Shown: positions 1 through 64,000 of the stretch, piece after piece
Layout: every line of letters starts with the position of its first letter
Numbering within the stretch: the first letter of the stretch is position 1
From: Kappaphycus alvarezii
Lineage: Eukaryota; Rhodophyta; Florideophyceae; Gigartinales; Solieriaceae
Direction: 5' to 3'
Assembly: GCA_002205965.3 (NCBI GenBank)
Contig: NADL03000633.1
Location: 62,001 to 126,000, forward strand
Length of the DNA stretch: 64,000 nucleotides
Notes under the pieces: model-generated
The model's database searches: none
The model's input: only the letters and a program-made list of their open reading frames with translations
Told to the model about the DNA's origin: nothing
Translations under genes and position numbers: made by a program

Positions 1-386
1 ACCCGTAGTTAATTCATGAATACCCTTCGCACGCTTCTGTGCGACATTGTACAACCAATAAAGATTTACCACCAATCGGCGGCGTCTTGACCAGACCACC
101 GATTTGGCCCCTGCTGTGTAGTCCCAGACCATGCGCTATATGGCGCTAGCGGTCTCCTGAGTATTGATCATTAAAGGTGATGCTTTCGTTAAATGAAAAT
201 AATATTCTAAATGTTCCCTCTCTATTGCTCCGTGACTTCGTTACCCGTTTTTCATTTAGTCTCCAAATAATGATAATGCAGGCGCGACAGGTTTCTACCC
301 GCGCCCGCACCCGTAGTTAATTCATGAATACCCTCCGCACGCTTCTGTACGACATTGTGTAACAAATAAAGATTTACCACCACTCT
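1..386. repeat. Direct duplication of a ~77-bp segment
   Basis: A segment starting ACCCGTAGTTAATTCATGAA and ending AATAAAGATTTACCACCA lies at 1-79 and again at 310-386 with a handful of mismatches. Each copy carries an AATAAA just before its end. It may be debris of a copia LTR or of another element truncated by the window edge. The sequence between the copies shows no coding potential. No partner copy was found after the copia RNase H near 15.7 kb, so an LTR assignment is unproven. Confidence 0.6.
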
Positions 387-653
387 ATTGGCTCAGATCA
401 TTAAACATAGTGCTGACATACATTCACACCTATTGAATTTATTTGGGCACTATTTTTGACATTTTTCAATTTGAATTTTAATGGTCAAATCAAGAAGTGA
501 GTCGGTAGTGAGGGGACTTCGGGTGACCCTCAAGTGCTTGGTATATGTGGCATTCTCAAAGACGGAATCGAACAGGCTAAGGACAGAATTCTGGAGTATT
601 CGCTAGAATGTTTACCTACCGAGACACTATTCGTAGGCAAATGCTTAGCAAAC

Positions 654-2023
654 CGATAGGGGTAAATCTTCAGGAGAAGAGATATTCAGAACCAACCACC
701 CCAAGAAGAAGGTGTTGCAAGCGAAAAAAGTGCTACCGTGGTATAGTTGAACGAATAAAAGGGAATGTATATGGGAGAGAGTTGAGAGGGCTACAAGCAA
801 GTATAAAAGGGGCAGGGTCTACCACTGATGCTCTGCGACCAGCTTAGGAAAACGTTTTCTTGGGTTTGAAGTTGACTCTCAACCCCCTACTACTCAGGAA
901 TTGGCTTGAAGTTGTCTGCCAACTTGCTTGACCTCTCAAGGAGGAAGCACTTTACTCAGCTTATATAGACTTTTCGGCTACCCCTAAAATCTCAAAGAAA
1001 CATACTAAGAACCATAAAATGCATCAAATGGAATCGTGTGGACGAGAAACACTAACAGGATATTCTACCAGGATAAATATCTAGATTCTTTCCTTCATAT
1101 CTTATTCCTCTACATCAGAGCCAAGCAGTTCCCCCAAAATATCCAATCCACCCACGCAGTCCACACAAATATCCGCGAACGGCTTAGAATTCTCCATTGC
1201 CTCCTGTGAAATTTCTGGACCACTGAAGACGTCCCCATCCGGTTCCGGAGTCGGAACCACCTGGTCCATATTTTCTGGTCCCTTCCCCACTAATCCAGCA
1301 CTTTCCATGTCTCCCTCCCCCTCATCCTCCTCTTCCTCCCCTTCTATTCTCTCTTCGTCCTCGTCAGAAGAGTCAGAGATCACAATTACGCCCTCAGTCT
1401 CCCCTTCTTTCTCCATGGGAGCCCCCCCACCGTTATAGACTAGTGGTTCCCACGGATCCACCCAGTCCTCCTCTTCATCCTCCTCATTCTCCTCTTCCTC
1501 TATCTCCTCTTCTCCCTCCTCCCCTCCTCCGCCTCTTCTGCCTGCTCGAAGCAGTTACGGCGGACCCACTCCCGAACGCATTCCCCGTCCAACCTTCTAC
1601 AGTAATCATCGTAGTCGGTTGGACCATTCGCCATCAGGGCCAAAGCGTTGAGTGGACGACGGCCTCAGGATGACTTGGCGATGGTGAGGGAAGGATGGAG
1701 GTTGGTCATGTTAAGGGCTAAAAGAAGGGGTGAGCCGATGGGGTGGTTGATGGCGGGGGGTTGCCTCAACGACGTCGACTTCGAAGTTTAAATACTGCGA
1801 GGTCTTCGAAAAGTATGTCGACCTTAGACGTGTACAGTAATGACATCTATTAATGACACTGTGTCTTAAAATAAAAAATCAACTCATGAATTTGCCACAC
1901 TCATCCAAATTAAAAATATCTTGCAAATTCAGAAACTGTAAAAATATCTTCCAAATCCCGATACTGTATCCAAATTTGGTCCTCCTCTAGATTTTTTTTC
2001 GTGTGCAAATTTTGCGCACATCA
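654..2023 (-). mobile_element. Solo LTR S1, long form with U3 ORF
   Basis: A minus-strand LTR of 1370 bp flanked by the perfect 5-bp TSD CAAAC (649-653 and 2024-2028). Read on + it starts CGATAGGGG (normally TGATAGGGG, first base mutated) and ends GCGCACATCA. In element sense it runs from TGATGTGCGC through U3 with a decayed copy of the acidic ORF, a TATATAAGC promoter box and the common R-U5, to CCCCTATCG. It joins the U3 terminus of the short LTRs (55139, 48118) to the ORF-bearing U3 of the long LTRs, so it is an intermediate or recombinant form. No internal element remains, which fits LTR-LTR recombination. Confidence 0.93.
1102..1632 (-). pseudogene. LTR-encoded acidic SIM protein, decayed copy
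   Basis: Minus-strand homologue of the intact ORF at 6437-7021. The N-terminal block NGPTDYDDYCRRLD is readable around 1595-1632. The frame is then broken near 1500, and a 119-codon frame (1102-1461) carries WEPLVYN, the SUMO-interacting motif EGVIVISDSSDEDEE and the C-terminal block MDILGELLGSDVEE in slightly changed form. The sequence differs from the 6.4-kb copy at many positions, yet the N-terminal block, SIM and C-terminal helix remain. That suggests past selection on the protein. Confidence 0.75.
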
Positions 2024-2315
2024 CAAACCATCGCATTTTCAGCGTCGTTCGCCACATCCTGGAGAAGGCAAGCGTAAATGTAATCCGGGACCGGAGCATC
2101 AAGATCAGCATCAAGGTTGCCCGAGCGCCCTACGAAGACCACGATCATCTAGCTGAGGCTGAAAACACGGTGGAATCTTATCACCCCTCTAAGCAAACCC
2201 GCAGAACCGGCCCCGGTCAGAACCCGAGCCCCGACACCGCAAGACATCACATCATCACAACCCGCCCCGAGGGAAGTGATCAGCATGTAATGGGCCAGGA
2301 ACAAGGCAGCCGTAA

Positions 2316-3478
2316 CTAACAAGTTCAAAGTAGAGGACAAGTACACCGGATCATTCTCCGGAAAAGTCCCCCTCCACCGTGTTCGCAACAAATTCCTTGA
2401 CGCCGTCCTTGACCAATGCATTCCAGGCGCCGACCAAGTGGACCTCCTCCACTCTGGCTTATCTGGGATAGCGTGGACTATTAATACAAGTTTATTCGAG
2501 GTATCTGGAGTTCGATCGACGAGGCATTCAAGGCTTTGGAAACTCGATTTTAACTCGTTACAGCACCAATCACAGGCCAGTTTGTACCTCAAGAAGCTAG
2601 CCATCCGCAATATTATGAAGGAAAGGGAGTGTTCGCAAGTCACCGTAATCTAAGTAGCACACGAACGAATTATAAATACAGTGCCTTCCTGTGGCCGCGA
2701 GTGTCAAAGCGACAGCCACTACTGTGATTTTATGGAAGACATTGTCAGGGACGAATATTGGGCCGAAAAAGTTTTTCAAGATCGATTGACGCCGTCTTCT
2801 ACAGAGCAGATGGACTACAACAAGTTTTACTTCAAAACTTGGCGCCGCTCTCACGTCATATGAACGCCGCTACTCCTCGTCAGATGAAGCAGACCCCGTT
2901 GCTGCAGCTACTTTCTTCGGAGAGAAATATGCTGCCCCCATCCGCCTTCAGACCCCCGCCGGCATCTCTATATGGGAACCACACCGAGCACCCTTGCCGA
3001 ACTTACTAAGCCTCACCAACATGCTTCGATCTCAGAATCGAGCTAGAAATCATATGTCACCTATCCAGCTGGCGCAGTTGAAAGCAAGAACAAGGTGACT
3101 GAGTTGTAACCAACTTTGTACTGGCGACATGAATGTCCTCAGTGCGCCCAGTCTTCGACCAGCTCTGTAATGATGGCCCTGATTCAAGCATTAGGAATGG
3201 GAGAGGACGCCGTGGCTAAAGCGCTATGGGCTATATCAGAGGACGATGAAGAGTACCACGCCTATCTTTCTCTCACCAATCACATAGAGGGCCGTGCGTA
3301 TCTGGAAAATAACTCATTTCAGGCGTTGATGAGCCATTTCGTAGATCCCGACGCTGACGATGACGACGTTAAGGCCGTCGCAGACCTTCAGAATTCGTTC
3401 GAAACTCTGACATATCACCTCACTGGCGCACCCAACGACAAAGAGCAGCAAGTTGTTCCAACGCCGACGGTGATGTAG
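2316..3478 (+). pseudogene. Copia-A gag/spacer region, frameshifted
   Basis: Several overlapping + strand frames (about 2316-2653, 2681-2863, 2850-3080, 3116-3478) look like one decayed coding region upstream of the copia protease. The last frame (3116-3478, 120 codons) is acidic and well formed, with DDDDVKAVADLQNSFETL near its end. I recognise no domain and no CCHC knuckle. A minus-strand frame over 2149-2643 is treated as a shadow. The assignment to gag rests on position only. Confidence 0.35.
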
Positions 3479-3860
3479 AGGACCTTCCGCCGGCTAACAC
3501 TTAGTGCTCCGTGAAGGCAGTTTGCGTGACCACAATAGATCGTCAAACGTCACACCAAGATCACGATTCGATGCATATGTATACCCAGGAAGGCATTATA
3601 CGTGATCAAGCGAATAGCCAGTTTTTCCCATATGTACGAATTAAGCCTAGCACTGCCGGCCTTTCGGACATTACCAAACTGTACACTGGGCCTCGAAAGC
3701 GCCAGATACAACGCAAGGAGTTACGAGGCGCACTAAACAAGTCCGAAAAGAAGAGTCATATTTCCAATATGCCTCTACTCATACGCGCATCAGCTTCTGT
3801 CGTTGAACACACACTTACACGATTCAGTCAGGTCTAGCACTAGCCCGCTTTCGTCACGTA

Positions 3861-4229
3861 TTGCCGATGCATATGAAACGGCAACAACACGGTGCGTTTA
3901 CTATACCCCCAAAAGCCAGCATTTTCGAGAGCGACGGAAAATTCGAAGTCGCCGCTTTAGACACCGGTGCCCGACTATCTGTTATGGGTCTTAACCAGGC
4001 AAAAGCGTACTTTCAGGAAGTTGGCATACCCTTCAAGCCTAATCTTTCCAGCTCGCGTTACCACTTTGGGGCTGGCCGCTCCACGTCACTTGGCAAGATC
4101 CTAGTAGCCATCTCTACACCACAGAGCATGCTTCAACTCTGGATTGATGAAGTGTCCCTGGACATACCACTCCTCATAGGGCCTGACGTCCTCGACAAGT
4201 ATTCAATTCAGATACTATCACCTTTTTAA
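3861..4229 (+). pseudogene. Copia-A aspartic protease (retropepsin)
   Basis: The 122-codon frame contains the retropepsin signature ALDTGARLSVMG (catalytic D-T-G) and, about 70 residues on, a hydrophobic LLIGPDVLD segment as in the second part of the retropepsin fold. In the living element this enzyme would cut the Gag-Pol polyprotein inside the particle. It lies directly upstream of the integrase zinc domain, in the order protease-integrase-RT typical of Ty1/copia. The start codon is arbitrary because the domain would be internal to a polyprotein. Frames before and after are offset, so the copy is dead. Confidence 0.7.
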
Positions 4230-4233
4230 CAAG

Positions 4234-4542
4234 TTGGAATGCGCGCAAGAGAACTGGCCCGTCCCGATCACGCGCAAACGGAGACTCATTTACCGGGAAT
4301 GGGATCTTAGCGCCCCTACATTCTTCACTCGACCGCTATTGGAACGGCTCCACCGACATCTACTGCACCCATCAACCCGGAAGTTGTACAGCCTACTCCG
4401 CGGAGCTAAACTCGATCAGCTTACACCTGAAACTATGACTGTTCTTAAGGCCATACAGAATTCATGCTTTACATGTCAGATGTACTCACCGAAGCAACTG
4501 GTCTTCCGCGTCCGTTTTGCCGAATCTATACGATTCAACTAG
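4234..4542 (+). pseudogene. Copia-A integrase N-terminal HHCC domain
   Basis: This frame carries LHRHLLHPSTRKLYSLL followed about 30 residues later by SCFTCQ. That is an H-x(n)-H ... C-x2-C zinc-binding pattern as in the GAG-pre-integrase domain of copia-like elements. It would precede the catalytic core encoded by the next frame (4561-5460); a stop and frame break separate the two. Its place between protease and integrase core supports the call. Confidence 0.65.
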
Positions 4543-4560
4543 GATGTTTTACTAGACGTC

Positions 4561-5460
4561 ATGTATTTAGAGGAGAAACCTGGGGAGAAGCAGCTTCCTG
4601 TGCTGCATATTGTTGACGTCGGAACAAAATTCCAGAGCGCAGTGTTTCTCAAGTCTATGGATGCAGCTAACGTTTGGAAAGCCTTCGTCAAAGCCTGGTC
4701 AGCACTTTACGTTGGGTTCCCTGAGAGTATGCTTACGGACCAAGAATCGGTCTTCGTATTCAAGCAGGGAAAATACAATTGTGAGCTGGCAAGCATTAAC
4801 CTACGTCACAACGGGACGGAAAGCCACAACGCACTGGGCAGTGGAGAAACATACCATGCCCTACTCCGACGGGTCTCCCGTAAGACAAGATCTGATCACC
4901 CACAGGTACCACCCGACGTTTCCCTTGCGCTAACCATACAAGCCATCAATTCTGCAGTAGACCCAGACGGCCTTTGCCCTCAGCTACTTGTGTTCGACGT
5001 GCTCCCTAGGCTCCCAGGCCTTTGCCCAAATGAGTTCCCGGCACAGAAGGAATGCTTCAAAGCCCGACGTACTGCTCAAGCAGAGTATGAGCGACTTGTC
5101 TACCGTGAGATAGTGAACCGAGGACTTCACTCAGTCCATCCGCCCTCAGCAGACCACAAGTACCTATCGGGAGACTTTTCTTACATCTACCGTGAGAAAC
5201 TAAAGCAGTGTACCGGCCCTCACCTCATTGCGTCAGTACACGGGAAAAAGGCTCTTCTACATGTCGGTGAACGCACTGGACTAAGAGAATTTAACATTGC
5301 ACAGCTTCTCCCCGCTCCACTCGCGCGTCTGGATTCCATGGATGAGCTGTTAACCAATGACGACGACAGCGAGCCGCTCGTTCTTTGCTTCGAAGTGATT
5401 CCCATCGGGGACCACGTGGACAAAGTCCTGCGTTCGACGAAGTCAGGAGAAAGGAATTGA
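4561..5460 (+). pseudogene. Copia-A integrase catalytic core
   Basis: The 299-codon frame opens with the HHIVD-like segment LHIVDVGTKFQSAVFL (first catalytic D) and continues with FPESMLTDQESVF (second catalytic D), in the layout of the rve core. A SGETYHALLRR segment, where a clear catalytic Glu would be expected, is the least certain part. The C-terminal half has the small beta-rich look of the integrase tail (GDFSYIYREK, then a CTGPHLIASVHGKKALLHV stretch). The RT frame overlaps its 3' end in another phase. Function in the intact element: insertion of the cDNA into host DNA. Confidence 0.65.
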
Positions 5461-5998
5461 TTGGCCTCATCGAAAGGGGAACCTTTCGTATTGTCCTGTC
5501 AGAGGACGACGGAGAGAATCCGAACATAATTCAATCCCGTTTCTCACTTCTTATCAAGCACTCTGAAACCGGCGATGTCAAGTATAAGGCCCGATTCGTT
5601 TTAGGAGGCGACAGAGACAAGCATCAAGTTGTAAATAACGCCACCAATATCAAGGAATCCTCAGTCCGCTTGATACTGGCTGTCCCTTGACGTAAGTCAG
5701 GCCTACCTTCAGTCAGCCTCGCAGCTCAAGCGCGACGTTTTCATTCGCCCAAAGGAGCTAGAATTATTACCTGGAGAGCTCATTCAGATTATGAAGCTAC
5801 TGTTTAGCCTAAGCGATAGTCTACTGGTGCGAAACCTTCGCCAAGTTCCACATCCATAGCCTTCGCATGGAACAAGCAACGGGAAACTTTGCAATTTTCT
5901 TTCGACGATGCGTTGATTCTCTCGTCGCTCTGTCTGGCGCTTATGTTGACGACGTCATCAAATCGTCACCTGCGACCCACAAAGTCGAAATTTGCAAG
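5385..5998 (+). pseudogene. Copia-A reverse transcriptase, first part
   Basis: The RT start is recognisable as RRKELIGLIERGTFRIV followed by YKARFVLGGDRDKHQV, the copia-type fingers region. After frame breaks come DVSQAYLQSASQLKRDVF and the catalytic box GAYVDDVIKSSP (about 5935-5970). The frame is then cut at 5999-6003 by gypsy element M. Removing M and one TSD joins ICKQI to KEHFQIT (14884 on) in the same phase, so M hit the RT gene of a copia element. Confidence 0.75.
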
Positions 5999-6436
5999 CA
6001 GATTGATAGGGGTAAATCGTCGGGAGAAGAGATATTCAGAACCAACCACCCCAAGAAGGAGGTGTTGCAAGCGAAAAAAGTGCTACCGAGGTATAGTTGA
6101 ACAAATAAAAAGGAATGTATATGGGAGAGAGTTGAGAGGGCTACAAGTAAGTATAAAAGGGCAGGGTATACCACTGATGCTCTGCGACCAGCTTAGGAAA
6201 ACGTTTTCTTGGGTTTGAAGTTGACTCTCAACTCCCTACTACTCAGGAATTGGCTTGAAGTTGTCTGCCAACTTGCTTGACCTCTCAAGGAGGAAGCACT
6301 TTACTCAGCTTATATAGACTTTTCGGCTAATCCTAAAGTCTCAATCAAACATACTAAATACCATAAAACGCATAAAAGGGCATCTTGTGGATGTGATTGG
6401 CCAGAGGGAAGATATTATCAAGGAAAATATCTGTAT

Positions 6437-7021
6437 CTACTCCTCACAATCGTTATCCTCAAGATCAGAACCAAATAACTCCTCCAAAATATCCATACTC
6501 TCAATGCAATCCCTACAAATTCCCTCGAACGACTCAGAATGATAAATGGCTTCATCAGACATATCAAGATCCTCCAACCCTTCCTGGCGCCCCTCAGCCT
6601 CCGCGCCAACCCCATCCGAAGAATCCGAGATGACGATCACGCCCTCACTATCCCCTCCATCCCCCGCATCAACTTCCCCACGATTATACACCATCGGTTC
6701 CCACGGAGCTACAAAGTCTTCCTCATCCTCGGATCCCTCCACGTCCGACTCAGTCCCCTCTGAATCCTCCTCCTCCGCCTCCTCCAAGAAGTGCCGACGA
6801 ACCCACTCCCGAACACGCTCACGGTCCATCCTCCTGAAGTAGTCGTCGTAGTCTGTTGGCCCATTATTCATTAGGGCTAGGCCGTTGATGGGGCGAGAGG
6901 GGCGGCTTTTGGTGATGAGGGCGGAGGGGCGAAGGTTGTTCATTCTGATAGACGTTGGGGAATGGGAGGCAATGTAGGGTGTTTTGGGGGGAGGGGTGAT
7001 GAGTAAAATGGTCGGGGACAT
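6437..7021 (-). CDS. LTR-encoded acidic protein with SUMO-interacting motif
   Basis: A 194-codon frame inside U3 of the 3' LTR, in the same sense as the element. Residues 1-50 are basic and proline-rich. 52-80 is the conserved block GPTDYDDYFRRMDRERVREW, 80-105 is a Glu/Asp run, and 128-136 is VIVISDSSD, a hydrophobic core followed by acid/Ser residues. That is the classic SUMO-interacting motif. Residues 168-189 form a likely amphipathic helix ending MDILEELFGSDLED. There is no signal peptide or membrane segment. A TATTTAAAC box lies about 20-30 bp upstream of this ATG. Nearly the same protein occurs at 13925-14431 and 29125-29709, with diverged copies at 1102 and 21493. Expression and function are unknown; SUMO binding is inferred from the motif only. 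Confidence 0.75.
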   Translation of the reverse strand: MSPTILLITPPPKTPYIASHSPTSIRMNNLRPSALITKSRPSRPINGLALMNNGPTDYDDYFRRMDRERVREWVRRHFLEEAEEEDSEGTESDVEGSEDEEDFVAPWEPMVYNRGEVDAGDGGDSEGVIVISDSSDGVGAEAEGRQEGLEDLDMSDEAIYHSESFEGICRDCIESMDILEELFGSDLEDNDCEE

Positions 7022-7025
7022 TTGG

Positions 7026-7050
7026 AACTTGGAATAAAGGAGTTTAAATA
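7026..7050 (-). promoter_or_regulatory. TATTTAAAC box upstream of the LTR ORF
   Basis: The minus strand reads CCTATTTAAACTCC about 20-30 bp before the ATG at 7021. The same TATTTAAAC occurs at the equivalent place in the 13.9-kb and 29.1-kb copies and, in diverged context, in S1 (around 1785-1795). This suggests a dedicated promoter for the acidic ORF. Confidence 0.5.
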
Positions 7051-7308
7051 GGCTCCCGGGCAGGTTCTATAGATTAGGAATAGGTAAAATAAATCTGCAG
7101 GGGATTTTGCAGTAGTGCATTTGCGCCCTTCTTCTCAAAAATAGGTGAATTTGGAGGAGGAAGTAAGCTAAAAGGGAAAAGGAACTTGATTCGGGGTCGA
7201 TTCAGAGGGCTAAATACAGTATAAAAATATCTAGATAAAATGGAAGTAAATTTGGAAATGACGGTGGGGAAGTTAGGGGCGGGATCGTTGTAGGTTGCTG
7301 GATTACAC

Positions 7309-7419
7309 GAAGGGAGGACCATTTCCTGTATTACATGAAGGGAGGGCCATTTCCTGTATTACATGAAGGGAGGACCATTTCCTGTACTACATGGAGGGAG
7401 GACCATTTTCTGTATTACA
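7309..7419 (-). repeat. Four tandem 28-bp units at the LTR terminus
   Basis: Four head-to-tail 28-bp units begin GAAGGGAGGACCATTTCC and end TGTATTACA(T). The last unit ends exactly at the LTR border, so the terminal sequence used by integrase is itself repeated. The 5' LTR (14796-14878) and S3 (30000-30082) have three units. Confidence 0.9.
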
Positions 7420-7432
7420 CGCCCCCTTTCTC
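7420..7432 (-). promoter_or_regulatory. Polypurine tract of element M
   Basis: The minus strand reads GAGAAAGGGGGCG immediately before the 3' LTR, the expected place for the plus-strand primer of reverse transcription. Confidence 0.75.
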
Positions 7433-7452
7433 AAGGCGAACGTCCCGGGTCG

Positions 7453-9135
7453 TCACTTCCCTTCTTCTGTTTCCGTTAGTGTTCGCTGTCTTATTGATAA
7501 AATATATGGTCTCTCAAACGGGTATGGATGCAACTGATTACCAATATGATGCTCTAAAAAGTAGGTTCGCATTACTGGTACCTCACTTTGTACCATAGCC
7601 TCATATATTGGTTTGATAACATCGAGATGGTGTTGAATACATTCTTCTTCCGTGACTCTTCCGAATCTTCCAAGAGTAAAAAAATATATGTGATATGCAA
7701 ACTCTTCTGGAAGATGCCGGAGGAATGGATGCCGATAAGAAAAGAAGACGCGCATCATCAAGAACGAATCTTCGTAAGATAATTGCGGTCCATGTAGTGC
7801 CCTAAAACATAAACAGATGCTTATCATGAAATAAGAAATGACCTGTGCATCGTTCGCGTCCTCGAAGATATTGCGCAGCCAAAAAGATAATCTTCTTCTT
7901 CCGACTGTATGTTGTGCATGGTTGTGAAGGAGAGCTAGAGATGAAGTTGTGGTGGACGGTCCCGATGAGTGGCCGCGACCAGCTCCTGACGTACTGGGCC
8001 CTGCACGAGGTCCTCTCGGGGGACGATCGGAACCTCTTCTGGGCGGGTTGTTGTCTCCCGAAGGTCCTCCTTTGGTCATCACCACTGCTTCAGGAGGATC
8101 CTCGCCGCCGCCAACGTTCCCAATTTGTGGCGGAGAAACGTAAGGTTCCCATAGAGGATACGGGACCAGTCTGTATTCCATATCCGGGGGTAAGGCGTAA
8201 CCTCTCAGTCGCACATCTTGGTTGTTCTTGAGAAATACGTAAATCGGACGGACAATGTTCAGATACGTTTGCGATAAGTCTCCGGCAGCTACCATTCCAT
8301 ATCTTCCTATAGAGTAATGATATATTACCTCCACAAACTCTGGACCTGCTTCCGTGAACCTTCCGTTTTGGAATGAAAATAGAACTCTTATTAATAGTCG
8401 GAAATCTTCTTCAGGTAGCAATGGTCCGTTCACCGTACGGCAACGTAGACGTATATTAATGTAGAAATGGATGATTACGTGGAGTTCGTAGTACTCCCGC
8501 GTAATCGAGTTGATCCATTCCCAGGCCCTTTTTCCTCCTATAGGAATCATTCTATAGTTAAAGATGAGTATGCCCCGTGGTTGCGCATAGTCCTGTGTGA
8601 GAAGGAATTCTTCAGGCCTCTGATGGTAAGGGACCAGACGACGTGCATGGATGGCCCTCCTTGATCTCTTCCCTGAGCTTGAACAGAGCTGATAGTGCGG
8701 GTGTCTTTCCTCCGTGACGATGCAAGGGTTCGAGTACTTGGTTTGGAAGGCCGGCCACTTCACAGCCTGCTGCATTGCTTTTCCATGTACTACAAGTACT
8801 ATAGAGCCAACCGAAAAGGTTCTGACTGCAGGTTCTGCATCCTTATTTCTTGTCTGTGTTAGCGCGCGGTAGGATATCCAGCCTTCGGTGGCCAGTAGTT
8901 CAACTTCCCTACTCTCTTCATCGATAATATTTGTTTCCATATCTCTCTGTAACATTCTAGGAGCCCTTCCGTACATTAGCTCAAACGGTGACCGTCCACT
9001 TTTTCCTCTTCTTCGACGATAGCCGTATAACACTTTTGGTAAAGCATATTCCCACTGGATTTCATTCTCCGACATAGTTTTCCATATTGCTCGTTTGATG
9101 GTTCCAACCATCCTCTCCGCTTTACCGTTTGACAT
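7453..9135 (-). CDS. Element M Pol, integrase core and duplicated C-terminal domain
   Basis: A 560-codon frame. It begins at MSNGKAERMVGTIKRAIW, the segment holding the catalytic Glu of the integrase core; the two Asp residues lie in the upstream frame 9175-9621. After the integrase tail come two homologous domains of about 130 residues. Both share I-C-x-C-F-like cores (degraded to RLRC in the first copy), an E-D-x-x-L pattern, RV(L/F)FS(F/Y), GR(Y/F)G and PYP...PY. A Gly/Pro/Ser-rich linker separates them. No chromodomain is seen. Element P has the same pair (60828-61830). The function of the duplicated domain is unknown. Confidence 0.8.
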   Translation of the reverse strand: MSNGKAERMVGTIKRAIWKTMSENEIQWEYALPKVLYGYRRRRGKSGRSPFELMYGRAPRMLQRDMETNIIDEESREVELLATEGWISYRALTQTRNKDAEPAVRTFSVGSIVLVVHGKAMQQAVKWPAFQTKYSNPCIVTEERHPHYQLCSSSGKRSRRAIHARRLVPYHQRPEEFLLTQDYAQPRGILIFNYRMIPIGGKRAWEWINSITREYYELHVIIHFYINIRLRCRTVNGPLLPEEDFRLLIRVLFSFQNGRFTEAGPEFVEVIYHYSIGRYGMVAAGDLSQTYLNIVRPIYVFLKNNQDVRLRGYALPPDMEYRLVPYPLWEPYVSPPQIGNVGGGEDPPEAVVMTKGGPSGDNNPPRRGSDRPPRGPRAGPSTSGAGRGHSSGPSTTTSSLALLHNHAQHTVGRRRLSFWLRNIFEDANDAQVISYFMISICLCFRALHGPQLSYEDSFLMMRVFFSYRHPFLRHLPEEFAYHIYFFTLGRFGRVTEEECIQHHLDVIKPIYEAMVQSEVPVMRTYFLEHHIGNQLHPYPFERPYILSIRQRTLTETEEGK

Positions 9136-9174
9136 AGGAGCGTATGCGAGAACTGTCTTCAGCTGAATCCCTTT

Positions 9175-9621
9175 CTATTCCAAGAAACGAAGCAATGAAG
9201 TTGCAGTAAAACAAAGGGCGTTATCCGAGATGATCCTTTTTGGAAGGACAAACAGTTCAATTATTTCTTTTTCGATGAATTTCAGTAACACCTCAGCATT
9301 TGCCTCCTCAACTGCAACTGCTATTGGCCATCCAGTAAGATGTTCCACCCCTATAAGGAGATATTTGTTTCCGGAAGATGTTTCCTTGAACGGGCCCGCA
9401 AAGTCAATTGAGAAGGTTTCAAAGAGACCGGAAACTGGAAAACTTAGAGTTGTCTTATATTTTCGTATTGGAGTGAATTTTTGACAGTTGTCGCAGCTTT
9501 TCACGAAATTATAGACGTCCTTATGGATACTGGGCCACCAGAATCTCTCAGTTACGAATTTTTTGGTTGTGCCGAGATCCAAATGCCCTAACTCGTCATG
9601 GAAAGTCCTCAAGATCTTCAT
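9175..9621 (-). CDS. Element M integrase, zinc domain and first catalytic Asp residues
   Basis: A 148-codon frame with the HHCC zinc pattern HDELGHLDLGTTKKF ... SCDNCQKF, then FSIDFAGPF (first catalytic D) and IISDNALCF (second catalytic D). A stop or frame break just after LLRFLE (about 9140-9175) separates it from the frame that carries the catalytic Glu. The product would join element cDNA to host DNA. The equivalent region of element P is uninterrupted, so the break is a lesion of this copy or a sequencing error. Confidence 0.85.
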   Translation of the reverse strand: MKILRTFHDELGHLDLGTTKKFVTERFWWPSIHKDVYNFVKSCDNCQKFTPIRKYKTTLSFPVSGLFETFSIDFAGPFKETSSGNKYLLIGVEHLTGWPIAVAVEEANAEVLLKFIEKEIIELFVLPKRIISDNALCFTATSLLRFLE

Positions 9622-9715
9622 TCTTTTTTCAAAGGGGCCACTAGTCGGGGATCGGCTTTAGTGTGCCGGAAGAGTTTTCCATTCCACAATGTAAATGCTT
9701 TTGATTCCTGCGTAC

Positions 9716-10319
9716 CTAATTTCTACGTTCCAGATTAACCTTTCTCATTTCAATTCCATCCAAGAACTTAATAAGTCCGTAAATATTAGCTTCGTACTCT
9801 GTTTCGTTCGGCGCCTGCACCTCGGCAACTCCGACGATGTCCTCGGAAGCCTTTTCATTTGGACTCAGTGGATCCCTCAAGCGGGATAGGTAATCGGCAG
9901 GCTGATTATTGCGTCCTGGTCTATGCACAATTTCAAACCGATATTCTGCGAAAATGTCGAGCCATCGGGCCAAGCGGTGATGTACATCCTTCTTTTGGAA
10001 TGCTGTCGTAAGTGCCTGGTGATCAGTTATCAAGACAAACTTCTCGAGTGATAAAAGGTATACGCGAAACTTTTTCAGCGCGAAGACGACAGCTAGCGCT
10101 TTTTCTCGCAGACTGCGTATCTCTTTTCCGCATCATTCAGAGTTCGGCTTGCGAATTGAACAGGGTGTAGTCTTCCGTTTTCATCTTTTTGGGACAAAAC
10201 GGCACCCAAAGACCGTTCTGAGGCATCTGTCTCCACAACGAATGGTCTCTTGAAATCTGGGTACATGAGAACCGGGCGGACACATAGCTTATCTTTAAGC
10301 TCCTGAATGCAGTTTCCAT
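9716..10319 (-). pseudogene. Element M RNase H domain
   Basis: Two minus-strand frames (10137-10319 and 9716-10033) cover the Ty3-type RNase H. The second holds LITDHQALTTAF and YRFEIVHRPGRNNQPADYLS, which carry catalytic Asp residues in this family. Homology to the intact frame of element P (from 59033) shows that at least one indel lies between about 10033 and 10140. The activity degrades the RNA strand during reverse transcription. Confidence 0.75.
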
Positions 10320-11231
10320 TTCCTTGTTCCAGTAATATTTTCCGTTCTTCGTAGTGCTGGCATGTAACGGTGCTGCAGTCTTGGCGAAATCTTTGATAAA
10401 TCTTCTGTAATATGAGGCCAGTCCTAAGAAGCTTCGGACCTCGTCTTTGAAGCGGGCCTTGGTGCCAACTTTATTTTTTTCGTTTTCTCTGGATCCACTC
10501 TAATTCCCTCTTGGTCGACGATATGACCGAGTAATTGGATAGAAGTTTTCGCAAAGAAGCATTTGCTCAACTAATTTTCAAGCTATACTCCGATATCCTC
10601 TCCACAACTGTCTTGACGTGCGATATGTGCTGATCCAATGTTTCTGAGAATATGACGACATCATCGATATAGACTCTTGCGAATGGAAGTCCTTTCAAAA
10701 CCTCGTTCATCATTCTTTGGAATGTAGCTGGTGCATTCATGAGACCAAAAGGCATCACTTCGAACCTGAAAGTACTGGCTTTGCTGGTAAAGATTGTTTT
10801 TTCCTTACATTTTTCATCCAATGGAATCTGCCAATAGCCAGAGTGAAGGTCAATTGAGGTGAAATATCTCCCATCCTTCAGGTTCTCGAGGATCTCCTCC
10901 ATGTTCGGAATCGGAAATCGATCGGGTATCATTCTCTGGTTCAGTTGTCGGTAATCGACGCAAAAGCGAAGTTTTCCATCCTTCTTTGGTGCTATCACAA
11001 CCGGAAATGACCATGGGGATGAAACTGGTCGAATAATATCATTTTTCAGCATACTTGTAACATTTTTGAGATAAATTGGTCATATTTTGGCGGTTGACAT
11101 CTATGCCTGTGGTGAATCGGCTGAGTGTCGGTAAGCTCAAATGAGTGAGTGACCGGTACGCTTGCTTGTCTTAGATCGGAAGCGCTCCATGCAATTACTT
11201 CGGAAGATGTTAACATGTCGGATATTTTCAT
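10320..11231 (-). pseudogene. Element M reverse transcriptase
   Basis: The 161-codon frame 10567-11052 has the RT landmarks VIAPKKDGKLRFCVDYRQLN, FTSIDLHSGYWQIPLD, MPFGLMNAPATFQRMMNEVL and the catalytic box YIDDVVIFS. A short frame upstream (11046-11231) supplies the N-terminal QASVPVTHSFELTDTQPI segment. The thumb and connection down to about 10320 are frameshifted. All of this matches element P (58161-59030) closely. Confidence 0.85.
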
Positions 11232-11513
11232 TGAGGCGGGGCGGGAAGGTGCTGCACTTCTCCTTGGATTTCTGCAATTTGGCGCCTTTTTTCTTCTTGA
11301 GCCTCTCCCTCCAAATTTTGAAGGACCTCTTCCGGCGTGCTCACATCTTCAGATATGGAATCCGATATATTCATGTTTTCCTTGCAATTTTAATCTCGTT
11401 TCATGCTCCGAATTCCGTCCTTTGATTCGATATTATCGCAAAAAGAAACACATTCAAGTGTCACACCTACCCTAGAGTTCCAGTCTTCATCTGTTTCAAA
11501 CCCAGAATCATAA
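11232..11513 (-). other. Protease-RT linker region, no open minus-strand frame
   Basis: This stretch lies between the protease and RT frames of element M. The equivalent region of P (57800-58160) is acidic linker sequence. Here the minus strand is broken by frame changes and the + strand frames are shadows. Confidence 0.5.
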
Positions 11514-12341
11514 TCATTCCATGCCATGTTCAGTATCCCCGAGCGTACCCTTCTCCACTTCCAAAAGTGTTAGTTGGTTCTGAATTTTCGCTTCATAGCT
11601 AGAAGTGAAATCTTCACTGTCCGTTTCTTTCAAATCTACCGGATGTGTGCTTTTGTCGAAATCCAGGGGCATCTTCACGGTTCTGCCGTCAACATTAACT
11701 GAAACGATTTGGTTGCCCAAGTCAATGCAGATCCCTAGTCTTTCCATGGTAGGGCAGCCAAAGATTGCATCGAAAGGGAGTTCAGGCATGACAAGAAAGT
11801 CTACATCAACTTTAAAGTCCCCAAAGAACACGGAAACCTTGTCAACAGTGCCCATGCATTCTGATACGGTTCCATCCGCCACAGTTATTCTTTGAGTAGT
11901 TGGAATAATTTCAAGACCTAGATCTGTCACCAAAGTTTCTGAAATAAGGTTTGAAACAGCGCCCGAATCGAAAAGAGCTTGGGTTTGCATTCCCAATACT
12001 TTGGCTGGTACTAGTTTGAGACGTCTTGGTGCTGTCGATGCCGATTGAAGAAACAGTTTCTTACCCTTAGCGGACTTATTAGACCTGATAATTTTTTTGA
12101 GTTCTTTTCTCGCGTCCTCTGCGTCGCGCCTCAAAAGTTGACCAAACGTTATCCCAGTTGGGGCTGATGCAAGCTCAGCCACCAAATTGTACTTCTTCAC
12201 ATATTCTAGTACGTCCTTCGGGATATTCTTAAATTTCTTACTCTTTTTCGTCTTCTTGGCCGGAGTGACTCCCATTCCTGGAACAACTTGATCAGATCTC
12301 TTGGTTCGAGGAGGTACAGGTGCTGGGATATGTTCCAGCAT
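11514..12341 (-). CDS. Element M retropepsin with basic N-terminal region
   Basis: A 275-codon uninterrupted frame. Residues 29-38 (KKTKKSKKFK) form a basic patch that could act in nucleic-acid binding or nuclear targeting, which is inference. Residues 122-133 (ALFDSGAVSNLI) are the retropepsin active site with Asp125-Ser-Gly. About 60 residues later ELPFDAIFGCPTMERLGI has the hydrophobic-hydrophobic-Gly pattern of the second half of the fold. The C-terminus is acidic and links to RT. The protease would process the Gag-Pol precursor. Element P carries the same protein broken by indels and a stop near 57548. Confidence 0.85.
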   Translation of the reverse strand: MLEHIPAPVPPRTKRSDQVVPGMGVTPAKKTKKSKKFKNIPKDVLEYVKKYNLVAELASAPTGITFGQLLRRDAEDARKELKKIIRSNKSAKGKKLFLQSASTAPRRLKLVPAKVLGMQTQALFDSGAVSNLISETLVTDLGLEIIPTTQRITVADGTVSECMGTVDKVSVFFGDFKVDVDFLVMPELPFDAIFGCPTMERLGICIDLGNQIVSVNVDGRTVKMPLDFDKSTHPVDLKETDSEDFTSSYEAKIQNQLTLLEVEKGTLGDTEHGME

Positions 12342-12480
12342 TCCATAATCTAGCCTAGGTTTTTTCGATAAAATGTTCCCTTCCCATCCCTTTTTGTCAC
12401 ATTGACTTGACTGATTTCTTCAGCCATGGATACATTACCGGCATCCGTCAACTTGTGATCCTTTCTGTTTTGAAAGATTT

Positions 12481-13417
12481 TCATCTCTGTCCTGACTCGC
12501 TCCTTGCGTCCGATAAATTCGCTTTTCTGTTGTCTTTAGACCAGCAGTTACTTTCATGATGCCCATATCGACCGCACATTCCACAACGAGTGTTTCTATG
12601 TGGATTATCAGGACACCTATTTGCAAAGTGCCAGGCTTGTGACAGTAGGAACAGACTTCTGCGGCCTTGGGGCCCCAGACTGTTCTTCTTAATGGTAAGA
12701 GTAAGGCTTTCCAACTGCGAGGTTATCATGTCAAGTCGATTATCGAATCGGGTTTCCAACCTTTCTTCCAAGTTTTTGACATCGCTCCTGACAGATTCCA
12801 ATGCTGCTGCGCTGATAGCTGGCCTTTAATAATTCTTTTCAGGATGTACGATCGGCATAGATGTACGGGTTTCCCTCGGTATTTCACTTAGTGACTGAAA
12901 CGTCTCCGAATTTTTGACAAATTCTACTATGGTACCCTTCAGTTCATCAAAAGTGTGAGGGCCCTTGATGAGGAGGAAATCGGAGAGCCGCTTATCCCCC
13001 ATCGCCGTCTTACGCAGCATTCCGTATTGGCTTGGGCGTTGAATCCAGCCTTTTCATAGGATCACACAAGTATACCAATGAGCTTAACAAATCGTCGAAG
13101 TTGAGCCGGGCCTCTATGTCGGTACGAATCATCTCATCTGGTTCTACCTCCTTAGCATATTCTTTCAAAAGCCACTCACATACCTCACCGAAGTTACGCC
13201 CATTCCCGTTAAGAGACCACCCGTTGATAAACTTGGCCTTATATTTGTGCTTTGCGTCACCATGAAGATAGGCGAAGATACTTTCGGCCTTCTCTTCATC
13301 GCTCTTCTCACGCATCACAACGTTGACATATGTATAGAGAAACTCCTCAACGTCTTCATACTTGCCCCCTGTGACCGTTATACGAGCAGCGTTGAGATCC
13401 ATGATTACAGAAAACAA
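12481..13417 (-). pseudogene. Element M gag with CCHC zinc knuckles
   Basis: Three frames (13010-13417, 12826-13020, 12481-12801) cover Gag. The start is MDLNAARITVTGGKYEDVEE; a preceding MFSVI is optional. The capsid-like part is followed by a coiled-coil-like stretch (SVRSDVKNLEERLETRF) and a zinc knuckle C-GMC-GRYGH-HESNC (CX2CX4HX4C), with the tail of a second, upstream knuckle (HFANRC). The first frame is lost near 13020 by a one-base deletion after NAQA relative to the frame needed. Gag would form the particle and bind element RNA. Confidence 0.8.
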
Positions 13418-13470
13418 ATCCCCTCGAATGGTTCCCTAGACTGCTCAACTCGAATACCTCGGGTGCAATC

Positions 13471-13490
13471 CCCTCCACAAGAATACCAAA
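13471..13490 (-). promoter_or_regulatory. Primer binding site region of element M
   Basis: Directly after the 5' LTR the minus strand reads TTTGGTATTCTTGTGGAGGG. Element P has TTTGGTACTCTTGTGGAGGG at 55858. TGG two bases after the LTR is typical for pairing with a tRNA 3' CCA end. I cannot name a tRNA with this acceptor sequence, so another priming mode is possible. Confidence 0.5.
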
Positions 13491-14878
13491 TGATAGGGGT
13501 AAATCGTCGGGAGAAGAGATATTCAGAACCAACCACCCCAAGAAGGAGGTGTTGCAAGCGAAAAAAGTGCTACCGAGGTATAGTTGAACAAATAAAAAGG
13601 AATGTATATGGGAGAGAGTTGAGAGGGCTACAAGCAAGTATAAAAGGGGCAGGGTCTACCACTGATGCTCTGCGACCAGCTTAGGAAAACGTTTTCTTGG
13701 GTTTGAAGTTGACTCTCAACTCCCTACTACTCAGGAATTGGCTTGAAGTTGTCTGCCAACTTGCTTGACCTCTCAAGGAGGAAGCACTTTACTCAGCTTA
13801 TATAGACTTTTCGGCTAATCCTAAAGTCTCAATCAAACATACTAAATACCATAAAACGCATAAAAGGGCATCTTGTGGATGTGATTGGCCAGAGGGAAGA
13901 TATTATCAAGGAAAATATCTGTATCTACTCCTCACAATCGTTATCCTCAAGATCAGAACCAAATAACTCCTCCAAAATATCCATACTCTCAATGCAATCC
14001 CTACAAATTCCCTCGAACGACTCAGAATGATAAATGGCTTCATCAGACATATCAAGATCCTCCAACCCTTCCTGGCGACCCTCAGCCTCCGCGCCAACCC
14101 CATCCGAAGAATCCGAGATGACGATCACGCCCTCACTATCCCCTCCATCCCCCGCATCAACTTCCCCACGATTATACACCATCGGTTCCCACGGAGCTAC
14201 AAAGTCTTCCTCATCCTCGGATCCCTCCACGTCCGACTCAGTCCCCTCTGAATCCTCCTCCTCCGCCTCCTCCAAGAAGTGCCGACGAACCCACTCCCGA
14301 ACACGCTCACGGTCCATCCTCCTGAAGTAGTCGTCGTAGTCTGTTGGCCCATTATTCATTAGGGCTAGGCCGTTGATGGGGCGAGAGGGGCGGCTTTTGG
14401 TGATGAGGGCGGAGGGGCGAAGGTTGTTCATTCTGATAGACGTTGGGAATGGGAGGCAATGTAGGGTGTTTTGGGGGGAGGGTGATGAGTAAAATGGTCG
14501 GGGACATTTGGAACTTGGAATAAAGGAGTTTAAATAGGCTCCCGGGGCAGGTTCTATAGATTAGGAATAGGTAAAATAAATCTGCAGGGGATTTTGCAGT
14601 AGTGCATTTGCGCCCACTTCTCAAAAATAGGTGAATTTGGAGGAGGAAGTAAGCTAAAAGGGAAAAGGAACTTGATTCGGGGTCGATTCAGAGGGCTAAA
14701 TACAGTATAAAAATATCTAGATAAAATGGAAGTAAATTTGGAAATGACGATGGGAGAAGTTAAGGGCGGGATCGTTGTAGGTTGCTGGATTACACGAAGG
14801 GAGGACCATTTCCTGTACTACATGAAGGGAGGACCATTTCCTGTATTACATGGAGGGAGGACCATTTTCTGTATTACA
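13491..14878 (-). repeat. 5' LTR of element M (1388 bp)
   Basis: Pairs with 6004-7419. It carries TATATAAGC (minus strand, near 13800) as promoter box and R-U5 down to CCCCTATCA. Differences from the 3' LTR include single-base changes in G-runs and three rather than four terminal 28-bp units. Confidence 0.95.
13925..14431 (-). CDS. LTR-encoded acidic SIM protein, 5' LTR copy
   Basis: Almost identical to the 6437-7021 protein from Met27 (MNNLRPS) on, including GPTDYDDYFRRMD, EGVIVISDSSD and the MDILEELFGSDLED tail. The first 26 codons of the longer copies are out of frame here because G-runs near 14440-14480 are one base shorter. Translation could start at MNNLRPS (14431). The shortened G-runs may be true mutations or assembly errors. 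Confidence 0.7.
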   Translation of the reverse strand: MNNLRPSALITKSRPSRPINGLALMNNGPTDYDDYFRRMDRERVREWVRRHFLEEAEEEDSEGTESDVEGSEDEEDFVAPWEPMVYNRGEVDAGDGGDSEGVIVISDSSDGVGAEAEGRQEGLEDLDMSDEAIYHSESFEGICRDCIESMDILEELFGSDLEDNDCEE

Positions 14879-15001
14879 CAGATCAAGGAACACTTTCAGA
14901 TCACGCTCGACGACTCCCCCAGTTTTTTTGTACTGGCTTATTCTGCGATACGTCCAACAGGAACATGCGCACCCTATCAGAAGCCCAATATATCCGTTAG
15001 G
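14879..15001 (+). pseudogene. Copia-A RT, continuation after element M
   Basis: The frame QIKEHFQITLDDSPSFF directly continues the RT frame cut at 6003 once M and one TSD copy are removed. It corresponds to the thumb region after the YVDD box. The frame then ends at a stop near 15001, and the RNase H follows in another phase. Confidence 0.7.
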
Positions 15002-15048
15002 TAAATCTGCTCCCACTTGATGCAGACTCCAATCATTTCGGTCCTTTC

Positions 15049-15714
15049 GTGCATCTACCCACAACCGAAGCTACCCTGAGATTTCTTAAGCTGGACAGAG
15101 ACTCTCTTTGTCTCATGGTGTATGCTGGCTCTTCCTTCGCCCACCGCCCGGATTTCAAGTCCAAGCTCGGATACATTGTATGCCTCACAGAAAAAACACA
15201 GCAATATGCGATCTCACATTTTTCCTCGCACAAGTCCGGACTCGTCGCTCGATCAAGTATGGCGGCCGAGACAATAGTATTCGTCGAAGGCTTTGATAAT
15301 GCCGTTATAATCACGCAAGACTTGGAACGCATCCTAGCTCGTAATTTTCCGCTGAGGATGATGAAAGATAGCAAACTATTGTTCAATGTACTTACTCGAG
15401 CTCCGTACACCGCGGAGAAACGCCTAATGGTAGACATTGCATCTGCTCGTGAGTCGTACCAAGAATTCTTCATATCCAATGTCGGCTTAATTCGATCAGA
15501 GTATAACCCTGCTGACGGATTAACGAAAATTGAGCCTGAAAACGCACTCAAAGCATCATTGCATACCTACAGGGTCTCTCATCCAGTGGAACAGTACGTG
15601 ATCCGTTCATCGCCCACAAGTCGAGCGGTTCTCGGACTTCCAGAGGAGCTAGTGTCGAACAGCGTACGAAGTGATAAGTCACTCGAACCGGCTGTGAATC
15701 GTGTCCACGTGTAG
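15049..15714 (+). pseudogene. Copia-A RNase H and C-terminus
   Basis: A 221-codon frame with the copia RNase H pattern: GYIVCLTEKTQQYAISHFSS, then ARSSMAAETIVFVEGF, whose Glu is the catalytic acid of the SS-x-A-E motif, and later YNPADGLTKI, the usual end of copia Pol. It is 3' to RT as expected for Ty1/copia. The element carries frame breaks upstream, so this domain is a relic even though this frame is open. Confidence 0.75.
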
Positions 15715-16754
15715 CACTACGATCTCTTACAGTTTTCATATCTAATTTTATGCTTACAGCAATTGCGTCATAGATCCGATGTTGAGCCCAGCTGCCATCG
15801 ACGCCCCCGCCTTGCCTTCGCCACAGCAAGTCGTTCGGTACTTACCAGAACCACCGCATTCACCTCAACACCCACCACTTTCCCTTTCGAGACTTAAGCG
15901 TCTCACCCCTAAAACAGACTGTCTTCTCCGTCTAGTTTCTCTAGCACTCGCCTAACGCCGTTGCAATTATGGTTACGACCGACTCTGGCCTACATCAATC
16001 TGACTTGGCTTCGTTTTGCACGTAACACTCAGAGAATTGAGAACCCCAGAGCGGACTGAGACGTTGCAAACACCCAGCTTCCACAAAACCCAGCGCATGA
16101 GTTTGCTAGCGGTATTGTGGTGCAATACCAGCTGAAGGCTAGTAAAGCCACTTGGTTGTTCGGATCCCACTTTCTTGATAGGCTAGTAGTGCTTGTGGGT
16201 TCAGAGCCCAGAGTTTGAGTTTAGAACTCACTAGAATGTGCGGGTACTCCTGTATCGTTGAACGCTAGTTTGGGTTAGGTGAACCAACAAAAAAAACCCA
16301 CCACAACAGGAAACCGACCACGGGTGTACCTGAGTGACGATGATTACTACGGGGCTCTTTTGCCCAAGTTGCCAAACGGTAGCAATGCCGTATATTTGCA
16401 AGTATGAGGGATATCCCAGCGTAGGCAGCTGGTTGCCCGTTTATTCGGTGAGTGGCAAATGTGCCAGGGAATATATAGATCAGTTAAGTTAGATAATATC
16501 TATTATCGAGTTAATGGTTAGGTTAGAAATACAAATAGAAATACAGATAGAATACAGTAGTACATTAGTCAATGGCGTGCATGCGTCGAGCTGGGAGGGT
16601 GAGCCGCGGTAAGTCATGTCGTGACACAGGGTGTGGATCGTGCCCTTACAGTGAACAGTGTCATTTAGTGCTGTTAGCATACCATGCATACAATGCAGCT
16701 ATAAGATACAGTAGTCGTTGGATCAAATCCATGAGTCCCTAATAAATACCAAAT
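15715..16754. other. Non-coding stretch after copia RNase H
   Basis: I see no convincing gene. It probably includes the copia 3' untranslated region or 3' LTR, but no matching 5' copy could be found at the left of the window. 16490-16560 has a short run of imperfect AATACAGATAG-type repeats. Confidence 0.5.
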
Positions 16755-17480
16755 TCAAAGGTTTCCCAAAACAATCCTTGGCATCTTCGCGCCAAAGTAC
16801 GCACCGTAGAGTGCTAGCGGGATAAATGTTCCAAATATGCGACAGGGGACGGAGGACAAGTGCCATTCCGCCCGAAGGCGGGCACTACAGGAATGTCTCG
16901 AAGTACCTGGGTTCTTTCCGTACAAGGCATAGGGGTACATAAGGTTGGCGTGATCTGTAAGTATGTTCACTTCTTGTCATATAGCCAGAAAATCGAGGCT
17001 ATATATCGACTTCATAATCGCAAATACTCCCTTCTCTGGGACGTACCAATTGATATATGACCCTGAAGAGGAATTAGAAAGGAAGCACAGTGGCCCGTGT
17101 TGCTGGTCTTTGATAGACTTTCATCGATCCGAATAGGGTACCTGAGCGAAAATAGCAGCCCAGTGGGTATCGGAATCGTCGGTGATCAGACACTAATGAT
17201 GTTTTTCCAAAGGAACTGCAAATTTGACGGAGGCCTTTAATTGTTGTTTGATGTCAGTGAAAGCCGAATTACGGTTGGCGCCCCATAACGCCGCGATGCA
17301 AAGGTTACGCAGGCCATGTTTAGTCCGTTTGTCTAATTTAGTGTTGCGAGTCTCAAGCAGTTTGTGTAGAGGGGAACTCCACTCAGAATCGGCTGAGATG
17401 GAGTTGCGCATCTAGTTCTTTGCACACATGAACTGTTGCATCTCGCTTGTCATCGTAGGTTTCCTCATCTCTACAAGAGC
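16755..17480 (-). pseudogene. Gypsy-B RNase H region, decayed
   Basis: Minus-strand frames 17193-17411 and 16755-16970, with a broken piece between, align to Ty3/gypsy RNase H. LITDDSDTHWAAIFAQVP (near 17190-17130) is the first catalytic Asp segment, EKGVFAIMKSIYSLDF (around 17030) the Glu segment and NILTDHANLMYPYALYG (16970 down) the TDH segment. Several stops separate these blocks. The motif style differs from elements M and P, so this is an older, different gypsy lineage. Confidence 0.65.
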
Positions 17481-17599
17481 ATTGTAGTACCAAAGATGTT
17501 ATTGGACCCTTTCCTATGAAATTATGCGTTCACAAAATTAGACCTACGCTGTAAAATGAGTCAACTTCCCGGGTGAACCTTTAGTCCGATCTCTTTTCA

Positions 17600-18230
17600 G
17601 AAAAAGAAGAAAGTTTCAAGAATTTCCAGGATTTCCTGTTCGTCTTTTGCGTGGAATAGAAAGTCATCTATTCGTTGCAGCATGTTCTTGCACCCTTCGA
17701 ACTTGTCTGCCAGCAGCAGCCTGGAAATGGTTTCCAGAGTCACTAACGCTTTGCAAGAGACGTTTGGAGGAGCATATGCGGATTAGTGTTTGGAAAGACA
17801 TCAATTCTTGCCATCGTTTCGAAAGTGGTACCTGCCAGTAGCCGTGAGCTCGATCCATCTTGGCAAAGCATACGCTTCAGGGTACCTGCTGAAATTAGGA
17901 TTGCAGGTGGGTCGTTTCCGACTGGATTGGCACAGTGCGGGCTTTTGGCCCGCGGATGTCTACAGCGAATCTGGTCTTCGTCGAACCAGGTTTGGGGACT
18001 GCAAGGGCTGGCGAGCCCCATCTGGCTGACGGATTCTTGTAGATGGCCTCTACTGCTTCCAATTCTCGGATTATTTGAACAATGGAATCCCTTTGTTGTG
18101 GAGCGTATCGTCTTTGGAGTGACCTGTACGGCTTTGCATTTCCGACAGGGGTGATCGTCAGATGCGGAACATTAACGTGCGGGTCGGCCCCTAACTTTAT
18201 TTGGAAGAGTTCCCGATAGCGCTTGAGCAT
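17600..18230 (-). pseudogene. Gypsy-B reverse transcriptase, N-terminal half
   Basis: The frame 17895-18230 carries PYRSLQRRYAPQQRDSIV, RELEAVEAIYKNPSARWGSP and ALAVPKPGSTKTRFAVDIRG, a gypsy fingers region. The frame 17664-17858 continues with MDRAHGYWQVPLSKRWQELM, the palm segment with the first catalytic Asp. The YXDD box is not readable. I associate this sequence style with gypsy elements of oomycetes and some algae, from memory and without a search. Confidence 0.7.
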
Positions 18231-18830
18231 TTAGGCAGTTTTTTTGCTCTGTTGCTCGATATTTCGCTGCATTTGCCCTTTTCCAGAATCATTTCTAAAG
18301 ACTTGTCTATGGATTCCTTCGTATCCTGGTCGATGCCAGTCGCTAGGCATTCCGGTAACCCAATGCGGTCGTCGTCTGTGCCCATATACGAAAGGCCCTG
18401 ATCCTTAGCCGTGGCGAGCTTGGCGCGTTGTGTGTCGACATCGTTCACGTGCTTGTCGTGAATCATGTTACTGATACAAACAAGATGCTCACTAAGGTTG
18501 AATCCGATTGAGTTCAAGAAAGGGTACCTAAAGAGGATCTCGTCCATTGAATGATCGACCACGAAGTATTCCACTCCCCGCAGCCTGACGGGAATATTGT
18601 ATCCAGGGAGAAAAATTGTAACAAAAAGTGTTACATAACGAGATGCATGAACGCTAGGTTCTTATTGGTGTTAAAATCCATTGACAGAGATATTTGCTCT
18701 TTGAAAACATCGACTAGGAGATTAGGTACAGTGGATTTCAGCTTGTTGAATACGTTCGCGTCTATCGCACTAAACTCCGCACTCGAGTCACCCAATGATA
18801 CGTCGACTAAATAATCCCCAAAGAAATTCT
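18197..18830 (-). pseudogene. Gypsy-B protease region, decayed
   Basis: The 125-codon frame 18197-18574 begins EYFVVDHSMDEILFRYPFLN, matching the second half of gypsy proteases (pattern EVLLGRPLL). Upstream, around 18780-18830, a frame reads VDVSLGDSSAEFSAID, which fits the catalytic loop with D-S-S in place of D-S/T-G. A stop lies between the two. The catalytic loop change plus stops mean no active product. Confidence 0.55.
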
Positions 18831-19149
18831 AAACCGACTGCCCTCAGCGTTAGTTGCCGAGGTGTATTCATTGTTGAACTGGTTAGATTTATTTTCCCTC
18901 GTTGAATCCCTGGTGCCGTATTGTTTCTCGAAGAACTCTTTGTTGCGCTCGCTAGATGTGATTGGACAGTCCTTAAGCCTGAGAACGCCATTACACTCTT
19001 CATTGAGACAGGGCTCGGACCATTCTACCTCCTTGCGCTTACCCGAGCAACGGGTCTCCTTGTCAGAGCTCGACGAGCTTTTTGTGGCTAGTTTCGAATT
19101 GTGCGGACAACCTTCTGGTTTGAGCGTGCGTTCGCGGAGCTGCCTAGAC
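18831..19149 (-). pseudogene. Gypsy-B gag tail with zinc-finger-like motif
   Basis: In the frame 18807-19193 the segment CLNEECNGVLRLKDCPITS resembles the cysteine-rich motif at the end of gag in the same gypsy type, with a His replaced. Its first codons overlap the truncated LTR that begins about 19150, so the gag end was lost there. Confidence 0.5.
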
Positions 19150-19557
19150 TTCTTGATATTAGAGAATATCATCAATACGTATTTTTTATGCAATCATTGG
19201 TATCTTTTGTAGTTTTGTTCGGACTTTACGGGTAGCCAAAATTCTATATAAGCTGGGTAAACTGCTTCCTCTTGTGGAGGTGAAGCAAGTTTGAAGGCAA
19301 CCTCAAGTCAAGTCCCGAGTAGTACGAAGTTTAGAGTCAACTTCAGACCCAAGATTCATTTTTCCTACGTTGGTCACAGAGCGTCAGTGGTAGATCCTGC
19401 CCCTTCCATACTTGCTTGTAGCCCTCTCAACTGTCGTCCTTACCAAAACCTTTTGTTTGTTCAAATATACCACGGTAGCACTTTTGTTGCGGACAACACC
19501 TCCTTTTTGGGGTAGTTGGTTCTGAGTATCTCTTCTCCCGACGATTTAACCCAATCA
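19150..19557 (+). repeat. Truncated LTR (subfamily II), R-U5 part
   Basis: Reads in LTR sense from about GAATATCATC through TATATAAGCTGG to CTTCTCCCGACGATTTAACC and AATCA. It is closest to S2 (21059-22348) and differs from M/P-type LTRs at many sites. The U3 part is missing, and the left end abuts decayed gypsy-B gag. No TSD is visible. Confidence 0.8.
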
Positions 19558-19639
19558 GAGACATAGGTCAAGAACTAAAAAGTCTAAAAACAGCTTCATA
19601 AAGACCTAACAAGTCTGAACACAGCTTCATGTTGTGGCT

Positions 19640-19835
19640 GCAGAGGTGTCCAATGCGGCGTGCTTATTGACTGGCCTCCAGCCATTTTTACAGCTTGGAC
19701 GGCTTCCCGCCAATATTTTACATTGTAAGCTTGTACCTACATCACGACATCCCTCTGGGAACAGCTGACCACATTTTTCATGGATTAGAGACACCCCAAA
19801 TTTACCCCCACTACGCTCCCTAGAAGGCTTCCTTC
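19640..19835 (+). repeat. Copy of interspersed repeat family R2
   Basis: Contains GTCCAATGCGGCGTGCTTAT and later ACACCCCAAATTTACCCCC. Both match the consensus head (GCGGCCGTAATATCCAATGC) and tail (AAAGCACCCAAACATTTCCC) of repeats seen at 25615, 34045, 44655, 45172 and 48095/48840. Confidence 0.55.
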
Positions 19836-19896
19836 AGGCCAGACATCAAGCAGGCCGCATCGGACATGACAGCTGCTGCAGAGGGTCTCGAGAAAA

Positions 19897-20013
19897 GGGG
19901 AGACGGTTTGTGTGTTTTACGCTTGGAAGATATATCCGATCTAGCCAATGGTTTTCTAGACAATCACAATCGACTCAAAAATGGTATACCCACACAGTAA
20001 TCGGGAAGGAACT
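19897..20013 (-). repeat. Copy of short interspersed repeat R1
   Basis: The minus strand runs from AGTTCCTTCCCGATTACTGT through TGAGTCGATTGTGATTGTCT and GATATATCTTCC to ACCGTCTCCCC. It is a full-length, diverged copy of the ~122-bp repeat at 43582-43703. No clear TSD. Confidence 0.7.
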
Positions 20014-20131
20014 GCGCTATGAGGAAAAGTAAAGAGCGAGAAGGGGAGATCAGTTTAGTCGGAATTATATCGACGTGTGCTAGGAAACGGATGGGGCCGA
20101 TCCAAGGGATCGCCTGCCCGATGCGCCGAAG

Positions 20132-20353
20132 GTGGGAGGGGAAGCGCGGAGTGCGCATGCGAGTAAGGGAAAGGATAGAGTAATTTATGATTTTTCGAGG
20201 CCATTTCGGTACACTGCCGATTTCCTTAACAGTAAAGGAATCCCTGTGTCCACGGTTTTCCCTTCCTGCTTCCCAGCACTTTTAACCTATATCCAACAAA
20301 GATCTGCTGGCTGGCATCCTATAGAGTTTCTGGTAGACTGTTGCTGGTGCTAG
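20132..20353 (+). pseudogene. Possible RT fragment of unknown type
   Basis: The frame holds GKDRVIYDFSRPFRYTADFL, which resembles the K-x-R-x-I-x-D-x-S-x-P start of some reverse transcriptases such as those of DIRS-like elements. No catalytic box follows. This is weak and could be coincidence. Confidence 0.2.
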
Positions 20354-20803
20354 CATTCGCCACCAATGAATTTTACATAACAGATGACATATGATTGCCG
20401 CCACCATGTGACCGATCCCGTAGTCACGGCACACAGTTACACTGTGCAAGCGAGTGAACCGTTGGAGTTCAGACACGAGGTGCTTGCTCCGTGAATGTAA
20501 CCCGTAAAGGTCTTGTTGCGGTTCACGGAGCAGGGAGCGGACGTCACTTTCTAGAGCCATGTAGACCACTCGCATATAGAGGAAAGACTCTCTGGGCGGC
20601 TTAAGCGTCCGCGGGATGTCCGACCAAGCAACCTCCGTCCTCGCAAAAGGGTTTGCGGGATCCCCCGGGATGTCGAAAATCCAGTCTCCTTCGTCCTCGC
20701 CTTTTTCTCGACAATCGTCTGACAAGTTGAACATCGGGATGGTAGCGACGGGTGAAGCGGGAAGATCCAATCTTCCACCTTGGTGGAAGACGCCGATTAC
20801 CAA
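20282..20803 (-). CDS. Unrecognised ORF, 173 codons
   Basis: The longest open frame between the gypsy-B relic and solo LTR S2. It has a moderately acidic centre (DDCREKGEDEGDW) and the segment RVVYMALESDVRSLLREP, with no signal peptide, clear membrane span or known motif. Overlapping frames exist on both strands, so it may be non-coding. No homologue was found elsewhere in the window. Confidence 0.25.
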   Translation of the reverse strand: MVIGVFHQGGRLDLPASPVATIPMFNLSDDCREKGEDEGDWIFDIPGDPANPFARTEVAWSDIPRTLKPPRESFLYMRVVYMALESDVRSLLREPQQDLYGLHSRSKHLVSELQRFTRLHSVTVCRDYGIGHMVAAIICHLLCKIHWWRMLAPATVYQKLYRMPASRSLLDIG

Positions 20804-21058
20804 ACAACACCCAAGGGCGTCTATGCGCAGACGTTACGGCGCGAGAGTGGGATTATTACGGCCACTGAGAAGGACACCAACCTGCCTGTGATGGAGAGCC
20901 ACGGAACGGAGCATTTATGGGTGCCTGCTCGCTGGACGGGCTGATCTAATCTCAACTCTTCGGACAGCGACGACGTCAGTGATGTTGCTGCTGATCCGGA
21001 GTGGTTAGAAGTTAGTGAGGAGAATAATGAGTAAGGGGCGGGCATATCTCGCGGTATG

Positions 21059-22348
21059 TGATGGGGGTAAATCGTCGGGAGAAGAGATACTCAGAACCAA
21101 TTAGCCCAAAAAGGAGGTCTTGCCCGCGACAAAAGTGCTACCGTGGTATAGTTGAACAAACAAAAAGGTTTCGGTAAGGGCGACAGTTGAGAGGGCTACA
21201 AGCAAGTATGGAAGGGGCAGGATCTACCACTGACGCTCTGTGACCAGCATAAGAAAAATGGATCTTGGGTCTGAAGTTGACTCTAAATTCCTACTACTCG
21301 GGAATTTAGTTGAAGCTGCCTGCCAACTTGCCTTCAACTCCACAAGAGGAAGCAGTTTATCCAGCATATATAGAATTTTGGCTACCCCTAAAGTCCGAAC
21401 AAAACTACAAAACATACCGAGAAATGCACTAACGCGAGTCATGTGGACTATTGAAACTAGCGAAAAGATGCTTCCGAGATAAATATCTATATCTACTCCT
21501 CACGATCATTATCCTCAAGGTCCGAACGGAACCATTCCTCTAAAATATCCATACCCCCAATAAAATTGCCACAAATTCCCTCGAACGGCTCAGAATGACA
21601 AATTGCCGTATCGAAAATATCAAGATCCTCCAAACCTTCATCGCAATCATCAGCCTCCTCTCTATCCGAAGTGTCAGAGATTATAACCACTCCCTCACTC
21701 TGCCCTTCTTCCCCTACCACATCTTCTCCACGGCTGTACACCATCACCTCCCATGGATCTACCCAGCTTCCTCATCATCAGTCCCTCCGCGTACGCTTCG
21801 GTATTTTCTAACTCCTCCGCCTTCTCCAAGAATTGCTGACGAACCCACTCCAGAACACGCTCCCGGTCCATTCTCCTCAAGTACTCGTCGTAGTCCGTTG
21901 GCCCATTTTCCATTAAAGCTAAACAGTTAATGGGACGCGGGACCCTCGTTGATTTTTGGATGGTAAGAGAAAGGCGGCGTTGGGTCATGTTGATGGCGAA
22001 AGAGAGGGGTTTTTCGGGTGAGTTGATGTGATTGTTGATAGTAGAGTGGTGCATAGATGACTTTTCTGTAGCGCTTTGTATATGGACATGCTTTGATCCT
22101 TTCTATGGCCTTTGGTAAAATTTCAGAAATGTGAGGACATGTTTTAATTGTTAATTTGCGTAAATTCGAAAAAGAATCTGCTCGACAGAATATAGGACCT
22201 GCATTTGGATTCAGAGGGGAGAACGTCTTCGAGTTTCTTTTTAAAAGAATTGGAAGGCAGGAAATCGATTTGAAACGGTAGAGGTCATCAATGGATCATG
22301 GGATGAGAGGAAAATGAAATTGCGGGAATGATCGTTTTTATGACAACA
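21059..22348 (-). mobile_element. Solo LTR S2, long form, subfamily II
   Basis: A 1290-bp LTR on the minus strand flanked by the 5-bp TSD GTATG (21054-21058 and 22349-22353). On + it starts TGATGGGGG and ends TGACAACA; in element sense it begins TGTTGTCATAAAAACG. It carries the TATATATGC promoter box and a decayed copy of the acidic ORF. It is clearly older or of another subfamily than M, P and S3. Confidence 0.85.
21493..22054 (-). pseudogene. LTR-encoded acidic SIM protein, S2 copy
   Basis: The 5' part (frame 21695-22054) contains NGPTDYDEYLRRMDRERVLE, and the 3' part (frame 21493-21747) contains EGVVIISDTSDREE and MDILEEWFRSDLEDNDREE. A frameshift near 21770 separates them. At amino-acid level the N-terminal block, the SIM and the C-terminal helix are again the best kept parts, although nucleotide divergence from the M copies is high. 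Confidence 0.75.
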
Positions 22349-22414
22349 GTATGCTCCAAGCACTTTGCCTCATACAAGGTATCAGGTAATTTTCCTGGCA
22401 AATAGGACTTCCCA

Positions 22415-22492
22415 TCGCCGGCAACCCTCTAAGATATTCCGGGCCCCAACCTACCATATCTTTCAAACATTGAAGCACCCAAACATTTTCCC
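22415..22492 (+). repeat. R2 repeat, tail fragment
   Basis: Contains AAGATATTCCGGGCCCCAAC, then ATATCTTTCAAACATTGAAG and CACCCAAACATTTTCCCCC, matching the R2 tail at 45172-45260 (inverted) and 48900-48980. Confidence 0.6.
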
Positions 22493-22505
22493 CCATTTGT
22501 ACATT

Positions 22506-22620
22506 GCTTCGACCACCGGTACATGTATTTAATATGACATTCAGATTTACAGCTCCAAATCGGTTCCAGCCAATCCATACATCTCAATAAAGACACCCCC
22601 TTTTTTCCCCAAAGATCCTT
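22506..22620 (+). repeat. 110-bp dispersed repeat, copy 1
   Basis: From CGACCACCGGTACATGTATT to CAATAAAGACACCCCCTTTT. The same segment, about 90% alike by eye, occurs at 44108-44217. AATAAA near its end suggests a transcript 3' end or retroposon tail. Confidence 0.75.
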
Positions 22621-22731
22621 CCACTTCTATTTGCTGACATATTTCCACTGCGCACCTTCTTTGATGGGCAATTGTTTGGTTGTTTTCTTGTTTATAGATT
22701 TAATCTAGGTTATCGTACGCGTTTCCTATCG

Positions 22732-24168
22732 TCAATTGTTGCTTTCGCAGATCACCCCTTTCGCCCTCGCACTACCTCCAGCTTTTCTCTTGATAGGGCC
22801 TGTTGCTTTGCATCCCCTTTTCCGTTTCCTCTCCAGCCGCTCCAGCTTCCTCTCCTGTCTCTTCTTCACAGAGATTTCTCTCTCAATCCTTCTCACAGAT
22901 TCCACCAATTCCTGGTCGACGACAGCAAACCCTGAAAAGATCATGTGTTTCAACGTGGAGACCCAGCGCGGAAATGCTTTCTTAATGCTACAAATCTTCG
23001 CTGCAAGTTGATTACTCGCAGTCTGCAGCTCAACTTTTGCAGTGTACCACTCAAACATAATCTCGTCCAGAGCGCGTGTCCAAGACACCCCAACTTGTAC
23101 GGCACCATCGGTAGCAGTACAGACATCCATACATGTAGATCGTTGTTTCTCCAATATCGAATCAATTGCGTGCTCCACATGCTCAACGCGACGCTTTGCA
23201 TCATTCTCCTTGCTTTTCCAATGCAAAGCATGACCTAATGATTGGAAAGTAGGTCGGTTCGCTCGAATAAAGCAGATAGACGTGTCCACATCTCGTCGGA
23301 AACGTGAATAAAGCGCTTATTTTTTGTCCTCCCTGAGAACAAACGAGCGACTTTAACAGACAAAGCCGCGCGGAAAAGGACGGTAAGCTGTTGTTGTATA
23401 CGCGAATCTCGAAGATCAGGATTTTTTTCTCCGAATTCTGTTTGACAAAGTGTGGCGAGCTTTGTGATTTCATCGGTGACGGATGGGGGAAGAGAACAGT
23501 TCAATTCTGGGGATGCAGGAGATGGAGATTTTCTGAGTGAAGCATTCTTTTTCGGGAGCTGAGCTGAAAGGGAAGGGGCAGTCGTGCAATGTCGTTGTAA
23601 GTGATGTGTGGAATTTTTTGCCTTGACGGTAGACGAATGGTTTCTCAAGTTTCGGGAAGGCTTGGAGGATGTTGACCCAGAGCCGACAAGAGTAGACGAA
23701 GGAGGAAGGGTGTTCCCCTCGACCTCTACGTTGCCAACTGGTGTGGGAGGAGTGGGAAGCGGCTTTAGCTCGCTAAGAGAAGGAATGGCACCACGGTTAA
23801 CAAAAACCTACCAAACCCGTCAGCTTGATAGGGCTTCTCCTGTCCTCGGTGGTCTGGGGTGGAAATTTTTCCGCAAGCTGATGTGTGTTTCGGAACATCT
23901 TCTTCACAGTATCTCTTACCCAACGGATATCTATCAGAAAGCAGTGGGTGGAAAGGTTGTTTTTCGACGACGTCGGCGTCGTCAATAAAATCATCGTCGT
24001 AGTCATAGTCATCGACGACACAGCGACGACGGGTCTTGGGCTGATCCTCTTTCCCGGAGCTCTCATCTGTATGGTTGGATGCGGCTGGATACTGGAGACG
24101 GAGTAGTTCTCTAACATTAAGCTGGTTGCAGCCCAAGGGTTTAGGCGAACACGGAGACCGGAGTCCAT
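22732..24168 (-). pseudogene. Decayed or mis-sequenced protein-coding gene, unknown family
   Basis: Three minus-strand blocks follow one another. About 23812-24136 holds the acidic run DDYDYDDDFIDDADVVEKQP. The frame 23235 to about 23810 is Ser/Pro-rich, then becomes a folded-looking stretch with TDEITKLATLCQTEFGEKNP and DEMWTRLSALFERTDLL. The 22732-23235 part holds SKENDAKRRVEHVEHAIDSI and ends in a Lys/Arg/Glu-rich coiled coil (KKRQERKLERLERKRKRG). The blocks are offset by one base near 23810 and 23240, with no ATG in phase for the first block; ATG 24168 is in another phase. Short introns, true decay or sequencing errors would all fit. No transposon motif is present, so this is probably a host gene. 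Confidence 0.45.
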
Positions 24169-25260
24169 GGTTTGGACAGTTGTATGTTAAAGTTCAAGTG
24201 TTCGGGAGTGTGATTGTGTAATCGAGAGTGCACAGTGGGAGTGGATGGAGGAGATGGGTGGCAAAAGTAGGAGAGTGTAGGATGAGTACTGCGTTATATA
24301 GAACTACATACGTCAATTGTGCTTTACTGTACAGTACTTGGTATTTGATACCTTCTTTTTGTATTTACATTAATTATAATAATATCTTCAGTAATATTGC
24401 GCTAAGCGGATACTTAATTTTACATCGAGGGTGTCGACTACCAATTTATACCAACATGAAACTGCAGTCTGCAGTCACCATTAATGCCTACTGTACATTG
24501 CACTGAACTGCAATACTATACAGCTCGGCTGTCCGACTGCCCACCGAAACTATTGAGAACTCCTACTTGCGAGTGTGATAAGTTAAAGTTTGCAACATGT
24601 CAACTTAATAAACGAATCAAAATCTATCAAATTTCTCTGTGGCGTCATTCATTCTTCTGCCCACCCTGGGCCATCCTTTACGATGAACCCTTGGAATCGA
24701 CTATCTTACTATCTTGAACATATCGGGATGTTTCGGACTTGTATTTTTCAAAACACATAGAGCCCTATCCTCTACCTCCTGCTGCTGCCGAACCTGATTT
24801 CTTTCTACAACGCAGATTCGGCCCTTCAGTCATCCTATTTCATAGATCGAATATATCTTATAACAGTTAAAACGCGCTAAACTTCCCCTCCTATTTCGGT
24901 ACCATTTGCTATTCTTCCGCTCCCCCTCCCCGACCACATGTGCCACCTTTAACACTTATCAGACCTCATGCCTTCTGGAATACAGACCGAGCCTTTCAAA
25001 AGCGGGGAAGCCCGAAATACCAATCCCCAATCATACGAAATCAGCATACACAACGGTCTTGCGTCCTGGCCCTTCCGAATTGGGCATAAACCAAGATTTT
25101 CAAATGGTTTTCTACTCTTTCGCACAGCCACTTTCAACTTCACAACAACGGCCCAGAGTTCCTCTGGACAGGCTTTGAGAGTACACTGAGTACTGTGAGT
25201 ACCTAACCAGGAGAACCGCTTAGCTTCGTACTCTTTTCCTTGTGCTTCACTCCACTGCTC
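24169..25260. other. Intergenic stretch
   Basis: No supportable gene. A truncated R1 repeat lies at 24843-24893 (AGATCGAATATATCTTATAA to CTTCCCCTCC). A + strand frame of 90 codons at 24906-25178 has no recognisable feature. Confidence 0.4.
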
Positions 25261-25261
25261 T

Positions 25262-25368
25262 GCATTACTGTGTAGGCATACCTTTTTGAGTCGATTGTGG
25301 TTGTCTGGAAAACTTTAGGATAGATCGAATATACTCTCCAACAGTAAAAACACCCAAAACTTTTCCCG
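25262..25368 (+). repeat. Short interspersed repeat R1, diverged copy
   Basis: Contains GCATTACTGTGTAGGCATAC, TGAGTCGATTGTGGTTGTCT and CACCCAAAACTTTTCCC. It matches 43582-43703 along its whole length except the first ~10 bases. Confidence 0.75.
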
Positions 25369-25614
25369 CTGCTCTGTATATTAAAGAATTATTGTCTGCA
25401 TTGGGCAAGAAGGAGACAGGGCTGGACGTACTGTTTTTTGAGTTGTGGTATCATGACGACAGCCATCTTGCGGGAGGGAAATCCTAATGGCGATGTGAAC
25501 AAGCACTCAGAGGTTCCATTACAAATACAGAGGACTCCCAACCTTTCCATTACTCGCAGTAAACCAAACCAATTTTCCCTCAGAGGTTCGGGGGATTTTG
25601 ATGCAAAGGTACGC

Positions 25615-25672
25615 TGCAGCAGCCCTCATGTCCAATGCGGCATGCTTGATGCCTGGCCTTAAGGTAGCTTTT
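25615..25672 (+). repeat. R2 repeat, head fragment
   Basis: Contains CATGTCCAATGCGGCATGCT and the CTTTTAGG end of the R2 head, directly followed by an R1 copy. Confidence 0.6.
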
Positions 25673-25681
25673 AGGTAGCAT

Positions 25682-25803
25682 AGTTCCTTCCCCATTACTG
25701 TGTCGGTATACCCTTTTTGAGTCGATTATTGTTGTCTGGAAAACCATGGGATAGATTGGATATATCTTCAAAGAGTAAAACACCCAAACCATATCCCCCT
25801 CCC
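25682..25803 (+). repeat. Short interspersed repeat R1, full-length copy
   Basis: Begins AGTTCCTTCCCCATTACTGT, passes TGAGTCGATTATTGTTGTCT and ends ACCCAAACCATATCCCCC. It is the same length as the 43582-43703 copy, but no clear TSD. Confidence 0.75.
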
Positions 25804-25834
25804 CCAGAGGCACCGAGGAGGACTGGTATAGCAA

Positions 25835-26560
25835 CTATTCGGACAGACGCCGGGAAAGAACCTGACGGGCTTGCGTGCTCTGCAGGGAAAAGGTGAAGTG
25901 GGTAACGAAATCGTGAAAATCTTGATGAGGAGGGATAATACGGCGCTTAGCGGCGTGGGCGGCAAGGCGGCGGAAGAACTGAAAGGCTTCGGATCCGAGG
26001 GCACTGTAGACGTATATGCCTATCGGAATAAGCAGGATATCGTAGGAACGGCAAACTTTTGCGTGGTCCGAATGCTTGAACTTTCGGCAAGAGCTGCTAC
26101 GGCGCCCCCCGACAGAGCGCCTACTGGACTCGGGACTGGACGAGTTGATGGGTGACGGCAACATTGAACGCTAGATCGCGGTGATTGAAATCGTAAGCCC
26201 TGGACCGTAAGTGTCACCACGAAGCGCCTAAGGCGAAGAAGCGGAGGTGGAACTAGGTTGGGGGTTTTCCAGTAACGGTAATGCCAATTTCCTCGTAGAA
26301 GCGGTCCAAAGCAATGCAAAGGACATTGTGACGGCGGTTCTGACCGTCTTCGTACTTGGAAGTAAGAGCATCCTTACCATCGGAATCTAGAAGCGAGGCC
26401 AACTCATTAAAGAGGGAAAAAGGTTTGGGTATTTTATTCTTGGAAGATATATCCGGTCTATGCCATGGTTTTCCAGACAACCGCAATCAACTCATTAAAG
26501 CGCCTTGAACAGACGCGACAGTGTCTTTCGCCAAGGAAGAGTGACATCCAGCAAAAAACA
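25835..26560 (-). pseudogene. LINE ORF2 C-terminal fragment, split by an R1 repeat
   Basis: Minus-strand frames 26458-26560 (GERHCRVCSRRFNEL), 26253-26400 (LLDSDGKDALTSKYEDGQNR, then RHNVL) and 25835-26164 (DILLIPIGIYVYSALGSEAF, FFRRLAAHA) align in order with the C-terminus of the LINE at 39687-42602 (C-x2-C ... H-N motif and terminal nuclease-like part). An R1 repeat with a duplicated target sits between the first two blocks. Frame breaks make it non-functional. Confidence 0.7.
26413..26490 (-). repeat. R1 repeat inserted in a LINE, with TSD
   Basis: A 78-bp, 5'-truncated R1 copy flanked by CTCATTAAAG at 26403-26412 and 26491-26500; the match extends to 13 bp if CAA is counted. The host LINE frame matches its paralogue when the insert and one repeat are removed. 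Confidence 0.8.
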
Positions 26561-26802
26561 CGATTGGGAGGAGGGGTAAGTACTGCGGTGAGGGTACGGG
26601 AGAGTGGAGAACACAGAGCAGGAAGGGGATTCGCAGGAAGAGAGCAAGCGGGCTCGATTACATTGCAGCCAAACACAAGGTCATACTTAGAGCGATTGAT
26701 TTTCTCTCTTCCCTTGAGGCCAAAAGTCGTGGCCTTCATATGGCGGTGTCGAAATGCAACGTGTAGTGACGCACTGCCCCTTTCGCCTCGGTCTCGGCCG
26801 CG

Positions 26803-26996
26803 TACCCCGTGATATGCGACGCGCCCATCGTTTCCCAGTCGTTCATGGAAGAGCATGTTCTGGACCATTTACAGTCCCTGGAGTATTTCCTACACGCGGT
26901 CATGGAGCACAAAGACGCACAGGCCTCATTTCAATTACTTTGTAAATCCTTTGAAGTCTGCAAAGTGAGCTACCCCCTGCGAGTTGTGTCTGTAAC
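26803..26996 (+). pseudogene. LINE RT-to-C-terminus fragment, + strand
   Basis: The frame includes VMEHKDAQASFQLLCKSFEV and CKVSYPLRVV, which align with the LINE segment FGDAQTGYHLHPVCASACKV and IYLLRTLSP at 37797-38057 (minus). It points opposite to the neighbouring LINE piece at 25835-26560 and stops where the AT-rich R3 repeat starts. Confidence 0.55.
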
Positions 26997-27004
26997 AATT
27001 AAAT

Positions 27005-27565
27005 GAAGTGCGTAGAGACAAACTATATAATTCCAAATAAATGAATAATAAGATGACCTGAATAGGATTGAGAATAATGATAAAAAGGAAACCAATATTT
27101 ATTGATAGCTGATGGACGGGGACAGTTCGGATGGCCAGAGGCTTGATAAATTTTTCCAAAAGTCTAAGACTAAATATACTGTGGTTCAGGGTAGAAAAGC
27201 TACAAAGATGATTCCAGCCGTATAACACCAATTTCATGCTCAGTTTTAATTATATTTTAATTATATAATAATTACGCAGGTGATTATTGATCTGGAAACT
27301 AATTTGCTGGTAATACAATTCCGGTAATTATAGATGTAGAATTTAAAAAACTCACATGCATAAAATTGGTTAACATTTAATACATAATAAAACATGAGCA
27401 TGTGAAAAATAGATAAGATTATTTTCCATGATTCACAGTAAATAAAAATGTGGGCTTATGTATGATAAAAATTGTTCCACAATTTTTCATCACTGTATTT
27501 GATATGGAAAACAAATTAAACAGTTTTGCAATGCCTGTAAAATAGTTTTTCAATTTTCACAGTGC
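27005..27565. repeat. ~550-bp AT-rich repeat R3, uninterrupted copy
   Basis: Aligns over its length with 39165-39686 plus 42603-42662, and in inverted orientation with 37135-37268. Shared segments include TTCCACAATTTTTCATCACT and AATAGTTTTTCAATTTTCACAG-type ends. This copy has the empty site (GATATGGAAAACAAATT near 27500) where the LINE at 39687 is inserted in the other copy. No coding potential. Confidence 0.75.
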
Positions 27566-28689
27566 TGCCCTCATGCACACAGAAAGGGGCTGAATAATTC
27601 TACAGCCTCATCGAGAATTTCTTCTGTACAGTGGCGGGTGAAGTCTTTGATAGGACAATTTTTAAGGAGCTACAATGACCAGCCAAATCTTTTGAGAAGA
27701 AAAGCCGATTTTTGGAAACGGTTTCACCTCTGCGAAGGACGCTGTGGCTGCTTCGTTTCTTGCACTGAGTACTGCTTCGCATCAGCTACGCAGTAAGTTT
27801 TGGTCTCCCTCCGTCCAAGATCTGGCACAATACGAGAATACCATCCTTGCATGTACCTGACCGATGATATTCAAGCAGCCGTGAAAGAGTCCTGCCACTC
27901 TCCGTCATCCGCAACTGCAGCACCAGCGTCAGAAGTTCCCTGTCATTAGCCAATGGGTGGTTTTATTGAGCAACGTGCCCTTTTTTGAAGGCACACATAA
28001 AGGCCAAAGGTCTCTCTGGTTGGTTCCAATACTTATTTCAGACACTTTTACTGACCTACGATACTACTTTTCACCTGGATATCTTCTTGGACCACTCAAT
28101 CCGTAGAGTGGAATGTGGTGTGCGTTAATTCTTGAAAAAAATATAGTCTATTTTGGACCGGTATGTCCTAGAGGGTCTCTAGTATTACATCTTCATTTTC
28201 CCTAAAAAATTGTTCAAGGCCGGCACCAATGTAGTTGCTTCTATGAGCTCGGTTCTCACAATAGCAACCAGATGCACCTCCTCGGTAACGAACTTTCAGA
28301 GACCGCCGACTGCCATTTACTGAGCCCCGACTACATCACCGAACTAGACCAGATATGAGGGCGATGGTATGCGACTGTGAAAAGGACTTTTTGGACATAA
28401 TATTATTCAGTTTTACAACCAACGGGTTAATATATTGAGGTAAATGGGTTCAAGAATGAATAATTTCGAGTTGATTAAGCAAAACTACTTTAATTAGCTA
28501 TAATAAAATACGAGCGATTCTGATTGTCCAGTGAGATAGAATTGAAAGTACAATATTGCAGCCTGTTGGGGAACTCTATTGACGTTACAGGAGTCCTTGA
28601 ACGTTTAGAGAAAATTTAAAAACGCAATCTGGCCATACCCAGAGAAGATTGTAGGCTTTACCTAAATGTACAGCTTCTCTCGAAACTTG
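27566..28689. other. Intergenic stretch with an R2 remnant
   Basis: No gene is supportable. About 28150-28235 matches the inverted R2 repeat (CTAGAGGGTCTCTAGTATTA, then TTTTCCCTAAAAAATTGTTC). The rest holds no recognised feature. Confidence 0.4.
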
Positions 28690-30082
28690 TGATAGGGGTA
28701 AATCGTCGGGAGAAGAGATACTCAGAATCAACCACCTCAAGAAGGAGGTTTTACAAGCGACAAAAGTGCTACCGTGGTATAGTTGAACGAACGAAAAGGA
28801 GTGTATAGGGAAGACAGTTGAATGGGCTACAAGCAAGTATGGAAGGGGCGGAGTCTACTACCTATGCTTAGTGACTAGGGTAAAATAAATGATTCTTGGG
28901 TCTGAGGTTGACTCGCAACTCCCTAACTATTTGGGACTGGGCTTGAAGTTGTCTGCCAACTTGCTTGACCTCTCAAGGAGGAAGCACTTTACTCAGCTTA
29001 TATAGACTTTTCGGCTAATCCTAAAGTCTCAATCAAACATACTAAATACCATAAAACGCATAAAAGGGCATCTTGTGGATGTGATTGGCCAGAGGGAAGA
29101 TATTATCAAGGAAAATATCTGTATCTACTCCTCACAATCGTTATCCTCAAGATCAGAACCAAATAACTCCTCCAAAATATCCATACTCTCAATGCAATCC
29201 CTACAAATTCCCTCGAACGACTCAGAATGATAAATGGCTTCATCAGACATATCAAGATCCTCCAACCCTTCCTGGCGACCCTCAGCCTCCGCGCCAACCC
29301 CATCCGAAGAATCCGAGATGACGATCACGCCCTCACTATCCCCTCCATCCCCCGCATCAACTTCCCCACGATTATACACCATCGGTTCCCACGGAGCTAC
29401 AAAGTCTTCCTCATCCTCGGATCCCTCCACGTCCGACTCAGTCCCCTCTGAATCCTCCTCCTCCGCCTCCTCCAAGAAGTGCCGACGAACCCACTCCCGA
29501 ACACGCTCACGGTCCATCCTCCTGAAGTAGTCGTCGTAGTCTGTTGGCCCATTATTCATTAGGGCTAGGCCGTTGATGGGGCGAGAGGGGCGGCTTTTGG
29601 TGATGAGGGCGGAGGGGCGAAGGTTGTTCATTCTGATAGACGTTGGGGAATGGGAGGCAATGTAGGGTGTTTTGGGGGGAGGGGTGATGAGTAAAATGGT
29701 CGGGGACATTTGGAACTTGGAATAAAGGGGTTTAAATAGGCTCCCGGGGCAGGTTCTATAGATTAGGAATAGGTAAAATAAATCTGCAAGGGATTTTGCA
29801 GTAGTGCATTTGCGCCCTTCTTTTCCAAAAAAAGGTGAATTTGGAGGAGGAAGTAAGCTAAAAGGGAAAAGGAACTTGATTCGGGGTCGATTCAGAGGGC
29901 TAAATACAGTATAAAAATATCTAGATAAAATGGAAGTAAATTTGGAAATGACGGTGGGAGAAGTTAGGGGCGGGATCGTTGTAGGTTGCTGGATCACACG
30001 AAGGGAGGAACATTTCCTGTATTACATGGAGGGAGGACCATTTCCTGTATTACATGGAGGGAGGAACATTTTCTGTATTACA
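28690..30082 (-). mobile_element. Solo LTR S3, long form with ORF
   Basis: A 1393-bp LTR flanked by the perfect 5-bp TSD ACTTG (28685-28689 and 30083-30087). From about 28930 to the outer end it is nearly identical to the LTRs of M, but 28690-28930 (U5 and part of R) differs at many sites. It therefore looks like a mosaic of two LTR subfamilies. Three terminal 28-bp units are present at 30000-30082. Confidence 0.94.
29125..29709 (-). CDS. LTR-encoded acidic SIM protein, S3 copy
   Basis: A 194-codon frame, essentially identical to the 6437-7021 product: MSPTILLITPPPKTPY start, GPTDYDDYFRRMD block, EGVIVISDSSD motif and MDILEELFGSDLED end. The frame is open further upstream to 29997, but the TATTTAAAC box just upstream of the ATG at 29709 favours the shorter start. 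Because it sits in a solo LTR, this copy could be expressed independently of an element. Confidence 0.75.
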   Translation of the reverse strand: MSPTILLITPPPKTPYIASHSPTSIRMNNLRPSALITKSRPSRPINGLALMNNGPTDYDDYFRRMDRERVREWVRRHFLEEAEEEDSEGTESDVEGSEDEEDFVAPWEPMVYNRGEVDAGDGGDSEGVIVISDSSDGVGAEAEGRQEGLEDLDMSDEAIYHSESFEGICRDCIESMDILEELFGSDLEDNDCEE

Positions 30083-30642
30083 ACTTGGTCGTACTTCTCG
30101 ATAGATCGCAGAAATCCGCCTTCGCAGTTGCGACCGATAACTCTGGAAGTCCATCACCTTGGTGAATAGCTAGTTCAATGGTTTCAGTGACTTGATGTTA
30201 CGCTTATTCTTCTTCCTCCAGCGACAATCGGTTTCCGAATCGCATGAAGATGGAGTAGAGGAGCTCTAAGAATCTAAATTGGTTGAGGATTAGTCATTTT
30301 TACCGTAACAACGCCTCTTGGGAGATCTATTCTTTTCCTTGTTCCTCCAACAACGGCTTCGGAACTTCTTTCAGAGTTTTTCAGAACTGTAAGAATCCGA
30401 ATGGGAACTTGAATCGGAATCTATCCGAAGGTGTTTCGAGCGGCGTTTCAGAGTCTCGCCTTCTGCCTATTCCAACTGGAAGGGGACGGTTTCACATCCA
30501 TGGGTGTCCCCATCTCCTCCCGTGGGATAGGTGCATTTCTAGTTTCAGTCAATAACACTTCGGATTGACCGGAAGGACCTGGTAAGCTCTTATCGATATG
30601 GTCTACCTCGTGACCTGTCATGGTGTCCTTTTCCGGTTCGCT

Positions 30643-31164
30643 TTACCCAGCATCTTCAATGAGTCCATCAACAGGCATGTTTACGAAACAATTCATCGCA
30701 TTCATTTCTTCCCGTTGGTAAATCATTACCAACGCTTCTGCCAATTCGACCATAATATGTTGAGACCTCGTTGGAACTTCTGTCTTCATTACAGAACAGA
30801 CGTGTTCCTTCATCTCCTGTGGAATCATTCCCTGTATTTCAGCCTGCAGTTCCCAGCGTACCTTCTTCACTAACTCAACCTTTGCGTGCTCTACTTACGT
30901 AGTGATTTGCAGACCCGTGATATACATGGCCCGAGGCATCATTTCACCACTTATCTAGTGGGCCCTCTCCAACTTCACCGTGAGGGTGGCAAAAAAAAGG
31001 GGGGCAGAGGTACTCGGCACCCAAGCATTGGCTGTAGCCGATTCTTGATTCCTATCACGCAAATATCGCTCGGGTTCGTCAATGTTGTTCATCAATGCGG
31101 AGGGAGAACTGCGCGTGCTGTGAGAAGACCGGGAGCTTTCCGAACGGTCAAATAGGGTAGACAT
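30643..31164 (-). pseudogene. Possible gag-like remnant
   Basis: Minus-strand frames 30955-31164 (Ser-rich start, ESATANAWVPST) and 30643-30870 (KKVRWELQAEIQGMIPQEMK, helical, charged) look like consecutive parts of one coding region with frame breaks. A gag-type protein is a guess from composition; no motif is diagnostic. Confidence 0.25.
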
Positions 31165-31169
31165 ATTGG

Positions 31170-31739
31170 ACTTCGGTATTTTCTCTTTAAAAAATGAACA
31201 GGAAAAGTTGTGATTTTCAGCTTAACCTTCCCTTTTCTTGCGACGGCATCTCTTCTCGATACCTAGAACCGAACCATAGGAAACATATAGCTTCTAGGTA
31301 GGGACACCAAATGAGGTGTAAACCCGTAACGGTTCACTCTTTTTACTTCTCAGACGTCTCCGGTCGGTAACGTAAGTATCTCAATAACTCAGATGAGCCA
31401 TGCAGGTAAAGGGCTTCTACCTTGGAAGGACCACTGATCGGAAGGATAAGGGAAACAGAAGGAAGAAGTTGGCTCACCCGTGGGACGAGCTTGTCGGACG
31501 GCGGACAGGAGAGATACGCGGTGCCAAGGACGGCGCCATAGAGGCCAACCGTCGTCACACAGAACATGACGGTTTGTAATATGCAGAGTTACAATATCAA
31601 AGAAGCCCTCACTCAAAAGCACGTAACAGTGGCATAAATATCCAAGTATGCTTGCCTGATGGCCGGACTCCGTCGCATTCTCTAGGGTGACGGAGCCACA
31701 CTGCTAGCCTCGTACTCTGCAAACACACACACATTTACT
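31170..31739. other. Intergenic stretch
   Basis: Minus-strand frames of 74-77 codons overlap here (31343-31622), but nothing supports them. No repeat seen elsewhere in the window. Confidence 0.3.
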
Positions 31740-34700
31740 GCATTCTCTAATAGAAGTTATAGGCTCACTTCAGGAAAAGACATTTCTCTTCAAATATTAA
31801 ATTACCCAGATTTTACCATTTAGCCATTAAAATCAAGAGAAATATTTACAGCACGATATCCTATGATATTACTTACTCGAACATCTCAAAAAAATGTCTT
31901 TGATGTAAGCTGCATAGATATCTAAATTTTCCATTCGACACTTACAATAGAAGCTGAACTATGAAATTCTTTAGGATCTCAGCAAATTCCAGTAGCTCTC
32001 TGCCACGTCTTCACACTCGAACAGACTATAATATTAAGTTTATACCATTATAATATCCGTCTATACGTTGTGCCTATTAAATTGTGAACAGTACTTTGAG
32101 ACTAATTCCATAAGCTGGGAAAATAAAACTGTAGAAAATCTGCGAGAAAAGGGATGGGTGCATGCAAAAAATTCAAAAAATGGAAACAATACTTTTATAA
32201 TTTCCTTGTAAGAATTTTATAGAGCGTGGTTCTCAATTTATATATCTGAGAACAACAACCACTTTTAAATTCAAGAAAATTTTTCTAAAGTATTTCAAGC
32301 AATTAAAACCTAATTTTCGTCAAAATGTTTTATGGATATGATCTCTAAATATTCTCCTTAAAGACTTCCTTCAGTCTCATTACCGACGATGAACAATATA
32401 ATGTGGTATTATATTTCAAAAATAATTTTTATTGCGAATATCAAACATCAGTGGTGCATTGTACATCCCATTGTACTTTGAAAAGTACTCATACGTGTCA
32501 CATTTCCCCAAGAAGGATGTGTTTTGTGTTCTTCACTCTTTTTCATTAACAGATATTTGTATTTGAAAACTTCACTTAGGATCAGATAAAACCAAAGAGG
32601 AATTTAAAGTGTCTTCAGGAACAAAATTTTCGTTATGGTTTCCGGAAAACTGCACCTACTATAAACTTTGATTCAATTTTTACCACAAAATTTTTCTAAA
32701 CTAGCATTGAGATCAATAATTCTTCTCAAGCTAGTAAGAGATATTTCAAAGATACAGAAATTTAAAATTTTACATATTGTTGAAATCTGTTTACCTTAAA
32801 ACGGATATGGTAGAGCTAGTGAGATGTATGAAAATTATTCTGTGTCATCTACAAAAGTGAAAACTTTTTGTAATTACAAAGTTAAAATGTTAACAAAAAA
32901 GAATTTTTTTGTACGAAATAGGGAACATTTTGAGACGAAATGGTTCATAATAACCCCTTTTCAGAAAAATAGAAATCCATGGCACAAAAATTTAGATATC
33001 CCCAAACCGGGAAAGAAAAAATAAAGCGGTTTACGAAGAGATTGAGGATCAGCAATAAAGGAAATTGAGACCCTTGGCTTAAATTTGGAGACAATTTACC
33101 ATTGAATGATTTACTTTATATTTGATTTAATAGATCTTATTTCGAAATGTTGCTATCAAAATATCGGAGACCACTAGTATACTTCTGGTAACTAATAATT
33201 TAATATGATTTATTTAGTTATATTTATTATGAGAAGTGGCATGAACTATACTGAAAATATTTGAAGCCCTACAAATACACTTTTTAAAAATTGAAATTTC
33301 TTAGTTTCACCCTGAAACGTCTTTTTGTTTTTCATGTTTTGAGTTATGTTCTTAATTGTTAAATTTACTACTTGTTTCTAAATTTTATCAAATAAGAACG
33401 GAATCTTTTTGGTATTTTTTTTCCAAAACTATATTATAAAATGCATCAACTGTTCATCCAAAGTATAACTATCAACTTTTGAAACACTGTCATATTAAGC
33501 CATTTGAAGTATTCCATGCCTGGACCTTCGGCAAGAGCTGTTACGAGAAAGATAAACAGACATCCCTTACTCTCTAAATATTTATATTACGACGATATCT
33601 CGAATTGTGATAGAACGCATATGATAGAATAAAAGAGGTATGTATCCCAACGGGAAAGACAAGAAATAAACCAGTCATTAAAAGAATGGATTTGGAGGGA
33701 GTAAATACCTGGTAGGTATGAAATAGATACTTTGCGAGATATTTCTGGGAAAAAAGTATTAACAGAAGAAAAAAATAACTTAATAGGAATTTTATTGCAC
33801 TTCAGTTTAGAGCCAAGTCGTGACAGTTCTCTGGATGAAAAGAGATGAACTCTTGGGATCGAAGGGATTGGCTTTTGAATGGTGAAATCTCAATTTATCG
33901 GAACTAGTACAAAACAGCAAAATCTTGTAGTAATGGAAACATTCATGCCACACTCGTCTGATACATTTTTGAAGATCAATTAAATAAATAAAATATAAAG
34001 TGTATATTTCCAAACAATCAACAATTTATATTTATCACCTAACCGCTACCGCGGCCGTCATGTCAAACGCGGCATGCCTGCTCGCTAGCATTGAGCCGGC
34101 CCTGTAAGTAAGTTCATGGAGTGTTACCCATCAGCGACGAATTATCCCACATAACGCATTAGCGGCGTTAATGTAACCGAACACATCTTACATGTATTAA
34201 AATAACCAAAACATTTCCCCCTAACCTTGAAAGGTAAGAAATTACCCAACTGAAATTTACCTCTTCTATCATTATTACATGAATAGCTTTATGGTCGAAA
34301 GCAAATAAAACCGACCCTAAGAGTAAGGAAATTGCTCTTTGTATTTCAATCCGCCTCCATTGATTACTGAATGCTTAATTTTTCAATATTATCCAAAATT
34401 ACTGAAGCAATTAATTTCACCAATCAACAAGCTTGATTAAAATTTAATATTATTAACACATTTTTATCGTAGACGTGCCAAAAATGTCTATCTTCCAGTA
34501 TAAATGCAATCTGATTGTAATTATCTCATATTTATACGTGACTATAACCTCTAAAAAAATTATTAAAATACTTTTCAGAACATCACCATGTTTAAGTCTT
34601 TCAATTTTTAAGGGAATCTATCTTCATACTTTCCAGAAAAGCTTCAGGAAGAAATACAAAGTATGAGAATGAAATAAATATTGTTAGGTTTCTGAGATCA

Positions 34701-37130
34701 GTAAAGGTCCAATTGCTGAGGTTGGTAATAGTTTTAGAATTTCACAAAGATAACAAATCCGAGTGACGTGAATGTTTTCCACCTACTTAATTAGTAATAA
34801 ATAATTGAAATAATTGTTAAATCATCCAGCTAGTATTTTGTAATTTTACCAGAAAAAAATCCAAGCAGAGTCATATGCAGAAACTCCATTAAAATAGGAT
34901 AAAATTGTAATTCAAATTTCTATTCAGAAACTGTTCATCATTATCCTAAAGTTTGTCAATAAATTTGGACTTAAAACAGAAATCATCTCATAATCCATTT
35001 ATACTAACTCAAAAATTATAAAAATATATTACATTTTTATTGAAAAATTCTATTCTCTTTTTCATCTTGCCCACTATTCATACCTCATTTTCAACAATTA
35101 TTTTCATTTCGTTATTACAAATATTTTTATTTCCACTACAGCCAAAAATTCTAATCATTAAAACGAGAAACCATTTTATTCAAACTGATAAAGAAAGAAT
35201 GTAGTCATCTAAAACATTTCCTGGTTCTTTTTATGATTTGAATATTTTTGGCCAGAGAAAACGTTTAGGGTATAAATTAATGATTTAATAAATTGCATCA
35301 GGTAAAAATTGAAAGCTCAGAAAGAATCATAAACATCTAGATTCATATAGAAAATCTACCGGAAGTATTTGCAAAACCTGAATCAATATTTCAAATTTTC
35401 CTTAAACATTAATGAAAAGATGGTGATGGCAGTGCCATTTGATGTAATTATATATCTTTTCTAGTACATATAAAAATTATCATTACGGGGGTATTATCTC
35501 ATTTATTCACTTAAAATCAAGCTTTACTAGAAAAAATGAACTCTGAAGGATATTCCGGCATCAGGACTTCAGTATATTTGTTCGTTCGAATATATGTTTC
35601 TCGTTTTCCTTTCCAACTTTAATCTTTGTACATTGTAAGGCTCCATTTTGCTTCAACTACCATTAATTATCTATAAGCTCTAATTTTACAATTTTTGACC
35701 AATCCGTTTTGCTGTAAGCTATTTTCTGTATGGTGAAAATTAAGTTCCATCCCTCTTAGCTGTCCACTTTTTCTACCCATATCACTCATAATTCATTTCT
35801 TAGAGCACCTCTCTCCCATCATGGTTCGAAGAATATCCTTCAAAAATTAAATTGAGTGCTATATGTTCCTATACTTACAAAATTCTAAACTAATTACCAG
35901 GTCTACAAAAATTTGAAAGAACTGAATCGCTAAAACTTTTGATGCACTCTGAAAATTCGAAAAATCATCAATTAAGCTTTTTCTTTCATTTGAAATGACT
36001 ATGGAATTAACTCCTTCGATTGAGGGCCTTTAAAATTCCGTATACATTAAAATGTTCTTCATCTTTCTTGTATATATCAATTACACAAAAATTGAGCCAA
36101 AGCAGTATAGAAACTGCCGTATGAGACTTTTACCTTCGGGATTGATATCTGAACCATTGGTAGTCCTAGTAAACGTTACAGACTGACGCGTTATAGGCTT
36201 TATTATCATCTTTTCAGCTTCACTCTAAAGAATATTTTTCGTATAAGGAGTTAAAATGTATTTATTTGATCCGTTGCTTACTTATCTAGCTAGTGCTTTT
36301 TTGGCCTGCAATTTGAACTTTTTAAACATTCATTGTATGAAATCTCTACATTATTTTTTCTTAAAATATTTTTTGGTAGCATTAAATTGAAGCCCACAAA
36401 TAGCAATTGTACATAGGAGAAATGTCACAGCTGAAAAGAAAAAAAGCTCCATTATTGAGAACTTGGCGCCGTCGCTTCGTATTAAAGTGGGCCTCTGTGA
36501 AGAAATATACCTACATCACAAATATAAAAAGAAATTGTAATTAATTCCATTTGATACTATGTAGAGAGCGGAACTACTGAATCTAAAATAAATAAGCTAT
36601 GGAAATTAAATATTGCATAACATTGGATCCTACATAAAAAAAATTAACTGCAAGCGTTAAGCAATTACATAATTGCATATGCTTTTTAAAACCTCTACCC
36701 TATCATTGATGTCTCCAGAAAAATGCTTCTGCCGTAATACTTCTAACTTTTTCCCTATACTCGTTTTTTATCTCCTTTCATTGAGAAAATATTTACTTTT
36801 CTGAAAATAGAGTATTTCAATTGTTGAAAGCAATTTTTTGTATTATTTATTAGTTTTTTCAAGTTGAATCTAAAAATGAAAAAATATCAAAAGAGATATT
36901 CTCAAAAAGATTTATCTTAAACAAACAATATAAATACATATGCACTTGTGGCTAAATAATGTTGGAACAACATAGATACAGTAACCATACGAAGTATAGT
37001 AATGAAACTTGAATACTTTAATGAAAGTTGAAAGAACTATTTTACAAGTATTCCGGAACTATTTAATTTGTTTTCAATATCGAATACAGCGAAAGAAAAT
37101 TGCGGGAAGAATTTTATCTTAGGTCAAAAG
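31740..37130. other. 5.4-kb strongly AT-rich, gene-empty block
   Basis: By eye the block is dominated by A/T runs, in sharp contrast to the flanks near 50% GC. There is no open frame above about 70 codons, no tandem array and no recognisable organelle gene or rRNA. A GC-richer R2 repeat (34045-34225) and a 25-bp LINE-like shred (CTTCGGCAAGAGCTGTTACG near 33525) are embedded. Possible explanations are mutational decay (RIP-like or neutral), an AT isochore or an old foreign insert. Confidence 0.8.
34045..34225 (+). repeat. R2 repeat inside the AT-rich block
   Basis: Contains GCGGCCGTCATGTCAAACGC, GACGAATTATCCCACATAAC and ACCAAAACATTTCCCCC. It matches in inverted form the 44405-44842 copies. 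Its base composition differs from the surroundings. Confidence 0.65.
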
Positions 37131-37134
37131 TTTT

Positions 37135-37268
37135 TCTGTTTACTGTGAATCATCGAAAATAAATGTATTTATTTTTCACTGGTCCATATTTATACTGTAT
37201 TACATGTGAAGCAATTTTTATGTCTTTTAGTTGGTTTTTAAATCCTGCAGTTGTAATTACTGGAAGTA
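37135..37268. repeat. R3 repeat, inverted partial copy
   Basis: The reverse complement matches 27340-27450, including the TTACTGTGAATCAT end and a CAGTTGTAATTACTGG segment. Confidence 0.55.
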
Positions 37269-38100
37269 TGTTGCACAGATTGGACATCGCTCATGACCAA
37301 AGAAAAGCGCCCGGCCCGGGCGTAGAGACACATTCACTAACCAGGCTCGCGAGGGCAAATAGGTACGGCGGTGAGGTTGAGGTAAAATAGAAAAAGCGAG
37401 ACAGGAGGACGATTCACGAATGGAAAGGAGGAGAGGTTTATCGGGGCCCGAATATGAACGGAAGATGCAATCAAGGTTCAAACTGTGCAGTTGAGAATCG
37501 ATAGAAGACTGGAGGAATTCAGCAGGGACTTGCATTCAACATCGCAGAAAGAGAGATGTGAGCAAAAGTAAAGCCGATAGATCTGGATAGCGTGTGAATA
37601 ATAAGGAGATCGCACCCTGGGGCACTTTATTCAGGTGTAGGTCACCCGAGTAGGAGAGTGAATCAGAAAAAGGGGGGAGAACATCATTCAAAGAAGCATC
37701 ATATGCGGACTCAGGGACTGCAGAAATAAGAAGGCAGACTTGATCCCATTCAGAGTCTGTGCAAGGATCATTAATCTGTGCGAAAGCCTCCTGTTGCTAC
37801 CGGTCGAGGCTGACGACCGCAGCCGTAGATTTATGAGGGGACAGAGTCCGCAGCAGATAAATAACCTTGCAAGCGCTCGCGCAGACAGGGTGTAAGTGGT
37901 AGCCCGTCTGGGCGTCACCGAAGTCCTGAAAACAGGCAAATATGCGATCGACTGCAGATTTACGGATGCCGAATGCGGCACTGTCGAAGGAACCAAAACC
38001 AATGGAAGAGCCTAGAACGGTAAAAAACATCGGGCGTTGAGAAGGGGCAGGGAACAATGAGGACAGAAGGAGTAGATGAGAGGCCGAGGACGTTGGGCTT
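37269..38100 (-). pseudogene. LINE ORF2 fragment, region after RT
   Basis: Minus-strand frames show FGDAQTGYHLHPVCASACKV, IYLLRTLSP and a broken segment with DVLPPFSDSL, ending near RCPICATYFQ at 37260-37290. That order is the post-RT region up to the C-x2-C motif, in several phases. The C-terminal nuclease-like part is missing, cut off where R3 starts. Confidence 0.6.
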
Positions 38101-38339
38101 GGACATATTCAGTACAAACCAGATGGCACAACTGTGAGTCTGGAAAAATTACCACGCGGCGAGGGCCTGTGCAAAAGCTTTATGTTGGCGAGATACAATG
38201 TGGCGAAGTGTGACCTCCTACTCAGGTATCATACTCAGCCATTCTATAAATCATTTGCGAGTCGATCAAAATCTGCGCTGAGATTATCAGACGGACCGGG
38301 ATTTCAGAAATTACTCGCTAGGCTAGGGAAATCGATTTT

Positions 38340-38412
38340 GATCTTTAATGATTGAAAGGTGCGGTTCGGCTATCCCGCGGTGTATGCCAGACGTGTTCAG
38401 GATAATGGTGGG
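38340..38412 (+). repeat. 70-bp dispersed repeat, copy 1
   Basis: GTGCGGTTCGGCTATCCCGC and CAGACGTGTTCAGGATAATG occur here and, with few changes, at 47282-47352. It interrupts the minus-strand LINE sequence between its RT and post-RT pieces. Confidence 0.7.
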
Positions 38413-38644
38413 CCTCCAATTTAGAAGAGCAAAAACCCGGTACTGTGACTATTATTTGGCAGTTGAGCCATGCTCCCGCCAAACTAGATGAGTTTTACGG
38501 GGTGATACCCCTTGATTTTATGTAGAACTCTGAATATTCATTGGTACCGTTTCGAATCTATTCTAATGCTGCAGTGGACACCGTAGAAACCATTTGATGT
38601 AAAATTCAAGTATACATTAACCCGACCTCCGGTCGAGAGCACGA

Positions 38645-39122
38645 TCAGTACTTATGTCCGAGGGGGTTGAGTCGAGGCGGTAAAGCGTCGAATTTTCGAG
38701 CTATTATACAGGGCCTACGGGCGGGAACAACCAAGTTTCCATCATCAAAACACCAGGATTTGAGCGGGGGCCGGAGTTGATAATGAAACTTGAAAACGAG
38801 ATGATGAAGAGCGGGAGCGAAAAGCAGAGGCCCAAGTGGGTCACCCTGGTGAGAGCCATCAGAGCGTAGTAAGGAGAATGACCCAAATGAGAGAAAGAAG
38901 ATATCCCTATAGCAGTAGTGCACTTACTGTGCGACACAAGGCGCGGATTCCACGACAGCACCAAGAATGCGTGTGTGGGAGATGCTGTTGGCAGTATTGA
39001 AGGCATCGACTTGGATCAATACGTGGACCCGTAACTGGGGCTATGCGTGAGGCGACGGACAGCGTAGGCAATGTTCTCAGTCCTGTTTCAAACCCCAACG
39101 CCAATTTGATGAGACAGAACAT
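38645..39122 (-). pseudogene. LINE reverse transcriptase palm fragment
   Basis: The frame 38645-38923 includes SHQGDPLGPLLFAPALHHLV and CFDDGNLVVPARR. These are the G-x-x-Q-G-D-P and (Y/F)-x-D-D-G catalytic motifs of non-LTR RT. It lies in the same sense as 37269-38100 and is probably part of the same dead element. Confidence 0.75.
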
Positions 39123-39164
39123 TGGAAAGCGCGGTGGACCCTTGTGAGGTTTTACTTAAATATT

Positions 39165-39686
39165 TTTGGGTAAATGGGGTGTAAAAATTTAATGATATAC
39201 ATAAATCCAAAATAAATAATTCGAAATAAATGAACAATAAATTACCTCAATAGGATTAAGAATAATAATAAAAAGGAAAAAAACATTTGTTGATCGACGG
39301 GGATAGTTCGATGGCACGAGGCTTGCTAAAATTTTCTACCGACTTAAGACTATTTATACCACAGATAGGGTTAGAAAGCTAGAAAAATGACTCCAGCAGT
39401 ATAATAATTGTTACAGACCAATTTTATGCTCAATATTAATTATAGAATAACTATCCAGATGACCATTAATCCCAATAATAATTTTCTGGTGATATAATTC
39501 CAGTAATTATAACTGCAGAATGTAAAAAACAACCGAATGACATAAGAATTTCTTCACGTACGTGTAGCAAAGCATAAAAATAGGCCAGTGAAAATAGATA
39601 AAAATATTTTCGATGATTCTCGAGAAATAAAAATTGTTGACCTAAAAAACTGTTCCACAATTTCTCATCACTGTATTCGATATGGA
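39165..39686. repeat. R3 repeat, left part, interrupted by a LINE
   Basis: Matches 27030-27500. It ends at ATATGGA (39680-39686), and the alignment resumes at 42603 after the LINE. Confidence 0.75.
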
Positions 39687-40379
39687 TACCACGTCTGGCT
39701 CCCTCTTCGACTCTCCTCCTCCAACTCCCACTCCTCCCCCTCCAACGACTCTCCACACCCGCCTGCGTGCCGGGTTCTCCGTTCTGGGAAGGTTTTCCGC
39801 CGGCCTGCAACCCTCGTTTTTTGCTCTCCCTTTTCATTCTCCTTAATTTGGGGTTTTCTTTTTCTTCCTTTCTTTCAGGCGATCTCGCCACTGGTCGCTG
39901 GTCAACAATATCCTTAGGATCTCCCTCCTATCCAATCACTTCCCCCACCAACGCCCCCGTGGTCACGTGTCTGCGCCATGCCTTCTGGTCGCCAACCTGG
40001 GTCTTCGGCCGACATCTTCGTTGCGCTCATACATTCTTCCCTTGACTTCCTCGTGAAGTCCGCTTCCGTCTTCAGTTATGTCGTCGACTTGTCTGACCCC
40101 ACTTCCGTTGACCAGTTCCTCTGAGTCCTCCGCGATACGAAAGCTGCGCAGGCTCTCCTACCCTCACTTCAGCTCAACCCCCAGTTTTGCGGGGTAGTCC
40201 GCATCTTGAACACCCTCCCCAGTCATACTGCCACTGCCACGCCGGACGCCGAGCCTTCCTCCGCGCCTCCTCCAGGCGGATCGCCAAGTGCTGCCCACAA
40301 ATCCCCTCCCGACGCTCCTTCTCCATAACTCCGTGCCGTCATGTCTAAAAAGGCCCCTTAGCCTCTGGCCCGTCTTCCG

Positions 40380-40898
40380 ATGCTTGGACGCCAAGGTCTA
40401 GAATCCCATGCCAACCTTACTGACGTACGTATCTCCGACAAATTTGCGGGCTTTGTTCACAGAGGCACACTTGGACTGTTCGGAGGTAACCGCAAGCGTT
40501 TTGTTCGGAATTCATCACCTCCTGGTTTCGCTATTCAGGATCCGTCATTGTTTCGTCGTGCTCTTTCTATTGGTGCCTGGGTCCTGCTCGATTATCAAAA
40601 CAACCGATCCCCTCACTTTTTCGTCTGTGCAGCTGAACGGGACCTTTACTCCATACGGCCCGCATACAAGAGTTTCCAGACCCTCGCCCGGCAATCACAA
40701 AACTTTGAAACGCCACCACTGAAATTCTCCGACGTTCTTAACCTTGCGGCTTTCGAAAATCTTGCTGAATTACAAGTAGTCTTGCCTGGTGTTCCTGCCG
40801 AATTTTGCGGCTCGAATCGGACTCCTGTACTTGAATACCGGCTCCGTCCTTTGCCCTTGCCCTGCGGGAAACTGAAGCTGCTGTCTTCTCATTGGTAG
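40380..40898 (+). CDS. LINE ORF1-like protein
   Basis: A 172-codon frame in the 5' half of the LINE. It is basic, with no CCHC knuckle visible. HFFVCAAERDLYSIRPAYKS gives a folded-protein look, but I recognise no family. The ATG at 40380 is the first in frame; the region upstream (39690-40380) is Pro/Ser-rich and frame-broken. By position it would be the RNA-binding ORF1 product of the LINE, which is inference. Confidence 0.4.
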   Translation: MLGRQGLESHANLTDVRISDKFAGFVHRGTLGLFGGNRKRFVRNSSPPGFAIQDPSLFRRALSIGAWVLLDYQNNRSPHFFVCAAERDLYSIRPAYKSFQTLARQSQNFETPPLKFSDVLNLAAFENLAELQVVLPGVPAEFCGSNRTPVLEYRLRPLPLPCGKLKLLSSHW

Positions 40899-41269
40899 CT
40901 TCCGCAGGCAAAATGCAAGATAAAGACCCGCTGCCCCCTGCCTCTCCCAACTCCACCGTTTCAAATCGCCGCCGTCTGCCGCCAGGAACCCCTGATGCAG
41001 ACGGTTAGATCCCTGTTCTGGCTCGTCCGCACAGCCATGCACCTATCCCCCGCCGCGAAAACTCGCCTTCCCCACGGCCCTCTCCTGCAAAAATTGTTCT
41101 CTCCCCTCCCCAATCTACCCTTGATGGAAGCACTGTTGCAGGTCGCTTTGCCGCCCTTGAACACATTGCCTATTAGGATTACGACTCTGACATGAAATCA
41201 AGCTAAGATATCAGCCTCCCTGAACCCAACCCTCCCGGCCCGGCCTGCTCTAACTTTCCAGGCTCTACT

Positions 41270-42469
41270 TTTCTCGCATACCCCGGTCCTCTCCTATATT
41301 CGCCAGCCAATTCAAGCGGCCGTCTACGATCTCTACTTTCATTCACTCGGTCGCGTTGTCTCCGCTCCGTCCGACAAACACATGGCCCGGACTCTTCTCG
41401 AGTCTCTTTCCATCCCCAAACTTGTCTCCAGACACAATAGTCCCTGCAGCATCAGCCGCCGACGTCCAGATCCCTGCTCTACTCTGGCGGACCGGATACG
41501 TTTAGCATCCGCTCGACTGTATGATGAACTCTTTGCTGAGGCCCAATCTCTCTTCGCCTCCTCCCTTTCAACTTCTCCCCTATCTTCCCCATCCCCTGTC
41601 CCTCCATCCCCGAGGTCGCTTCATCGCCGTTGTCGTCGGCATCTTTACCGCGGAAGCCCCGCACGGGCCACCGCCGCTTTTCTTCAAGCACAGGCTCCGT
41701 TGCCTCCTACCGACGCCACCCACCGCTCCCTCCAGAACCTCCACCCTTCGCCACCTTCCCCGATCACGACGCAGCCTCCTACTCGCCTCCCCGATTCGTT
41801 CACGTTCTCAGTTGCCGACGTTGGCCGTGCCATTCACAGTTTGGATCCCTCGACCTCTGTAGTCCCCGACGGCATGTCTCCCATGTTTCTGCGTATGTTG
41901 CTTCGCTGTTCTGTGGCCATTCACGTTGCCCCGTTTGCGCCCGGCGTTCCTCAGATCTAGCTCCTCTTCTGGACCCCCTCGGCAAACAAGCTCTGACCTG
42001 TAAGTATGAAGATGGACAAACGCGTCGGCACAATGTACTCCCGGATGCCATCCACCGGTACTGCAAGGAATTGGGCATCTCCGCACTCGCCGAACACACT
42101 CTTCCCCTTAGGGATCCAAACTCGTCTCCGTCTCTACGCATGGACCTCTACATTCCGGGTGCCCATGGGCTCGACTCTCGTGATATCGCCCTGGACGACA
42201 CTGTGGCCCATCCTCACTCCGTCAATTGCATCTCCCAAAGCGCATATTCCGCCGGCGCCGCTGCAAATCTTGCTGAGCAAGCGAAGTTCCGACATTACGG
42301 TCCGCACTGCAACGCTCACGACATCTTTCTCCTTCCGGTATGTGTTGACTTCGATGGAACTTTAGGGGCTAGCGGAACAAAATTTTTCCGCCTTCTCGCA
42401 TCTTTCGCTTCAAGCCGCCGGAATTCGGCGCCAGCGTTGGAGCTTCAAGACTTAGCTACCCGCTTTTAG
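41270..42469 (+). pseudogene. LINE ORF2 lacking the RT core
   Basis: The first frame (41382-41960) ends with VADVGRAIHSLDPSTSVVPD and GMSPMFLRMLL, the segment just before RT motif 1 in non-LTR elements. Within about 30 bp the sequence moves, in another phase, to HSRCPVCARRSSDLAPLLDP, then LTCKYEDGQTRRHNVL and a C-terminal region with DLYIPG, IALDDTV and AEQAKFRHY. That spacing of D...D...K is compatible with a PD-(D/E)XK-type nuclease (inference). About 300-400 residues of RT are therefore missing. This C-terminal type is known from LINEs of several protist and animal groups. Confidence 0.7.
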
Positions 42470-42602
42470 TTTGGCCTTCATGGGATTCAGGCCCGCCACG
42501 TCAATACCTGCCGCGTGCCTGAGTAGTTATTATTGGTCTTCCCCCTGACACTTGCTTTGGGGGCTTTCGTTTGTTGTAAAAGATTTCCACACACACACGC
42601 AC

Positions 42603-42662
42603 ATATGGAAAACCAATTAAATAGTTTTCCAATACTTCTAGTATATTTTTCCAATTTTCACA
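42603..42662. repeat. R3 repeat, right part after the LINE
   Basis: From ATATGGAAAACCAATTAAAT to CCAATTTTCACAG, matching 27503-27563 across the LINE insertion point. Confidence 0.75.
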
Positions 42663-42802
42663 GATATGAATCTTTTACTCTTTTTACTTATCTTAAAAGG
42701 GTGCTACCGTATACTTAAATTTCCTGATTAAGGCAATAGCGGCCTAATTAGGGTAGCCTCTGATATACCCTGAGAATGGAGAATCTCTGGAATACAATGC
42801 TT

Positions 42803-43102
42803 TCAAGTGGTGGCCTTAGGTGTCGCCCCATTTCCCTTCCAGCAAACAACTGATGTTATTCTGAACGAGTCTCGCCGCGTGACAAGCGAACAATGTTTGC
42901 GCTCATCAGCAATCGGAACGGGTGCCCGTGCGACAATTCCAGTCGCAACCAAGTTGGCGAAGTCCCAGACATTCGGGTACCAGCCCCCTAACGTTGAGAG
43001 TGGAAGGGCAATGATTCCATGCCCAGGACACTTTGAACGCATCAATTCGGCAAAGCGAGTGTTCTTGCCATGGCTAGCATGGTTGAGGGGTTGAGTGGGC
43101 AA
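42803..43102 (-). pseudogene. C-terminal fragment of another LINE type
   Basis: A 99-codon frame with GHGIIALPLSTLGGWYPNVW and ADERKHCSLVTRR. It resembles the end of LINE ORF2 proteins of the type F-x-P-x-x-x-S-T-x-G-G-x-x-P. It differs from the LINE at 39687. Upstream (to about 43340) the minus strand has frames that could belong to it but no clear motif. Confidence 0.45.
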
Positions 43103-43581
43103 CGCGCCAGGGAGGGGAGGCGGGCGGGGTCAAGGGACGGATGACAGCTACGTCATGATAATCAGGGCCTTCGTTCTCTCCAAGCGCGTTGATATCCGGG
43201 CGAACTGCATGGACGTGTTATGGGGGCTTGAGGACAGGGTCTCGAGCGGCTTCGGAAAAGTCTGCGGAAAACAACCTTGTTTGCGACTCGTGCCGTCATT
43301 CGCGGGTGGATCCGTAGGCACAGCACAGCGTGTGGTCACCGTACTGACCCATGAGTGCCGTGCATCCCGCCTTGTGGCATTTCGGAGCGGGAGGAATCAA
43401 TGGTAACCTTTAATAGAACTGCAACCACGTCTTGTAACTGCGGTCCGAGATGTAAGTACCCAAGCCTGGAGCCGGTGTGATGGAAGCTAGTACTTGCAAC
43501 CATCCACTGACAACGAAGCTCGGAATGCCACGGTTCTCCCATCCCCCTCTGGAATGACGTCAAAGACCATTTACTGAACTG

Positions 43582-43703
43582 AAGTTCCTTCCCCAATACT
43601 GTGTCGGTATACCCTTTTTGAGTTGATTGCGGTTGTCTGGAAAACCATGGGATAGACCGGATATATCTTCCAAGAGTAAAGCACCCAAACCTTTTTCCCT
43701 TTT
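43582..43703 (+). repeat. Short interspersed repeat R1, full-length copy with TSD
   Basis: A 122-bp unit from AAGTTCCTTCCCCAATACTG to CAAACCTTTTTCCCTTT, flanked by CTGAACTG at 43574-43581 and 43704-43711. The internal landmark GATTGCGGTTGTCTGGAAAA is shared by all copies. No terminal inverted repeats and no coding capacity. Confidence 0.8.
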
Positions 43704-43711
43704 CTGAACTG

Positions 43712-44107
43712 GGCGAGCGAATTGCCTTTGCCAAAACAGTTGCATTGAGTCGATAGTCGTGAACTAGAAAACCTTCTCAGGTGCCACTTATGTCTTCCAC
43801 TCATCGTAGGCTGGAACTGCGGATGTGTAAGATTGGAGACCAGTGTTCGGTGGCACAGGTAGAAGGGTAGAGCACCGTGCACGCGACGAATACGGAGGAA
43901 ATAGAGGCAGCCGCCGCAGTGATCTTAGCGGAGGGGAGCCCTATACCAAGTATTGGCTTGTGGGTCCCAAAGGGCGCAATAGGAAGTTGTAATAGGGGGC
44001 GTATTAACTGCAAGAATTCGGAGTGCTGCGAACAGGAGTTTTCCAGTTTTCGATTACTGAAGCATGAATTCCTAATTTTTCGCCTTGGAACTTATGTCAC
44101 TTACATT
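43712..44107. other. Intergenic stretch
   Basis: A partial R1-like segment (GAGTCGATAGTCGTGAACTA near 43747) is visible. Nothing else is supportable. Confidence 0.35.
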
Positions 44108-44217
44108 GCTACGACCATCCGGTACAAGAACTTAATATGAAATTCAGATTTCCAACTCCAAATGGGTTCCAGCCAATCCATAGATCTCAATAAAGACACC
44201 CCCTTTTTTCCCCACTT
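44108..44217 (+). repeat. 110-bp dispersed repeat, copy 2
   Basis: From CGACCATCCGGTACAAGAAC to CAATAAAGACACCCCCTTTT, paired with 22506-22620. Confidence 0.75.
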
Positions 44218-44404
44218 ATGTCATGATGTGTGAAAACTAAACACTAGAGGAAATGGCCTTGAGCAAGGGCCTAATTTGGTCCCTCCCCGACAGCGAATTT
44301 TCAAGCATATAGCAATTGTGAAACTTCTCTTCAAAATTGGGTCCTTTGGAGTCGTGGAAAGTTCATTTTAAACATGGACAGAGAGAATTTTATTGCCCTA
44401 TTCA

Positions 44405-44525
44405 AATAGGAGGAAATTTTTGGGTTATTTTAATGCATGGAAGATGTGGTCGGTTATATCCACGCGGATAATGCGTTATGCGGGATAAGTCGTCGCTGAT
44501 GCATTATTGGAATATAGTGGCGAAA
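44405..44525 (-). repeat. R2 repeat, inverted copy a
   Basis: Reads GGAGGAAATTTTTGGGTTAT, then GGAAGATGTGGTCGGTTATA and GCGTTATGCGGGATAAGTCG on the + strand. This is the inverse of 34100-34225. Confidence 0.65.
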
Positions 44526-44654
44526 ATTGGAGTGTTTAATGTGAGACTTCTGAGGGCTAAGTACAGTAAACGGTGTGTTTTGTTAAGGGTCAAATACTGT
44601 ACAGTACTGTAAAATCAAACCACCTGGAATCTAATAGAATTCTTGATTCAAATA

Positions 44655-44842
44655 TTTTAAAAAGGTGGGAAATTTCAGGGTTTTTCTATTTTTGGAATAT
44701 GCGGTCGGCTGCATCCACCTCGCTGGAAGTGCGTAACGCGGGACAGGTCATCACTAACGATAAATAACGTTTCCACAAAGGGCCCACTCAATGACAGCCA
44801 GCAGGTATGCTGTATTAGATATTACGTCCGCGGCAGTATGCC
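44655..44842 (-). repeat. R2 repeat, inverted copy b
   Basis: Runs from GGAATATGCGGTCGGCTGCA through GCGTAACGCGGGACAGGTCA to ACAGCCAGCAGGTATGCTGT and ATTACGTCCGCGGCAG. It carries both tail and head of the R2 family. Confidence 0.65.
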
Positions 44843-45171
44843 TTCAGGTTAGAACCTCTCGAACCTTCAGAAAAGTGCAATCATGCCTTTGACCGAAAAA
44901 ATAAAACAATGAAGTTAGCGAGTATAAAGGGGGAATGTTGGGGTAGTTGAATTCGTCGTCTGACACTCCTAACGAGTTGAAAGTGATTTTCAGTGATTTT
45001 TAGCCTTCATATTTACAAGTCAGTGACGACTTGCCACCCACAAATCACTCCCAGCGGCATGGATACAGTCAACTACATCTTCCATACTTTAAAATAAAAC
45101 AAATCCCCCCTGCAAGTCACTTTCCGCCGGAATTGATGGTCCGCTTTTATCTCTCAAAACACGGGGGAAAC

Positions 45172-45330
45172 GTTTAAGGCGGGATGCGGGGTGCTTTCAT
45201 ATTTGAAATATACGGTCGGTTGTGGCCCGGAATATCCCAGAGGGTATCCCAGAGGGTGACCAGTAATACCTCTTAGTTTTCCCTAAAAAAACGGCTCAAT
45301 GCTGGCCAGCAGGCATGCATAGGTTAGATT
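45172..45330 (-). repeat. R2 repeat, inverted copy c
   Basis: Contains GGGTGCTTTCATATTTGAAA, CGGTCGGTTGTGGCCCGGAA, TTTTCCCTAAAAAAACGGCT and GGCCAGCAGGCATGC. The reverse complement aligns with 48850-48980. Confidence 0.65.
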
Positions 45331-45395
45331 TAGGTAGTTTAATATTTGGAAAGGGGGAAAAGTTTTATATTTGGAAAGTAGCGCCACTTCCTGAG

Positions 45396-45470
45396 TTGAT
45401 TGCGGTTGTCTTGAAAACCATGGGATAGACCGGATATATCTTCCAGGAGTAAAATACCCAAACCTTTCCC
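45396..45470 (+). repeat. R1 repeat, truncated copy with TSD
   Basis: A 75-bp copy starting TTGATTGCGGTTGTCTTGAA, flanked by CTTCCTGAG at 45387-45395 and 45471-45479. The truncation point equals that of the 26413-26490 copy. Confidence 0.82.
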
Positions 45471-45479
45471 CTTCCTGAG

Positions 45480-46109
45480 GTGGGTCAGATGATCTGGTAG
45501 AGATTACGCGGAGTGGGTGTAAGCGTACACACTAAGAGGTCAGCGGCGTGCTCAGATTAAGCTGGAAAACGGGCTGGAGACCAGTGATTAGGTATGCAGA
45601 ACTGGACATTGATTCCACTGTGGAATGGCTTAAAACCTACCGATGAATTCTTTCCGTATATTATTCTAATCCCTCTCACCAATTTGGACAGAATTTTGAG
45701 GGCCATTCTTTTGTTTCGTAAATTGTGAATCTGCAGTAGGCTCTTGAATTACAAGTCTGTCGGAATAAATGGGTTGCGGCTGTTGTTTTCATAGTGTCTG
45801 AGAGATGCATTTTGGGGCCATAAGCATCTATTGTATGCAAAAAAGTTGATTGCATCCCTGCACAGAAACTGAATAGAAAATTAAGAGTAAAACATGCATT
45901 GGTAACTATTTCTTGATGTGCTGAAAAGGTCAAACTCACAACCCTCCATCTATCACGCTTAGTCGCTCGGGGACCAGGTGACCTCTCTTCGGGAAATTAC
46001 GCTACTTTCGGAATATTAATATACCCAAGGGTGTCCTACTGAGCCAAAAACCTGAAAAGAGTACCAAAGACCTATCCAGTGTCACCTATTCTACGGACTT
46101 TGGCCTTAA
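45480..46109. other. Upstream region of the membrane-protein gene
   Basis: No repeat or gene is supportable. An A/T-rich GAATATTAATATACCC at about 46011-46026 could serve as a core promoter element for the gene at 46110. Confidence 0.3.
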
Positions 46110-47264
46110 ATGGCATCCTCAAATAACCAGCCTCAAAGTGCTACTAATCTGGATGGCAATACCCCAGTGATCTCCCCTTTGTCACAAGAAATTCATGCTT
46201 CTCGACAAGTGCATCCCACCATGCAAAACGGTACGGTGCATGATGTCACCCATAGTAACCATTCTGTTCCTACTATCGACCTGTATGCCAACGAGAATAC
46301 TGAAAATTTTGACAACATCTCGGAAATTTCTGAACAAAGTTCCTTGTCACAAACTCCGCATGGGTATGATCCAATTGCCGCCACAGGGAATGATATGAAT
46401 GGAACGTCAGTTTCCCAAAGGGAGACTATCCAGATCGCAATGCAGGCACAGCGAGAACCTATCACAGCGGGGGAACTCTTAAAGATGGTCTTCCAAACGG
46501 AAATTAATATCCTTATTACCCTTGTAGTTGTTTCAGTCACACTGGCCTGTCGCATCTATATGACTCGTGGGCTGTACATTCTTCCTAAATCCGCTGAGTT
46601 CTGGCGTAATGACCCTGATTTCAGAGAGTGGTATGAAAACAATCAAGCATATGCAAACTGGTCCCTGGCACTGCCCATGATTCTTGTGACTTTAAAAATG
46701 TTTTACATTAGTTTGCACGAGCCCAATCTCTCAATAACTTCACTTTTTGCCTCCATTTTAGTATTTGGCATCTATGATTTCATTTCCTCAGGTAAGAGGC
46801 TACGAGTTGGATTTCTCCTTACAATTTTTAGTTTTATGAATGCATTTGTGAATTTTTTCGGGGCCTTGGGATTTGCAAGTCTGGCCATTGTTCTGATTAT
46901 AACATTAGCAGTGCTTTTTACGGAAATCAGAGCACTTAAAGCAGAAAACCCGTCGAGAATCATCGACTCACAATCAGAGTATAATGTGCCAGTCGATGCT
47001 GTCCGAGCTGGATTGGTCGCTAAAAACCTGATTGTTTCATTGTGGAGAGGAGTTGCAGAAACCCATGGAATATCTATATTAGTCCTCAGCATCTTCTTCG
47101 CAATCTTGGGGCCGGAGATTCTTTGGATTAGAAGTACAACTCCTATTTTATCGCAGTATTATGCGATGAACTCGCCTAATGCCATGGCAGCTATGAATGA
47201 TTCGTACGGTACGCATCCATCACATGGCACTGCAGATTCATTTCATTTCAGCAATTCTGTGTAA
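46110..47264 (+). CDS. Multispanning membrane protein, unknown family
   Basis: A 384-codon intron-less frame, the longest outside the retroelements. Residues 1-115 are hydrophilic and Ser/Asn/Gln-rich with no signal peptide. Hydrophobic spans lie at about 132-150 (INILITLVVVSVTLACRIYM), 184-202, 208-226, 234-250, 252-272 and 320-340 (ISILVLSIFFAILGPEILWI), giving five or six transmembrane helices. Residues 150-180 form a polar loop with FWRNDPDFREWYENN. The C-terminal tail of about 45 residues is Ser/His/Met-rich. No transposon motif or known family is recognised. The coherent hydropathy and absence of frameshifts make it the best candidate host gene. The 120-codon antisense frame at 46193-46555 is a shadow. 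Confidence 0.75.
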   Translation: MASSNNQPQSATNLDGNTPVISPLSQEIHASRQVHPTMQNGTVHDVTHSNHSVPTIDLYANENTENFDNISEISEQSSLSQTPHGYDPIAATGNDMNGTSVSQRETIQIAMQAQREPITAGELLKMVFQTEINILITLVVVSVTLACRIYMTRGLYILPKSAEFWRNDPDFREWYENNQAYANWSLALPMILVTLKMFYISLHEPNLSITSLFASILVFGIYDFISSGKRLRVGFLLTIFSFMNAFVNFFGALGFASLAIVLIITLAVLFTEIRALKAENPSRIIDSQSEYNVPVDAVRAGLVAKNLIVSLWRGVAETHGISILVLSIFFAILGPEILWIRSTTPILSQYYAMNSPNAMAAMNDSYGTHPSHGTADSFHFSNSV

Positions 47265-47281
47265 GGTTGAGATCCATTTGG

Positions 47282-47352
47282 TTCTTTAATGTTTGAAAAG
47301 TGCGGTTCGGCTATCCCATGGTGTATGCTAGACGTGTTCAGGATAATGGGTA
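47282..47352 (+). repeat. 70-bp dispersed repeat, copy 2
   Basis: GTGCGGTTCGGCTATCCCAT and TAGACGTGTTCAGGATAATG, paired with 38340-38412. It begins just after the stop of the membrane-protein gene. Confidence 0.7.
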
Positions 47353-48094
47353 ATGTCACTCGTGTGCTTAAATGGCTGGCTCAAACCCTGTCAGCAGGCA
47401 TTATGGGTTGGACATCACTGCTGGATAAGTGAAAATTCTGTGTAAGTGAATACTCAGGTGATTCCAACTACAAGTTCTCAATATGAGAAAATGTTTTTCT
47501 TTTGCCATATTATAGCGACTGCGGTCTGGGAGCACAATAACCGAATTTCCGTGAGAATCATCGAGGAAAGCTACAGGAAGTCAATCTTGCTATGTTATGT
47601 TATGTTAGAATGTCTTGATTACGTCAAAGCACCAGACTACCGGGCAACGGCATTTGCTACGTCTTTGGACTCGATTTATTCCTGTAAGCTTTTCTGATTA
47701 ATATATACATTTGACAACAACAATTAGAAGCTACCTGGAACTTGCAATATTTTGCACCAATTGATGGAAAAGTCATAGCACTAGTGAAGTTACCCCGGCA
47801 ACTATTATTATTGTTTTGATTTAAATGACACGTCTCCGCGAAGCCTCCAAGATATGAATCTTCGATGGCAACCCCCGTGAGAGGTATAGGCTCGTGCCTA
47901 CCCCTGTATCCACTCTCGGAGGTTGACACCTGGGCACCTCTAAGGGGCTATCCGATGTCATGCGTGACGTGGCTGTTAGGACGATGGAGACCTGTGACAA
48001 GGCCCGAGTGGTATTTAGCAACAGGCTCATTGGAATTTCACCCTATGTTCTACTTTCAGTAAACTAACTCAAATATTTGCCCTTTACACACAAG
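47353..48094. other. Intergenic stretch
   Basis: A GTG-initiated 83-codon + frame at 47446-47697 (ISVRIIEESYRKSILLCYVM) is not recognised and could be chance. Nothing else is supportable. Confidence 0.3.
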
Positions 48095-48117
48095 CACGCT
48101 GCCGCGGCCGTAATATC
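48095..48117 (+). repeat. R2 repeat head, split by solo LTR S4
   Basis: GCTGCCGCGGCCGTAATATC-type head sequence. The R2 sequence resumes at 48840 after S4. Confidence 0.6.
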
Positions 48118-48839
48118 CAATGGGCGCAATATTTGCACACGAAAAAAAAATCCAGAAGAGGACCAAATTTGGATACAGTATCGGAATTGGGACGATATTT
48201 TTACAGTTTCTGAATCTGCAAGATATTTTTAATTTGGATGAGTGTGGCAAATTCATGGGTTGATTTTTTATTTTAAGACACGCTGTCATAATAGAGGTCA
48301 GTACAAGTCCAGGTTCTGGGTGGTACTAAGAGTGACTCCGAAAGGTCCATATAATGGTCACATTAATTCCCACCCCTGGCCGATGGGTGGCTGGCATGGG
48401 TATGGCACCTAGATATTTACCTTGAGGAAATATCTTCTAATAGTCTCTCTGGTTCACACAATTCCCTTGGATGTATTTTATGGTTATTAGTATGTTTGAA
48501 TGAGACTTTAGGGGTGCCCAAAAGTCTATATAAGCCGAGTAAACTGCTTTCTCTTGTGGAGGTCAAGCAAGTTGGCAGACAACTTCAAGCAAAGTCCTGA
48601 GTAGTAGGGAGTTGAGAGTCAACTTCGGACCCAAGAAACATTTTCCTACGATGCTCACAGAGCATCAGTGGTAGACCCTGCCCCTTTCATACTTGCTTGT
48701 AGCCCTCTCAACTCTCTTCCATATAATCTCCTTTTTGTTCATTCAACTATACTACGGTAGCACTTTTGTCGCTTGCAACACCTCCTCCTTGGGGTAATTG
48801 GTTCTGATTATTTCTTCTCCCAACGAGTTACCCCTATCA
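48118..48839 (+). mobile_element. Solo LTR S4, short form
   Basis: A 722-bp LTR flanked by the 5-bp TSD ATATC (48113-48117 and 48840-48844). It is collinear with the 719-bp LTRs of element P, but its first two bases are CA instead of TG (CAATGGGCGCA against TGATGTGCGCA). U3 contains no ORF. It has the TATATAAGC box and ends CCCCTATCA. Divergence from P indicates an older insertion. Confidence 0.9.
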
Positions 48840-48985
48840 ATATCCAGCACAAAATGGCTGCTGACCAGCCTTCAGCCAGCTTTTAGGAAAAATTAAGAGG
48901 TACTAATGGTCACTCTCTAGGATATTCCGGAGCACAACCGACCATGTCTTTCAAATATCAAAGCACCCCACATTCCCCTCCATGG
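48840..48985 (+). repeat. R2 repeat, right part after S4
   Basis: Contains TGACCAGCCTTCAGCCAGCT, AGGATATTCCGGAGCACAAC and TCTTTCAAATATCAAAGCAC, the R2 order in + sense. Confidence 0.65.
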
Positions 48986-49199
48986 CACAATTGTATTTAT
49001 TCAGCCTTCAAAACTCTATTTTGGGATACTACACTACTAAATAAGAATATAATGATCACTAGAATCGCTAATATCCAGCTATGCTCGACATATAAATTAC
49101 TCGACCTGCGCAGGCCGAGGATCAAACAGATAGAAGAATGTTATTCTGGGTCGCTTCAAAAAACTTCTCCGGTACAAAACTGTAGAGCTGCAGAGCCAT

Positions 49200-49301
49200 A
49201 TGATAGTGATAAATCGTCTGGAGAAGAGATGGCCAGGACCCATTACCCCAAGAAGGAATTGCTACAAGCGACAGAAAAGCTACCGTGCTTTAGTTGCACT
49301 A
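49200..49301 (-). repeat. LTR U5 end fragment
   Basis: Reads TGATAGTGATAAATCGTCTG and GGAGAAGAGAT, then a diverged match to LTR end sequence up to TTTAGTTGCACT. Truncated at both ends relative to a full LTR. Confidence 0.65.
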
Positions 49302-50379
49302 TTTCTATTGTTGCGATGTATCGCGACTTGAACAGAAAGATTTTCTTTTTGGAACTTGTAGACTTCGCCCGAGCGAAGGGTGACGCTGTTAGAGCAAGAG
49401 CTCATTCACATACCCGAAGGGTTTCCTTTGACAGGGCGTTGAAACCATCCACCACAGAGAGGGCGTCCTCACCTCCATCGAAGACACTTCATCCAAGGTG
49501 GAGTGCTAGTAGAGGTTCCGTAATCCTTTTGCAGTCCTCGTTGGACTCAGGAGAGTCTCAATCTGTATGCCCTTATGGCCTACCACATAAGGGAATGCAT
49601 TTCTTACAAGAAGGGACATTCGAAGTCCCTTCCTATTTTAAGAACCTGGTGTCTCACAAGAAACAAGTGCACCATCTACACTAGTCGAACCAGCATTAGC
49701 CTTACAAGGCTCCTCAACGATCCAAAGGGCTCCGGCTCTTCCTTGTCAGGATCATAGCACCAGGCAGAATCGCCCGGGATGTGTCCAAAGTCCCCCTCAT
49801 CAGTCGCCTTATCAAACCCAGAAGAGACATAGCATCATTTGCTATGAGTTTTTAAAGCATTTACATGTATCCACAGATTTCGTACATCCTGTGAAGGATA
49901 TGAAACCAGTTATAAAGAACTACTAACCGTTATCTCAAATGGGGAAGTCCAATGTTTCTAGCACAAGGTATAAGAGAAAAGGACCAGACATTCAAGTTGC
50001 TTATAGCAAACTTTGCCAAGTATCCTGAAAGCGTATGCAAAAATCACGTGATTGCTACCACGCTTCCACATCCGATGGCCATGATCCAAAGTCCCACTAG
50101 GAGAGGTGAAGCTGCAGAGAGTGTAGAGATTTACCACGATAAGGACTCATTTGAGTCATTGCCAGTTGCAGAAGAAAAACATTTAAGTACCATGAAAGTA
50201 CCGAAAAATACTTTACATTAGGAAGTTATAGTAACAGAGAATCATGAAGATTCCAAGGAAAAAAAAGGATACAAAAGCTGTATCAGATGGCAATGAACTA
50301 TTAGAAGTTCATGATCTTGACTTGAGTTACATTCCAGATGCTCTTCGAGAGCAATTTCAAGAAATGTTGAGGAAGTATT
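49302..50379 (+). pseudogene. Region upstream of gypsy-D RT, probably decayed gag/protease
   Basis: Open + frames at 48944-49684 (C-terminal part) and 49952-50221 have no diagnostic motif. The position before an RT suggests gag/protease debris, but I cannot confirm it. Confidence 0.25.
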
Positions 50380-51240
50380 CCTCAATGTGAGATGGTTCTC
50401 TTGGGGAAATTGAAACTACGAAACATCGTATTGAACTCGTCCCAGGGACCCGACCTGTTGCCCAAGCACCATATTGTGCAGGCCATAACTCTAGGAAAAT
50501 TGAGGGACAAGAAGTCCCAAAGATGCTGCAAGGCCGGCATCATTGTACCGGCGCAGTCAAAATAGACTTCACCTGTATTACTGGTTCCAAAAGCAGTTGG
50601 ATCTATGCGATTTTGCATCGAGTATAGGAAATGGAATGCAGTTACGATTAGTTATGGTTATCCTATACCTCGTATGGACTAATGTATTGACTCCTTAGGA
50701 GGTGCAAACGTTTTGACAGCATTAAATGCTAACTGGGGGAATTAAAAATACCTGTTGCCCGAAGGTCGGGACAAAACGGCAAATGATGAAGTTCACTGTG
50801 GCATTTTTCATGCCACAGTGAACTTCATCATTTGAAACGGATACCATTTTGTTTGAAAAATGCACCAGCTAAGTTGTTACGTGCTCTTGACATAATGTTG
50901 TGACCATACAAGTGAAAATCATGTCTAGTGCACCTAGATGATATCATTATCTTTTGCCGTACCGGGGATGAACACATCAACCATGTGAACGCAGTATTGT
51001 AGACTCTTAAAGGGCAGGTATTAATACCAAGTTGAGTAAATGTGAGTTCTTTACAGATGAGATCAAATATGTTGGTCATTTTATGAAGCCAGGAAGACTG
51101 GGGGTAGATGAAATCCGTCTTACGGCTTTGCGAGAGGCAAAGATGCCTAAGACTCAAACTCAGCTACTAAGCTTTTTGGGTCTGTGTAAAGACGTTTTAT
51201 CAAGAATTTCAAGCGCATTGCGTATCCTTTGAACAAAATT
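50380..51240 (+). pseudogene. Gypsy-D reverse transcriptase, heavily decayed
   Basis: SPVLLVPKAVGSMRFCIEYR and WNAVTISYGYPIPRMD (about 50570-50680) mark the fingers and early palm. NVLTALNANWG follows. Later MPKTQTQLLSFLGLCK (51140-51190) is the thumb/connection. Between them are stops, frame breaks and a 20-bp inverted duplication (50781-50833). No catalytic YXDD is readable in frame. Confidence 0.65.
50781..50833. repeat. Perfect hairpin, 23-bp arms and 7-base loop
   Basis: Left arm 50781-50803 and right arm 50811-50833 are exact reverse complements around TTTTTCA. Reading the RT without the 20 bases at about 50811-50830 restores HCGIFH followed by FETDTI. The right arm therefore looks like an inserted inverted copy of the left. 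Confidence 0.9.
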
Positions 51241-52155
51241 GTTAGGAAATAAGAACCATTTATTTTACGAACTTTTGGTCTCAGTGAGGAACAAGCGTTC
51301 CATGAATTGAAAGAGGCGACTCTTTCGCCACCAGTATTGGCTTAACCAAGAGAAGGCTTCCCTATTCTGTTGAATCAGAGGAATCTAAGTTCCAGCTTGG
51401 AGCGGTGTTATTTCAGATTCACCGTAATGGTGAACGTAAATCTTTAGGTTTCTTAACAAGCACCTTATTGGACGCCGACACAAGATATTCTGTTACATAA
51501 TTGGAGTGACTAGCGACAATATGGGCTTTAGACCTATTGAGGCCTTACTTGATTATGGAAAAGCTCATTGTGAACAACGATTATGCATCTTAAGATGCTT
51601 AATGGACGTCAATGATCCATCAGGACGTTTCACGCAGTGTTTATTACGCCTAAGTGAATATGACCTCTAAGTCAAATACAAGAAGGGTCGTTCTATCACT
51701 CAAGCGGATGCACCCTCACTTCTTGAGACTGGGGGAGCAACTACTGTTGAAGTCCACGAAGAGATACCATGTTTGTTGTATGGAGAAAGAAACTCATGTC
51801 TCTTATGTAAATAGAGTAGACCAGGAAGTCTTCCTGAAAAAGATGTCGATATCGACGATGAGCAGTAGATGAAGTACTCTCGATTCAGAACCGGGCAGAA
51901 CGCGATGATTTTGTTGCCATAACCCCCGAAGAGTAAGTACATGAGCAGGATTCAGATCTATTTTGGAAAGCTTTGAGAGCCAGACTGGATAACGGAAAAC
52001 AAATACCGTTTTCCATGGATTCGAAACCTTATGAAGGATAGTTGTGTAGGACATCCTCAAAAAGGATACAAATTGACATTATAAGGTCTTTTTAAGGCAG
52101 ACTACTAATAATAGGGCATTATATCCCGAGCTCAGGTCATTTAGGAGGTAGATGG
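51241..52155 (+). pseudogene. Gypsy-D RNase H and linker, decayed
   Basis: Frame pieces LSEEQAFHELKEATLSPPVL (around 51280-51345) and later fragments keep the RNase H order but are broken by many stops. The start of the integrase zinc domain (GHLGGRWMYKSLSKDYYWPS) follows at about 52135-52200. Confidence 0.5.
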
Positions 52156-52911
52156 ATGTACAAGTCCTTATCAAAGGATTATTACTGGCCCTCCATGGCC
52201 TTAGATTGTTATGCAGCTGTGCGATATTGTCCAAAAGGTGCCCGCAATCGGGTTAAGTTACCGCAGGACCGTAAGGAGCTGAAGCTCTTTCCACCTGATG
52301 CTCATTTGGAGTTTTTTGCGATCGATATTCTCGGGGAAATGATCAAGAACAAACGTGGTCACCGATATCAGTTGATAATAAGCGATCAATATTCGAAATT
52401 AGTTCGGACGGTGCCTCTGAAAATGATCACTGCAGCTTCAATAGCATTTGCCTTTGTGCAACATTTGGTGTTTGTCTATAGGCCAACGGCCAAATTATTA
52501 TTCGACAACAGAAAGCAATTCACTGCAAATTTCTTCCAGAACACTTATAGGATCCTAGGTACCAGTCAAATGTTTACAACAATGTTTCACGCACAGGCCT
52601 ATGGTCAAGCGGAAAGGTTCAACAAAACTATCATCGCGGCCTTGAGGCTCTATGTCGCTGCCCACCCAAAGGATTGGGACTTTTTCACAGCTGCGTTGAC
52701 GTACGCATACAACACACAAGTCCACAGGACTACAGACTTAGCTCCATCTGATTTTTCATTATCAAGAGCTCAAAAAGTTTGGCATTACAGGCCCAGCTTT
52801 TTTGGAAGATTTTGGGACCGAATGGCAGTTCCACTTAAAACGGCAATCATGGTTGAAGCTCCTTATGCGCACCGCAAGTGCTTTTATACAGAAGCAAAAA
52901 GCAAGTTATAA
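52156..52911 (+). CDS. Gypsy-D integrase core, open frame in a dead element
   Basis: A 251-codon frame beginning in the zinc domain (DYYWPSMALDCYAAVRYCPK; one Cys of the C-x2-C pair is lost). It then has FFAIDILGEM (Asp57), LLFDNRKQFTANFF (Asp117) and GQAERFNKTI (Glu153). The D117-x35-E153 spacing is the integrase DD35E core. The C-terminal part (AYNTQVHRTTDLAPSDFSLS) is typical of gypsy integrases. The following frame, 52802-53113, carries the tail (FLRKEYLGDQDREHKLAPVT, GPYRV). Confidence 0.75.
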   Translation: MYKSLSKDYYWPSMALDCYAAVRYCPKGARNRVKLPQDRKELKLFPPDAHLEFFAIDILGEMIKNKRGHRYQLIISDQYSKLVRTVPLKMITAASIAFAFVQHLVFVYRPTAKLLFDNRKQFTANFFQNTYRILGTSQMFTTMFHAQAYGQAERFNKTIIAALRLYVAAHPKDWDFFTAALTYAYNTQVHRTTDLAPSDFSLSRAQKVWHYRPSFFGRFWDRMAVPLKTAIMVEAPYAHRKCFYTEAKSKL

Positions 52912-53400
52912 ACGTTGCTTTGATGCGAGACTACGAAATCCCGAGCACAACATTCCAGTAGGATCTTACGTGTTCCTAAGAAAGGAATACCTCGGAGATC
53001 AAGACCGCGAGCATAAGCTAGCACCGGTCACCACAGGACCCTACAGAGTAAAGGAAATCAATTATGACACCGTTTTTATCCAAGATGGAGACATCATGGA
53101 GCGGGTCTCATGAGATAGAGTTGAATTAGCTCCTAGTCCGTTGGCCAGGGTAAAAGAACCGCAAATAAACGCCAAAAATACAAAAGCCACTCAAGTGACA
53201 CAAGAGCAAGCGACTTTACAAAGCAGAACGGTACTAGCAGTTATTCCAGAAGATGACACAGTATCGCGATGTATTGTTGATCTCCAAATGGATGTTTCTA
53301 CTAAGACATCAACAATGGAAGACATTACTCATGCCATAAAAAGGGTATTAGACCTTAAGTTAACATCCAAGGACTCACATGGTCAAGATGAAGACTGAGA
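52912..53400 (+). pseudogene. Gypsy-D integrase tail and Pol C-terminus
   Basis: GPYRVKEINYDTVFI matches the small barrel after the integrase core. After a stop at 53111 an open frame 53141-53398 (Gln/Thr-rich) has no known domain. Confidence 0.45.
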
Positions 53401-53559
53401 GGAGTCACAGCCCTTTGAAGAGGATGCAAAAGAGATTGATAATCAATTACAATGCAGATCGAGACGTAATAACGTTGATGTGGATTTAGGAGTGACTGAC
53501 CATCCACAATAGCAAGAGACTAAGAAGTCCCAACCTCAGTTAACTAGTAAGTCGCCACG

Positions 53560-55133
53560 TCAAGTTATTCAAAGTCAAATAAGAAGAAGTTCAGTTCAAT
53601 ATGTTGTTGATCAAATTGTTGGTTCAGGCCGTCACACTGGGATACCGATAGGTCCTGCAGGGGCAACCCGTAATCAAGTAGGGTCCAACATTGGCGGAGA
53701 GGCAGTTGCTGTTGCTGCCGTGACGGCAAGGCCCGTCCCTGAAGGAACATCTGCCGTATCACAGGATCGTGTCGTCTAGGACACACGCTGCCTCATCGTG
53801 GCACTCCTTGAGGAGGAAAGCAAGAAGCTCCGCTTGGAGATTGAGGAACAAGGCGCAGTCTTTCGCGTGGCGCTGGCATAAATTGACGCCAAAATGACGT
53901 CTATGAAGACGGAAAAGAATAAGGGTGCAGACTTTGAGGTCATTGACCAGTTAACGGTAGTGGTGCAGCATGCACGGCGTGACGCAAATTATGCTCTTGA
54001 ATAGCTTAATAAATCTTGCGATGACGCGAATGAAAGATTTGGCCGAGGGGCAACGCGCATGAAATTCTTGGAGATCGCTGCCTTTGTCGGGTCTATTAGC
54101 CGAGAAGTTCCGTCGTCGTAGAATGAAGAAGAAGCGCTAGATCGAGAATCCCGTAAGGGTAGGTCGCGAAAGCAGAGGGACCCTATGAAGTTTGTATGGA
54201 AGACGAAGACGTCGAAAAACGATGACTCAGGGAGTTAGCGGAGGCATCGAGCTCTAGAGGTATCGGGAGCGAGGCTGGAGAGACAAATAGCCTAAGCTCT
54301 GAAGAGCCTGTGCACAATACAGAGAAATCAGGAGAACGATCCTCCAGGAGCAAGCACACGTCTAAAACGAGCGGAAACCACTCTCAAAAGGTTTAAAGCA
54401 TCGAGATAAGGATGCAAAGCCTGAGAAAATCGCTTCGAGGGGCGGACCGCTCTGGGGGGATTTGAAAGAGTTGCATCCGACTAATTACCGTTTTAGGCAT
54501 ATGTTGTCATATAGGACTTACAGGTTGCGCAACCCTAAAACATCTCTCTCTTCGAGACGCCGGAGCGCAGTGCGAAAGATTCTTCGTTACATACCCTGAA
54601 GGTTCGCCCAAAAACTATCTTTACAGATCAAGACGCCGTCTTAGTATTGGACTTTCTCGCCAAATTCGTCAAATACTTTGATATGCAAGAGGTGAATGAG
54701 GCAAAAAGCTTTCTTTTACCCCCAAATTTGTAAGTGGAATCGCTTAAAAGCATTTTACGTCTGTTTTGCAGACCGCTGGAGCTCACCATGGTAAGATCAT
54801 GGCCGGGTCAGAAGCCTTTAAATGGCTTCTGCGAAGCCTCGTCACCGATGAAACCTTGGAGAAGCGATAACAGTACTAACGGGTGTGAATCAGCGCTCTT
54901 CAGAGGATAAAATGGAGTTTTATATTCGGGTAAGCAAAGACAGTAATCGCTGGGGTAATGTGAATACAATTGACGAGCAGATGACAATGTTCATCGAAGG
55001 TTTAAACAGGAGTCATAGGACTATTGTATCGCAGTATCGCCAAAATAAACCGGAAGTTCCTTTTTTAAGGTTTGTCAATTACGCAAAAAGGCTAGGTGCT
55101 GCGATCCGCGCAGGCAGCATCCAATTTAAGAAG
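53560..55133 (+). pseudogene. Retroelement C gag, first part
   Basis: Decayed + frames: LLEEESKKLRLEIEEQGAVF (coiled coil, about 53800-53870), a Ser/Lys-rich region, DAVLVLDFLAKFVKYFD (about 54630-54690), and an open 54885-55138 frame with FYIRVSKDSNRWGN and MFIEGLNRSHRTIVSQYRQN, a gag/retrotrans-gag-like helical pattern. The frame continues across element P (TSD GTCAC) into 62624, so P inserted in this gag. Confidence 0.55.
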
Positions 55134-55138
55134 GTCAC

Positions 55139-55857
55139 TGATGTGCGCAAATTCGCACACGAAAAAATTTAGATGAGGACCATAATTGTATACAGTATTG
55201 GAACTGGGAAGATATTTTTACAGTTTTTGAATTTGCAAGATATTTTTAATTTGGATGAGTGTGGCAAATTCATCGGTTGATTTTTTATTTTAGGACACGC
55301 TGTCATAGTGGATGTCAGTACAGTTCTAGGTTGTGGGTGATACTACGAGTGACTCTGAAAGGTCTATATAATGGCCACATCAATTCCCACCCCTGGCCGA
55401 TGGGTGGCTGGCATGGGTATGGCACCTAGATATTTACCTTGAGGAAATATCTTCTAATAGTCTCTCTGGTTCACACGATTCCCGTGAATGCGTTTTATGG
55501 TATTTAGTATGTTTGATTGAGACTTTAGGATTAGCCGAAAAGTCTATATAAGCTGAGTAAAGTGCTTCCTCCTTGAGAGGTCAAGCAAGTTGGCAGACAA
55601 CTTCAGGTCAAGCTCCGAGTAGTAGGAAGTTGAGAGTCAACTTCAAACCCAAGAAAACTTTTTCCTTAGCAAGTCGCAGAGAATCAGTGGTAGACGCTGC
55701 CCCTTTTATACTTGCTTGTAGCCCTCTCAACTCTCTCCCATATACACTGCTTTTTATTTGTTCAACTATACCACGGTAGCACTCTTGTCGCTCGCAACAC
55801 CTCCGTCTTGGGGTAGTTGGTTCTAAGTATCTCTTCTCCCGACGATTTCCCCTATCA
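55139..55857 (+). repeat. 5' LTR of element P (719 bp, short form)
   Basis: Begins TGATGTGCGCAAATTCGCAC and ends TTTCCCCTATCA. Promoter box TATATAAGC near 55545; a second TATATAATGG lies upstream near 55365. The right half is shared with the LTRs of M, the left half is not. Confidence 0.96.
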
Positions 55858-55877
55858 TTTGGTACTCTTGTGGAGGG
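55858..55877 (+). promoter_or_regulatory. Primer binding site region of element P
   Basis: TTTGGTACTCTTGTGGAGGG directly after the LTR. It differs by one base from the site of element M (TTTGGTATTC...). Confidence 0.5.
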
Positions 55878-55946
55878 GGTTGCACCCGAGGTATTCGAGT
55901 TGAGCAGTCTTAGGGAACCATTCGAGGGGATTTCTTTTCTGTAATT

Positions 55947-56870
55947 ATGGATCTCAACGCTGCTCGTATAACGTTCACAGGGGGCAAGAATGAAGACGTT
56001 GAGGAGTTTCTCTATACATATGTCAACGTTGTGATGCGTGAGAAGAGCGATGAAGAGAAGGCCGAAAGTATCTTCGCCTATCTTCATGGTGACGCAAAGC
56101 ACAAATATAAGGCCAAGTTTATCAACGGGTGGTCTCTTAACGGGAATGGGCGTAACTTCGGTGAGGTATGTGAGTGGCTTGTGAAAGAATATGCTAAGCA
56201 GGTAGAACCAGATGAGATGATTCGTACCGCCATAGAGGCCCGGCTCAACTTCGACGATTTGTTAAGCTCATTGGTATACTTGTGTGATCTCTATGAAAAG
56301 GCTGGGTTCAACGCCAAGCCAAGTACGGAATGCTGCGTAAGGCGGCGATGGGGGATAAGCGGCTCTCCGATTTCCTCCTCATCAAGGGCCCTCACACTTT
56401 TAATGAACTGAAGGGTACCATAGTAGAATTTGTCAAAAATTCGGAGACGTTTCAGTCACTGAGTGAGGTACCGAGGGAAACCCGCACATCGGTGTCTATC
56501 GTACATCCTGAAAAGAATTATCAAAGGCCAGCGACTAGCGCAGCAGCATTGGAATCAGTCAGGAGCGATGTCAAAAACTTGGAAGAAAGGTTGGAAACCC
56601 GATTCGATAATCGACTTGACATGATAACCTCGCAGTTGGAAAGCCTTACTCTTACCATTAAGAAGAACCAGTCTGGGGCCCCAAGGCCGCAGAAGTCTGT
56701 TCCTACTGTCACAAGCCTGGACACTTTGCAAATAGGTGTCCTGATAATCCACATAGAAACACTCGTTGTGGAAAGTGCGGTCGTTACGGGCATCATGAAA
56801 GTAACTGCTGGTCTAAAGACAACAGAAGAGCAAATTTATCGGACGCGAGGAGTGAGTCAGGACCAGAGAT
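55947..56870 (+). pseudogene. Element P gag with two CCHC knuckles, frameshifted
   Basis: Start ATG 55947 (MDLNAARITFTGGKNEDVEE). The frame is shifted near 56318 by one missing C in a C-run, continuing as the 56330-56872 frame (KRLSDFLLIKGPHTFNELKG and the coiled-coil-like SVRSDVKNLEERLETRF). A further shift near 56680 leads to two zinc knuckles CX2CX4HX4C at 56698-56739 (CSYCHKPGHFANRC) and 56767-56808 (CGKCGRYGHHESNC). The lesions differ from those of M, so the two copies decayed, or were misread, independently. Confidence 0.8.
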
Positions 56871-56999
56871 GAAAATCTTACAAAACAGGAAGGATCAAAG
56901 GTTGGCGGATGCCGGTAATGTATCCATCGCTGAAGAAATCAGTCAAGTTAATGTGACAAAAAGGGATGGGGAAGGGAACGTTTTGTCGAAAAAACCTAG

Positions 57000-57790
57000 G
57001 CTAGATTATGGAATGCTGGAGCATATCCCAGCACCTGTACCTCCTCGAACCAAGAGGCTTGATCAAGTTGTTCCAGGGTGGGAAACACTTCGGCCAAGAA
57101 GACGAGAAAGAGTAAGAAATTTAAGAGTATCCCGAAGGACGTACTAGAATATGTGAAGAAGTACAATTTGGTGGCTGAGCTTGCATCGGCCCCAACTGGG
57201 ATAACGTTTGGTCAACTTTTGAGGGGCGACGCAGAGGACGCGAGAAAGAACTCAAAAAAATTATCAGGTCTAATAAGTCCGCTAAGGGTAAGAAACTGTT
57301 TCTTCAATCGGCCTCGACAGCACCAAGACGTCTTAAACTAGTACCAGTCAAAGTATTGGGAATGCAAACCCAAGCTCTTTTCGATTCGGGCGCTGTTCCA
57401 AACCTTATTTCAGAAACTTTGGTGACAGATCTAGGTCTTGAAATTATTCCAACTACTCGAAGAATAACTGTGGCGGATGGAACCGTATCAAAATGCATGG
57501 GCACTGTTGACAAGGTTTCCGTGTTCTTTGGGGACTCTAAAGTTGATTAGACTTTCTTGTCATGCCTGATCTCCCTTTCGATGCAATCATTGGCTGCCCT
57601 ACCATGGAAAGACTAGGGACCTGCATTGACTTGGGCAACCAAATCGTTTCAGTTAATGTTGACGGCAGAACGTGAAGATGCCCCTGGATTTCGACAAAAG
57701 CACACATCCGGTAGATTTGAAAGAAACGGACAGTGAAGATTTCACTTCTAGCTATGACAGCGAAGATTCGAACCAACTAACACTTTCGGA
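57000..57790 (+). pseudogene. Element P retropepsin, broken
   Basis: Homologous to 11514-12341. The basic patch and LVAELASAPTGITFGQLL are in frame 57078-57341. The catalytic loop LFDSGAVPNLI is in frame 57356-57550. A stop near 57548 and a missing base near 57675 disrupt the second half. Confidence 0.8.
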
Positions 57791-58160
57791 AGTGGAGAAG
57801 GGTACGCTCGGGGGATAATGAACATGACATGGGACGATTATGATTCTGGGTTTGAAACAGATGAAGAATGGAATTCTAGGGTAGGTTTGACACCTGAATG
57901 TGTTTCTTTTTGCGATAATATCGAATCAAAGGACGGAATTCGGGCATGAAAGAAGATTACAATTGCACGGAAAACAAGAATATATCGAATTCCATATCTG
58001 AAGATGTGAGCACGCCGGAAGAGGTCCTTCAAAATTTGGAGGGTGAGGATCAAGAAAAGGACCAGCGCCAAATTGGAGAAATTCAAGAAAAAGTACAGCA
58101 CCTTCCAGCCCCCGCCTCAATGATAATATCCGACATGTTAACATCTTCCGAAGTAATTGC
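57791..58160 (+). other. Acidic protease-RT linker of element P
   Basis: Frame 57946-58179 is Glu/Gln-rich (EDQEKDQRQIGEIQEKVQHL), continuing to MIISDMLTSSEVIAWS before RT. No domain is recognised. Confidence 0.5.
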
Positions 58161-59030
58161 ATGGAGCGTTTCCGATTAAGACAAGCAAGTGTACCGGTCA
58201 CTCACTCATTTGAACTTACCGATACTAAACCAATTTACCACAGGCCTAGACGTCAACCGCCAAAATATGACCAATTTATCTCAGAGAATGTTACAAGTAT
58301 GCTGGAAAATGATATTATTCGGCCAGTTTCATCCCCATGGTCATTTCCAGTTGTGGTAGCACCAAAGAAGGATGGAAAACTTCGCTTTTGCGTCGATTAC
58401 CGACAACTGAACCAGAGAATGATACCCGATCGATTTCCGATCCCAAATATGGAGGAAATCCTCGAGGACTTGAAGGACGGGAGATACTTCACCTCAATTG
58501 ATCTTTACACTGGTTATTGGCAGATTCCATTGGATGAAAAATGCAAGGAAAAAACAACTTTTACCAGCAAAGCCGGTACATTCAGGTTCGAAGTGATGCC
58601 TTTTGGTCTCATGAATGCCCCAGCTACATTCCAAAGAATGATGAACGAGGTTTTGAAAGGACTTCCATTTGCAAGAGTTTATATCGATGATGTAGTGATA
58701 TTCTCAAAAACCTTGGATCAGCACATATCGCATGTCAAGACTGTGGTGGAGAAAATAGCTGCATACAGCCTGAAAATTAAGTTGAGCAAATGCTTCTTTG
58801 CGAAAACGTCTATCCAATTACTCGGTCATATCGTCGATCAAGAGGGAATTAAAGTGGATCCAGAGAAAACGAAAAAAATCAAGTTGGCACCAAGGCCCGC
58901 TTCAAAGACGGAGGTTCGAAGCTTCTTAGGACTGGCCTCATATTACAGAGATTTATCAAAGATTTCGCCAAGACTGCAGCACCGTTACATGCCAGCACAA
59001 CAAAGAACGGAAAATTTTTATGGAACAAGG
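58161..59030 (+). pseudogene. Element P reverse transcriptase
   Basis: The frame 58161-59216 contains VVAPKKDGKLRFCVDYRQLN, FTSIDLYTGYWQIPLDEKCK, MPFGLMNAPATFQRMMNEVL, YIDDVVIFS (58680-58706) and LGHIVDQEGIKVDPEKT, so all palm motifs are present. A one-base shift near 58960-59000 moves the thumb/connection into the following 951-codon frame. Apart from that shift the enzyme looks complete. Confidence 0.85.
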
Positions 59031-59032
59031 AA

Positions 59033-61888
59033 ATGCAAACCGCATTTGAAGAGCTTAAAGATAAGCTATGTGTCCCCCCAGTGCTCATGTATCCAGATTT
59101 CAAGAGACCATTTGTTGTGGAGACAGATGCCTCAGAACGGTCTTTGGGTGCCGTTTTGTCCCAAAAAGATGAAAACGGAAGACTACACCCGGTTCAATTC
59201 GCAAGTCGCACTCTGAATGATGCGGAAAGGAGATACTCAGTCTGCGAAAAAGAAGCGCTCGCTGTTGTCTTCGCACTGAAAAAGTTTCGCGTATACCTTT
59301 TATCACTCGAGAAATTTGTCTTGATAACTGATCACCAGGCACTTAAGACAGCATTCCAAAAGAAAGATGTACATCACCGCTTGGCCCGATGGCTCGACAT
59401 TTTCGCAGAATATCGGTTTGAAATTGTGTATAGGCCCGGACGCAATAATCAGCCTGCCGACTACCTATCCCGCTTGAGGGATCCACTGATTCCAAATGAA
59501 AAAGCTTCCGAGAACATCGTCGGAGTTGCCGAGGTGCAAGTGCCGAACAATAACGAGTACGAAGCTAATATTGACGGACTAATTAAATTCCTGGATGGAC
59601 TAGAAATGAGAAAGGTTGATATTGAACACAGAAATTGGGTACGCAGGAATCAAAAGGCTTTTACACTATGGAATGGGAAACTCTTCCGACACACGAAAGC
59701 CGGTCCTCGACTAGTGGCCCCTTTGAAAGAAAGAATGAAGATCTTGAGGACTTTTCATGATGAGTTAGGGCATTGGGATCTCGAAACAACCAAGAAATTC
59801 GTTACTGAGAGATTCTGGTGGCCCAGTATCCATAAGGACGTCTATAACTTCGTGAAAAGCTGCGACAACTGTCAAAAATTCACGCCAATACGAAAGTATA
59901 AGACAACTCTAGGCTTTCCAGTTTCCGGTCTCTTTGAAACCTTTTCAATTGACTTTGCCGGCCCATTCAAGGAAACCTCTTCCGGAAACAAATATCTCCT
60001 TATAGGGGTGGAACATCTTACTGGATGGCCAATAGCAGTTGCAGTTGAGGAGGCCAATGCTGAAGTGGTCCTGAGATTCATCGAAAAAGAAATAATTGAA
60101 CCGTTTGGTCTTCCAAAAAGGATCATCTCGGATAACGCACTTTGTTTTACTGCAACTTCACTGCTTCGTTTCTTGGAAGAAAAAGGTATTCAGCTAAAGA
60201 CAGTTCTCGCATATGCTCCTATGTCAAACGGGAAAGCGGAGAGGATGGTTGGAACCATCAAACGATCAATATCGAAAACTATGTCCGAGAATGAAATCCA
60301 GTGGGAAGATGCCTTACCAAAAGTGTTATACGGCTATCGGCGAAGAAGAGGAAGAAGTGGACGGTCACCGTTTGAGCTAATGTACGGAAGAGCTCCTAGA
60401 ATGTTACAGAGAGATATGGAAACAAATGTTATCGATGAAGAGAGTAGAGAGGTCGAACTATTGGCCACCGAAAGCTGGAGATCACACCGCGCGCTAACAC
60501 AGACAAGAAATAAGGATGAAGAGCCTCCAGTCCAAACTTTCTCAGTCGGCTCTAAAGTACTTGTAGCACACGGAAAAGCAATGCAACAGGCTGTGAAGTG
60601 GCCGGCTTTCCAAACAAAGTACTCGAACCCTTGCATCGTCACGGAGGAAAGACACCCGCATTATAAGCTCTGTTCAAGCTCAGGGAAGAGATCAAGGAGG
60701 GCAATCCATGCACGTCGTCTGGTCCCTTACCATCAGAGGCCTGAAGAATTCCTTCTCACACAGGACTATGCGCAACCACGAGGCATACTCATCTTTAACT
60801 ATAGAATGATTCCTATGGGAGGAAAAAGGGCCTGGGAATGGATCATCTCGATTACGCGTGACTACTACGAACTCCACGTAATCATCCATTTCTACATTAA
60901 TATATGCCTATGTTTTCGTACGTTGAACGGACCATTGCTACCTCAAGAAGATTTCCGACTATTGATCAGAGTTCTATTCTCATTCCAAAACGGAAGGTTC
61001 ACGGAAGCAGGTCCAGAGTTTGTGGAAGTCATATATCATTACTCTATAGGGAGGTATGGAATGGTAGCTATCGGAGACTTGTCGCAAACATATCTGAACA
61101 TTATCCGTCCAGTTTACGTATTTCTCAAGAACAACCAAGATGTGCGACTGAGAGGTTACAGCTTGCCCCCTGATATGGAATATCGACTGGTCCCATATCC
61201 TCTATGGGAACCTTACGTTGCTCCGCTCAGAAATACAACCTCAGCCGAAGACCAGGATCCTCCCGAGGCCGTGATGATGATACGAGCTGGACCATCAAGT
61301 GATCGGGGCGGATCATCGAAGAGGGCAAGGCGTCGGGAGCAGCGAGGAAGATCGCCAAGAAGATCGCCTCAAACACCGCCTAGTCTCCCAGGGGGAAACT
61401 ATGCATCCTTAATTATTGGACGACTACCAATTAGACGTTGGCTTCGCGAAATGACAGAGGACCCTCGAGAAGCAGAAGTAATTTCCTTTTTTGCCATTAG
61501 TATTTGCATGTGCTTCCAGACCATTCACGGGGCGCACCTTACTCGTGAGGACTCAGTCCTTATGTTGCGAGTTTTTTTCTCCTTCAGATACCCGTTTCTG
61601 GACCCGTTGCCAGAAAAGTTTGCATACTACGTTTACTACCTCACATTTGGAAGGTTTGGAGAAGTGAAACGGGAGGAGCTCATTAGAGAACACTATGAAA
61701 CCATACGCCGAATCTACGAAACTCTTGACCAAGGAGATGAGCCGGTCATCGCACGGTACACACTCTCTCATCATATTGGAAATGAGCTACTACCATATCC
61801 TTATAGTGAACCCTATACTCTCCCTGATGAATGGATAGAACTCCACAAGAACAACAAGAGCAGTGACGAGCCGGGACGTTCGTCTTGA
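59033..61888 (+). CDS. Element P RNase H, integrase and duplicated C-terminal domain
   Basis: A 951-codon uninterrupted frame. RNase H: Asp32 in VVETDASERSLGAVLSQKDE, Glu in EKEALAVVFALKKF, Asp in LITDHQALKTAF, and PADYLSR. Integrase zinc domain: His242, His247, Cys277, Cys280. Core: Asp307 (FSIDFAGPF), Asp367 (IISDNALCF), Glu403 (NGKAERMV), an exact DD35E. After the tail come two homologous domains of about 130 residues at roughly 599-729 and 798-933. Both share I-C-x-C-F-x-T, ED-x-x-L, RV(L/F)FSF, GR(Y/F)G and PYP-x-x-x-PY, and are joined by a basic Arg/Ser/Pro linker. Only the duplicated domain is unknown. Translation probably starts upstream as part of Pol. Confidence 0.88.
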   Translation: MQTAFEELKDKLCVPPVLMYPDFKRPFVVETDASERSLGAVLSQKDENGRLHPVQFASRTLNDAERRYSVCEKEALAVVFALKKFRVYLLSLEKFVLITDHQALKTAFQKKDVHHRLARWLDIFAEYRFEIVYRPGRNNQPADYLSRLRDPLIPNEKASENIVGVAEVQVPNNNEYEANIDGLIKFLDGLEMRKVDIEHRNWVRRNQKAFTLWNGKLFRHTKAGPRLVAPLKERMKILRTFHDELGHWDLETTKKFVTERFWWPSIHKDVYNFVKSCDNCQKFTPIRKYKTTLGFPVSGLFETFSIDFAGPFKETSSGNKYLLIGVEHLTGWPIAVAVEEANAEVVLRFIEKEIIEPFGLPKRIISDNALCFTATSLLRFLEEKGIQLKTVLAYAPMSNGKAERMVGTIKRSISKTMSENEIQWEDALPKVLYGYRRRRGRSGRSPFELMYGRAPRMLQRDMETNVIDEESREVELLATESWRSHRALTQTRNKDEEPPVQTFSVGSKVLVAHGKAMQQAVKWPAFQTKYSNPCIVTEERHPHYKLCSSSGKRSRRAIHARRLVPYHQRPEEFLLTQDYAQPRGILIFNYRMIPMGGKRAWEWIISITRDYYELHVIIHFYINICLCFRTLNGPLLPQEDFRLLIRVLFSFQNGRFTEAGPEFVEVIYHYSIGRYGMVAIGDLSQTYLNIIRPVYVFLKNNQDVRLRGYSLPPDMEYRLVPYPLWEPYVAPLRNTTSAEDQDPPEAVMMIRAGPSSDRGGSSKRARRREQRGRSPRRSPQTPPSLPGGNYASLIIGRLPIRRWLREMTEDPREAEVISFFAISICMCFQTIHGAHLTREDSVLMLRVFFSFRYPFLDPLPEKFAYYVYYLTFGRFGEVKREELIREHYETIRRIYETLDQGDEPVIARYTLSHHIGNELLPYPYSEPYTLPDEWIELHKNNKSSDEPGRSS

Positions 61889-61899
61889 GCGGGAGGGCG
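61887..61899 (+). promoter_or_regulatory. Polypurine tract of element P
   Basis: Purine-rich GAGCGGGAGGGCG directly before the 3' LTR, less pure than in M (GAGAAAGGGGGCG). Confidence 0.6.
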
Positions 61900-62618
61900 T
61901 GATGTGCGCAAATTCGCACACGAAAAAATTTAGATGAGGACCATAATTGTATACAGTATTGGAACTGGGAAGATATTTTTACAGTTTTTGAATTTGCAAG
62001 ATATTTTTAATTTGGGTGAGTGTGGCAAATTCATCGGTTGATTTTTTATTTTAGGACACGCTGTCATAGTGGATGTCAGTACAGTTCTAGGTTGTGGGTG
62101 ATACTACGAGTGACTCTGAAAGGTCTATATAATGGCCACATCAATTCCCACCCCTGGCCGATGGGTGGCTGGCATGGGTATGGCACCTAGATATTTACCT
62201 TGAGGAAATATCTTCTAATGGTCTCTCTGGTTCACACGATTCCCGTGAATGCGTTTTATGGTATTTAGTATGTTTGATTGAGACTTTAGGATTAGCCGAA
62301 AGGTCTATATAAGCTGAGTAAAGTGCTTCCTCCTTGAGAGGTCAAGCAAGTTGGCAGACAACTTCAGGTCAAGCTCCGAGTAGTAGGAAGTTGAGAGTCA
62401 ACTTCAACCCAAGAAAACTTTTTCCTAAGCAAGTCGCAGAGAATCAGTGGTAGACGCTGCCCCTTTTATACTTGCTTGTAGCCCTCTCAACTCTCTCCCA
62501 TATACACTGCTTTTTATTTGTTCAACTATACCACGGTAGCACTCTTGTCGCTCGCAACACCTCCGTCTTGGGGTAGTTGGTTCTAAGTATCTCTTCTCCC
62601 GACGATTTCCCCCTATCA
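61900..62618 (+). repeat. 3' LTR of element P (719 bp)
   Basis: Nearly identical to 55139-55857 (for instance GGGTGAG against GGATGAG and one compensating length difference in poly-C/A runs), followed by the TSD GTCAC. Confidence 0.96.
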
Positions 62619-62623
62619 GTCAC

Positions 62624-63215
62624 CCTACAAAAACCGACGAAGCCTATCAGAACCAAGACTATACATACGAATTTAAAACCTCGTGGTCCTTTTCGCCTAG
62701 TTTATTCCGTTGCCGACTCAGACAGCCATTCGGCTTACGTCCCTCAGAGCAGTGGGCACGCTGAAGCGCTCGTTTTAGGACAGCCCAGTAGCTACTCTTC
62801 AGATTACATAACTACTACGGACAACTCTAGCGGGTCTTACATACAAAACTCTTAGAATTAGAACTGGAAGTTCTAGTGACGTGTTGGCATTGCGCGCTCA
62901 ACCACAAGCTGACAAGTCCGCACCAAGACTCCATATGGAGGATAGGAACAAGCGTCAAATGCGTCCATGATGGATTGGCCGTCCTTGCCTTAAAGGAGCA
63001 AGTCGTACGTTCATTCCGCAGGGATATTCGGGGAAACATCATGCAACAATTTGCTATACTTGCTATAAAAAGGGACATACTTCACCAAATTGTATTCTTC
63101 CTTTCAAGGATTGGGATAAATTTGTTGTCAACTATGAGACCTTCTCTTCTATAGAACGTTTGGAAATACCCTCGAAGAGTTACCAGGAGGTTAAAAGTTG
63201 GCTCAAATCCCTGTA
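62624..63215 (+). pseudogene. Retroelement C gag, second part with zinc knuckle
   Basis: The 62624-62855 part continues the gag frame cut by P. Further on, about 63040-63080, lies CYTCYKKGHTSPNC, a CX2CX4HX4C knuckle, followed by FKDWDKFVVNYETFSSIERL to a stop near 63215. Frame changes lie between. The knuckle identifies this as the nucleic-acid-binding end of Gag. Confidence 0.65.
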
Positions 63216-63525
63216 GGAAAATAAACCAGAAGTATCCGCGCCGGATCAAGTGACAAGCCGCATTGCTCTGCTTCCGTTCGTAGGTCCGAAAACTAAGAAC
63301 GGAACCCTTCTATAACACAAGAGAAGGAGTTTTGCTCAAGCAGACGGAGACGGAAACGTCTCGTTCCCAGCCTTTCTAGCTAATGAAATCGTTAGCGGTA
63401 ATGTTTTTGTGTCTTCGGAGACCAAGCCTGCTCAGGACTCGAAGTCGCTACCGGCGTACCAAATATTGACGTGGAATATATATCTTTTCCCTTATATCAG
63501 TCACCCGTAGCGTTGCGTCCACCGC

Positions 63526-63822
63526 ATGGCTTCTCTCGCGAAGATACTCGTGTTAATACGCATAAACTACAAGGTTTACGCAACCATTGGCCCGACTGTA
63601 TCGCTTATTATCGACACCGGAGCGGGACCCAACTTGATCCGTAAGGAAGAACTCCCACCGAGGGTAGAGGAGCGCATAGCGCATGGTCCCTCCTGGGACA
63701 TTTGGGATGCGAATAATCGATCCCTGCGTACCATAGGGTTGCTCAAGATGCCGGTGAGGCTAGGCCATTTCATAAATCTTGTAGAGTTAATTGTTTTCGA
63801 CAAATTAGCGGTGCGTTTATGT
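63526..63822 (+). CDS. Retroelement C retropepsin
   Basis: A 99-codon frame with SLIIDTGAGPNLIRKEELP (catalytic Asp30-Thr-Gly-Ala) and later LRTIGLLKMPVRLG. The expected L-x-G-x-D-x-(F/L) end continues in another phase (LGADYCDKFFEAIYP, about 63820-63860), so a frameshift lies near 63815. The element continues beyond the window. Confidence 0.65.
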
Positions 63823-64000
63823 TAGGCGCAGATTATTGTGACAAGTTCTTTGAGGCCATATACCCTCGTAAGAGGAAAGTTGCCCTTGAGAAATATTCGT
63901 AAATACAGATTATGAGACGGTTCGCACGGCGCCAGCCGAATCCAGAGCCTCGCACCGCCGAAAAAAGGTGTTAATAAGGCTATAATCCTTCTGCAGGTGA

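Follow-up and report, generated by a model that had tools for sequence, protein, structure and literature searches.

A putative protein-coding gene within the U3 region of Ty3-type LTRs in the red alga Kappaphycus alvarezii

The U3 region of a long terminal repeat (LTR) normally holds regulatory DNA, and a reading frame contained within U3 raises the question of whether an LTR can itself carry a protein-coding gene and what such a protein might do for its element. A frame of this kind recurs in the window (the whole stretch of 64,000 nucleotides that was analysed), which belongs to a contig set of 336 Mb in 884 contigs. The original prediction placed it at 6437–7021 and described an acidic, LTR-encoded protein with a SUMO-interacting motif (SIM).

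The frame resides in a Ty3-type element on the minus strand (6004–14878, LTR to LTR), bounded by the target-site duplication (TSD) CAGAT at 5999–6003 and 14879–14883. The 3′ LTR (6004–7419, minus strand, 1.4 kb, TGT...TCA) and the 5′ LTR (13491–14878, minus strand, TG...CA ends, delimited by self-comparison and flanks) are separated by 11 substitutions over 1385 aligned sites, and a putative polypurine tract (PPT), the purine-rich GAGAAAGGGGGCG, adjoins the 3′ LTR (7420–7432, minus strand). Matches to protease (PR), reverse transcriptase (RT) and the integrase zinc domain (H2C2) exceeded the Pfam cut-off, and those to the integrase core (rve) and part of RNase H (RH) fell below it, on separate ORFs in both cases; the ORFs tested at the gag position had no Pfam match, gag being assigned by position only. 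The TG...CA LTRs, short TSD, PPT and order PR-RT-RH-IN (rve and RNase H sub-cut-off) are those of the Ty3/gypsy group, and the element has complete ends and interrupted coding frames. Its pol relatives had 42–54% identity among the best 16 matches listed. Tandem repeats of 28 bp (TGTAATACAGGAAATGGTCCTCCCTCCA type) stand at the 5′ start of the LTR (7295–7419) and at the corresponding position in other LTRs of family A, their number differing among copies. On either side of the element, copia-like plus-strand ORFs were recognised by eye (3116–5998 and 14884–15714), which suggests a nested insertion of the Ty3-type element.

As originally predicted, the ORF occurs in element sense in five LTR copies of the window, all on the minus strand. 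The three open copies, described as near identical, encode one identical 168-aa protein (plus stop) from the 3′ LTR (6437–6943, ATG at 6943), the 5′ LTR (13925–14431, ATG at 14431) and a solo LTR (29125–29631, ATG at 29631), and in each of these the complete frame lies inside the LTR and 5′ of a TATATAAG box (6316–6309 in the 3′ LTR). The remaining two are diverged and broken by stops and frameshifts; one (about 1102–1709, minus strand) lies in a solo LTR (654–2023, minus strand, TSD CAAAC) whose 5′ U3 partly resembles that of short LTRs, and the other (about 21493–21988, minus strand) lies in a stretch identified as part of an LTR (21059–21988, minus strand). They nonetheless keep, respectively, GPTDYDDY and GPTDYDEY, VIVISDSSD and VVIISDTSD, and LDILGELLGSDVEE and MDILEEWFRSDLED, so that the description of lost frames with retained blocks is borne out. 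In the 3′ LTR the stop codon (6439–6437) is followed by the TATATAAG box (6309–6316, minus strand), a putative main promoter of the element, and the placement of the frame in U3 holds if the element RNA starts at this presumed promoter.

The extent of the frame required correction. The earlier ORF call (6437–7021, minus strand, 194 aa) began at an ATG further upstream, which LTR families do not share, and the start was moved to the ATG at 6943, the one that recurs across them. Sequence upstream of 6943 has no alignment between families, and some copies, among them 13925, L056 and L057, are frameshifted 5′ of the GPTDYDDY block (L056 and L057 also have a frameshift downstream of the conserved ATG and were counted as broken); the start at 7021 is probably wrong.

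A TATTTAAA box (7043–7050, minus strand), which precedes the conserved ATG by 107 nt, is the putative promoter of the U3 gene. When the best TATA match 180–40 nt before the start was sought in 30 copies from several families (200 shuffles each), it was 8/8 in 17 copies, 7/8 in 11 and 6/8 in two. The 8/8 boxes were positioned 55–116 nt before the start and were rare in shuffles (0–0.035); the 7/8 (0.135–0.365) and 6/8 (0.65, 0.89) matches were not. Near the expected place, 27 of the 30 copies had an ATG in any phase, 26 of these 27 with A at −3; it was out of phase in L070, L071 and L084. When diverged-family LTRs were compared with the query LTR (blastn), the upstream U3 was mostly unaligned, with matches beginning in the ORF or shortly before it, and the TATA box before the ATG recurs although the upstream U3 has no alignment between families. 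The U3 gene thus appears to be laid out as a TATA box, a conserved ATG preceded by A at −3, and the frame of an acidic protein of 168 aa.

Across the genome, tblastn with the protein returned at least 155 matches. From this list 80 loci were taken, ranked by protein similarity and so leaning towards open frames; together with the five copies in the window, 35 of 85 retained an uninterrupted frame that starts at the conserved ATG and spans the C-terminal block (157–200 aa). Older copies are mostly dead, and many frameshifts occur at homopolymers, where they may partly be assembly errors. Some rows of the tblastn list are TGA-rich; repeat-induced point mutation was considered as their source, and the matches of L065, L067 and L068 were found to be split over frames. 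A second sample was drawn from the best 40 hits to 433 noncoding bases 3′ of the ORF, a probe that leans towards query-like copies as 120 of its bases come from the interval separating the ORF from the TATATAAG box. The ORF was intact in 12 of the 27 copies examined (6437 itself included), while L099 has no ORF there and matches a short LTR over 432 aligned bases. Among the tblastn matches listed, the other 13 hits corresponded to three long stop-free matches (C94, C603, C250), eight matches cut short and two with none. Relative to 6437, 25 copies had 0.0213 substitutions per site in the ORF compared to 0.0324 in the noncoding LTR, and 1.44 compared to 4.19 non-homopolymer frameshift indels per kb. 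A count of stop-free copies was uninformative as a neutrality test, 17.5 of the 25 being expected stop-free by substitution alone.

Selection on the frame was assessed between families with 29 copies from six LTR families grouped by eye, with broken copies included and stop codons left out. Between families (NG86, 314 pairs), dN was 0.30 and dS 0.99, a ratio of 0.30, compared to 1.25 and 1.13 when the remaining sense frames were read; excluding the family of the query left 146 pairs, with ratios of 0.32 in frame and of 1.20 and 1.05 in those two frames. Off-frame ratios between families were 1.05–1.35, except for 0.40 and 0.42 in the one antisense frame mirroring the codon phase. Under MGK+F3X4, omega was 0.40 for seven copies, from four families, whose frame stays open across the C-terminal block (lnL −1941.1 vs −1963.6 at omega 1 and kappa 2; a gain of 22.6 log units), 0.48 for one copy per family (seven copies, some broken; lnL −2767.8 vs −2791.8; 24.0 log units) and 0.81 for all 29 copies, dead ones included (13.4 log units), and a simpler first codon model of the 29 copies gave an omega of 0.66 to 0.68, 18.4 log units better than omega 1. 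Within families, the ratio was 1.06 in family B and 0.62 in family C.

The signal depends on depth. Among 43 copies without stops in the match, binned pairwise by nucleotide divergence, dN/dS was 0.84, 0.66, 0.72 and 0.93 at divergences up to 0.02, 0.05, 0.1 and 0.2, but 0.34 at 0.2–0.4 (72 pairs) and 0.37 at 0.4–0.7 (11 pairs); the other sense frames gave 0.53–0.99 in the first four bins and 1.00–1.39 in the last two. Recent copies give no clear signal, their in-frame values (0.66–0.93) overlapping those off-frame, and purifying selection is confined to the deep pairs of these bins. The original prediction had contrasted constraint with dN/dS near 1 and random stops; constraint was found between families (0.30 to 0.48), and no signal among recent copies. 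A weak signal among the latter is expected if copies decay after insertion, and our reading is one of purifying selection in active lineages with neutral decay of inserted copies. By segment, the between-family ratios, which are rough given short segments and several dS values near or above 1, were 0.53 for the first 16 residues, 0.19 for the GPTDYDDY block, 0.28 for the acidic stretch, 0.86 for the linker, 0.16 for the APWEP block (0.30 without family A), 0.19 for the SIM, 0.49 for the next stretch, 0.34 for the LDMS block and 0.20 for the C-terminal block. The GPTDYDDY, APWEP, SIM and C-terminal blocks are the most strongly constrained.

These ratios bear on two explanations in which the protein has no role. 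Promoter or RNA signals might constrain U3 as noncoding DNA and happen to leave an ORF, and U3 is the usual site of regulatory DNA, but the constraint follows codon phase (0.30 in frame vs 1.25 and 1.13, with the antisense value of 0.40 mirroring the same phase), and this explanation is extremely improbable. A fragment of a host gene, captured once and carried passively in U3, would account for an orphan protein with many dead copies; set against purifying selection between families and the recurring TATA/ATG layout, it is scarcely more credible. Because dN/dS is frame-specific, both are disfavoured, and the U3 ORF is, on the evidence of codon evolution, almost certainly a protein-coding gene under selection.

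The 168-aa protein is acidic, as had been predicted (pI 4.05), with a net charge of +5 over residues 1–52 and −41 over residues 53–168. Alignments identified as conserved blocks GPTDYDDYxRRMDRERVREWVRRH, an acidic stretch, APWEPMVYN or DPWEPLVYN, SEGVIVISDSSDG, LDMSxEAIYHS and MDILEELFGSDLED. The published SIM consensus, given in passages of PMC8616421 as an aliphatic core (hXhh/hhXh) with an acidic or Ser flank, is fitted by VIVISDSSD, in agreement with the predicted SIM-type motif, and 18 of 21 diverged copies retain the core with its flank; two of the remaining three (L085 and L086) look out of frame there. The same passages describe the consensus as degenerate, such that many matches may not be real. 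The motif resembles the SIMs of DAXX and PML in having a four-residue aliphatic core beside Ser and acidic residues (PMC8616421, in part), and VIVISDSSD is a candidate SIM. Possible binding partners are encoded in the genome, in which PF11976 (SUMO/ubiquitin-like) had 36 matches (best, 1.5e-17) compared to none in 14 control genomes; these matches indicate SUMO- or ubiquitin-like host genes, SUMO itself not being separated from ubiquitin. In a variant, L081:1207–1716, the central part is different (ESVGLVGPGMESMDQ...), lacks the SIM and resembles an extra stretch of copy 1102; it is possibly a second subtype.

When 5.8 billion proteins were searched by sequence and by profile, the single match was a 115-aa fragment from a 947-base contig. 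No Pfam match to the protein was found at E 0.01, and at E 1 no family was matched by more than one of 20 members (best, 0.02 to a DUF). The PDB yielded only two matches (E 0.4 and 0.85) and none for a 30-residue SIM piece, while none of 571 pattern matches in viral contigs was confirmed. Within the searches made, the U3 protein family appears to have no relative of known function or name.

Among retroviruses, U3 is known to hold protein genes (MMTV sag and, in part, nef). The sag gene of MMTV, a mouse retrovirus, lies in U3 and is present in both LTRs; its product is a membrane glycoprotein acting on T cells. The precedent drawn from MMTV in the original prediction applies to the position of the gene, in U3 and in both LTRs, and does not extend beyond position, as the protein here is acidic and of SIM type in a Ty3-type element. 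Pfam holds a Sag family, and relatedness to Sag, compared by Pfam only, was not detected in either Pfam search (E 0.01; E 1 with 20 members). Lentiviral nef and foamy virus bel are likewise accessory frames that reach into the U3 of the 3′ LTR, but they start outside the LTR, leaving a solo LTR without the whole gene, whereas the gene and its TATA box are here inside the LTR. In the open-licence literature, as far as the passages retrieved go, no LTR-encoded protein was found for any LTR retrotransposon outside the retroviruses, Ty3-type included; similar phrases in passages of PMC12037069, PMC13195028, PMC5408686, PMC4016481 and PMC11117352 referred to pol or element proteins or to non-LTR ORFs, and passages of PMC10787394, PMC5741268 and PMC12859917 contained no LTR-encoded protein. 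The retroviral U3 genes being known before, what appears to be new here is a U3-resident gene in a Ty3-type retrotransposon.

The LTRs are mosaic between U3 and R-U5. The solo LTR at 28690–30082 (minus strand, TSD ACTTG) matches the 3′ LTR of the element (6004–7419) at 506/507 positions in the ORF and 120/120 from there to the TATATAAG box, but at 269/312 from the box to the LTR end; the solo LTR at 654–2023 has the reverse pattern (368/490 in the ORF, 303/313 from TATATAAG on). A change of partner near R would be expected from first strand transfer if two RNAs had been packaged together. In the crapaud LTR retrotransposon of Podospora anserina, U3 likewise differs strongly between subfamilies over a conserved R and U5, with recombinants and a proposal of template switching (PMC10787394, in part). 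For crapaud two ORFs are named in the passages, Gag and a chromodomain-bearing Pol, and, unlike the case here, no LTR-encoded protein is mentioned (PMC10787394).

A sister element on the plus strand (55139–62618, TSD GTCAC) has LTRs of about 720 bp without the U3 gene. Its LTRs differ by four substitutions in 718 sites, it is 93.7% identical to 8123–13877 over 5775 aligned bases, and its RT, RNase H, H2C2 and rve matches all exceed the Pfam cut-off. Inspection of its U3 by eye showed TCTATATAATGG at about the position that the U3 gene promoter would occupy. An equally young element lacking the ORF implies that the U3 gene is dispensable in cis, which fits a trans-acting factor and equally a dispensable one.

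The sister element also bears on copy-number control, in which the U3 gene would make a trans-acting inhibitor of the element and ORF-less elements would be escapees, Ty1 p22 being a self-limiting inhibitor from an internal promoter. A promoter-like layout and presence in solo LTRs would raise the dose with copy number, and a recent ORF-less element exists; selection on an element for self-restriction should, however, be weak in theory, and the U3 protein has no Pfam match, making this explanation distinctly unlikely. A somewhat less unlikely role is that of a particle or nuclear-import accessory, binding Gag, integrase or the pre-integration complex and relying on the SIM to dock in the nucleus or to choose target sites. 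Post-transcriptional action is known for some retroviral accessory proteins, and the conserved SIM and acidic blocks are possible docking modules, but such a role would leave a separate promoter inside U3 unneeded.

The explanation preferred as a whole, held with even confidence, is that the element has its own U3 gene for a SIM-bearing acidic nuclear regulator that acts on it in trans. The gene would be transcribed from its own TATA box, and, as the frame ends before the presumed main TATA box of the element, each LTR, solo LTRs too, could serve as an expression unit. The genomic RNA of retroelements carries U3 at its 3′ end, so that the gene would be copied at each transposition. The SIM would dock the protein to SUMO-modified nuclear proteins, and the acidic C-terminal block, helix-like by eye, may be an activation or cofactor-binding surface, such that expression of the element would be promoted or SUMO-dependent silencing blunted. 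As a rough estimate, the chances that the protein is a nuclear regulator acting in trans are about balanced, and that it binds SUMO is slightly favoured; anti-silencing as its purpose is possible but doubtful. For this last function the preferred model, by analogy, is that of the VANC proteins of VANDAL DNA transposons, which are element-encoded and counteract epigenetic silencing (PMC10398659, PMC5735166); these belong to DNA transposons and are likened to the U3 protein by proposed function only.

A broader joint reading can be offered tentatively and is rather unlikely in its entirety: the LTR would be a stand-alone gene unit with its own promoter, its SUMO-binding acidic protein would keep nuclear copies active in trans, the gene would be a cassette moved between elements by U3/R-U5 reassortment at first strand transfer, and the ORF-less short-LTR elements would be parasites on it. 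LTR-resident genes are easily missed in annotation, where LTRs are usually treated as noncoding control regions, and the factor could still be expressed from solo LTRs, which as a rule are regarded as dead remnants. A trans-acting effect of the protein on SUMO-linked silencing, if real, would provide a handle on counter-silencing by LTR retrotransposons and on ORF-less relatives exploiting a helper.

Several further features of the window and assembly were observed. The Pol of the sister element (59033–61888, plus strand) runs some 370 aa past integrase (C-terminal part, about 60758–61885), as does that at 7453–9135 (minus strand). Within 59033–61888 a domain of about 130 aa occurs twice (34% identity between the two, E 3e-24); this doubled post-integrase domain had no match in Pfam and, by eye, appears to be shared by a 593-aa protein (P0017) on a 1969-base NCBI contig. 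The AT-rich stretch at 32001–36000 has a GC content of 30%, compared to about 45% on its left. In the PF11976 search, single matches of equal score were paired across contigs (e.g., C749/C459 and C693/C118), which may reflect two haplotypes in the assembly.
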